This document shows positions 1 through 37,831 of a DNA stretch of 37,831 bases, piece after piece (position 1 is the first letter of the stretch; each line of letters opens with the position of its first letter). Source of the stretch: Kiloniellaceae bacterium (GTDB lineage: Bacteria > Pseudomonadota > Alphaproteobacteria > Kiloniellales > J153); contig JAJFGL010000026.1 in NCBI GenBank assembly GCA_021776135.1, positions 1 through 37,831 on the forward strand, read 5' to 3'. The notes under the pieces were generated by a model, which ran no database searches, was not told the origin of the DNA, and saw only the letters and a program-made list of their open reading frames with translations. A program made the position numbers and the translations under genes.

Positions 1-138
1 GTCGAGCGTTTCTTCAACAAACTCAAACATTTCCGCGCTGTCGCCACACGCTATGACAAGCGCGACGACAACTATCTCGCCTCCGTTAAACTTGCTTCAC
101 TGCGAATATGGCTTCGATTTAATGAGTCGGTGACCTAG
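1..138 (+). CDS. IS5-family transposase, C-terminal end (cut by window edge)
   Basis: The window opens in the last 45 codons of a reading frame that begins VERFFNKLKHFRAVATRYDK and ends FNESVT followed by TAG. This is the characteristic C-terminus of IS5-family (IS427-like) DDE transposases: the ERFFN..K.FR..ATRYDK block carries the last catalytic Glu region. The start and most of the protein lie outside the window. The stop is only 9 bp from the end of the convergent dctM gene, so the element abuts the transporter. I could not identify its terminal repeat. Confidence 0.85.
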   Translation, partial: VERFFNKLKHFRAVATRYDKRDDNYLASVKLASLRIWLRFNESVT

Positions 139-147
139 AGCAACTTG

Positions 148-1434
148 CTAACGATCGTACATGAGCGACGGCATCCATAGCGTGATTTCGGGCACGAAGA
201 CCATGATGACGATGGCCGCGATCAGGACGAAGACGTAGGGCAAGGCCGACTTCGACAGGCTTTCGATCGAACAGCCGGTCAGGCGCATGGCCACGAAGAG
301 ATTGACCCCAAGGGGCGGGGTCAGGAATCCGATCTCGCAGCACAGCACGAAGATGATGCCGAAATGCACCGGGTCGACGCCCATGGCGGTAACCACGGGC
401 AGGAGCACCGGCGTCAAGAGAATGATCTGGGCGATGGTATCCATCCACATGCCGATGAAGATCAGCAAGGCGCAGACGATCAAGAGGATCACGTACTTGT
501 TGTCCGAGAGGCCGGATATCCACTGGGCCATGTCCTGGGGTATGTTCTGCAGGGTCAGGATTTGGCCGAAGATGGTGGCGGTGGCGATGATAACCAGAAC
601 CGAACCGCTGATGGTGGCGCTGAAAATGAAAGTTTCCTTCAGCTTTTTCAGGGTCATCTCCCGGTACACGAAGACCGAAACCAGCAGGCCGTAAACCACC
701 GCGACAACCGCCGATTCGGTCGGGGTGAAGACCGCGGTATAGATGCCGCCCAAGATGATAACCGGCGCCAGCAGGGCCCAAATCCCATCCTTCAAGGCGC
801 GTAGGAAGGCGCCGAAATCCATCTTCGCGTCAGCCGAGCGGTAACCGCTTCGCCGCGACAGGAAATAGGCCATCGCGGTCAGCATCAGGCCGACCGCGAT
901 ACCGGGCACGATGCCGGCGGCGAAGAGGCGCGGTATCGAAGTCTCGGAAGAGACGCCGTAGATGATCATCGGCACCGAGGGCGGGATCAAAATACCCAGG
1001 GTGCCGCCCGAGGCAGTCACCGCGCCGGCGAAGTTGGGCGAATAGCCTTGCCGCAGCATGGAGGGAATCATGATCGAACCGATGGCGGCGACGGTCGGCG
1101 GGCCGGAGCCCGAGATGGCAGCAAAGAACATGCACGCCAAGATGGTCACGATCGCCAAGCCGCCGTAGGTGCGGCCGATCAGCGGCATGAAGATACCGAC
1201 AATGCGTTGCGACAGACCGCCCCGTTCCATGATGCCGCCGGCCAGGATGAACAGCGGTATGGCAATCAGGGGAAAGGAATTCAGCGATTCGAACATCACC
1301 TGCACGAGGAAGGTGATCGGCAAACCGGCGATGATGATGGCGACAACGGCCGAAAGACCCATGGAAGTCGCGATCGGCACACCAAGCAGCAGGCAGACCA
1401 GGAAGGTTACGCCTATGGCCAGGCCGACACTCAT
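148..1434 (-). CDS. dctM: TRAP transporter large permease (DctM type)
   Basis: Large membrane subunit of a tripartite ATP-independent periplasmic transporter, which couples sodium gradient energy to uptake of organic anions delivered by the binding protein. At 428 residues it has the usual family length. It is almost entirely hydrophobic, with about a dozen membrane segments and the conserved loops GVPIA near the N-terminus, SGSGPPTVAAIGSIMIP around residue 110 and GGTLGILIPPSVPMIIYG around residue 145. The start overlaps the stop of dctQ by 4 bp (ATGA), so the two subunits are translationally coupled. The C-terminus is complete although an IS5 element lies 9 bp beyond it. Substrate cannot be read from this subunit. 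Confidence 0.95.
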   Translation of the reverse strand: MSVGLAIGVTFLVCLLLGVPIATSMGLSAVVAIIIAGLPITFLVQVMFESLNSFPLIAIPLFILAGGIMERGGLSQRIVGIFMPLIGRTYGGLAIVTILACMFFAAISGSGPPTVAAIGSIMIPSMLRQGYSPNFAGAVTASGGTLGILIPPSVPMIIYGVSSETSIPRLFAAGIVPGIAVGLMLTAMAYFLSRRSGYRSADAKMDFGAFLRALKDGIWALLAPVIILGGIYTAVFTPTESAVVAVVYGLLVSVFVYREMTLKKLKETFIFSATISGSVLVIIATATIFGQILTLQNIPQDMAQWISGLSDNKYVILLIVCALLIFIGMWMDTIAQIILLTPVLLPVVTAMGVDPVHFGIIFVLCCEIGFLTPPLGVNLFVAMRLTGCSIESLSKSALPYVFVLIAAIVIMVFVPEITLWMPSLMYDR

Positions 1435-1973
1435 GACCCGCCTCCACCCGCCGGGCCTTCGATGATACTTTCGGCGGCCTCAAGCTCGGCTTCGTTCATG
1501 GTCTTTTGAAAATAGTAGGGGTCGAAGAGATTGACCGCCACGCGCAGGGTGAATACCAAGAAGATCACCGGGATCGGCAAGAAAATCCACAGCATGTTGA
1601 TATCGGTGATCATGGCCCGGTAGGGATACTCCAGGATCGATTCCAGATAGAGAATGCTGCCGTAGAGAACCACGAGATTGAAACCGATCCACAGAACGTC
1701 GCCCAGGCGCAGCAGCCAGAGGGAGATACCCCTGGGTAAAATATGAAAATGCGCGGTGATACGGATGTGGTGATAGCTGCAGGTCGCGTAACTGCACCCC
1801 AGCCAGCAGAACCAGATGAACAGAAAGCGCGCCATTTCTTCCGACCATTCGATCGGCAGCTTGAATATGAAGCGCGAAGCCACTTGCAGGAACACCACCG
1901 CGACCAAGAGGCCGAGCAGGACCATAAGCATGGTGTAATCGAAACGATTGAGCCATATCATCAATCGTTTCAT
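1431..1973 (-). CDS. dctQ: TRAP transporter small permease (DctQ type)
   Basis: Small membrane subunit of the same TRAP transporter, joining the large permease. It has four predicted membrane helices and the family hallmark EWSEEMARFLFIWFCWLG around residues 40-60. I chose ATG at 1973 (180 residues) over a GTG 30 bp upstream: an AGGGG ribosome binding site stands about 9 bases before the ATG and the residues that follow (MKRLMIWLNRFDY) resemble family N-termini. It lies 85 bp downstream of dctP and overlaps dctM by 4 bp. Confidence 0.93.
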   Translation of the reverse strand: MKRLMIWLNRFDYTMLMVLLGLLVAVVFLQVASRFIFKLPIEWSEEMARFLFIWFCWLGCSYATCSYHHIRITAHFHILPRGISLWLLRLGDVLWIGFNLVVLYGSILYLESILEYPYRAMITDINMLWIFLPIPVIFLVFTLRVAVNLFDPYYFQKTMNEAELEAAESIIEGPAGGGGS

Positions 1974-2058
1974 TGCTTTTTTCCCCTCAAACCCCTTGGC
2001 CACTGGGACGGTGGCATGCCGTTCGCCACCGCCCCGCCCGGCAAGACTTAACCCAAAC

Positions 2059-3042
2059 CTACATCGACGACTTAGTCAGACGGTCGATCAAGTCGCGGCC
2101 ACCGACACGCTCCTCGAACTCCGGCCACACACCGCGCGCCTTGTCGAAGAACTTGGCGCGGGCCTCGGCCGAAAGCTCGATAACCTCCATGCCCACTTCC
2201 TTGGCCTTGGCCAAACCGTCTTCGTCGCACTTGGCGGTCAGGCCCCAGGAGTATGCGCCCGCATCGCGGCCGGCGTCCATGATCGCGCCCTGTTCCTTGT
2301 CGGTCAGGGAGTTGAACTTGCGGTCGTTCATGACCACCATGCCGAAGCCGGTGAAGAGGTTCGAGGTCGTCAGATGCTTCTGCACTTCATAGTATTTGAG
2401 CGACAGAACATCGCAGGGCGACATGTCGGCGCCGTCCACCGTCTTTTGCTGCAAGGCGGTAAAAAGCTCGGCGAAAGCGACCGGCGTCGGGTTGGCGCCG
2501 AAGGACTTGTAGGTCGCGTTCATGACCGGGCTGCCCGGCGAGCGGATCAGCATGCCGTCCAAATCCGAAATCTCTTTGATCGAGTTGCGGTTGTTAATCA
2601 ACGAACGGCTGCCCCAAGCGGTGGTGTAGACGACGCGCAGGCCGGTCGCCTTACGGAAGTTTTCGAAAATCTCATCGCCAACCTTGCCGAAGACCGCCTT
2701 CTGAGCCGAGGGAATGTCCTGGAACAGGGCCGGCAGACTGAAGATATCGATACGCTTGTCGAACTGCGCCAGGTTGTTGCTGGACACGATGGCCAGGTCT
2801 TGCGCGCCCAGCTGCACGGTCTTGGCCTGGGACACGTCGTTGCCCAACTGCGCGCAGCAAAGCGTATCGACCGTAACCGAACCGCCGGTCAGTTCCTTGA
2901 CCTGCTCGGCGAAGCGCACCGCGCCCTTGTGATAGACGTTATCGGCGCTGGAGACATGGCCCAGCTTCAGAACCGTTTCCGCCCCGGCGGGTGCCGCGGC
3001 CAAGAAAATCGCGCTCAACGCAACTGCAAAGATTTTACGCAT
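2059..3042 (-). CDS. dctP: TRAP transporter periplasmic substrate-binding protein (DctP type)
   Basis: Solute-binding component that captures the substrate in the periplasm. It has a cleavable signal peptide of about 21 residues ending AGA, then a 306-residue mature protein of normal length. Family landmarks include LGHVSSADNVYHKGA (28-42), AWGSR with Arg146, and LIRSPGSP with Arg167, the arginine that in this family normally binds the substrate carboxylate. The start is well supported: GGAGG stands 8 bases before the ATG. The MITE-like element at 3125-3422 lies directly upstream, so the gene may depend on a promoter in or beside that element or on read-through from the PLP enzyme. A nearby PLP lyase makes an amino acid or sulfonated amino acid possible, but that is inference. 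Confidence 0.94.
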   Translation of the reverse strand: MRKIFAVALSAIFLAAAPAGAETVLKLGHVSSADNVYHKGAVRFAEQVKELTGGSVTVDTLCCAQLGNDVSQAKTVQLGAQDLAIVSSNNLAQFDKRIDIFSLPALFQDIPSAQKAVFGKVGDEIFENFRKATGLRVVYTTAWGSRSLINNRNSIKEISDLDGMLIRSPGSPVMNATYKSFGANPTPVAFAELFTALQQKTVDGADMSPCDVLSLKYYEVQKHLTTSNLFTGFGMVVMNDRKFNSLTDKEQGAIMDAGRDAGAYSWGLTAKCDEDGLAKAKEVGMEVIELSAEARAKFFDKARGVWPEFEERVGGRDLIDRLTKSSM

Positions 3043-3124
3043 GTTCCTTACCTCCTCGGTTTATGACTCTTGTTATAACTCATGGCGTTGGCGGACGCCC
3101 GTCCGCCGTTCGTTTCAAACTCCG

Positions 3125-3422
3125 CTAGGGCCTGTTGACAATGTGGATGCCGCCGAGGCGGGATCGGATTATCCCACCCGTTAGGAGCGGACGGCGCCGT
3201 GTGGCAGGCCCCCCACAAGCCGTTCGCGACGCGGCGGGTGGGATAAGACGACCCGTCCCAGCGGGATTGAGCCAAGATGACGCGATGCCGCGTCGCTCGT
3301 CCTTAGACGCGATGCCGCGTCGGGCGTCCTTGAATATGCGCTGCATGTCCTACGTCCTCGCTCCTAACCTCGCGTCATTTTGACCCAACCGCGACGCCAT
3401 CCACATTGTCAACAGGCCCTAG
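3125..3422. mobile_element. 298-bp MITE-like element with 25-bp perfect terminal inverted repeats
   Basis: Positions 3125-3149 and 3398-3422 are perfect 25-bp inverted copies, starting CTAGGGCCTGTTGACAAT. Both ends begin with the palindrome CTAG, so a CTAG or TA target duplication cannot be told apart from the repeat itself. Several IS5 and IS630 subgroups target such sites. The element is too short for a transposase. Inside is another inverted pair (3169-3180 and 3235-3246, TTATCCCACCCG and its complement) and a tandem repeat at 3279-3332. Open frames within it show no protein-like features. The right end covers the stop codon of the PLP enzyme, and the left end is 82 bp upstream of the dctP start. 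Confidence 0.8.
3279..3332. repeat. Two tandem 27-bp units inside the MITE
   Basis: Units 3279-3305 and 3306-3332 are adjacent copies that differ at three positions. Each starts with the near-palindrome GACGCGATGCCGCGTC and ends CGTCCTT. The dyad could form small hairpins or a protein-binding site. I see no further copies in the window. Confidence 0.75.
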
Positions 3423-4417
3423 GCCAGCAGGACATCCCGATACGCGAACAAGGCCGCGGAGCCGCCGGTGTGCAAAAATACAACATTTTGACCCTTGGCA
3501 AAGGCCCCTTGACGGATCAGGCCGATCAGCCCGGCCATGCCCTTGCCGGAATAGACCGGGTCCAGCAGTAACCCTTCGTGGCGTGCGGCCATCTGGACCG
3601 CCTCGACCATCGACGCCGTCGGCTGACCGTAACCGGGACCGACATAGCCATCGTCGGCGACCACGGAGTCGCGCGCCAAGCCGGTCTTGATGCCGAGGTA
3701 TTCGGCGGTCTCCGAGGCCAGGCGGTAGACGGCCTCCTCCTGCTTTTCCTTGGGTTGCCGGACGCTGATGCCAAGGACCGCGATACCGCTGTTGCAGCCT
3801 TCGAGTCCGGCCACCAAACCGGCCTGGGTGCCGGCGCTGCCGGTGCCGTGGACGATGGTGTCGATGCGCAGGCCGGTATCGTTCGCCTGTTGCAGCAATT
3901 CCAAGGCGCAGTTGACATAGCCCAGGGCGCCGACCCGATTGGAGCCGCCGCCGGGAATGTAATAGGGCTTGCCGCCGCGCGCGCGAACCTCGTCGGCCAG
4001 CTCCAGGGCGGCCGCGTTCATGTCGGTCCCGCCGGGGCGAAAACCGATCCGCGCGCCGTACAACTCATCCAACAGCACGTTGCCGGTGGTCTCGTACTCC
4101 GGCCCGGTGTCGGGCACGCGCCGCTCCAAGAGAATTTCGCAGGCGAGCCCGAACTTGCAGGCCGCCGCCGCTGTTTGGCGAGCATGGTTGGATTGCACCG
4201 CGCCTTGGGTGATGACGGTGTCGGCGCCCTGCTCCAGGGCCTCGCCGATCAGGAATTCCAGCTTGCGGGTCTTGTTGCCGCCGCCCGCCAGGCCCGTGCA
4301 GTCGTCCCGCTTGACGTAAAGATTAGGGCCGTCCAAGAGCCGGGTGAGATTCGTCATCGGCTCCAAAGCCGTCGGCGCGTGGCACAATTTCACACGCGAA
4401 AATCGAGACAGGTTCAT
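3419..4417 (-). CDS. PLP-dependent D-cysteine desulfhydrase / L-cysteate sulfo-lyase family enzyme
   Basis: Fold-type II PLP enzyme of the ACC deaminase/D-cysteine desulfhydrase family, whose members remove sulfide or sulfite plus ammonia from cysteine-like amino acids to give pyruvate. At 332 residues it has family length. The PLP lysine is Lys49 in [15 protein letters not shown], and [12 protein letters not shown] (75-86) and the glycine-rich [11 protein letters not shown] phosphate loop follow. The [11 protein letters not shown] and [10 protein letters not shown] segments are shared by D-cysteine desulfhydrase (DcyD) and cysteate sulfo-lyase (CuyA), and I cannot separate them by eye. I chose ATG 4417 because GAGGGAG precedes it by about 6 bases; an upstream start would add five residues. 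The stop codon TAG lies in the CTAG end of the MITE. Neighbours are a LysR regulator upstream and the TRAP genes downstream. Confidence 0.85.
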
Positions 4418-4550
4418 GTTGCGCTCCCTCACCGCTTCGGCTTCGGCCGACTCACGGTCTGTTGTTTTTTCTTGTTGGAGTCAGGGTAGTGACAGCGCCA
4501 CCGGCAAAGCCAATGCTATGTCGGAACCAAACTATGATTGTTACGCATAG

Positions 4551-5456
4551 TTAGCTTCCGTCTTGGGACACGGTTTGGGCGGCATCCCAGATCGCCTCGA
4601 CCTGGGGATTTCCGCGATCCGGGGTCCGGTAGAGGCGCACGCCAAGGGGGATATCCCAGTGCGCAGCCCCGGCCCGCCGCAAACGGCCATCGCTCAACGC
4701 TGGCCCGATCGAAGATTCCGGCAGCCAAGCGACCCCGTGCCCGGCCAGCGCCATGGCCTTCAAGCCCTCGGCCATGGCATTTTCGTAAACCGTGTGCAGC
4801 CGGCAGTCCGGACTGTCCCGCAATTTCACCGCCACCGCGCGGCCCAGAAAGGCATCCGGCCCGTAAGCCAAGAAGGGTATCGCCTTGGCCCCGCGCCCAG
4901 GCAGGGAAAAGCGCGGCCGGCGGCCTGGCCCCTTGGGCACGCAGACGGGAATCAAACGGTCCCCGCCAATCCGCAGGGCGGAAAATCTTAGCGGATCGAT
5001 CACGACCGGTAATTCCGGGTGCACGAAACACAGGGCGAAATCGACATCGCCTTCGATCAGGGCCTGCAGGCAGTTGTGCATGTTGTCCGCCTGCAAGGTG
5101 GAATCGAAGGCGCCGGCCTCGGCTTTGACAAGGCCGAGCCAAGCGGGAAAGAAAGACAGCGCCAGGGTATGCAGGGCGGCGAAGCGCACCCGGCCGCCGC
5201 CGCTGGCGCGCAGGTCCGCACGGGCCAGCTGCAGGCTGCGCAGCACCTCCCCCGCGACGCCGAGAAAGGCCTGGCCCGCCGGCGTCAGCGCGGTCGGATA
5301 CGTGCTTCGATCGACCAGCGGTGCGCCGAGCCAGTTTTCCAACGCCTTAATGCGCCGGCTGAAGGCCGACTGCGTGATATTGCGTTCTTGCGCGGCACGC
5401 GAAAAATTGTTCGTACGGGCCAGGCACAAAAAGTCCTCAAGCCAGGTCAGTTCCAT
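4551..5456 (-). CDS. LysR-family regulator, HypT/YjiE-like
   Basis: LysR-type transcription factor of 301 residues. The N-terminal winged helix-turn-helix spans about 1-60 (MELTWLEDFLCLARTNNFSR, then QSAFSRRIKALENWLGAPL and DRSTYP), followed by an effector-binding domain from about residue 88. The MELxWLEDFL start and DRSTYP motif are typical of the HypT/YjiE branch, whose E. coli member responds to hypochlorite and controls sulfur amino acid genes. It is co-directional with the PLP enzyme (133-bp gap) rather than divergent, so autoregulated co-expression or control of the 133-bp promoter region are both possible. Assignment to LysR is firm; the branch is inferred. Confidence 0.9.
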   Translation of the reverse strand: MELTWLEDFLCLARTNNFSRAAQERNITQSAFSRRIKALENWLGAPLVDRSTYPTALTPAGQAFLGVAGEVLRSLQLARADLRASGGGRVRFAALHTLALSFFPAWLGLVKAEAGAFDSTLQADNMHNCLQALIEGDVDFALCFVHPELPVVIDPLRFSALRIGGDRLIPVCVPKGPGRRPRFSLPGRGAKAIPFLAYGPDAFLGRAVAVKLRDSPDCRLHTVYENAMAEGLKAMALAGHGVAWLPESSIGPALSDGRLRRAGAAHWDIPLGVRLYRTPDRGNPQVEAIWDAAQTVSQDGS

Positions 5457-6223
5457 GAGCCGCGCCCCAAGAGATCAAGTTTGCCGCCCCTGCGCGCCAA
5501 GCATCCTACCCCCAGGCGCCGCACGCAACGGCTATCAACACCCTCGGTTCCTAGCTTGCCAGCATTTCGGTGAGGATATGGTTCACGTAGGTTACCAAAA
5601 TGTCCAGCTCGGCGCTCGTGATCGGAAGAAAATCCGGCAAATCGCAGGTAGCTACGTAACATACGTCATATGCGGGCACGAGTGCGGCGCGATATCGTCC
5701 ACGGTGTCGGAAATCTTCCGGCCTGAAAGAGCCATCCGGTCATGGATTGCAGGTCGCGACCTTTCGAGGATATTTCCACGCGAAGCTATACCTTCACCCA
5801 AATGGTCAAACCCTCTCCTGGGCCATCCGCCTTTTCGCACCTATCAAATTATACTACAGGCGCGTAAGCAGCGCAGAGAGAACACTCAGCCCAGATCTGG
5901 AAGACCGCTCCTGGCTATTTCCGACCGCTATGGTGACGTCCTCGCACTGTCCGGACTGGCCCCAATTTCGGACATTCCTGCGCTGATATCCCGATTTGAA
6001 TCGATTGTGGCCGCTTAGGACCCAACTACAGACATCCTCCGGGGGACCGCTCGACGGCTGGAAATAGCCCAACTTGGACATTCAACTCTGCCGTTGACAC
6101 CTGGCTAAGGGGCCTCGAAAATCAGCAGCAAGAGTAGAAAAGTCTGCATACTCCAGTAACTTTTCAAGCGGCTCAAACGCACCACATATTTTCCTCAGTT
6201 GATGCAAGCGTGAGAGATATCGA
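5457..6223. other. 767-bp stretch without a convincing gene
   Basis: Base composition drops visibly compared with the flanking operons and the open frames here are short, without domain motifs or ribosome binding sites. One plus-frame run ending at 6018 (ISDRYGDVLALSGLAPISD) looks protein-like for about 40 residues but I do not recognise it, and it may be decayed coding sequence. The stretch must hold the promoter of the LysR gene on the minus side and of the deformylase-like gene on the plus side. A TTGACA occurs at 6093 without a clear matching -10. Confidence 0.5.
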
Positions 6224-6820
6224 ATGACTATCCGGAAGATTGCCCTGATGGGCAATCCCATATTGAGCCGAGTTGCGGAACCGGTGGACGATCCGACGGA
6301 CCCGGCGATCTCTGACATTGCGGAAGATATGAAGGACACCCTGATTGATATGGGTGGGTCTTGGATCGCCGCGCCGCAAGTGTTCGAAAGCCTGCGCCTG
6401 GTGGTTTACCGGGAGAATTTGCAGCCGAGCGGCAAAGCGGACCCCTGGGTGGTGCTCGTCAACCCGGTGCTGACGCCACGCGGCGAAGAGATGGTACCGG
6501 GCTGGGAACGCTGTCATTCCATTCCTGGACTGCATGGCAAGGTCGTGCGTTACAAATCTTTGCATATGACCTATCGAACCTTGGAAGATGAGGAAATCAC
6601 CCTCGACGCCACAGGTGTCAAGGCGGCCTTGTTGCAACATGAATGCGATCATTTGGATGGGGTTCTTTATCCCATGCGAATGCGCGACCTTTCCAAACTG
6701 GAGTTCAACGCCGAACCGGGGCACTTGGCGCGAGACATCGCCGAGGGCGCGGAGGTATGGCCGGTTTTGCAAGATCTGGTCGATGCATGGCCCGGGCGTA
6801 GCAGGTGGTTTGACGGCTGA
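6224..6820 (+). CDS. Peptide deformylase-like protein
   Basis: Peptide deformylase superfamily metalloenzyme of 198 residues; canonical members remove the formyl group from new proteins. All catalytic positions are present: Gln52 in WIAAPQ, Cys97 in ERCHSIPG, and His139, Glu140 and His143 in QHECDHLDG. Two motifs are altered: the usual GxGLAAPQ is GGSWIAAPQ and EGCLS is ERCHS. This is typical of divergent extra copies beside the housekeeping enzyme. The usual partner gene fmt is absent, so this is probably not the main deformylase. The ATG at 6224 follows GAGAGA at about 7 bases. It stands alone between two minus-strand operons. Confidence 0.85.
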   Translation: MTIRKIALMGNPILSRVAEPVDDPTDPAISDIAEDMKDTLIDMGGSWIAAPQVFESLRLVVYRENLQPSGKADPWVVLVNPVLTPRGEEMVPGWERCHSIPGLHGKVVRYKSLHMTYRTLEDEEITLDATGVKAALLQHECDHLDGVLYPMRMRDLSKLEFNAEPGHLARDIAEGAEVWPVLQDLVDAWPGRSRWFDG

Positions 6821-6996
6821 CTTAGCCCTACTGCGTCGTATATCGGGTGTTGCGCCGGATCGAGGATCGATGACCTTCTGGCATCGAGGTTTGTTTTGCG
6901 GAAATGGCCAGTACAATCCGTCGCCGCCTCACGGTCTCTAAAGCGCCAGACGGAACCTTTGTTACCCACAGATATCTCATCGCCGACGGGTGCATA

Positions 6997-8448
6997 TCAC
7001 GGCCTCGAGACATGCAGAGGCGGAACCCGGCCGCGCCAGGGCATGGCCTGCTCCAAGGCGGCGGCGAGCTGGAGTAAAGCATGCTCGCTGGCCGGGCCGG
7101 CGGCGAGCTGGACGCCGATCGGCAGACCATTGGAATGCATGGCCAGCGGGAGCGAGATCGCCGGGGTGCCCATCAGGTTGTGGGGCAAGGTGTATTGGGT
7201 CGGAGAGCCGAACAGCTCCTCGGCCATGGTCTGCGCCGTCACGCCCGGCTTGGAGAGGTGGTACCGCCCCCAAGGTTCGGCGACCCAGGCGGTGGTTGGC
7301 GACAGCCAGATGTCGAAATCGTTCCAGAACGCCCCGAGCTTGCGGCGCGCGGCATTCAGGGCGACCCACCGTTGCATGAACCTGGCCGGGGTAATGGTCT
7401 TGGCATAATCGTAAAGGCCGAGGGTGACGGATTCCAAGGTGTCCGGCCCGACCGCCCTGCCGGTGAGCTTGGCGTAACCGTCGATGCGGCTGTCGAAAGC
7501 AAAGAAAAAGATATCCACCATGGCCCTGAGGGTCTCCATGCCGCCCATGTCGGCGTGGGCCGGCTCGACAGAGTGTCCCATGTCCTGCAGGGCCTTACCC
7601 GTGGCGTTGACGGCGGCGGCGACCTCCGGGTCGTTGGCGACGCCCAATAGGTCATCCAGCACAATGCCGATCTTCAGGCGCGGCGGATCCGCCGCCATCA
7701 AGGCGCCATAGCTGTCTTCGGGTTGCGGAATGATGTAAGGGTCGCCGGGCCGGGGCGAAGCGACGCAATCGAGAATCCGGGCGGCGTCGCGCACGCTCTT
7801 GCATTGCGCCAGGTTGGCCGAATAGCCGAAGCCGGCCTCGTCCATGACCGGACCGATCGACACCCGCCCGCGCGAGGGTTTCAGGCCGACGCCGCCGCAC
7901 CAACTCGCCGGTATGCGGATCGAGCCGGCAATGTCCGAGCCATGGGCAGCCGGCACCAGACCGGCGGTCACCGCAGCCTGGGCGCCACCCGATGAGCCGC
8001 CCGCGGAATAGCCTTCTTTCCAGGGGTTGGCGCAATTGCCATAGAGGGTGCTTTCGGCGGTCGCCGACATGGAGTATTCCGGCGCGTGAGAGCGCCCGAG
8101 AATATTGAAGCCGGCGGCCTTCAAGCTATCGACGAAGTAGGTTCCGGTTTCGACCACCATGCCCTCGCACAGACGAGATCCGAATTCAATGCGGCGGCCG
8201 GCCTCGTGACCAAAGACGTCCTTGATCAGGAAGGGCACACCGCGAAACGGCCCCTTGCCCAGCGTGCTCTCGTCCAGATCCTCGATACGGTCGGCATAGG
8301 TTTCGACCACCGCGTTCAAATGGGGGTTGGTTGTCTCGATCGCGTTCGCGGCGGTCAGCGCCAAGTCCTTGGGCGTCACCTGACTCTTGGCAACCAACTC
8401 GGCGAGGCCGGTGGCATCGAAGGCGGCGTATTCGGCAAGCTTCATCAT
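6997..8448 (-). CDS. Amidase signature family hydrolase
   Basis: Amidase-signature enzyme of 483 residues that cleaves a C-N amide bond with a Ser-cisSer-Lys triad. Visible residues are Lys76 in FLIKDVFG, Ser152 in AGGSSGG and Ser176 in GSDIAGSIRIPAS; the 24-residue spacing between the two serines is the family norm. The first of two adjacent ATG codons at 8448 is used; upstream in-frame sequence runs into the preceding gene. It follows the dioxygenase gene by 16 bp and is the last gene of the long operon starting at 17262. The substrate is unknown; the setting suggests an amide released by or linked to the sugar-acid-like compound handled by the operon. Confidence 0.93.
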   Translation of the reverse strand: MMKLAEYAAFDATGLAELVAKSQVTPKDLALTAANAIETTNPHLNAVVETYADRIEDLDESTLGKGPFRGVPFLIKDVFGHEAGRRIEFGSRLCEGMVVETGTYFVDSLKAAGFNILGRSHAPEYSMSATAESTLYGNCANPWKEGYSAGGSSGGAQAAVTAGLVPAAHGSDIAGSIRIPASWCGGVGLKPSRGRVSIGPVMDEAGFGYSANLAQCKSVRDAARILDCVASPRPGDPYIIPQPEDSYGALMAADPPRLKIGIVLDDLLGVANDPEVAAAVNATGKALQDMGHSVEPAHADMGGMETLRAMVDIFFFAFDSRIDGYAKLTGRAVGPDTLESVTLGLYDYAKTITPARFMQRWVALNAARRKLGAFWNDFDIWLSPTTAWVAEPWGRYHLSKPGVTAQTMAEELFGSPTQYTLPHNLMGTPAISLPLAMHSNGLPIGVQLAAGPASEHALLQLAAALEQAMPWRGRVPPLHVSRP

Positions 8449-8464
8449 GAGACTCACTTTGTGG

Positions 8465-9313
8465 TCAATAAGGTTTCTCGCCGGCGACCGTGATCCGGTA
8501 CATCTCGCGCCGGCTGCCGGCATAATCGTCTATGGCATGGTGCTGAGTGCAGCGATTGTCCCACACGGTCACGGCGCCCGGCGTCCAACGCACTCGGCAA
8601 GTAAAGGCGATCTGCCGGCAGTGCGGCAGCAGGAAATCGAGCAAGGCCGCGCCTTCCGCCGCGTTCATGTCGTCCAATCCGACCGTGTAGACATCGTTAA
8701 TGAACAGCGCCTTGCGGTTGGTGTCCGGATGGGTGCGAACCAAGGGGTGGACCTGGGTTTCCAAGGCGGCTTCGCTGCCCTGGATATTTATGCTGCTGTT
8801 GGGGTCCGGGCGGCCAAAAGTGCCGCCCGGCCCGTAAGAGCGATCGGCGGAATGAACCGCTTTGAGACCTTCGACAATCCGGCGCATGCCCGGCGAGAGC
8901 GTCTCGTAGGCCAGGTACTGATTGGTGAAAACCGTATCGCCACCATGGGCCGGCACCTCCTTGCCATAGAGAATGGTGTAGCTCGGCGGATGGGCCTGAA
9001 AGCTCCAATCGCTGTGCCAGGTGCCGCCGAATAGGGCGCCCTTCTCTTGGGCCTCGCGCGCAACGGCCACGACGTTCGGGTGTCCCTCGAGCGGGGTCAC
9101 GAAGGGCGTTTCGCCGTAAGGCCCGAGCTGCAGCGCGAAGGCTTCGAGTTGTTCGATGGTCAGGTCTTGATCGCGAAACACCACGACGAGATGCTGCGCC
9201 AGCGCCCGCTTGACCGCGTCGGTTCTTTCGGTGCCGAGTGGCTCACCGAGGTCCAGCCCGTGGATGTCGGCACCCAGGGCCCCGGTAATCGGTCTGATAT
9301 CCAGATCGGTCAA
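8465..9313 (-). CDS. TauD/TfdA-family Fe(II)/2-oxoglutarate dioxygenase
   Basis: Non-haem iron dioxygenase of 282 residues that hydroxylates a substrate while decarboxylating 2-oxoglutarate. The iron facial triad is His100 and Asp102 in WHSDWSF plus His258 in CTQHHAIDDY. Arg269, 11 residues later in SRREMYRITV, is placed to bind the 2-oxoglutarate carboxylate. Family members act on taurine, 2,4-D, alkylsulfates and other small acids, so the substrate is open. The start is TTG at 9313, preceded by GGGGAG; the first residues (TDLDIRPITGALGADIHGLD) match family N-termini. It lies between the aldehyde dehydrogenase fragment (21-bp gap) and the amidase. Confidence 0.93.
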   Translation of the reverse strand: MTDLDIRPITGALGADIHGLDLGEPLGTERTDAVKRALAQHLVVVFRDQDLTIEQLEAFALQLGPYGETPFVTPLEGHPNVVAVAREAQEKGALFGGTWHSDWSFQAHPPSYTILYGKEVPAHGGDTVFTNQYLAYETLSPGMRRIVEGLKAVHSADRSYGPGGTFGRPDPNSSINIQGSEAALETQVHPLVRTHPDTNRKALFINDVYTVGLDDMNAAEGAALLDFLLPHCRQIAFTCRVRWTPGAVTVWDNRCTQHHAIDDYAGSRREMYRITVAGEKPY

Positions 9314-9334
9314 GGTGCTCGCCGCTCCCCGGTC

Positions 9335-9715
9335 TTAGAACTTTTCGCCCACGGCCTTGATCTTGCAATAAGACCGCAGGCCCTCCATGCCCTTTTCCCG
9401 GCCGATGCCGGACTTCTTGTTGCCGCCAAAGGGTACCTCGATTCCGATCGAGAACCACTGATTGATGAAGATCTGACCGGCGTCGAGTTGTTTGGCCAGC
9501 CGGCGGGCCTTGCCGGTATCCCGGGTGAAGATGCCGGCGACCAGACCGAAGTCGGTTCCATTCGCGACTTCTATGGCCTCGTCTTCGGACTCGACCGCCT
9601 GCACGGCCAGAACCGGCCCAAAGATTTCTTCCTGCACCAAACGGTCATCCGGCTTGAGGTCGTCGAATATGGTCGCCACGAACTGACCCATGAGGCTGTC
9701 GACAGTAACATTCAT
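9335..9715 (-). pseudogene. Aldehyde dehydrogenase, C-terminal fragment
   Basis: This 126-residue frame aligns only with the last quarter of NAD(P)-dependent aldehyde dehydrogenases: FVATIFDDLKPD, then QEEIFGPVLAVQ and INQWFSIGIEVPFGGNKKSG, ending with the oligomerisation tail. The Rossmann domain and the catalytic cysteine are missing; the 5' side runs within 60 bp into the complete alcohol dehydrogenase gene. The simplest reading is an internal deletion that removed about 350 codons. An ATG at 9715 with GGAAG about 9 bases upstream could still allow translation, so a retained small protein is not excluded, but it could not be an aldehyde dehydrogenase. Confidence 0.85.
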
Positions 9716-9775
9716 ATCAAATGATCTTCCTATGCGGTCTCGCGAACCGTCAGGTGCGTCGCCGGACCGGTGCGC

Positions 9776-10864
9776 TCAATGGTCGAACATGATGACGTTG
9801 CGGGCGGCCTCGCCTTGACCGGCGGTGGCGATGGCATCGTTTATGCCTGTCAGGGGATGGTGCCCGGCGATGAGCTCCCCGAGTTTCAGGCGGCCTGCCC
9901 GATAGTGCTCGATCAGTTTGGGTACATCGACCGGCAATCGCGCCGAGCCCATCTTAGTGCCCATGATGGTCTGGCTTTTGTTGACCACGAAACGGGGCTG
10001 AATCTTTGCCGATACCCCCGCGGGCGGCAGGGCGGCCAGGACCATGCAGCCCATCTTGGAAAGGATCTCCGCGCCCTGTTCGATCGCGGCGGCGCTGCCC
10101 GCCGCGACGAAGACATAGTCGACCCCCAAGCCACGGGTGATTTCCATGACCGCTTCGCTGACGCTTCCCTCCTTGGGGTTCAGGCAGTGGGTCGCGCCCA
10201 AACCGCGCGCCAGAGTGAATTTCGCGGGCACGACGTCGATGGCGATGAGGGTCTCGGCCCGGCCGATCGCGGCGGCCTGAAGGCAATTGATGCCGACGCC
10301 GCCGATACCGACCACGGCGGCACTTTTACCCGGCGGCATCTTGGCGGCATTGACCACCGCGCCGTATCCGGTCAAGACGCCACAGGCCAGCAGGCTGGCC
10401 TGGTCCAACGGCATGTCGTCCGGGATAGCCGCAAGCTGCGACTGGTGGACCAGAACCTGTTCGGCAAAACCCCCGACCCGTAAGCCCTGATAGACCCTTT
10501 GACCCGCCCCATTACGAAAGCGCTCCTCGATGTCGAGGGCCAGGGTGGTCTCGCAGAGATAGGGATGTCCGGCGGCGCAATACCGGCAGGTGCCGCAATC
10601 GCGAATCAGGCTGACGATGACCCGGTCGCCCTCGCGGGCAGCCCCCACGGACTTGCCCGCCGCGACCACGGTCCCGGCCACCTCGTGACCGCAAATGGCG
10701 GGAAACGACTTGCCCGGCCAAGCGCCGGACAGAAAATGCAGGTCGCTCTGGCAAATGGCGCAGGCGCCAACCTGAATCTTGACCTCGCCCTCCTCGGGAG
10801 AGGCGCAGGTGACCTCCTCGACGACCAGCGGCTGCGCCTCGCCATAGCACACGGCGGCCTTCAT
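9776..10864 (-). CDS. Zinc-dependent alcohol dehydrogenase (MDR superfamily)
   Basis: Medium-chain dehydrogenase of 362 residues oxidising an alcohol with NAD. Catalytic zinc ligands are Cys38 in CQSDLH, His60-Glu61 in CGHEVAG and Cys161 in LLACGVLTGYGA. Structural zinc cysteines are 90, 93, 96 and 104. The coenzyme loop is GIGGVG at 186-191. Start ATG 10864 overlaps the TGA of the preceding dehydrogenase (ATGA); a longer start would invade that gene. It is class III/Zn-ADH-like in layout, but the substrate is not evident. The aldehyde it would make would normally be handled by the downstream aldehyde dehydrogenase, which is broken here. Confidence 0.93.
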   Translation of the reverse strand: MKAAVCYGEAQPLVVEEVTCASPEEGEVKIQVGACAICQSDLHFLSGAWPGKSFPAICGHEVAGTVVAAGKSVGAAREGDRVIVSLIRDCGTCRYCAAGHPYLCETTLALDIEERFRNGAGQRVYQGLRVGGFAEQVLVHQSQLAAIPDDMPLDQASLLACGVLTGYGAVVNAAKMPPGKSAAVVGIGGVGINCLQAAAIGRAETLIAIDVVPAKFTLARGLGATHCLNPKEGSVSEAVMEITRGLGVDYVFVAAGSAAAIEQGAEILSKMGCMVLAALPPAGVSAKIQPRFVVNKSQTIMGTKMGSARLPVDVPKLIEHYRAGRLKLGELIAGHHPLTGINDAIATAGQGEAARNVIMFDH

Positions 10865-11760
10865 TGACCGAAACTCCGGCCCGACTGAGCCGCCAAGGCG
10901 TTCAAAATATCGCTGCAATCGTTCATGCCGTGTCCTCGTTCCCGTGCCGCATCGAAGGCCCGGAGCGCTTGCCCCCCAAGAAAGGACGCGAGGCCTTCGC
11001 GCTTCATCACATCGACCGCGATCGCCAGGTCCTTGCGGCCATGGTTGAGGGAAAATCCCGGCGCCACGTCACCTTTGAGGACCTTGTTGGGAAAATTAAG
11101 CTGAGAGTTTCCATTGCGCGCGGTGGTGCCGTTGATCACCTCGAGCGCCGCCTCGCTTGTGACCCCGCCGGCATCGGCCAGAAGCAAGGCCTCTGCCGTT
11201 GCCAGGCACCCGACCAGGGCCAGATAGTTGTTCACAATCTTCAGGGTGCTGGCCTTGCCGGCCGATCCGCAATCGATGATGGTATCGCCCATCGCTTCCA
11301 GCGCTCCTCGAACGGCCGCCTTATCGGCCGCCTCGCCGCCGATCAGGAACAGGCACTTGCCTTCCACCGCCTGAGTCGCGGTGCGGCCGACGGCGCAGTC
11401 CACATAACGCCAGCCGGCGGCGCGCGCCTTTCGGTCCAGACGCCGGGCCTCGGACGGATCGATGGTGCTGCAGTTCATCAGCAGGCGCTGGCCCGGAGAC
11501 GCGGCCAGGATGCCGTCGGGGCCATCCAAGGCCGCATCCACATCGGGGGCATTGGGCAGCATGGTGATCACCAGATCCGCTTCGGCACAGCAGGCGCCCG
11601 GGGTCGCGGTCGCTTTGCCGCCGGCGGCGGCCAGGGCCGCGCCGGCCGCCGCTTGCAGATCGTAGCCGGCCACTTTGAAACCCGCCTCCAGCAGGTTGCG
11701 TGACATGGCGCTTCCCATGGCGCCGAGGCCAATGAAAGCGATTGCTTGGGTCTTCGCCAT
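10861..11760 (-). CDS. NAD-dependent beta-hydroxyacid dehydrogenase (3-hydroxyisobutyrate / tartronate semialdehyde reductase type)
   Basis: Beta-hydroxyacid dehydrogenase of 299 residues, interconverting a 3-hydroxyacid and its semialdehyde. The N-terminal Rossmann motif is FIGLGAMGSAMS (9-20). The substrate motif is NCSTIDPSEAR with Ser98, and the catalytic Lys174 lies in AGKASTLKIVNNYL. ATG 11760 was chosen over a start 12 codons upstream because GGAGAC precedes it by 8 bases and the upstream residues are arginine-rich and unlike the family. It sits 19 bp after the second sugar permease and overlaps the alcohol dehydrogenase, as expected for sugar-acid catabolic operons. Confidence 0.92.
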   Translation of the reverse strand: MAKTQAIAFIGLGAMGSAMSRNLLEAGFKVAGYDLQAAAGAALAAAGGKATATPGACCAEADLVITMLPNAPDVDAALDGPDGILAASPGQRLLMNCSTIDPSEARRLDRKARAAGWRYVDCAVGRTATQAVEGKCLFLIGGEAADKAAVRGALEAMGDTIIDCGSAGKASTLKIVNNYLALVGCLATAEALLLADAGGVTSEAALEVINGTTARNGNSQLNFPNKVLKGDVAPGFSLNHGRKDLAIAVDVMKREGLASFLGGQALRAFDAARERGHGMNDCSDILNALAAQSGRSFGQ

Positions 11761-11779
11761 TCGACGGTGTCTCCGCGGA

Positions 11780-12619
11780 CTAACGCTTGACCGCACCGGC
11801 GGCCAGGCCGTGGATGAAATAGCGGTTCAGGAATATGAACAGGATGAGCAGCGGCAGCGCGATCAGAGCGGAACCCGCCATGAGCTCCCCGTCGCGCAGC
11901 TCATACTGACCGACCATGGTTTCCAGGCCGGCCGGGAGTGTCTTTTTGTGGTCGCTGTCGATCATCACCAGGGCGAAGGTGTAGTCGGTCCATGACAGCA
12001 GGAAGGAGAAGATCGCCACCGTGGTGATGCCCGGCAGAGACAGGGGTAAGACAACCCGGAAAAAGGCGCCCAACCGGGAACACCCATCGACCATGGCGGC
12101 TTCCTCGACGTCGGGCGGCAACTGTTTGAAAAAGCCCCATAGAAGCCAAACGCCCAAAGGTAGGGTTATCGTGGTGTGTGAGATGATCAGCGCCATATGG
12201 GTATCGGCGAGGCCAAGCCGGACAAAGATGGCGTAAAGTGGAATGGCCAGCAGCAAGGGTGGGAACATGTAGGCATAGAGCATGGTGCCGATGATGGTGG
12301 TCTTGCCACGGATTTGAAGCCGGGTCACCGCATAGGAGATCAGCACCGCCAGAATCAAAGTCACAACCACCGTGCCGAGCGCGACCTGAACCGAATTGGC
12401 GAACCATATGGTAAAGTCGGTCGCCGCCAAAAGCGTCGTATAACTCTCAATGGAATAGGGGCCGGGCAGCAGGTCGACCGAATTGTAGAGGACCTGCGGA
12501 TCGCGGACGCTCGAGATCAGCATCCAATAGATCGGAAAAAACGAGTAAGCCACGGCCAAAGCCATGGCGGCGTAGAGCGCAATCCGATTGATGAGCGGGA
12601 CGTCGAATTCTTGGCGCAT
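11780..12619 (-). CDS. Sugar ABC transporter permease, MalG/UgpE type
   Basis: Inner-membrane permease of a CUT1-family carbohydrate importer, 279 residues with six membrane helices. The cytoplasmic EAA loop that contacts the ATPase is EEAAMVDGCSRLGAFFRVVLP, roughly residues 165-185. The first segment after MRQEFDVPLINRIALYAAMA is a typical MalG N-terminus. ATG 12619 lies 4 bp after the stop of the partner permease, so the two are tightly coupled. CUT1 importers bring in oligosaccharides, polyols or glycerol-phosphate-like compounds. Confidence 0.94.
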   Translation of the reverse strand: MRQEFDVPLINRIALYAAMALAVAYSFFPIYWMLISSVRDPQVLYNSVDLLPGPYSIESYTTLLAATDFTIWFANSVQVALGTVVVTLILAVLISYAVTRLQIRGKTTIIGTMLYAYMFPPLLLAIPLYAIFVRLGLADTHMALIISHTTITLPLGVWLLWGFFKQLPPDVEEAAMVDGCSRLGAFFRVVLPLSLPGITTVAIFSFLLSWTDYTFALVMIDSDHKKTLPAGLETMVGQYELRDGELMAGSALIALPLLILFIFLNRYFIHGLAAGAVKR

Positions 12620-12623
12620 GGAA

Positions 12624-13487
12624 TCAGTCCTTTTGATCCAGCGGGAAAAGGCGGAAATAAATGAACACCGCCACCGACAGAATCAGGAAAGAGATTGTCG
12701 AAATCGCCGCCCCCATGCCGACGTCAAAGCTTTCGAAAGCCTTACGGTAGGCTAGAATTGGCAAATGCTCCGTGGCTTTCAACGGCCCGCCGCGGGTCAA
12801 GAGCCAAACGATGTCAAACTTGTTAAACATCCATATGGTGCGCAGCAGGATGACTACGGTCAACACCGGGCGCAATTGCGGCAACGTGATGTGCCAAAAC
12901 CGCTGCCAGGAACTGGCGCCATCGACCTTTGCCGCCTCGTATAAGGATTCGGGTACCGACTGAAGTCCGGCGAGAAAAGATATGGTGACGAATGGCGTCC
13001 AGATCCAAACGCTGACAAGGATCACCATTCCCATGGCCAGATTGGGCGAGCCATACCAATCCACCGTGCCAAAACCGAGATTCTGAAAGGCGATGGTGAT
13101 AATGCCGATAGGGTCGTTCAACATCCACCTGACCAGCAGGGTGACGATAAGGGTCGGCAGCAAGTACGGCAAAATCGTGATGGCGCGCACGACCCGCTGT
13201 GCCGGTAAATTGGCGTCGAGCAGAACGGCAAAGCCGATGCCAAGAAGAATCTGGAGCGCGATAGCCCAGCCAGAGAAAACCATGCCTCGGCGCAGCGCGT
13301 CCCAGAATTCCATATCGGACAACACACGCACGTAGTTGTCCAAGCCGACCCACTCCGGCTCGGAAATAAAAGACTCCGCTTTTTGGAAACTGAGCTCGAT
13401 CGCGTGCGACGCGGGATAAATGATCATCACCGCCGTGATCGCCAATCCGAAAAGGAAAAGCGCTAATATGGTACGATCACCGCCCAA
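12624..13487 (-). CDS. Sugar ABC transporter permease, MalF/UgpA type
   Basis: Partner permease of the CUT1 importer, 287 residues with six membrane helices and the EAA loop YEAAKVDGASSWQRFWHITLP near residues 185-205. The start is a TTG at 13487 with GGGAAAG just upstream. No ATG is available in frame before the preceding stop, and a CTG two codons upstream is possible. It follows the binding-protein gene by 87 bp and precedes the MalG-type gene by 4 bp. Confidence 0.92.
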   Translation of the reverse strand: MGGDRTILALFLFGLAITAVMIIYPASHAIELSFQKAESFISEPEWVGLDNYVRVLSDMEFWDALRRGMVFSGWAIALQILLGIGFAVLLDANLPAQRVVRAITILPYLLPTLIVTLLVRWMLNDPIGIITIAFQNLGFGTVDWYGSPNLAMGMVILVSVWIWTPFVTISFLAGLQSVPESLYEAAKVDGASSWQRFWHITLPQLRPVLTVVILLRTIWMFNKFDIVWLLTRGGPLKATEHLPILAYRKAFESFDVGMGAAISTISFLILSVAVFIYFRLFPLDQKD

Positions 13488-13574
13488 GGTCAGTCTTTCC
13501 CATCATACTTCCCGCCATGGCAACGGCGGCCGGCACATCGTGCCGGCCGCAGCGCCTTTTACTCCCCGCTCAGG

Positions 13575-14954
13575 TCAAGAATTCTTGATTACCTCGCGCA
13601 TTTTCGCGGCGGCGACGTCCACAGCTTCGGACGACGACATCTTCTTGATGATCTTGTTTTGCAACATTTCCGGCAGGGCATAGGAACGGAAGACCTTGCC
13701 GGCCCGCAGATCCGCATAGGGACCTTCGGTATCGATCGAACGGATAATGACGTTCTCGTCGGTCAAGAAGCGCTTCTGCCATTCGGTGATGTGCTTGTAG
13801 TCCTCGAGGGCCGGATGAGCCAGCCAGCGGGCATCCTCATAGATGTCCATGCGGGTCGGCTGATAGTGGACCACCGAGGTGTGAAGGAAGTTGATCAGTT
13901 GCTCGTCGGAGAACCACTGCATAAACTTCATGGCTTCCTCGGTCTGTGGCGTGTCGAACACGACCCAACCGTCATAGCCATGATTCACGGCGACATTTTT
14001 GCCCGCGCTATCCGGGAAGGGGAAAACGCCGATCTTCTGGGCCAGCTTGGGATCGGTCGTGCGGATGACGTCGATCGCGCGGCCGGTGCCCGGTGCATGA
14101 GATAGCTGGCCGGAGCGCAAACCGCGCATGCCCACACCCCACTCGGCCTGAGAGATGCCGGTCGGCATGTACTCAGTCATCTGCTCGACAAAGTCGAGGT
14201 AGTCCATGGCGGCCTTTTTGACGTCGCCCTTATCAAAAACGACGTTCCATTTGTCGTCAAAGATCTTCGCGCCCTGGGCCCACATGTAACCGAAGGTCAG
14301 ATAGTTTGTGGCGCTGCTCGACGAAATCGGTTGCAAGATGCCGTTATCGGTCATGCCGTCGCCCTTACCCTTAAGGGCCGCCATGTTTTCCAGCAACTGG
14401 TTCCAGGTGGTGGCCGGCTGGAGGCCGGCCTTCTCATACAGATCCCGGCGATAGTTGATCCAGCAAAGGTTGTAGTCGTAAGGATACCAGTAGTGATTGC
14501 CGTCCACCGGGAAGAGTATCTTCGGGCCCCAGGTGTATTTCTTGGTGATTTCGTTGAGCGGTACGATTTTCTTTTCCGCGGCGAGGATCAACACGTCGCC
14601 GATAAAGAATAGCGTGCCGATGTCGTAAGGACGCCCGCCCTTGAGCGAGGCTTGCAATTTATTGAAAGCCTTGCCGGCCGGCACGGTGTCCATCTGCACC
14701 TTGACGCCGGTTTCCTTTTCATATTGCGCGGCGGCGAACTTCATCGCCCGGACGCTCTCAACGGTGGGTTCACCGTTGAGGAAGCGGATGGTCTTTTGCT
14801 GCGCATGAACGAAGGGCGCGTGAAGCGATACGGCTGCTGCGCCGGCGGTGGCGCCCAATCCCTTGATCACCGTTCGGCGTGACGTGGTCAACTTCGGCCC
14901 GGAAGACAGGTCCTGCGGGCTCTTGCGCGTAGGATTTTTGGTCGATTTCGGCAT
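13575..14954 (-). CDS. Sugar ABC transporter substrate-binding protein, Tat-exported
   Basis: Extracellular solute-binding protein family 1, 459 residues. The N-terminus carries a twin-arginine signal: SRRTVIKGLG with Arg26-Arg27, a weakly hydrophobic stretch and a likely cleavage after residue 51 (FVHA). The mature part has family features such as YEKETGVKVQMDTVPAG, GRPYDIGTLFFIGD and a C-terminal helical region. Tat export is uncommon but known for sugar-binding proteins of soil and marine proteobacteria. ATG 14954 is preceded by GGGAG. The gene lies 22 bp after the ATPase gene. Its length is close to that of oligosaccharide and glycerol-phosphate binders; the substrate is not identified. 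Confidence 0.93.
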   Translation of the reverse strand: MPKSTKNPTRKSPQDLSSGPKLTTSRRTVIKGLGATAGAAAVSLHAPFVHAQQKTIRFLNGEPTVESVRAMKFAAAQYEKETGVKVQMDTVPAGKAFNKLQASLKGGRPYDIGTLFFIGDVLILAAEKKIVPLNEITKKYTWGPKILFPVDGNHYWYPYDYNLCWINYRRDLYEKAGLQPATTWNQLLENMAALKGKGDGMTDNGILQPISSSSATNYLTFGYMWAQGAKIFDDKWNVVFDKGDVKKAAMDYLDFVEQMTEYMPTGISQAEWGVGMRGLRSGQLSHAPGTGRAIDVIRTTDPKLAQKIGVFPFPDSAGKNVAVNHGYDGWVVFDTPQTEEAMKFMQWFSDEQLINFLHTSVVHYQPTRMDIYEDARWLAHPALEDYKHITEWQKRFLTDENVIIRSIDTEGPYADLRAGKVFRSYALPEMLQNKIIKKMSSSEAVDVAAAKMREVIKNS

Positions 14955-14976
14955 CTCTCTTCTCCCGTTCTGCGTT

Positions 14977-16092
14977 TTAGGGTTGCCCCTCTCCGGGGGC
15001 GGTTGGATCCGCGAATAGGTTGGTGCCGCTCCGTGGATCGAATAGGTGGATGTGGCCGGGCTCCGTGCTCAGGTGGATAATGTCGCCGGGCCGGGTAGTG
15101 TCGTTTCGGCTCATCAGAGCGCTGAGGCTGCCGCCTTTTTCGGTCTGGCAAGCCAGCAAGGTCTGCGCCCCCATTTGCTCGGTGAGGATGACTTTGACCG
15201 GTATAGTCCCAGCGGCGGCTTCCGAAATGGCTAGATGCTCGGGACGTATTCCGAGAACTACCTGATTGTCCGCGGCCTGACGATGGTGCTGCCCCTCGGG
15301 TAGCGCGAGCACCGCACCCTGGTACGATACGGTCGGTCTCGACGCGCCGTTCGCCAATTCGCCCTCGACCAGATTCATCTCGGGCGAGCCGATGAAATTG
15401 GCGACGAAGGTGTTCACCGGCCGATCATAGATTTCCAGCGGACGGCCCAGTTGCTGAACCGTGCCGTCCTTCATTACCGCGATCCGGTCGCCCAGGGTCA
15501 TGGCTTCGATCTGATCATGGGTAACGTAGATCATGCTTTTGCCGGTCGCGGCATGCAGTTTGCCGATTTCCTCGCGCATGTGGACGCGCATCTTGGCGTC
15601 CAGGTTGCTGAGGGGTTCATCCAGCAGGAAAACATCCGGTTCGCGCACCAGTGCGCGGCCCAGCGCGACGCGCTGCATCTGACCGCCGGACAATTGCTTA
15701 GGTTTGCGATGAAGCAGGTTATCGATGCCGAGCATCTTCGCCGCCCGCTGGACCCGTTCGTCGATTTCCGGTTTCGGCGTTCCGCGGACTTTCAAACCGA
15801 ATCCGAGATTGTCGTAGACGTTCTTATGGGCATAGAGGGCATAATTCTGGAACACCATTGCGACATTGCGGTCTTTCGGTTGCAGACGCGTGACATCGCG
15901 TTCACCGATTCGAATGGTGCCGCCGGATGTGGACTCGAGCCCCGCGATCATACGCAAAGTGGTAGACTTGCCGCAGCCGGAGGGGCCGACGAGGACCATA
16001 AATTCGCCGTCGGCCACTGTCAGGCTGACGCCATCGACCGCCGTCGTATTGCCAAAAAACTTCGAGACCGTATCGAGAACGACTTCAGCCAC
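14977..16092 (-). CDS. Sugar ABC transporter ATPase (MalK/UgpC type)
   Basis: Energy-coupling ATPase of the CUT1 importer, 371 residues. Walker A GPSGCGKST (36-44), signature LSGGQMQRVALGRAL, Walker B VFLLDEPLSNLD and the switch VTHDQ are intact. A C-terminal TOBE/OB domain of about 130 residues, including VLGIRPEHLAI, is typical of MalK/UgpC and can carry regulatory contacts. The start is GTG at 16092 with GGTGGA a few bases upstream. It lies 24 bp after the enolase-superfamily gene and 22 bp before the binding protein. Confidence 0.95.
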   Translation of the reverse strand: MAEVVLDTVSKFFGNTTAVDGVSLTVADGEFMVLVGPSGCGKSTTLRMIAGLESTSGGTIRIGERDVTRLQPKDRNVAMVFQNYALYAHKNVYDNLGFGLKVRGTPKPEIDERVQRAAKMLGIDNLLHRKPKQLSGGQMQRVALGRALVREPDVFLLDEPLSNLDAKMRVHMREEIGKLHAATGKSMIYVTHDQIEAMTLGDRIAVMKDGTVQQLGRPLEIYDRPVNTFVANFIGSPEMNLVEGELANGASRPTVSYQGAVLALPEGQHHRQAADNQVVLGIRPEHLAISEAAAGTIPVKVILTEQMGAQTLLACQTEKGGSLSALMSRNDTTRPGDIIHLSTEPGHIHLFDPRSGTNLFADPTAPGEGQP

Positions 16093-16116
16093 CTTATTCC
16101 ACCTGTTTGCAAACGT

Positions 16117-17262
16117 TCATGCGCTTGGCGATGCGGCCTGCCCCAACGTTGCGACCGATCCGTCGATCTCGGTCAATTGATACTGCGCCTTGTCCAGCCA
16201 CTCCTGTTCGATCCGCACGCCCCAGCCGGGTTCCTCGGGAATCTGAACCTTGCCGTCTCGCGCGACCAGGGCGGGCTGGTAAAGTCCCTCCTGCCAGGGA
16301 TAATAGTCCCCGCCCTCGATGGTGAACTCCACATAGGGTCCGGCGTTTTCGATGGCGCCCATCATGTGCAGCGTGAAGACCGTGACCAGACTGAGATTGG
16401 CGGAATGGGGCGTGCAGGGCAGACCTGCATCCTGCGCCATTTTCGCCACCCGCAGGGTGCGCGACAGGCCGCCCAGGTAGCAGATATCGGGCTGAACCAC
16501 GTCGACTGCGCGCATATCGATCATGCGGCGCCAAGTCGGTATCTCGCAGTCCTGCTCGCCGCCGGTCACATCGAGTTTCTCGAGCGTATCGGTGACCTGC
16601 TTGGTCCATTCAAGCTCCCAATAGGGGCAGGGTTCCTCGAAATGGCAGATCCCGTTGTCTTCCAGCATGTGCCCGACTTCGATGGCCCGATCCGGAGTGA
16701 AACAGCTGTTGGCGTCGACCAGGAGGTCCGCCGTGCCGCGCAGGGCCTTGCTCACGGCTGGCACGATTTCTTCCGTGCGCCCGGGCCACTTGTCCACATT
16801 GTGGCTACATTCGTCGCCGACCCGGAACTTGAAAGCGTCGTAGCCGTGTTCGCCGCGCAGCCGGACCAGGCGCTCCGCCTCGTCCTGCGCCGATATCTGG
16901 CGCTGCATGCTCGAACCGTAGACCCGGATCGGCCGCGCCTTGGCCCCCAGCAACTCGCAAACCGGCTTGCCTTCAAACTTGCCGCGCAAATCCCACAGCG
17001 CCGTATCCAAGCCGCCGATAGCGCGTAGAACATAGGAGCCGGGGAACTTCAGTTCGCTCTCGTATATGAAGTCCACAAGTCGGTCGATTTCGAGCGGATT
17101 GGCGCCGAGCGCGTAGGGCGCCACTTGGCGGTGAAAGACTTGCGCCGTGATATCGGCATGGTAGGGCGCGGTCTGTCCCCAGCCCTCGCGGCCGTCGTCC
17201 GTGCGCACCCGGACCAGGCACACATAGCGGTTCGAAAACGTTTCCAGACTGATGATTTTCAT
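16117..17262 (-). CDS. Enolase-superfamily dehydratase, mandelate racemase subgroup
   Basis: Enolase-superfamily enzyme of 381 residues that abstracts the proton next to a carboxylate, most often to dehydrate a sugar acid. A capping domain covers about 1-120. In the barrel, Lys145 and Arg147 (FKFRVG) form the KxR motif of the mandelate racemase subgroup. Magnesium ligands are Asp183, Glu209 and Glu236 (VDANS, FEEP, GGEQD). His286 in CTPHSAN is the expected second base. First gene of the long operon, divergent from the MocR regulator. The combination with a CUT1 importer and two dehydrogenases supports a sugar-acid or related hydroxyacid substrate; exact activity needs assay. Confidence 0.92.
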
Positions 17263-17349
17263 TTGTTTGCCGCCCTGTGCGACGTCTTGAGCGCCGCTGG
17301 ACCTGTCCTCCCAGTCGATATGAAACGATTAATTTGGCTGAGAAGTAAG

Positions 17350-17383
17350 GGCCATTCTGAAAATTCGAGGAGGCCATTTTGAA
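17350..17383. promoter_or_regulatory. Direct repeat, candidate MocR operator
   Basis: GGCCATTCTGAA (17350-17361) recurs as GGCCATTTTGAA (17372-17383), 11 of 12 bases identical and exactly 22 bp apart, two turns of DNA. MocR/GntR proteins commonly bind direct repeats in the divergent region they control. It lies between the enolase-superfamily gene and the MocR gene. Confidence 0.5.
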
Positions 17384-17393
17384 TTACCCAGAG

Positions 17394-17415
17394 ATTGGCC
17401 GCATTGCAGGCCAAT
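17394..17415. promoter_or_regulatory. Perfect 7-bp inverted repeat, candidate operator
   Basis: ATTGGCC and GGCCAAT flank an 8-bp spacer, giving a 22-bp dyad in the same divergent region, 10 bp downstream of the direct repeat and upstream of the presumed MocR promoter. It could be a second site for the same regulator or for another one. Confidence 0.45.
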
Positions 17416-17438
17416 AGAAGACGGGGGCGAAGCCTACT

Positions 17439-17466
17439 TTGACCGGCCCAGGCAATGGGTTATATT
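17439..17466 (+). promoter_or_regulatory. Candidate sigma-70 promoter for the MocR gene
   Basis: TTGACC (17439-17444) and TATATT (17461-17466) are separated by 16 bp, a good match to -35 and -10 elements. Transcription would start near 17473, leaving a leader before the ATG at 17547 that has its own GGAGG. This supports the shorter start for the regulator. Confidence 0.45.
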
Positions 17467-17546
17467 TGGTCTGGCGATTGCATATGTTTTCGAAAGAATG
17501 CCATGCCATTTTCAAGGCGTGGCCACATCGTGGAGGTTTGAGAGCC

Positions 17547-19112
17547 ATGGTCAAGCGCGCCCGCGGAGCGCTCCTGCTTTCATTGGAGTTGGATCGCGCG
17601 TCCAGCCAGCATTTGAGCGTTCAACTCTATGCCGGCCTACGCGAGATTATTCTCGCCGGTGGACTCATGGCCGGTGACAGATTACCGGCCAGCCGGGCCT
17701 TGGCGCTGGATCTCGGCGTTTCCAGAACCACGGTGAGCGAGGCCTATGAAAGGCTGGTATCCGAAGAGCTAATCGAATCCCGTGTCGGCGCCGGGTCTTT
17801 CGTCAGCGAGGCCCTGAAGTCGGCGCGCCCGGTCAAAGACGAAGCCAAGAAGCGGTCCGGCAAAGCGCCTTCGGTCAAGCCGGCCCGGCTGTCCAGTTCA
17901 ATCGCCAAGGCCTCCGATCAATTTCGCCAACGCCTGCCCCATGAGCCGCGGGCCTTCACCACGGCGCTGCCGGCCTTCGATGCCTTTCCGGTCGCCCAAT
18001 GGGCCCGCCAGAATGCGAAACATTGGCGCGGCGGCCGGAACGCGGTGTTCGGATACGGCGATCCGCTGGGCTACATGCCGCTGCGCCGGGCGATCGCCTC
18101 GCATCTCAAGGCCAATCGCGGAATTTCTTGCGATCCGCGGCAAATCTTCATCGTCGGTGGGGCGCAACAGGCGTTCCATCTCATTGCCAGCGTGTTGCTG
18201 AACCCGGGCGACACGGTCTGGTTCGAGAACCCCGGCGCGATCGGCGCGCGCAACTCTCTGGTCGCGGTCGGCGCCAATCTGGTCGCCCTGCCGATCGACA
18301 AATATGGGATGCAAGTCGAAGTGGGATTGCGAAAGGCGCCTGACTTCCGCTTGACCTTCGTGACGCCCGCCCATCAGCAACCGCTTGGCGCGACCATGAG
18401 CCTGGAGCGCCGCTTCGCCTTGCTCCAGGCGGCCGAATCCGCGGATGCAATCATTATCGAGGACGACTGGGACGGCGAGCTCCGCTACGCCGGTCGGCCC
18501 ATGCACACGCTCAAAAGCGTGGACCGCTCGGGCCGGGTCATCTATGTCGGGACCTTCAGCAAGACCATGTTCCCGGCTTTACGTCTCGGATATTTTCTGG
18601 CGCCCGATCATCTTTTCGATACATTCGAGCGCGTGGCCAGCGCCTTCTTGCACGAGGTGCCATCCAATCTGCAGGCCGTGGTGGCCGCCTTTATGGAAGA
18701 AGGCCACTTTGCCTCGCACATACGCCGCATGCGCAAGATTTATGCTGAACGCTTCCATGTTTTGCAGGACGCGGCCGGGAAAAAGCTGCGGGGCTTGCTC
18801 GATATCGTACCGGCCGATACGGGGCTCCACACCGTCGGGCTGCTTGCGGACGGATTTCGCGAAGATGAGGTCAGCGCCGCCGCCGATGCGCGTAAGATTA
18901 CCGTCGCCCCGATCAACCGGTTTTGTATGGAACCGATCGCCACCAAGGGCTTGGTGTTGGGCTTCAGCGGCATCAAGCCCCAGGAGATCGTCGCCGGCAT
19001 CGACACCCTGGCGCAGGTGCTTGAGGACCTGGATGCCGGTTCGCCAAGGCGCGAGCCACGCCTGGCCGGTCGAGCCATAGCGGCCTCGCCATCTACGCAG
19101 TTCCTGGCCTAA
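17547..19112 (+). CDS. MocR-type transcription regulator (GntR DNA-binding domain fused to aminotransferase-like domain)
   Basis: Protein of 521 residues with a winged helix-turn-helix at about 14-84 (YAGLREIILAGGLMAGDRLP, SRTTVSEAYERL) joined by a basic linker to a fold-type I aminotransferase domain. The PLP-binding Lys339 (GTFSKTMFPALRLGY) and the EDDWDGE motif are retained, so PLP can bind and act as effector or co-effector. A frame extends 36 codons further up, but ATG 17547 has TGGAGG 10 bases upstream and begins at the conserved part. It is divergent from the dehydratase-transporter operon and probably controls it through the repeats at 17350-17415. Usual ligands of the family are amino compounds, which fits the amidase in the operon. 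Confidence 0.92.
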   Translation: MVKRARGALLLSLELDRASSQHLSVQLYAGLREIILAGGLMAGDRLPASRALALDLGVSRTTVSEAYERLVSEELIESRVGAGSFVSEALKSARPVKDEAKKRSGKAPSVKPARLSSSIAKASDQFRQRLPHEPRAFTTALPAFDAFPVAQWARQNAKHWRGGRNAVFGYGDPLGYMPLRRAIASHLKANRGISCDPRQIFIVGGAQQAFHLIASVLLNPGDTVWFENPGAIGARNSLVAVGANLVALPIDKYGMQVEVGLRKAPDFRLTFVTPAHQQPLGATMSLERRFALLQAAESADAIIIEDDWDGELRYAGRPMHTLKSVDRSGRVIYVGTFSKTMFPALRLGYFLAPDHLFDTFERVASAFLHEVPSNLQAVVAAFMEEGHFASHIRRMRKIYAERFHVLQDAAGKKLRGLLDIVPADTGLHTVGLLADGFREDEVSAAADARKITVAPINRFCMEPIATKGLVLGFSGIKPQEIVAGIDTLAQVLEDLDAGSPRREPRLAGRAIAASPSTQFLA

Positions 19113-19236
19113 ACACGCGTTCGTTCGCGGGGTGTCTTAGGAAAATGGCTTGCGACCTCGCAAATGGGTGGGCCGGAGCGCACCCGCCGCGGCCGCGAGC
19201 GCGCGCCTCGTACGTGTCCAATTCGAATAGATGTCT

Positions 19237-19503
19237 TCACCGACGGCCACGGTTCTTGATAACCATTTCGTCGAGATGCCAGCGTGCACTGGCGCGTGGA
19301 CGGCAGCGGCGACGATTGCCCGCAATTAGCCAGCCGAACTTCAGGAACCAGCGTCGAACTGTTTCGTTCGAAACGTCGATGCCACGCCCAGCCAGCAATT
19401 CCTCGACATCACGAAACGAAAGCGTGAACCGGGCATAGAGCCATACCGCATGTTGGATGATCACGGGCGAATAACGGTGTCGTTTGTAAGGTATCGGGGT
19501 CAT
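19237..19503 (-). pseudogene. IS6-family transposase, N-terminal remnant
   Basis: 88 codons matching the start of IS6-family transposases: KRHRYSPVIIQHAVWLYARF, then LSFRDVEELLAGRGIDVSNE, TVRRWFLKFG and WHLDEMVI with the first catalytic Asp. After KNRGRR the frame hits TGA and the DNA no longer resembles the family, so about two thirds of the gene (the remaining DDE residues) is deleted. The 5' terminal repeat is still present 41 bp upstream of the ATG. Same orientation as the IS6 copy at the right edge of the window. Confidence 0.88.
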
Positions 19504-19543
19504 ACCGAGACCGTACCGGTCCCTCCCCGCACCGGCTATCGAC

Positions 19544-19559
19544 TTAACGTGTCAATGCC
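19544..19559 (-). repeat. IS6-family terminal repeat, 5' end of the left copy
   Basis: On the minus strand this reads GGCATTGACACGTTAA. It matches, with one mismatch, the repeat at 37579-37594 just beyond the transposase stop of the right copy. The tip is 56 bp from the transposase ATG, a usual distance for this family. Confidence 0.75.
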
Positions 19560-19609
19560 GCCTCGAAAGACGTGAGGAATCGAAGAATCTCCGTGCCGAC
19601 AGATCTTCG

Positions 19610-21127
19610 TTACATGGTTTTCCAGTCTTCCGCTTGCTCAAAGGCATAGGCGGCCCGGTAGATCGTGGTCTCGTCGTAGTGCCGGCCGACGAGATGGAGG
19701 CCGATGGGCAGGCCGTCGCCTAGGCCGCAGGGGACGGTCAGAGCCGGATGACCCGTGGCATCGAAGGCCGCGGTGTTTGGGAACATCTCGTGCGCGCGTT
19801 GAATCTTAAGCGAACGCGGCGCGTCAGGCGGTGGTATGGGCGTCGCCTTGAGCGGCAGGGTCGGCATGAGCAGTAGGTCGACCTTGGACAAGGCTTGGTC
19901 GTAGGCCGCCCGCAGGCGCCGCGAAAGGTTCTGCGCCTTGGCGTAGTGATGCCCGCCGTACTGATTCAGCATGTATTGTCCCAGGAGAATCACGTAGGTC
20001 AGCGAATCGGATAGTTCGTCGGCCCGGTGCCGCCAGGATGAATAGCTATCGAGGAGGCTCGTAACATAGAGGCCACGCCAATTGGTGCCGAAGCCGTTAC
20101 CCAGCATCATGCAGTCGACGGTACCCTCGACCCCGATCGGAGTCCAGATGGCGAGGCTCTGCAGATGCATGGGGATGGATATCGTCTCGACTTGGGCACC
20201 GAGCTTCGCGAACCGCTGTGCCGCCGCACGAACTTTTTCGTCCACGTCAGCTTCCGAATTGGCGTGACCAAAGCCTTCCTCCAGCACGCCGATACGAAGG
20301 TCGGAAATATTACCATCCAGGCGCGCAGTATACTCGTCGGCGTGGGCGCCATATTGCCGCGGATCCAGGCCGTCTTCGCCGGCGATGACTTCTAGCAGAA
20401 GTGCATTATTATAAACAGTATCGGTCATGGGTCCGCAGTGATCGATAGTCATCTCGATCGGCATGACTCCGGTATAGGGCACCAAACCATGGGTAGCTTT
20501 CATGCCGCAAATACCGCTATAGGATGCCGGAATGCGGATCGAGCCGGCCTGATCGCATCCGAGCGCCATGGGCACCTCCCCAGCCGCCACGAGCGCCGCG
20601 CTGCCCGACGAAGATCCTCCGGTCGTATAGCCCGCTTTCCACGGGTTCTGAACCGGCCGTCCGGTGGCGTTGGTGTGACTGCCGCCGGAGAAGCACAGAT
20701 ACTCGCAATGCGCTTTGCCCGCGATCTCGCCGCCGGCATCGAGAATTCGGGTGACCACGGTGGCGTCGATGTCGGGGGTATATCCCTCCAGTACCGAAGC
20801 GCCATTCATCATGGGCACGCCGGCGACGCAGATATTATCTTTTATGGCGACCCGCTTGCCAGTGAGCTTGCCTTGCGGCGCCCCCTTAATCTCGGTTTTC
20901 ACATACCAGGCATTGTATTTGTTCTCCTCATCGTCCGGACGATAACCCGGCGTACGTGGATATTTCACGACCGGAAGATTATCCGGCATCGCATCGACGA
21001 CATTGTAGCCGGCGATCAGAGGGGCCATGCACTCAAGGTACTCAGCTGCGTCTTGGTCCGAAAGCGTGATGCCGAGTTGCCGCCCCACCTCAATGAGTTG
21101 CGCGGTGGATGGAGTATTGATGGTCAT
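19610..21127 (-). CDS. Amidase, AmdA-like (nitrile-pathway amidase type)
   Basis: Amidase-signature enzyme of 505 residues. It resembles the Rhodococcus-type enantioselective amidases usually encoded beside nitrile hydratase: GVPMMNGASVLEGYTPD (103-119), LVPYTGVMPIEMTIDHCGPM and the ending region FPNTAAFDATGHPALTVP are shared with that group. The triad is Lys96 (VAIKDN), Ser172 (GGSSSGS) and Ser196 (DQAGSIRIP). An N-terminal helical extension of about 70 residues is also typical. No nitrile hydratase genes occur in the window. ATG 21127 has GGGAG 8 bases upstream. It is divergent from the GatC-like/amidase pair to its right and lies just inside the IS6 end. Confidence 0.93.
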   Translation of the reverse strand: MTINTPSTAQLIEVGRQLGITLSDQDAAEYLECMAPLIAGYNVVDAMPDNLPVVKYPRTPGYRPDDEENKYNAWYVKTEIKGAPQGKLTGKRVAIKDNICVAGVPMMNGASVLEGYTPDIDATVVTRILDAGGEIAGKAHCEYLCFSGGSHTNATGRPVQNPWKAGYTTGGSSSGSAALVAAGEVPMALGCDQAGSIRIPASYSGICGMKATHGLVPYTGVMPIEMTIDHCGPMTDTVYNNALLLEVIAGEDGLDPRQYGAHADEYTARLDGNISDLRIGVLEEGFGHANSEADVDEKVRAAAQRFAKLGAQVETISIPMHLQSLAIWTPIGVEGTVDCMMLGNGFGTNWRGLYVTSLLDSYSSWRHRADELSDSLTYVILLGQYMLNQYGGHHYAKAQNLSRRLRAAYDQALSKVDLLLMPTLPLKATPIPPPDAPRSLKIQRAHEMFPNTAAFDATGHPALTVPCGLGDGLPIGLHLVGRHYDETTIYRAAYAFEQAEDWKTM

Positions 21128-21351
21128 TCGAGATCTCCCTCTTTCCGGTTCCTAAACCCTGCCAGTCATGGCGGTGTAATGTGCCCAGCGAGACCCGCAA
21201 TACGGGCGCTGACATTTCGAGCGGCGCGTAGATACAGTGTGGCAGCATTCTTTGTATCTGTTAAGCTCAGAAATCAAAATTCGTGGACTGCGGACAAGCG
21301 ACTCAAGTCGCATGTAACAGATCTCTGAGCGAGAAAATGGGGAGCGCCGCT

Positions 21352-21558
21352 ATGGGTCAAATATCGCCGGAAAATCTTGAGAATCTCTGTGTGGAGCTGT
21401 TTGGCGTGGATCTGGAGCGCGACAGGCTGGAGATCCTGGTCGTTGAATTGCAGGGCATATTACTCGAAATCAAAAAGCTTCGTGAGCTCGACTTAACCGA
21501 CGAGCATCCGGTGGTCATATTCGATCCCGAGACAGTATATAGGAATTCTGACTCATGA
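21352..21558 (+). CDS. GatC-like small protein, partner of the next amidase (copy A)
   Basis: 68-residue protein resembling the GatC/AtzG type of small subunits that clamp around an amidase-signature enzyme. It aligns without gaps over its whole length with the 68-residue protein at 26648-26854 (29 identical positions), most strongly at 40-59, IKKLRELDLTDEHPVVIFDP. I chose ATG 21352: GGGGAG precedes it by 7 bases and the length then equals that of copy B. Two earlier starts are possible. Its stop overlaps the amidase start (ATGA), implying coupled synthesis in equal amounts. The family name is inference; the pairing is directly visible. Confidence 0.82.
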   Translation: MGQISPENLENLCVELFGVDLERDRLEILVVELQGILLEIKKLRELDLTDEHPVVIFDPETVYRNSDS

Positions 21559-22952
21559 GCGACTGCGACGTCGAGCTTCTGCCGATCGAAATCCTTGCCT
21601 CTAAGATTGAAAAGCAAGAGATAACGGCGTCTGAACTTGTCGAACGAATGCTCGGTCGCATCGGCAACCACGATTCGAAGATCGAAGCCTTTGTGCGAGT
21701 TTCCGACACCGCTAAAGCCGCCGCACACCAAGCAGACGAGGATATCCGAAATGGGCTTTACCGCGGATCTCTCCATGGCATTCCGATCGGGATCAAGGAC
21801 AACTACCTGACCGAGGACATGTCGACAACCGCCGGCACCAAGGTGCCGGACATCTCCTTTCCCAATACGGACGCAACCGCCGTCCACTTGCTGCGGGAAG
21901 CCGGTGCCATTCTCATCGGCAAGACCAACATGCATGAGTTTGCTTGGGGTAACGTGACGCCGCCCACAAAAAACCCCTGGGACCGCAACCGAGTGCCCGG
22001 TGGCTCGAGCGGTGGATCGGGCGCCGCTGTGGCTGCGTCGTTCTGCTCGGCAGCTCTGGGATCAGATACCGGCGGTTCGGTTCGGATCCCGGCGAGCTTG
22101 TGTGGTACCGTGGGCCTGAAGCCGACCTATGGCCTGGTCAGCAAGAGCGGCATTATAACGCATAGTTGGTCCTTGGATCATCCCGGACCACTGACGAAGA
22201 CCGTGACCGATGCGGCGCTAATTCTGAACGTCTTGGCAGCATTCGACTCGGAGGATCCGAGCAGCCGCAAGATTGCGGTCCCCGATTATCGGCGGTCGCT
22301 TGGGCAATCGATCAAGGATCTTCGAATTGGTGTCTGCCGGAACCACTTCTTTGGGCAGAACGATTCGGAAGTCGAGGCCGCGGTTGAAAGCGCGATCGAA
22401 GAACTCACGGAACTCTCGGCTGGGCTGGTCGAATTTGAGCTGCCGAACCTGCAGTACGGTCTCGGCGCTATCTTCACGATCGAATTGGCATCCTCGTCCT
22501 GTTATCACGATCGGTCCCTTAAGGCCGGCTTGCAGAAAGGCTTTCAGCCTGACGTTCGAACCTTGGTCGAGGCCGGAAAATTCATCACGGCCACGGACTA
22601 TTTGAAGGCTGAGCAGTTCCGTCGCGTCCTGATGCGCGACCTGGCCAAGGTTTTCGAATCGGTCGATGTCATTGTAGTGCCAACCACCCCGATCACGGCC
22701 TGGGAACTGGACCAAACGACCGTGCGGATCGGCGATGCAGACGAAAGCGTCCTGGCGGTGTCGTGGCGGCTCACCTATCCCTTCAACCTGGCTGGATTGC
22801 CCGCGATCTCGCTGCCTTGCGGTTTTGATTCCCGTAATCTACCCATAGGCATGCAAATCGCAGGGAAGCCCTTTGCCGAAGACGTTATTCTTCGCGTAGC
22901 ACACGCATACGAATCGCGTCACGATTGGCACCACCGCACGCCCAATCTCTGA
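21555..22952 (+). CDS. Amidase signature family hydrolase, copy A (GatA-like)
   Basis: Amidase of 465 residues with Lys81 (GIPIGIKDNY), Ser151 (PGGSSGGSGAAV) and Ser175 (GSDTGGSVRIPA). It is a clear paralog of the amidase at 25257-26651: GVCRNHFFGxN, GLGAIFxxELASS and SWRLTYPFNLxGLPAIS recur in both. Unlike GatA it has no GatB neighbour, and it is paired only with the GatC-like small protein, so a tRNA amidotransferase role is unlikely; small-amide or carbamoyl hydrolysis as in AtzE-like enzymes is a better model. Base composition is somewhat less GC-rich than copy B, which argues against a very recent duplication. Confidence 0.92.
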   Translation: MSDCDVELLPIEILASKIEKQEITASELVERMLGRIGNHDSKIEAFVRVSDTAKAAAHQADEDIRNGLYRGSLHGIPIGIKDNYLTEDMSTTAGTKVPDISFPNTDATAVHLLREAGAILIGKTNMHEFAWGNVTPPTKNPWDRNRVPGGSSGGSGAAVAASFCSAALGSDTGGSVRIPASLCGTVGLKPTYGLVSKSGIITHSWSLDHPGPLTKTVTDAALILNVLAAFDSEDPSSRKIAVPDYRRSLGQSIKDLRIGVCRNHFFGQNDSEVEAAVESAIEELTELSAGLVEFELPNLQYGLGAIFTIELASSSCYHDRSLKAGLQKGFQPDVRTLVEAGKFITATDYLKAEQFRRVLMRDLAKVFESVDVIVVPTTPITAWELDQTTVRIGDADESVLAVSWRLTYPFNLAGLPAISLPCGFDSRNLPIGMQIAGKPFAEDVILRVAHAYESRHDWHHRTPNL

Positions 22953-22983
22953 GTAGCGGTATCAGGCACGAGAGAGTATGGGC

Positions 22984-23020
22984 TTGGTGGAACCGGAACA
23001 GAGTCACCGGCACCTTCCAA
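22984..23020. terminator. Possible bidirectional stem-loop between convergent genes
   Basis: TTGG, GG and CCGG on the left pair with CCGG, CC and CCAA on the right around a 10-base loop, with two small internal loops. It lies between the ends of the convergent amidase A and M20 hydrolase genes. There is no long T-run, so it is only a weak terminator candidate. Confidence 0.25.
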
Positions 23021-23039
23021 TTTGCGGCATCGCCTTCGC

Positions 23040-24332
23040 TCAGGCCTTTATGCCATCTACCAAACGAATCAAGGTCTGCGCGAGCACGCGGGCGCCAGCG
23101 GCTAGGTCTTCAGGACTGGCGTTCTCCGCCGGATTATGACTGATGCCTTTTTCGCAGGGAACGAAGATCATACCGCTCGGGCAAACATCGTTCAGGAACT
23201 GCGCGTCGTGGAAGGCGCCGGAGGGCATCTGGATCGCCGGAAGGGCAAGCTCCCGCGCGCTTTCCGAAATCGCGCGCTGCACATCAAGGTCGAACAGGCA
23301 AGGTTCGCGGGAAAAGGTTTTGCGCACCCGCACGTCGCAACGGCCCACCGCGGCCTCGCATGTTGGGCCTACTGCCTCGGCAAGCCGCCATAGAACCTCC
23401 GCTTCTGGATGCCGCAGATCGACGGTGAACAGAACCCGTTCGGCGACGGTGTTGGGTGAATTCGGTGTGACAACGAAGCGCCCGACGGTGAAGCGGACGA
23501 TATCGTTATCGTCGGCCATAACTTGATTGAGCGCCTGGACCGCCGCAAGTGCACCCTGGAGTGCGTCGCGGCGGGTCTTGAGCGGGGCGGCCCCCGCGTG
23601 GGCACTCTCGCCCAAGACCTCGACTTCGAACCAGCGCGAGCCCTGAATGCCGGTCACGACACCGATCGGCACGCCCTCGGCCTCGAGGCGCGGTCCCTGT
23701 TCGATGTGCGCCTCGATGTAGGCGGCGATTGGGAAGTTGAAAGCCCGGGTCTCGTCAACCGGGGTTGCCTCAAGAGTTGCGGCGAGCGCGTCCTCCAGCC
23801 GCACGCCCTCGCCATCGGTGATCGCGAGGCAATCGGTCAGGGCCCGCGATCCGGTGAACACCATGGAGCCCATGGCGCCCGGCGCAAAGCGCCCGCCCTC
23901 CTCGTTGGTCCAGGCGACGACCTCGATCGGTCGCTCGGTCACCGCGCCGGCGTCCTCGAGCGCCTCGAGGGCCTCAAGCCCAGCGAGCACCCCATAAGCG
24001 CCGTCGAAGCGGCCGCCGCTGGGTTGACTGTCCAGGTGGCTTCCGGTCACAACCGGCGCCGCTGCCGGATCCCGGCCGGGCCGGCGGATGAACAGGTTGC
24101 CGATGGCATCCTGCGCGCTCGTGAAGCCGCGCGCCCGTGCCCAGCCGATCAGCAGTTGGCGGGCGGCGATGTCTTCTTCGGTGAATGCCTGGCGGCACAC
24201 GCCATTGCCCGGAATCGCGCCGAGCGCGGCCATTTCCATATGACGGCGCCACAATCGCTCCTGACTCACCTGGTCAGCGGCGCTACCCGGCAGATGGTTG
24301 GCCCGGGCGGCTTGTCCGGCCTCGTTGATCAT
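23040..24332 (-). CDS. M20-family N-carbamoyl-amino-acid amidohydrolase / allantoate amidohydrolase type
   Basis: Dinuclear zinc amidohydrolase of 430 residues from the hydantoinase/carbamoylase (HyuC, AllC, beta-ureidopropionase) branch of M20. Metal and catalytic residues are in TGSHLDSQPSGGRFDGAYG (His99, Asp110), WTNEEGGRF (Glu144, Glu145), IEAHIEQGP (His209) and KGISHNPAEN near the C-terminus. Such enzymes cleave a carbamoyl group to ammonia, carbon dioxide and an amino acid. ATG 24332 was preferred to an overlapping TTG at 24350 because AGGGGG precedes it at 9 bases. It lies 14 bp after the nitrilase-family gene, and is the last gene of the transporter-led operon. Confidence 0.92.
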   Translation of the reverse strand: MINEAGQAARANHLPGSAADQVSQERLWRRHMEMAALGAIPGNGVCRQAFTEEDIAARQLLIGWARARGFTSAQDAIGNLFIRRPGRDPAAAPVVTGSHLDSQPSGGRFDGAYGVLAGLEALEALEDAGAVTERPIEVVAWTNEEGGRFAPGAMGSMVFTGSRALTDCLAITDGEGVRLEDALAATLEATPVDETRAFNFPIAAYIEAHIEQGPRLEAEGVPIGVVTGIQGSRWFEVEVLGESAHAGAAPLKTRRDALQGALAAVQALNQVMADDNDIVRFTVGRFVVTPNSPNTVAERVLFTVDLRHPEAEVLWRLAEAVGPTCEAAVGRCDVRVRKTFSREPCLFDLDVQRAISESARELALPAIQMPSGAFHDAQFLNDVCPSGMIFVPCEKGISHNPAENASPEDLAAGARVLAQTLIRLVDGIKA

Positions 24333-24346
24333 GCCCTCGATCCCCC

Positions 24347-25231
24347 TCAATACCAGCCGCGCTTGATGTCCGCGCCCAGGTTTTCGGCGTAGAGATCAAT
24401 GCGCCGGTCGCGCAGCACCTGGTTAAAGTCGTTCCAGTTGCGCTTGCGCCGCGCGTCCGAAAGGTTGGCGTCGGCGATCAGCATTTCTTCGCGGTCTTCG
24501 CTGGCCGGCCCGGCGAGCGGCCATCCGGTGTGGCTGAGCACCACGCTGTTGCCAATAAACGGCTGGCCGCGTTCGGTGCCGATCCGGTCGGCGGCGGCCA
24601 CGAACATGGAATTGGTATGGGCGCCGCCCATGGCCAGGATATTGGACATCTTGGGCATGCCGGCGGGTTGCTCCGGCATGGGGACCCAGTTGGTCGGCAC
24701 GCAGAGGATGTCGGCACCCTGAAGCGCGGCGAGCCGGAACACCTCCGGGAACCAGATGTCGTAACAGACCACCACCGCGATGCGGCCGATGTCGGTGTGG
24801 AACACCGGTACCCCCAGGTTGCCCGGCTCGAAAAATAGATTCTCTTCCGCCCAAAGGTGGTTCTTGCGATAGGTGCCGATCACGCCTTGGGGACCGACCA
24901 CCACGGCGGAATTGTAAAGGGTGCGCCCCTCGCGCTCGGCGATCCCGGCGACAATGTGCATCTTGTGACGCGCCGCGGCATCCGCCCAGGCCTGGCAGCT
25001 CGGTCCGTCTGGAATCTCCTCGGCCAGCGCTCCCGCTTCTTCGCGGGTGTTGAAGACGTAGCCGCTGTTACACAGCTCGGGCATGACCACCAGGTTGGCG
25101 CCGGCTTCGGCGGCCCGGTCGATCATTTCCATACCATGGGCCAGGTTTCGGTCCTTCTCGCCGACATGGGGCTCCATCTGAAGGCAGGCAATCCGGACCT
25201 TGCTTTCGGGTTCGTGTTCGCTGGTCATCAT
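24347..25231 (-). CDS. Nitrilase-superfamily carbon-nitrogen hydrolase
   Basis: Thiol C-N hydrolase of 294 residues with the triad Glu52 (VVMPELCNSGY), Lys123 (GTYRKNHLW) and Cys156 (VVVCYDIWFPE). The sequence is closest in style to the aliphatic amidase-like, carbamoylase and beta-ureidopropionase branches, not true nitrilases, but I cannot assign one. The ATG pair at 25231/25228 is used, with GAGG upstream; a frame open further up overlaps amidase B and is not family-like. It follows amidase B by 25 bp and precedes the M20 enzyme, placing three unrelated C-N hydrolases in succession. Confidence 0.9.
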   Translation of the reverse strand: MMTSEHEPESKVRIACLQMEPHVGEKDRNLAHGMEMIDRAAEAGANLVVMPELCNSGYVFNTREEAGALAEEIPDGPSCQAWADAAARHKMHIVAGIAEREGRTLYNSAVVVGPQGVIGTYRKNHLWAEENLFFEPGNLGVPVFHTDIGRIAVVVCYDIWFPEVFRLAALQGADILCVPTNWVPMPEQPAGMPKMSNILAMGGAHTNSMFVAAADRIGTERGQPFIGNSVVLSHTGWPLAGPASEDREEMLIADANLSDARRKRNWNDFNQVLRDRRIDLYAENLGADIKRGWY

Positions 25232-25256
25232 GGCGCGGCCTCGGTCAGGTTTCGAG

Positions 25257-26651
25257 TCAAAGCTGTGGACGTCTTGCCGCCCAGTCATGGGTCCGCTCGT
25301 AGGCGTGGGCGACGCGCAAAACCATCGCCTCGTCGAACGGCTTGGCGGCGATTTGCAGACCGACCGGCAGGCCATCGCGATCGAAGCCACAGGGCATCGA
25401 GATCGCCGGTAAGCCGGTCAAATTGAACGGGTAAGTGAGACGCCACGAGGCCGCCAGAACGCTCTCTTGCTCGCCCGCGATCTCCAGAGTTTTCGCATCG
25501 TGTGCCCAGGCGGTCAGGGCAGTGGTCGGCGCGACGATGACGTCCACCTCTTCGAAGGCCTTGCGGAAATCCGCCATCAGCACACGGCGGAGCTGTTCAC
25601 CTTTTAGGTAATCCACGCCGGTCACGAAACGGCCGAGCTCGACCAAGCTTCTGACATCCGGCTCAAAGTGCCGCGTCTTCCCGTCACGGAGTGAAACATC
25701 GTGATAGGCGGTCGAGGACGCAAGCTCGACCGCGAAGATGGCGCCCAGGCCATATTCCAAATTCGGAATTTTGAATTCATGCACCGTCATCCCTTGGGCC
25801 GCCAAGTCGCGAATCGCCTCTTCGACGGCGTTCTCGACTTCCACTTGATTGCGGCCGAAGAAATGATTCCGGCAAACCCCAACGCGCAAGCCTTGCACCG
25901 CTTGTCCCAGTGCCTCGGTGTAATCCGGCACCGGACGATCTTGACACGATGGATCGGCAGGATCGAAGCCGGCAAGCACGTTCAGCATGAGCGCGGAATC
26001 GGCGACCGATCGGGTCAGCGGCCCGGCTACATCCAGGGACCACGTATGCGGCACGACACCCGCCCGACTTGCGCGCCCAAATGTCCCCTTCAAGCCAACA
26101 GTGCCGCAAAGACTAGCCGGTATGCGGATCGATCCCCCCGTATCGGATCCCATCCCCGCCGTGCAAAGACCGGCCATGACCGCCGCGCCTGTGCCGCCGC
26201 TGGAGCCGCCCACCACGCGTCCAACATCCCAGGGGTTGCGCGTGGGTGGCGTCACCGTGCCCCAGGCGAACTCGTGCATTCTGGTTTTGCCTGTCAGGAT
26301 CGCGCCTGCCGCGCGCAAGCGAGCGACCGCATTCGCATCCTCACGGGGGAACGAGAAGCCAGGTACTTCCGTGCCGGCCCTCGTTGGCATGTCGCCGGTC
26401 GTGTAGTTGTCCTTTATCCCCACGGGGATGCCGTGCAGGGGTCCGCGCCACCGATCATCGCGAATCTCGCGCTCGGCTTCTTGAGCGGACTTCAGCGCGT
26501 CTTCAGCTAGGTGTATGTAGCTGAGAAGGGTGCCGTCGTGCTGCTTTATTCGATCTAGGACCGATTCGGTCAAAGCAACCGGCGAGACTCGACCCGCACG
26601 TATGTCGGGTGCGAGGTCTTCTATGGTGCGGGCCCAAAGCTCGGTACTCAT
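25257..26651 (-). CDS. Amidase signature family hydrolase, copy B (GatA-like)
   Basis: Amidase of 464 residues, paralog of the gene at 21555-22952, with Lys80 (GIPVGIKDNY), Ser150 (VGGSSGGTGAAV) and Ser174 (GSDTGGSIRIPA). The start overlaps the stop of the GatC-like small protein by 4 bp (ATGA), exactly as in copy A. Shared blocks such as VCRNHFFG and SWRLTYPFNL suggest related but not necessarily identical substrates. It is inside the operon led by the Urt/Fmd-type transporter, so the imported compound or a breakdown product is its likely substrate. Confidence 0.92.
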   Translation of the reverse strand: MSTELWARTIEDLAPDIRAGRVSPVALTESVLDRIKQHDGTLLSYIHLAEDALKSAQEAEREIRDDRWRGPLHGIPVGIKDNYTTGDMPTRAGTEVPGFSFPREDANAVARLRAAGAILTGKTRMHEFAWGTVTPPTRNPWDVGRVVGGSSGGTGAAVMAGLCTAGMGSDTGGSIRIPASLCGTVGLKGTFGRASRAGVVPHTWSLDVAGPLTRSVADSALMLNVLAGFDPADPSCQDRPVPDYTEALGQAVQGLRVGVCRNHFFGRNQVEVENAVEEAIRDLAAQGMTVHEFKIPNLEYGLGAIFAVELASSTAYHDVSLRDGKTRHFEPDVRSLVELGRFVTGVDYLKGEQLRRVLMADFRKAFEEVDVIVAPTTALTAWAHDAKTLEIAGEQESVLAASWRLTYPFNLTGLPAISMPCGFDRDGLPVGLQIAAKPFDEAMVLRVAHAYERTHDWAARRPQL

Positions 26652-26854
26652 GACTTTGTCCCGTCGTAGCCATCGGTTGGATCGAATATGACCGCCGGAT
26701 GCACATCGGTCAGGTCGAGCTCCCGCAGCTTTTGAATCTCTTTGAGGATGTCCACGAAGGCGTGCAAGTTTTCATCAAGGCGTTCGGGAGTGAAGTCGAC
26801 CCCCAGGATGTCCTTGTAGGGATCCAGAGGTGGCTTCTTTGAAGAATCTGTCAT
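26648..26854 (-). CDS. GatC-like small protein, partner of the next amidase (copy B)
   Basis: 68-residue protein aligned end to end with the copy at 21352-21558. The shared core is EIQKLRELDLTDVHPAVIFD in its C-terminal half, preceded by a GVD and RL pair at 18-26. In GatC and AtzG a tail of this kind wraps over the amidase; the same may hold here. ATG 26854 has GAGG 8 bases upstream. It lies 73 bp after the DUF1028 gene, so a separate promoter for the hydrolases is possible. Confidence 0.85.
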   Translation of the reverse strand: MTDSSKKPPLDPYKDILGVDFTPERLDENLHAFVDILKEIQKLRELDLTDVHPAVIFDPTDGYDGTKS

Positions 26855-26927
26855 TGTAAGGCCTCATGAATTAGGTCCCATCGCCCTCGTTGCCAGGCTG
26901 GGAATGTGCGATTAGACCAGCGCCCGG

Positions 26928-27671
26928 TCATGGCGCGCTGCCCCCGCCGCCGGGCCGCCGCGGTGGCGGCGCCAGCAACATTTCGCTGACCGAGTCCGGT
27001 AAGCCGCCGGCCGGCTTACCGCGTTTGGGCATGCCCTCTACAAAGGGAAGCAGTTGCAGCCGCGCGATGGTCGCGATGCGGCGTAATTCGGCAACCGGTT
27101 GCGGGTGTTCATCGACTCGAAGGTCGAGCCAGGGATAGTCTTCTGTGTGGTGAACGCACAGCGCCGCCGACTGCTTGCCGCGCTTGTCGCCGCCGGCAGC
27201 GTTACCGGCCTCGAGCGCCAGCAAAAGCCGTTCGGCCAGGTCCTCCGCAGCGCTGTCCTGAAACGCCCCGGCCATGGCGGTTAAAGTCGCTTCACCGACC
27301 AGCATGTTGCCTTGAATCGCGACATCCATCGCGGTGATATGGCCGTACCAAGAGGTGCAATCCTGGCCCGACCAGGAGGCGCTGCGGCCCATAACATCGA
27401 CCATGCCGATCTGGCGAAGCTCAGCGCCTTCGTCGCTGGCCATAACCCGGTCCAGCGCATCGGGCGCCGCAACGCCCCGCTCCATCAGCCCTAAGGCCTC
27501 AATGGCCAGATAGGGGTTGACCCAGGACTGGGTCGAAACCGCGCCAACGCCCGCCTTCACATGGGGGCAGAGCGCGCCGACCGCCGGCACCGCGGTACTG
27601 ACCGCGACCCCTAGCATCCCGCTACGTGAACAGCGGCCGACGATCGAGAAGGTGTTCAAGTGCAGAGTCAT
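26928..27671 (-). CDS. DUF1028 family protein (Ntn-hydrolase-like)
   Basis: Protein of 247 residues matching the DUF1028 family: NTFSIVGRCSRSGMLGVAVS (6-25), GVGAVSTQSWVNPYL, ELRQIGMVDVMGR, IQGNMLVG and the LDLRVDEHPQPVAELRRI segment. The family has an Ntn-hydrolase-like fold and no established general activity, though it is often found near peptide or amide hydrolases. No signal peptide is visible. The C-terminus ends in a proline/glycine-rich tail (APPPRRPGGGGSAP). It lies 17 bp after the transporter ATPase gene and before the amidase module, so a hydrolytic or accessory role in the amide pathway is reasonable inference. Confidence 0.88.
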   Translation of the reverse strand: MTLHLNTFSIVGRCSRSGMLGVAVSTAVPAVGALCPHVKAGVGAVSTQSWVNPYLAIEALGLMERGVAAPDALDRVMASDEGAELRQIGMVDVMGRSASWSGQDCTSWYGHITAMDVAIQGNMLVGEATLTAMAGAFQDSAAEDLAERLLLALEAGNAAGGDKRGKQSAALCVHHTEDYPWLDLRVDEHPQPVAELRRIATIARLQLLPFVEGMPKRGKPAGGLPDSVSEMLLAPPPRRPGGGGSAP

Positions 27672-27688
27672 GGGCTGTCGCTCCCGCG

Positions 27689-28402
27689 TCAGACCGATAA
27701 GTGATTAGCAATACGTTCAGCGGCATTCTTCGTGTCGCTACTGCCTTCGTCGTCGATCTCACCCAGTTTCACGACCGCCCAGCGGTCAGCGACCTCTAAC
27801 GCGAAGCGGACGTTCTGCTCGACCAGAAGCATGGCCACGCCGGTCCGCCCGCGCTCCGCCAACAGCGCTTTGGCGAGCCGTTCGATGATCGAGGGCTGCA
27901 GGCCTTCGGTGATCTCGTCGACCAACATGAGCTTGGGACGGGCCATCAGGGCGCGCGCGATCAGCAACATCTTCTGCTCGCCGCCCGAGAGTGTCCCGGC
28001 GCGCTGGCTAAGCCTTTCCTTGAGGAAAGGAAACACCTCGCCCACCCGTTCCAGTTCCTCATCGAACCACTTCGCTTCGGGCTGGCCGATGCTCAGGTTG
28101 TCGCCCACACTCAGGTCCTGAAAGATGGCCTGCTCCTGCGGTGTGTAGGCAATAGCCTGGCGCGCGATGCGGTGCGGCGGGAATTTGGTGACGTCGCCCC
28201 CGTGCAACAGAACCTTCCCCTCACGCGCGGGCAGAAAGCCCATCACGGTCTTAAGCAGCGTGCTCTTACCCATACCGTTCTTGCCAAGCAGCGCGACGAT
28301 CTCGCCCGGCGCCACGGTGACGTTGATGCCGCGCACCACGATCGCCTCGCCATAGCCGCTAGTTAGCCCGCTGATCGCCAGGGCGGCCGCTTCGCCGCTC
28401 AT
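27689..28402 (-). CDS. livF: ABC transporter ATPase, LivF/UrtE type
   Basis: ATPase of 237 residues with Walker A GKNGMGKST, signature LSGGEQKMLLIARAL and Walker B LMLVDEITEGLQPSII. The EGLQPSII continuation is typical of UrtE/LivF of the hydrophobic amino acid/amide uptake family. The usual DEPTEG is DEITEG here, which leaves the catalytic Glu intact. The start overlaps the stop of the permease-ATPase fusion (ATGA). Confidence 0.93.
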   Translation of the reverse strand: MSGEAAALAISGLTSGYGEAIVVRGINVTVAPGEIVALLGKNGMGKSTLLKTVMGFLPAREGKVLLHGGDVTKFPPHRIARQAIAYTPQEQAIFQDLSVGDNLSIGQPEAKWFDEELERVGEVFPFLKERLSQRAGTLSGGEQKMLLIARALMARPKLMLVDEITEGLQPSIIERLAKALLAERGRTGVAMLLVEQNVRFALEVADRWAVVKLGEIDDEGSSDTKNAAERIANHLSV

Positions 28403-30225
28403 GGTCCATCGCCTTTGAGGTTCAGCGCCGTGCCGGCATAGATCTCGCGAACCAGTTCGGAATCGACGACCTCTTCCACGGAGCCGTCCAGCAGGATTTT
28501 TCCTTGATGCAATACGATCACCCGCGAGCTGATTTCGCGGACGAAGTCAAGGTCGTGCTCGACCAGCAGAATGCTCAGACGCTCACGCTCGGTCAGGGAG
28601 GTCAGGATCGCGCCGATCCGCTCGCGTTCGACTCGGGTCAGGCCCGCGGTCGGCTCGTCGAGAAGTACGATACGCGGCTCCAAGGCCAGCACCATGGCGA
28701 GCTCAAGGGCCTGTTTCTGGCCATGCGCCAAATGGCGGGCCTCGGTGTCGAGGCTCTGCGCGAGGCCGGTTTCCTCAACGATGCGCAACGCCGCTTCGGG
28801 CAAGCCGAGTGTGGTGTCGCTGGTCCAGATCGACGGCGGTGCCATGCGGTAACGAGCGACGCGCAAACACTCCCCAACCGTCAGTGTGGCAAAAACGTTG
28901 GCGGTCTGGAACTTGCGCCCGATGCCGAGCGCGACGCAGCGTTCCGGCGGCCAGCGGCCCAGGTCCTTACCGAAGATCGTGATGTCACCACCGGAGCGTT
29001 CATAACCATCGGCCAGACAACGGATCAAGGTCGTCTTGCCGGCGCCGTTAGGACCAACCAGGCTAAGGAGTTCACCTTCCTTCGCTTCGAAATCGATACC
29101 CTGGAGGACCTGTAAGCTGCCGAAATGCCGGTGCACCCCGCGAACCGTGAGCGGCTGCTCCTTACCGTGCACGACCCCGCGGGCGGGGGCAGGTTCGAGC
29201 TTCGGCGCCTCGGCCTTGCGGCGCGCGCCCGGAACGAAGCGCCGCCAAATCTTGGTCACCTCTGGCATCAAACCCTGTGGCAATGCCACGATGACCACAA
29301 CGAAGAGAATGCCGACCAAAAGTTTCCAATAGAACGGTAGGCTGCCGGAGAGGTAGGAGCTGGTTACATCGATGAGAATCGCGCCGATCACAGGACCGAT
29401 CAAGGTACCGCGACCGCCAAGCGCAACCCAAATCAATAATTCGGTGCCGAGCAGGAAGCCGGCCAACTCCGGCGCGACGACGTTGGTGAAGGCGGCGTAA
29501 CCGAAGCCTGCGATCGCGCCGATTGCGCCGGAGGCGACCAAAAGCAGAATCTTGATCCGCGATACCGGGATGCCGAGGTAAGCACAGCGGTTCTCGTTCT
29601 CCCGGATCGCGACCAGAACCCGGCCCATATCGCTGTGCACGAACAGCCAAGCCAAAGCCGTGACCACAACCAGAAAGGCGCCGGCGATCCAGAACCAGGT
29701 CTCTAGCGGCCAGTAGTAGGTGGGAAACCCGGAAAGCCCGCTGCTGGAACCAGTCGTGCGGCCGCCGGCGTAGATGATCTGTGTCACGACGATGGTTAGT
29801 GCCAGCGTGACGATGGAACCGTAGAGCGGCGAGGCGCCGTGATAAAACGCGAGCCAGCCGACCAGCGCGGCCACCGCCATTGCGGTCAGAATCCCGAGCG
29901 CCAGCGCGAGTATAGCCCAGCCGGCACCAAATCCCCAATGGGTGAACACCAAAGCGCAGGCATAGGCTCCGATTCCGAAGAAGGCGGATTGCCCAAAGGT
30001 GAGGATGCCGGTGTAGCCCCACAGCAGATCGACGGTCAAAGCAAGAGCCGCCAGCAGCAGCGCGCGGATCAGAATGTTGATCGTGTAGATGTCCAGGAAG
30101 AACGGCGCCACGCCAAGAACCACAAGCGCGGCTACGCTGACTTTGAGCACGTTTGCCAGATCGGAGCGCCGGCGCGCCGCGGTGCGCCGCCCCTTGGCTG
30201 GGCCGTTCTGCACCTGCTCAACCAC
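28399..30225 (-). CDS. Fused ABC permease-ATPase (LivM-LivG / UrtC-UrtD type)
   Basis: A single 608-residue chain. Residues 1-330 form a LivM-type permease with about ten helices (LLWGYTGILTFGQSAFFGIG at 68-87; REN at 208-210). After a linker rich in Arg, Ala and Pro (331-355) comes a LivG/UrtD-type ATPase with Walker A GPNGAGKTT at 391-399 and Walker B IVLLDEPTAGL. The signature is LAHGQKQALELAM, close to the LSHGQKQ form of urea-transporter UrtD and unlike LSGGQ. The frame is open throughout, so this is a true fusion. The start is GTG at 30225, overlapping livH by 8 bp. Confidence 0.93.
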   Translation of the reverse strand: MVEQVQNGPAKGRRTAARRRSDLANVLKVSVAALVVLGVAPFFLDIYTINILIRALLLAALALTVDLLWGYTGILTFGQSAFFGIGAYACALVFTHWGFGAGWAILALALGILTAMAVAALVGWLAFYHGASPLYGSIVTLALTIVVTQIIYAGGRTTGSSSGLSGFPTYYWPLETWFWIAGAFLVVVTALAWLFVHSDMGRVLVAIRENENRCAYLGIPVSRIKILLLVASGAIGAIAGFGYAAFTNVVAPELAGFLLGTELLIWVALGGRGTLIGPVIGAILIDVTSSYLSGSLPFYWKLLVGILFVVVIVALPQGLMPEVTKIWRRFVPGARRKAEAPKLEPAPARGVVHGKEQPLTVRGVHRHFGSLQVLQGIDFEAKEGELLSLVGPNGAGKTTLIRCLADGYERSGGDITIFGKDLGRWPPERCVALGIGRKFQTANVFATLTVGECLRVARYRMAPPSIWTSDTTLGLPEAALRIVEETGLAQSLDTEARHLAHGQKQALELAMVLALEPRIVLLDEPTAGLTRVERERIGAILTSLTERERLSILLVEHDLDFVREISSRVIVLHQGKILLDGSVEEVVDSELVREIYAGTALNLKGDGP

Positions 30226-31054
30226 TGAATAGCCCCTGCGGACGGATGCGAAGGATCACCGCGGCCAGCACCACGATGGTCAGGCCGCCGAGGATCGCGC
30301 TGACATAGGTGCTGACCACGACCTGGGCGCCGCCGAGAATCAACGAGGCCACAATCAGGCTAGGTATGGAGATACCCGAGACCAGAACCAGCATGAAGGA
30401 GTTGATCAGCCAAGGCAGGCCGAGGTTCGGGTCAACTGAGATGAGCGGCGTGATCAAGGCGCCCGCCATGCTGGCGAGCGCCGCGCCGAGACCGAACGTA
30501 ATCAGGCGGACCCGGGTACTATCGATGCCTAGGCCGCGCGCCAGATCCTCGTTCATGATTACCGCGCGCGCGTTCAGCCCGAATCGCGTGAAGTAGAACA
30601 GCGCCGTGAGCGCCACCGCCAAAAGCGCGGCCAGGGCGACCAAGATAAGCCGGTAGGTCGAGTAGGAATAGCCGAGAAACTCGATCGCGCCCGAGATCGG
30701 GCTTTGCACGAACTGAACCTGGCGCCCGAAGACGATGGTGATGACCTGGCCGATGATAATACCCAGGCCCCAGGTCGCCAGGATGGCATCCAAGGGTCGG
30801 GCATAAAGTGGCCGGACGATCACGCGCTCGACGATTAGCCCAAGTATGAACCCGACCAAGGCGGCGAAAGGAATCGCCAACCAGGGATTCCAGCCCAGCT
30901 GCGTGGTGGCGAAGGCGGCGTAGCCGCCGATGGTTAGAAAGGCGCCATGGGCGAAGTTGATCAACTTCATGACGCCCAGGATGATCATCAGGCCGCTCGC
31001 GACCGCGAAGAGAATCGCCGCCGTGGTTACGATATCGAGGAGCAGAACGCCCAA
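30218..31054 (-). CDS. livH: ABC transporter permease, LivH/UrtB type
   Basis: Inner-membrane permease of 278 residues with about eight helices and the family segments MKLINFAHGAFLTIGGYAAF (28-47) and an Arg-rich REVIVRPLYARPLD-like loop (here ERVIVRPLYARPLDAI). The start is TTG at 31054, with GGGGGA about 9 bases upstream; an in-frame TAA just before rules out a longer start. Pairs with the permease half of the downstream fusion. Confidence 0.92.
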   Translation of the reverse strand: MGVLLLDIVTTAAILFAVASGLMIILGVMKLINFAHGAFLTIGGYAAFATTQLGWNPWLAIPFAALVGFILGLIVERVIVRPLYARPLDAILATWGLGIIIGQVITIVFGRQVQFVQSPISGAIEFLGYSYSTYRLILVALAALLAVALTALFYFTRFGLNARAVIMNEDLARGLGIDSTRVRLITFGLGAALASMAGALITPLISVDPNLGLPWLINSFMLVLVSGISIPSLIVASLILGGAQVVVSTYVSAILGGLTIVVLAAVILRIRPQGLFSG

Positions 31055-31145
31055 GATCCCAGATCCCCCGGCTTATTTGGCGCGAAAAATTCGGCCGGCC
31101 GCGCCATCATTCGACAACGAGACCGGCCGCAGACACATCCGGATA

Positions 31146-32312
31146 TTACAAATTAGGACATTGCTCGCCCGGATCGACGTCTTTGAAGGTGCTTATCAAC
31201 TTGATGCCCCCGTCGGCCTGGACTTGCGCCAGATACATGGTCAGCGGTGCATGGCGCTGCTTGTTCATCTGGATCCTGCCGCGCGGCCCCTGGAAGGAGA
31301 CATCATCGAGCGCGTCTATGACTGCTTGAGGATCGGTCGTGCCGGCCTTCTCAACTGCCAGCTTGTACAGATAGACACCCTCGTATTGCGGCACTGAAAG
31401 GTCGTTCGGCGTCTTCAGCTTGTCGCCGAAGTGGGCCTTCATATTTTTCAGGTACGCCTGATTCTCCGCACTTGGGATATCGGTGATGTACGATGCCGAA
31501 ATGTAGATGCCCGCAGCATCGGCACCCATATTCCGGGCCGTGCCTTCGTCGACCGCGAGGTTGCCGTAGGGAATATCGATGCCCGCCGCGCGCAGCTGCT
31601 TGGTAAGCGTCACGTTCGGCGCGCCACCGGCGGTCGAGGTGATCAGGGCATCGGCACCGGAGGACTTCAACTTGCTGATGATCGGCGTCCAGTCGGTGCC
31701 ATCCATGGGCAGGTATTCGTCGCCCAGAACCTTGCCGCCCTTTTCGGCGATGTAATCGGCAGTAAACTCGAGCATGCCGCGGCCGAAGGCGTAGTCGCTG
31801 CCGATCAAGAAGAAGGTCTTGGCGTCCTTGGTGGTCATGAAATGATCGACGATTGGCGCGACTTGCTGGTCCGGCACCCATGCGTTGACATAAAGCCATG
31901 GGCTGCAAGACCGGCCCTCATAGAACGAGGTGTAGATGAAGGGCACGCGACCGCGATTGACGATCGGCAGGCCGGCGTTGCGCGCCGCGCTCGTCTCCAT
32001 GGAGATGAGCACATCCACCTTCTTTTGGAAAACCAACGAATCGAAAGCTTTCTGCGCGCCCTGCGCACCGCTGCCGTCGTCCGCGACAATATACTCGAGC
32101 TGGCGGCCTAAAATCCCGCCGGCGGCATTGATTTCTGCGACCGCCAGTTCACCGGATTGGACCACAGAGGGCGCAACGACGCTGTTAGCGCCGCTTAACC
32201 CGACCGGGACACCGATCTTGATAGTCTCGGCGGCAGAAGCGCCACCGCCTAGGCCGAGAACTGCCGCGACCGCAAGCGAGCCCGCCCAGCTACCTAACAG
32301 TTTTTTCGCCAT
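31146..32312 (-). CDS. ABC transporter substrate-binding protein, amide/urea (AmiC/UrtA/FmdD) type
   Basis: Periplasmic type I binding protein of 388 residues with a signal peptide of about 28 residues ending SAAE. The mature protein starts IKIGVPVGLSGANSVVAPS and has YTSFYEGRSCSPWLY (around 127-141) and IGSDYAFGRGM, features of the Peripla_BP_5/6 group that binds short amides, urea or branched amino acids. Operon order (binding protein, LivH, fused LivM-LivG, LivF) matches urt and fmd clusters. ATG 32312 follows AGGAGAGGA at 7 bases. A 91-bp gap to livH has no clear terminator. Confidence 0.9.
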   Translation of the reverse strand: MAKKLLGSWAGSLAVAAVLGLGGGASAAETIKIGVPVGLSGANSVVAPSVVQSGELAVAEINAAGGILGRQLEYIVADDGSGAQGAQKAFDSLVFQKKVDVLISMETSAARNAGLPIVNRGRVPFIYTSFYEGRSCSPWLYVNAWVPDQQVAPIVDHFMTTKDAKTFFLIGSDYAFGRGMLEFTADYIAEKGGKVLGDEYLPMDGTDWTPIISKLKSSGADALITSTAGGAPNVTLTKQLRAAGIDIPYGNLAVDEGTARNMGADAAGIYISASYITDIPSAENQAYLKNMKAHFGDKLKTPNDLSVPQYEGVYLYKLAVEKAGTTDPQAVIDALDDVSFQGPRGRIQMNKQRHAPLTMYLAQVQADGGIKLISTFKDVDPGEQCPNL

Positions 32313-32523
32313 GGTATTCCTCTCCTGTTTAAGAGTTCAACGATTGCGCCAAGTCACGGCGCTGGAATGAGATTTTCTTCTACCGCCGCCAAAGTGGCGC
32401 CAGTAAAGCGTTTGCGGAACGCGACGAACCGCACAATCCATAAATTCCTGATTGCCCATGTTTTCACGGGTTTCCTTCCTCCCCCGGCTGGTGGCTTCTC
32501 TTGGCGCCAGTCCGGATAGTTTA

Positions 32524-32552
32524 TTTTTTCAGCGGTGTGAACATTTGTCAAG
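32524..32552 (-). promoter_or_regulatory. Candidate sigma-70 promoter for the amide transporter operon
   Basis: On the minus strand a consensus TTGACA (32552-32547) is followed after 17 bp by AAAAAT (32529-32524). The predicted transcript would have a leader of about 200 bases before the binding-protein ATG. The -35 is overlapped by a palindrome, as expected of a repressed promoter. Confidence 0.45.
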
Positions 32553-32561
32553 TCACTTGAT
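32549..32561. promoter_or_regulatory. 13-bp palindrome, candidate operator
   Basis: TCAAGTCACTTGA has perfect 6-bp arms around one base and overlaps the -35 hexamer of the transporter promoter. A looser dyad, GAGT(6)ACTC, follows at 32566-32579. The neighbouring XRE-cupin protein is the natural candidate to bind it. Confidence 0.45.
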
Positions 32562-32706
32562 TTTGAGTAAGATCACTCGAATGACAGGCATGTGATGTAA
32601 ACTGACTCCTACCCGCTATTGGCCATTTTAGTTGTGATGGATGGGGAATTGGCCGATTGAAGGGCTGGCTGGGACCGCAGATGAGCCTGGGAGAACTTGG
32701 AGTGAC

Positions 32707-33279
32707 ATGACGGGATTGGAAGTCCACGAGCTGGGCGTGAAGTTGCGACACGCCAGGAAACTCAAGCGAATGCGACTGAAAGACGTCGCCTCCAAGGTCG
32801 GCTGCTCGGAAAGCCTGTTATCGAAAATCGAATGCGATAAGGCGATGCCCTCGCTGCGTACCCTGCATCGCATCGTTAGCGTTCTTGACACCTCGGTCGC
32901 CTCCCTATTCGGCGATCCCGCGGCTGAGAACGTTACGCTGTACCGGAGCGGCGAACGGCCGGTGATCGTCATCGATGCACCGGATAGTCCGGACCCCATT
33001 GGTCTTGAGCGCATGACCCCCTACGTCGAGGGGCAGTCCCTGGAAGGCAATGTCCATGTGGTCGGTCCCGGGGCGAGCAGCGGCGGTGAGATCAGTCATA
33101 TCGGTGAGGAAGTCGGCTATGTTCTTGAGGGCGAATTTGAACTGACCGTCGGCGGAAGGACCCACCACCTCAAGGCTGGAGATTCGTTCTTCTTCCGTTC
33201 GGAGTTGCCGCACAGCTACTGCAATCCCGGTGAGGTCTCGGCGCGCGTTATCTGGGTAAATACCCCGCCGACCTTCTAG
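32707..33279 (+). CDS. XRE-family regulator with C-terminal cupin domain
   Basis: Regulator of 190 residues: an HTH_XRE domain at about 10-65 (LRHARKLKRMRLKDVASKVG, SESLLSKIE) and a cupin_2 barrel at about 110-185 (GEEVGYVLEGEFELTVGG, GDSFFFRSELPHSY). This PuuR-like architecture senses small metabolites such as amines and amino acids through the cupin. ATG 32707 was chosen since GGAG stands 6 bases upstream and the preceding frame residues are not family-like. It is divergent from the transporter operon and upstream of the oxygenase genes, so it may control both. Confidence 0.92.
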   Translation: MTGLEVHELGVKLRHARKLKRMRLKDVASKVGCSESLLSKIECDKAMPSLRTLHRIVSVLDTSVASLFGDPAAENVTLYRSGERPVIVIDAPDSPDPIGLERMTPYVEGQSLEGNVHVVGPGASSGGEISHIGEEVGYVLEGEFELTVGGRTHHLKAGDSFFFRSELPHSYCNPGEVSARVIWVNTPPTF

Positions 33280-33345
33280 CCGGTACTGTCATCCATGGGC
33301 GAATATGGATACCTACCCGTTTGCATCGATTGACCTTGGACCGCC

Positions 33346-34371
33346 ATGTTTAACGACAAAGCGTATCCCATGGTAGCGCATGACGAAGCGCCCCTGAACC
33401 CGCAACTTAGCACTGGACGTGCCTTGCTGAGCGTTCGAGTCAAGGCGATACGCCGCGAAGCTGACAATATTCTGACTTACGAACTCGTCCATCCGAATGC
33501 CGGCGTGCTGCCATCCTTCACCGCCGGCGCGCATATCGATGTTCGCATCCGTGATGACCTGAAGCGCCAGTTTTCTCTGTGCAACGCACCCGGTGAGCGT
33601 AACCGCTACGTGATTGCCGTGCTCAGGGAAAAGGCCGGCCGCGGCGGCTCCATGGCGATGCACAACGACGTACGAGAGGGGAACCTCCTGAGCATCTCCG
33701 AGCCGCGCAACCAGTTTCCGCTGGCCGGCCAGGAGGCGGAATTTCATCTTCTGCTCGCTGGTGGTATTGGTGTCACGCCCATGATGGCCATGGCCGAGGC
33801 GCTTGAGGCGCGGCGTGCCCGCTGGCATATGCACTATTGCACGCGCAACCCGGAAGCGACGGCATTCCGCGCCCGGATCGAACCTTTGATCGCAGCGGGC
33901 AAAGTCACACTGCATCATGACGGTGGCGACCCAAGCCAAGGACTCGATATCAAAGCGCTGCTTACCTGCTATGAGGCCGGGTCGCATGTTTATTTTTGCG
34001 GCCCGCCCGGTTTTATGAGCGCGATCAAGACATCGGTTAATGCCTGGCCGGCGCACAGCATCCACTGTGAATATTTCACGTCATCGGAAGAAAACGCGGA
34101 ACTTGACAACGCGCCGTTTCAGATCAGGGTTAAACATACGGGTGATGTGCTCAATGTTCCGGCCGACGGCACCATTGTCGGTGTACTGCGCGAAAACGGT
34201 TTCGCCATCGATACCGATTGCGAAGATGGCTACTGCGGAACCTGCATAACTCGCTATCTGGAGGGTGACCCGGAGCACCGGGATTCCGTCCTGAGCGAAA
34301 AAGAGCGTAAGAGCTATGTCATGGTTTGCTGCGCGCGTGCGAAGGGCGCGCCCCTGGTACTCGATATTTAG
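33346..34371 (+). CDS. Rieske oxygenase reductase (FMN and [2Fe-2S], VanB/phthalate dioxygenase reductase type)
   Basis: Electron-transfer partner of 341 residues passing electrons from NAD(P)H to a Rieske oxygenase. Domain order is that of class IA reductases: flavin domain (Arg74 in KRQFSLC), nucleotide domain (LLAGGIGVTPMMAMAEAL, 136-153) and a C-terminal plant-type ferredoxin with Cys292, Cys297, Cys300 and Cys328. An N-terminal extension of about 25 residues precedes the usual start, so initiation at a later codon is possible; the upstream ribosome site is weak. It lies 57 bp before the oxygenase. Confidence 0.92.
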   Translation: MFNDKAYPMVAHDEAPLNPQLSTGRALLSVRVKAIRREADNILTYELVHPNAGVLPSFTAGAHIDVRIRDDLKRQFSLCNAPGERNRYVIAVLREKAGRGGSMAMHNDVREGNLLSISEPRNQFPLAGQEAEFHLLLAGGIGVTPMMAMAEALEARRARWHMHYCTRNPEATAFRARIEPLIAAGKVTLHHDGGDPSQGLDIKALLTCYEAGSHVYFCGPPGFMSAIKTSVNAWPAHSIHCEYFTSSEENAELDNAPFQIRVKHTGDVLNVPADGTIVGVLRENGFAIDTDCEDGYCGTCITRYLEGDPEHRDSVLSEKERKSYVMVCCARAKGAPLVLDI

Positions 34372-34428
34372 CGGCCTGGACATGGCCGCGTGGCCCTTGA
34401 GTATGAATATGCTTTGGAGAAGAACGTC

Positions 34429-35553
34429 ATGAAGCCAGAATTTGTCATTCGCAACTCTTGGTATGTCGCGGGCCTTTCCGCCGAATTTCCGAAAGAAACG
34501 CTAAGCGGCCATGTGATCGCGAAACGGCCGATCGTCATGTGGCGCACCAAGGAAGGTGAGGTGGTGGCCCACGACGACCGCTGCGCCCACAAACGCTTTC
34601 CTCTCTCCAAGGGGCGTTTGATGCCCGACGGAACGCTCGAGTGCGCATATCACGGCTTGCGTTACAATTCCGCCGGCCGTTGTGTCGCGATTCCGTCGCA
34701 ACCGGACGGGCCGATCCCGTCCCAGGCCCGGGTTGGCAGTTTTCCCGTCAAGGAGCAGGACGGTCTCGTGTGGATCTGGCCGGGAGATCCAGCCGGAGCC
34801 GTAACCCGCCTGCCACCGCGCCTTCCCGAGGTGGGTGACGAAGGCTACGAGTCGATCGTCGTCGGGCCAATGAAGGTTCCGGCCAACTATGTGCTGCTGG
34901 TCGAAAACCTGCTCGACATCACGCATTTCTACCCGCTTCACGACGGCAATATCGGTGACGAGGCGAACAGCCGAATCCCGGCCGAAATCGAAGAGGGCGA
35001 GGAAGACGGCAATCGTTACGTCATGAGTATCCGCAAAACCTCGAACTACACACAGCCGCCGTATCTTGTCGATTGGTTCCATTTCGATGACGTCGACCGC
35101 CACCACACACACTGCATGATGAGTCCTGCGATCACGCGGGTGGTTATGCGCAACTCACCTACGGGAAAACTTGTCCCGCACACGCAGGCGCGGGAATATC
35201 CCGGCAATCTTCTGCCCTCCGACAACGAGCGCGGCTATGTCCTGGTCCACACCCACACGCCGGTCGACGAAAAGAACCACGTTTGGCGGGTCATCGTGAA
35301 TTGCCCGGCGGATCATATGTCCAAGGGCGATCCGAAGGTGTCGACTGCCCGGCGCGTCGCCGAGATGTTCCCCGAGGTCGCCGGAGAGGACCTTTGGGCC
35401 TTGGAGCAGCAGCAGGGCATGTTCGAGTACCCGGACGAGGATTACTCGGAAGTTTTCCTGAAGCCCGATCTGGCCCTGCGCCGCGCCCGCAAGATTTTCG
35501 CCGACCTGCAGCGTGAGGAAGAAGCCGGCGCCAAAGCCCATGCTGCCGAGTAG
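34429..35553 (+). CDS. Rieske non-haem iron oxygenase, VanA-like
   Basis: Oxygenase component of 374 residues. The Rieske cluster ligands are Cys52, His54, Cys72 and His75 (DRCAHKRFPLSKGR, LECAYHGLRY). The mononuclear iron site is ENLLDITHFYPLH with His166 and His171 and the bridging Asp163. Size and lack of a beta subunit place it with VanA and related O- or N-demethylases and ring hydroxylases. ATG 34429 has GGAGAA 7 bases upstream; an upstream GTG would add 13 residues. Flanked by its reductase and a CoA-transferase. The aromatic or heterocyclic substrate is unknown. Confidence 0.93.
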   Translation: MKPEFVIRNSWYVAGLSAEFPKETLSGHVIAKRPIVMWRTKEGEVVAHDDRCAHKRFPLSKGRLMPDGTLECAYHGLRYNSAGRCVAIPSQPDGPIPSQARVGSFPVKEQDGLVWIWPGDPAGAVTRLPPRLPEVGDEGYESIVVGPMKVPANYVLLVENLLDITHFYPLHDGNIGDEANSRIPAEIEEGEEDGNRYVMSIRKTSNYTQPPYLVDWFHFDDVDRHHTHCMMSPAITRVVMRNSPTGKLVPHTQAREYPGNLLPSDNERGYVLVHTHTPVDEKNHVWRVIVNCPADHMSKGDPKVSTARRVAEMFPEVAGEDLWALEQQQGMFEYPDEDYSEVFLKPDLALRRARKIFADLQREEEAGAKAHAAE

Positions 35554-35564
35554 CCGGCAGCGCG

Positions 35565-36791
35565 ATGGCTAATCCCCCCAAGAGTGAAGGCGGGCCGCTT
35601 GCGGGTGTCCGCGTGCTCGAGTTTGGCCAGATCGCCGCGGGCCCTTTCGCAGGCTCGCTGCTGGCCGATCTCGGCGCCGATGTGGTCAAGGTCGAAAACC
35701 CGGCCGGCGGCGACGGTATGCGCGGCTGGCCGCCCCTGAGCGCGAAAGATGGCGGCCAGGCCTTCAGCGAGAACTTCGCCTCGATCAATCGCAACAAACG
35801 CTCGATCTCGGTCGACCTGAAGGATCCAGCGGGCGTGGCCCGCCTAAAGGACTTGATCGGGGCCGCCGATGTCGTGATCGAAAACTTTCGCGCCGGTGTG
35901 CTGGTCCGCCTCGGGTTGGGTTATGACGCGCTGTGCGGGCGCAATCCGCGCCTGGTCTATTGCTCCATCTCCGGCTATGGGCAGAACGGGCCCTATGCGA
36001 AGAAAGGAGCTTTCGACGTCACCGTTCAGGCCATGAGCGGTCTCATGAGCGTGACCGGCGAAGACGGCCGGCCGCCAGTGAAATGCGGCGTGCCTATCGG
36101 TGATTTCTGCGCCGGACTCTATGCCGCCTATACCGTAACCGCCGCCCTCATGCAGGCGCGGGAAACCGGGCACGGCGCTTACATAGATTGTTCCATGCTT
36201 GGGTCTCTCCTTGGCGTCGCCGCGCTCCAGACCAGCGAATACTTCGGCACCGGACGGGACGGGCGTCGTCTTGCCTCGGCGCATCCTCGCAACGCGCCCT
36301 ATCAAGCCTATCGAGCTAGCGACGATTATTTTGTCATCGCCGCGGGTAACGACGGACTATGGCACCAGGTCGCCGAGGCGGTCGACCTGCCCGAGCTTGT
36401 CGATGATCCGCGGTTTGTCACACAGCCGGACAGGGCAAAAAATCAGGAAGCGCTCGCCGAGATTTTGGAGCAGCGTTTCGTGGCGCGGACCGCCCGGGAG
36501 TGGCTCGAGGAAATGGACCGGCGCGGCGTACCCTGTGCGCCGATCAATTCCTACACCGATATTTTGACCGACCCGCAAGTCGAAGCCATGGGCCTTGTCC
36601 AGCCCATGCGTTTACCTAATGGCGTGGAGACGAGGACGACGGCCTTCCCGGTCAAAATGTCGGGCGTCACCTTCGAGATACGCCGCGAACCGCCCGGTCT
36701 GGGCGCCCATAACGCGGAGGTCGCTGACGAATGGCTTGGCAAGCCTTCGGGGACGCCGCCGACGCTGAACCGGCCCGGCGAGGTCGCTTGA
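35565..36791 (+). CDS. Class III CoA-transferase (CaiB/BaiF family)
   Basis: CoA-transferase of 408 residues, moving CoA between carboxylic acids through an aspartyl intermediate. Family blocks: LAGVRVLEFGQIAAGPFAG (12-30), LADLGADVVKVENP, SINRNKRSISVDLK, VVIENFRAGVLVRLGL and FDVTVQAMSGLM, whose Asp151 falls at the catalytic position. Starts 11 bp after the oxygenase stop. It would activate the acid produced by the oxygenase or amidases for CoA-dependent breakdown. Confidence 0.93.
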   Translation: MANPPKSEGGPLAGVRVLEFGQIAAGPFAGSLLADLGADVVKVENPAGGDGMRGWPPLSAKDGGQAFSENFASINRNKRSISVDLKDPAGVARLKDLIGAADVVIENFRAGVLVRLGLGYDALCGRNPRLVYCSISGYGQNGPYAKKGAFDVTVQAMSGLMSVTGEDGRPPVKCGVPIGDFCAGLYAAYTVTAALMQARETGHGAYIDCSMLGSLLGVAALQTSEYFGTGRDGRRLASAHPRNAPYQAYRASDDYFVIAAGNDGLWHQVAEAVDLPELVDDPRFVTQPDRAKNQEALAEILEQRFVARTAREWLEEMDRRGVPCAPINSYTDILTDPQVEAMGLVQPMRLPNGVETRTTAFPVKMSGVTFEIRREPPGLGAHNAEVADEWLGKPSGTPPTLNRPGEVA

Positions 36792-36827
36792 CGATCGTAA
36801 AATCTTCGAAGAAAGGACGACCGAAGC

Positions 36828-37565
36828 ATGCCAGAAGACTTGCTTGTCGAGCGCACCGGAACACTGACCAAGCTTATCTTGAACCGGCCGCAGAAACTGA
36901 ATGCGCTCAATGCCGGCCTCGTTGACACACTGAACGAAGCCGTGGCCGAGGCCAGCGCCGACGGCACGCGCCTGCTCGTCGTAACCGGCGCCGGACGAGG
37001 GTTTTCGGGCGGTTTCGATTTTTCCGGGCTGGACGATCAGAGCGACGGTGATCTGGCGCTGCGATTTCTGCGGCTTGAGAACTTGCTGCAGGCGCTTTAC
37101 CACGCTTCGTTCTCGACGCTGGCGCTCGTACATGGGCCTTGCTTCGGGGCCGCGGCCGATCTGGTTTTCGGGTCAACGCACCGCGTGACCGCCCCCGATA
37201 CGCGGTTTCGGATGCCGGGTTTGCAATTCGGCGTAGTCCTGGGGACACGCCGCCTGTGTCATGTCACCGGACCCCAGGTAGCACGGGAGCTTCTCTCGGA
37301 ATCCCCGGTCTTCGGTTCAGAACGGGCGCTTGCCGCTGGTTTCATCGACGAGATTAAGGATCAAAACGATTGGCCCGGCGTGATTGCGGCCGCCCACCGT
37401 CGCGCCGAGACCCTGCCGGCCGAAGGACAACGGGCGTTGTTGCGCGTAAGCACACGCGACACACGCGACGCCGACATGGCCGAACTGGCCAGATCCGTCG
37501 CGCAGCCCGGCCTGAAGGCTCGAATCGGGGCCTACGTCAGCATGATGCGCGCGTCCTCAAAGTAA
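36828..37565 (+). CDS. Enoyl-CoA hydratase/isomerase family protein, atypical active site
   Basis: Crotonase-fold protein of 245 residues. The CoA-binding and oxyanion-hole loops are present (NRPQKLNALN at 19-28, GFSGGFDF at 58-65, HGPCFGAAADL at 102-112). The two catalytic glutamates of classical hydratases are not: the first position is Asp111, and in the FxxPE motif the Glu is replaced by Gly (FRMPGLQFG, Gly131). A hydratase reaction is therefore doubtful; isomerase, hydrolase or dehalogenase-like activities within the fold are alternatives. AGGACG precedes the ATG by about 10 bases. It starts 36 bp after the CoA-transferase and ends 13 bp before an IS6 end. Confidence 0.88.
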   Translation: MPEDLLVERTGTLTKLILNRPQKLNALNAGLVDTLNEAVAEASADGTRLLVVTGAGRGFSGGFDFSGLDDQSDGDLALRFLRLENLLQALYHASFSTLALVHGPCFGAAADLVFGSTHRVTAPDTRFRMPGLQFGVVLGTRRLCHVTGPQVARELLSESPVFGSERALAAGFIDEIKDQNDWPGVIAAAHRRAETLPAEGQRALLRVSTRDTRDADMAELARSVAQPGLKARIGAYVSMMRASSK

Positions 37566-37578
37566 TTCCAGTTGGCGC

Positions 37579-37594
37579 GACATTGACACGTTAA
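37579..37594 (+). repeat. IS6-family terminal repeat, 3' end of the right copy
   Basis: GACATTGACACGTTAA, matching the left-copy repeat at 19544-19559 in opposite sense with one mismatch. It lies 35 bp beyond the stop of the right-hand transposase, marking the element boundary next to the crotonase gene. Confidence 0.75.
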
Positions 37595-37629
37595 TTGCCG
37601 CGGTCACCGGAATTCGATCGTGATCCGCA

Positions 37630-37830
37630 TCAGGCAGCAAGCCAAGCTTGATTCCAGACAGCGACCGTCTCGGCTCGAAACGCCTTGAATATACGTCGGG
37701 ATAGAAGATGGCGTTGGGCGTAGAAGGCGTTGTAGACGGTAGCATGGATCGACAGAAACCCTTGGGCCGATCCCGGCGACTTGAACCGCTGTTGTTTTCG
37801 TTCGCGCCGGCGAACCGGCTGGTGAGAATT
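37630..37830 (-). CDS. IS6-family transposase, C-terminal part (cut by window edge)
   Basis: Reading on the minus strand from the window edge gives 66 codons and TGA: NSHQPVRRRERKQQRFKSPG continues with SAQGFLSIHATVYNAFYAQR and HLLSRR and ends NQAWLAA. This is the conserved C-terminal part of IS6-family transposases, including the region of the last catalytic Glu (normally just before NSHQ). The N-terminal part lies beyond the window, so whether the copy is intact is unknown. It has the same orientation as the remnant at 19237-19503. Confidence 0.9.
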   Translation of the reverse strand, partial: NSHQPVRRRERKQQRFKSPGSAQGFLSIHATVYNAFYAQRHLLSRRIFKAFRAETVAVWNQAWLAA

Positions 37831-37831
37831 C

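What the first reader, a model, noticed from the sequence alone, without database searches (positions are those of the whole stretch)
21352..26854. Two mirrored GatC-like/amidase modules with matching 68-residue partners
Each amidase (21555-22952 and 25257-26651) is preceded by a 68-residue protein whose stop overlaps the amidase start by ATGA. The two small proteins align without gaps, with 29 of 68 positions identical and 17 of 20 identical at residues 40-59. Small GatC-like subunits are known for GatCAB and for the AtzE-AtzG complex, but this tail (LRELDLTD.HP.VIFDP) and its pairing with stand-alone amidases looks like a distinct family of two-subunit amidases. Two diverged copies within 6 kb suggest consecutive steps or two substrates.
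Basis: partly seen in the sequence, partly recalled or inferred. Interest (0 to 1): 0.78.

Follow-up and report, generated by a model that had tools for sequence, protein, structure and literature searches.

The report
GatC-like partners of stand-alone amidases
Two amide-cutting enzymes in this bacterium each come with their own tiny partner protein; the partner is a distant relative of a subunit of an enzyme used in protein synthesis, and it may be one branch of a wider, mostly unlabelled class of two-part enzymes.

Summary
Two 68-residue proteins (21352-21558 +, 26648-26854 -) each overlap by ATGA the start of a 464-465 aa amidase; they share 29/68 residues, 17/20 at residues 40-59. They belong to a family: in 26 of 26 pairs found through the small protein an amidase of the same type follows directly. 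Profiles link the family to GatC (probability 96) and to AtzG (93), while GatC and AtzG barely match each other (9), so it bridges the two. Amidase trees keep it apart from GatA and AtzE. The tail is not unique: AtzG-like proteins and partners of other amidases, including nitrile-hydratase-linked Rhodococcus ones, carry similar P-A-x-x-F tails. Pair B belongs to a conserved operon with a urea/amide-type ABC transporter, DUF1028 and a nitrilase. The pairs are old paralogues in different subclades, not a recent duplication. Best reading: non-catalytic GatC-related subunits that assemble or stabilise amidases acting on imported amides. The physical complex and the substrate are inferred, not shown. 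New variant of a known kind (AtzEG-like).

The parts
21352..21558 (+). small1, GatC/AtzG-like partner, 68 aa
   Evidence: ORF and overlap; no Pfam family over cut-off; GatC profile built here E 4.6e-6 among a handful of local ORFs
21555..22952 (+). amidase A, 465 aa, Lys81-Ser151-Ser175
   Evidence: PF01425 398.8 bits, cut-off 27; catalytic columns; subclade with L013/L014
26648..26854 (-). small2, GatC/AtzG-like partner, 68 aa
   Evidence: ORF; PF02686 GatC 15.9 bits, below cut-off 23
25257..26651 (-). amidase B, 464 aa, Lys80-Ser150-Ser174
   Evidence: PF01425 386.8 bits; groups with L019, L020 and 7 loci of family f161, support 80
24347..25231 (-). nitrilase-family carbon-nitrogen hydrolase (start inferred)
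   Evidence: PF00795 186.7 bits; present in 9 of 9 operon relatives examined
23040..24350 (-). M20 hydantoinase/carbamoylase-family amidase
   Evidence: TIGR01879 397.6 bits, cut-off 204; found beside the pair in 1 of 20 context loci, L104
26928..27671 (-). DUF1028 protein
   Evidence: PF06267 249.4 bits; directly before the small gene in 9 of 9 operon relatives
27689..28402 (-). ABC transporter ATPase, LivF-like
   Evidence: conserved in the operon; name recalled from sequence features, no family scan of its own
28399..30225 (-). fused permease-ATPase, LivM-LivG-like; best NCBIfam models UrtD and UrtC, below cut-off
30218..31054 (-). ABC permease, LivH-like
   Evidence: conserved in the operon; name recalled, no family scan of its own
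31146..32312 (-). substrate-binding protein; best NCBIfam model UrtA 225.6 bits, cut-off 492.75
32641..33279 (+). XRE-cupin regulator, divergent from the operon
   Evidence: HTH and cupin Pfam hits; present in 7 of 7 f161 loci

Best explanation
Each pair is a two-subunit amidase. The large protein is an amidase-signature enzyme with an intact Lys-Ser-Ser site. The small protein is a non-catalytic subunit that shares ancestry with GatC, the small subunit of the tRNA amidotransferase: a central helix followed by a conserved tail. Shown here: strict gene pairing with overlapping or closely spaced genes, profile-level homology to GatC and AtzG, purifying selection in relatives, parallel divergence of the two subunits, intact catalytic residues, replacement of two GatA residues recalled to bind glutamine, and a conserved operon around pair B. 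Inferred: the small protein lies on the amidase with helix and tail and is needed for solubility or assembly, as AtzG is for AtzE; the enzyme hydrolyses a small amide or ureido compound brought in by the neighbouring ABC transporter, releasing ammonia, with the nitrilase and (in the window) the M20 amidase acting on the same or related compounds. Pair A and pair B are ancient paralogues, so different substrates are likelier than redundancy.
For: Pairing 26 of 26. A profile of 10 small proteins has GatC as its two best PDB hits (3h0l_C E 2.6e-5, 2df4_C E 0.019) and finds the genome's own GatC (E 4.2e-4). Profile-profile: family to GatC 96.4 (score 50.0), to AtzG 93.0 (37.4); 25 shuffled-column controls each scored at most 16.4 and 11.3. 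Mirror-tree r 0.87 (13 pairs) and 0.92 (12 pairs), 0 of 2000 permutations as high. AtzG precedent: AtzE is not soluble without AtzG (PMC6219798, passages read). Transporter, DUF1028, nitrilase, small gene and amidase together in 9 of 9 relatives of pair B examined. GatA columns D425 and R358 hold Trp403 and Leu336 in amidase B (alignments; their role is recalled).
Against: No complex was predicted or observed. The monomer model of small2 is weak (pLDDT 69, pTM 0.36) and has no fold match. Plain BLAST with AtzG finds none of the family's small genes. The 24 GatC rows used had been picked by the family's own profile, which favours the GatC match; the PDB hits are free of that. Mirror-tree correlation also follows from shared descent. 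7 of 30 related amidases have no recognisable partner, so the fold does not always need one. In family f161 the small protein lacks the N-terminal part. Clades I and II did not join in the amidase tree.
Confidence: 0.78

Rival explanations
1. The pairs are extra copies of GatCA that serve tRNA-dependent amidation with a shared GatB.
For: GatC is the closest profile and the GatA model scores highest for amidase A (370 bits).
Against: The genome has a separate gatC-gatA-gatB set on contig C6; GatA scores lie below the curated cut-off 481; the small proteins lack the C-terminal third of GatC; two residues recalled to bind glutamine are replaced and a GatA insertion of about 20 residues is absent; the neighbourhood is catabolic.
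Confidence: 0.04
2. These are plain AtzE-AtzG (1-carboxybiuret or oxalurate/oxamate type) enzymes.
For: Same layout, same length as AtzG, matching tail position, profile match 93.
Against: AtzE is a separate clade with support 100; AtzE models give 338 and 314 bits against cut-off 425.75; no PF13318 match over cut-off anywhere in the genome; tblastn with AtzD and AtzH of pADP-1 finds nothing in the window or 20 related loci, while both find their own record.
Confidence: 0.07
3. The small ORF is only a leader that couples translation, or a loosely acting chaperone, not a stable subunit.
For: ATGA overlap; short length; strong divergence between groups; partnerless relatives exist.
Against: Conserved protein motif and profile homology to two known subunits; purifying selection in 30 of 30 comparisons; parallel divergence.
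Confidence: 0.11

Closest known systems
AtzE-AtzG (1-carboxybiuret hydrolase, Pseudomonas sp. ADP)
   Same: 68-aa protein encoded directly before an amidase-signature enzyme; profile match 93; same tail position
   Different: Separate amidase clade; 29-36% identity to AtzE for the window amidases and other clade I members; AtzG-like cut-off not met; no AtzD or AtzH found nearby; different operon
GatC-GatA of GatCAB
   Same: Related small and catalytic subunits; core helix aligns
   Different: C-terminal third of GatC missing, glutamine-pocket residues (recalled) replaced; the genome keeps its own gatCAB on C6
HpxX-HpxY of oxalurate catabolism (NCBIfam HpxX seen; pathway recalled)
   Same: Small protein next to an AtzE-like amidase
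   Different: HpxX model matched one plasmid relative only, weakly (13.1 bits, cut-off 70), and neither window protein

Membership tests
Amidase signature family (PF01425) | Profile over curated cut-off | tested here: met
   398.8 and 386.8 bits, cut-off 27
Amidase signature family (PF01425) | Lys-Ser-Ser catalytic residues | tested here: met
   K80, S150, S174 in amidase B, same columns in amidase A and in all 28 rows printed
GatC (PF02686) | Profile over curated cut-off 23 | tested here: not met
   small2 15.9 bits, small1 no match; 3 of 10 family members match at E <= 1, best 1e-4
GatC (PF02686) | Homology at profile level | tested here: met
   GatC chains are the two best PDB hits; profile-profile 96.4 (GatC rows picked by the family's own profile)
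AtzG-like (PF13318) | Profile over curated cut-off 24 | tested here: not met
   no match for either protein; best in the whole genome 15 bits elsewhere; 1 of 10 family members, E 5e-4
AtzE (TIGR02715) | Profile over cut-off 425.75 | tested here: not met
   338.1 and 314.4 bits
GatA (TIGR00132) | Profile over cut-off 481.1 | tested here: not met
   370.0 and 317.3 bits
AtzE-AtzG-AtzH cluster | AtzH gene nearby | tested here: not met
   tblastn with AtzH of pADP-1: 0 of 21 (window and 20 related loci), positive in its own record
AtzG/AtzE-type two-subunit amidase (as a way of working) | Small gene directly before the amidase gene | tested here: met
   26 of 26 pairs
AtzG/AtzE-type two-subunit amidase (as a way of working) | Stable complex; amidase insoluble without partner | not testable with these tools
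   needs expression; AtzEG precedent in PMC6219798 (passages)

The most novel reading that the evidence does not exclude
Two-subunit organisation is a widespread property of GatA-related amidases. A superfamily of roughly 55-100 residue GatC-related subunits, most of them unrecognised by Pfam and annotated as hypothetical or not at all, partners catabolic amidases in Proteobacteria and Actinobacteria, including amidases of nitrile-hydratase operons. The GatCA core was reused many times as a catabolic enzyme, and the window family is the sequence link that ties GatC, AtzG and these other partners together.
Probability: 0.55. Interest if true: 0.7.

Novelty: new variant of a known kind. Interest (0 to 1): 0.57.

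Why it matters
Amidases of this kind are used in biocatalysis and pollutant breakdown and, as far as I recall, are usually cloned as single genes. If many need a tiny, unannotated partner, insoluble or failed expression has a simple explanation and a simple test. The family also supplies a sequence bridge between GatC and AtzG, in line with the proposal that the core of a translation enzyme was reused for catabolism, and it gives DUF1028, for which the held library has no paper, a precise operon context.

Tried and rejected
Fold route: AlphaFold2 of small2 with four rows gave pLDDT 69, and Foldseek against the PDB returned nothing, so no structural claim rests on it. A search of 349 genomes of the family of G303 (guessed to be near L019/L020) found no match at E <= 1e-5. 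The plasmid collection gave nothing for small2; the amidase B query found nine records, all nine with a short ORF ending -6 to +14 bases from the amidase start. Of these nine tails, six fit the pattern, L143 is a near miss, and L141 and L146 do not fit. A DNA-level plasmid search with pair B gave 14 records, 0 covering 80% of it. Of the 30 amidase relatives with loci, 7 lack a recognisable partner, and 4 of the 10 divergent partners match only at E 0.014-0.083 among a handful of ORFs. The divergent partners match AtzG (86) and the family (88) but not GatC (2.2), and clade III to the divergent group is only 60. The GatC rows had been picked by the family's profile. The tail pattern was written after seeing the sequences; 24 of 39 amidases against 3 of 229 control ORFs is descriptive. 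The union of clades I, II and III is open: together with L149 it is one branch at 96, it is not one branch, where holding it together costs 7.5 log units and is not rejected (p-AU 0.232); a test of I+II alone did not finish. In one search clades I and II did not join. All trees are 'quick' ones with SH-aLRT support only. Of 75 places found, 44 had no locus and were not examined. Recent local duplication of the two pairs was rejected by the tree. Literature, all 10 searches: (20 of 255 listed; 7; 0; 20 of 40 listed, nothing relevant; AtzG, 10 papers: PMC6219798 and PMC11945447 plainly relevant, PMC12677791 possibly, not opened; 10 of 14 listed; 1; 0; 0), 89 (15 of 53 listed, nothing on this). 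The 2018 JBC paper on AtzEG is not held and is known here only through PMC6219798, PMC12283126 and PMC12625717 (passages read). PMC10608976 (passages) reports a protein called GatC raised together with an amidase in an iprodione-degrading Achromobacter; whether it is such a partner could not be checked.
Full report
OBSERVATION. Both small proteins have 68 residues and both overlap the amidase start by ATGA. They share 29 of 68 residues without gaps and 17 of 20 at residues 40-59; 10,000 shuffles of one sequence reached at most 14 identities. The amidases are 60% identical over 455 residues. No Pfam family reaches its cut-off for either small protein; small2 gives GatC at 15.9 bits, cut-off 23. 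Both amidases are clear PF01425 members but fall below the cut-offs of the GatA and AtzE models.

A FAMILY BESIDE AMIDASES. A profile of the two proteins found six more genomes among 289 of the class, own genome aside, and two named records. Widening the search brought one, nine and six further members. Counting the window's two, that is 26 pairs. In 26 of 26 an amidase follows directly, and it resembles the window amidases more than GatA or AtzE (L079 is cut by its contig end). Three more pairs of the same kind turned up later through the amidase (L116, L119; plasmid locus L142). The other 28 loci that were examined lie beside a GatA-type amidase (28 of 28), that is, they are GatC hits; 44 weaker places were not examined. 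As a yardstick, 20 of 20 AtzG-like loci from 249 genomes lie beside an AtzE-type amidase.

CODING AND PARALLEL DIVERGENCE. In 30 of 30 comparisons among 18 members, synonymous differences exceed non-synonymous ones. Distances of small proteins and amidases correlate: r 0.87 in clade I (13 pairs), 0.92 in clade II (12 pairs, L079 left out), 0 of 2000 permutations as high. Shared descent alone can give such a correlation, so it supports pairing without proving contact.

GATC AND ATZG ARE BOTH RELATIVES. A profile of ten family members has GatC as its two best PDB hits (3h0l_C, E 2.6e-5; 2df4_C, E 0.019) and finds the genome's own GatC (E 4.2e-4). In profile-profile comparison the 26-member family matches GatC with probability 96.4 (score 50.0) and AtzG with 93.0 (37.4); GatC against AtzG gives 9.1 (20.0); shuffled columns gave at most 16.4 over all comparisons (first run). 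Two cautions: the 24 GatC rows had been picked by the family's own profile, and plain BLAST with AtzG finds no family member. The family thus has a GatC-like helix and an AtzG-like tail and links the two. The tail LRELDLTD.HP.VIFDP corresponds to the AtzG-like tail of type DEAEPAPVF and to the region of GatC around VEPM.

AMIDASE TREES. Window amidases fall in a clade of 13 with support 100 (clade I); a second set of 13 forms clade II (99); GatA and AtzE are separate clades; clades I and II did not join in this tree. Amidase A groups with L013 and L014 (97), amidase B with L019, L020 and seven loci of family f161 (80). Small1 scores best against L013, and small2 against L019 and L020, in step with the amidases. 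The pairs are therefore old paralogues. A wider tree adds clade III (100), which holds amidases from Rhodococcus and Streptomyces plasmids and two loci of the window's class. Clades I, II, III and L149 form one branch at 96; the union of I, II and III is neither found nor rejected (p-AU 0.232).

HOW FAR THE THEME REACHES. Of 32 amidase places found in 385 genomes of the class, 30 had loci. Of these 30, 11 are clade I-II pairs including the window's two, 2 are clade III pairs, 10 have a more divergent small ORF in the same position (4 of them matching only at E 0.014-0.083), and 7 have none. Nine of nine plasmid relatives have a short ORF, about 60-116 residues from the first possible start, ending -6 to +14 bases from the amidase start; six are annotated as hypothetical proteins and three are absent from PLSDB's incomplete table. 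In two Rhodococcus pyridinivorans plasmids the amidase lies beside nitrile hydratase genes. A tail pattern P-[ASTPLV]-x-[VILATSFG]-[FY] near the end of the upstream ORF occurs for 24 of 39 amidases against 3 of 229 non-amidase ORFs; the pattern was written after seeing the data. Profile-profile probabilities are: clade III partners to the family 96.0, to GatC 95.0, to AtzG 90.9; divergent partners to the family 88.3, to AtzG 86.3, to GatC 2.2. Of 16 such partners scanned with Pfam none reaches a cut-off (9, 7). The window's genome holds a third candidate pair on contig C34, with a 74-residue partner. Partnerless amidases are clustered in the trees, three and two changes being enough.

ACTIVE SITE AND SUBSTRATE. 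Lys80, Ser150 and Ser174 of amidase B match the GatA triad and are kept in the 28 rows printed. In the alignment to the GatA chain 2df4_A (Staphylococcus aureus, recalled), Asp425 and Arg358 fall on Trp403 and Leu336 (counted by hand); that these two bind glutamine is recalled. A stretch of about 20 residues of GatA is absent. An arginine beside that Asp column (SWRLTYP, LRNTEP, VRLSCP) is kept in the 13 rows of clades I, II and III printed, not in L149, and may face the substrate (inference). A glutaminase role is therefore unlikely.

NEIGHBOURHOOD. Pair B lies in a gene run read on the minus strand: binding protein, permease, fused permease-ATPase, ATPase, DUF1028, small2, amidase B, nitrilase, M20 amidase, with an XRE-cupin regulator divergent. 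The transporter genes, DUF1028, small gene, amidase and nitrilase recur in 9 of 9 relatives of pair B examined (L019, L020 and seven f161 loci), in L020 split into two divergent units; the regulator is in all seven f161 loci. In the flanks beyond the amidase examined in these nine loci, no ORF of 120 residues or more is shared at E 1e-20. The binding protein is nearest to UrtA models, below cut-off. Relatives of pair A (L013, L014) also lie near DUF1028 genes but without the transporter in the stretch held. In nine clade II loci neither DUF1028 nor the nitrilase was found at E 1e-5. AtzD and AtzH are absent from the window and 20 related loci.

MECHANISM. Shown: gene pairing, homology, selection in relatives, intact catalytic residues, conserved operon. 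Inferred: the small subunit binds the amidase with helix and tail, as AtzG does with AtzE, which is not soluble without it (PMC6219798, passages read); the enzyme cleaves an imported amide or ureido compound. Housekeeping tRNA amidation is provided by gatC-gatA-gatB on contig C6.

NOVELTY. The kind is known from AtzEG, proposed to derive from GatCA (PMC6219798, PMC12283126, PMC12625717; passages), and atzG-atzE-atzH clusters were noted there as common in Proteobacteria. New here are a separate family outside the Pfam and NCBIfam cut-offs, its place as sequence bridge, its conserved operon, and signs that such partners are common and unlabelled. No paper on this was seen in the listings of the ten library searches, several of which listed only part of their hits; subscription journals are mostly not held.

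Noticed in passing
window 26928-27671; L093 7427-9680: DUF1028 sits directly before the small gene in pair B relatives and occurs as three tandem copies before a pair in L093; no paper holding the term DUF1028 was found in the library.
   Followed up: partly
L004 1190-1423 (own genome, contig C34): Third amidase of this genome with a small upstream ORF ending in an EPSGF tail, unrecognised by Pfam.
   Followed up: partly
L143 3687-3980 and L144 1631-1981: Short ORFs before nitrile-hydratase-linked amidases on Rhodococcus pyridinivorans plasmids, one annotated hypothetical, one not listed.
   Followed up: partly
window 28399-30225: Permease and ATPase of a Liv/Urt-type transporter fused in one protein, matched along its length in operon relatives.
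   Followed up: no
window 19610-21127 and 6997-8523: Two further amidases; the first is a PRK07235-type amidase (778.8 bits, cut-off 545) whose amidase domain begins at residue 75.
   Followed up: no
window 33346-37565: Reductase-like, Rieske oxygenase-like, CoA-transferase-like and enoyl-CoA hydratase-like genes follow the regulator on the plus strand (the last name is recalled).
   Followed up: no
L026, L087-L092: In family f161 the small protein matches the family profile only from about residue 21 on, keeping the main helix and tail, which suggests that these are the working parts.
   Followed up: no
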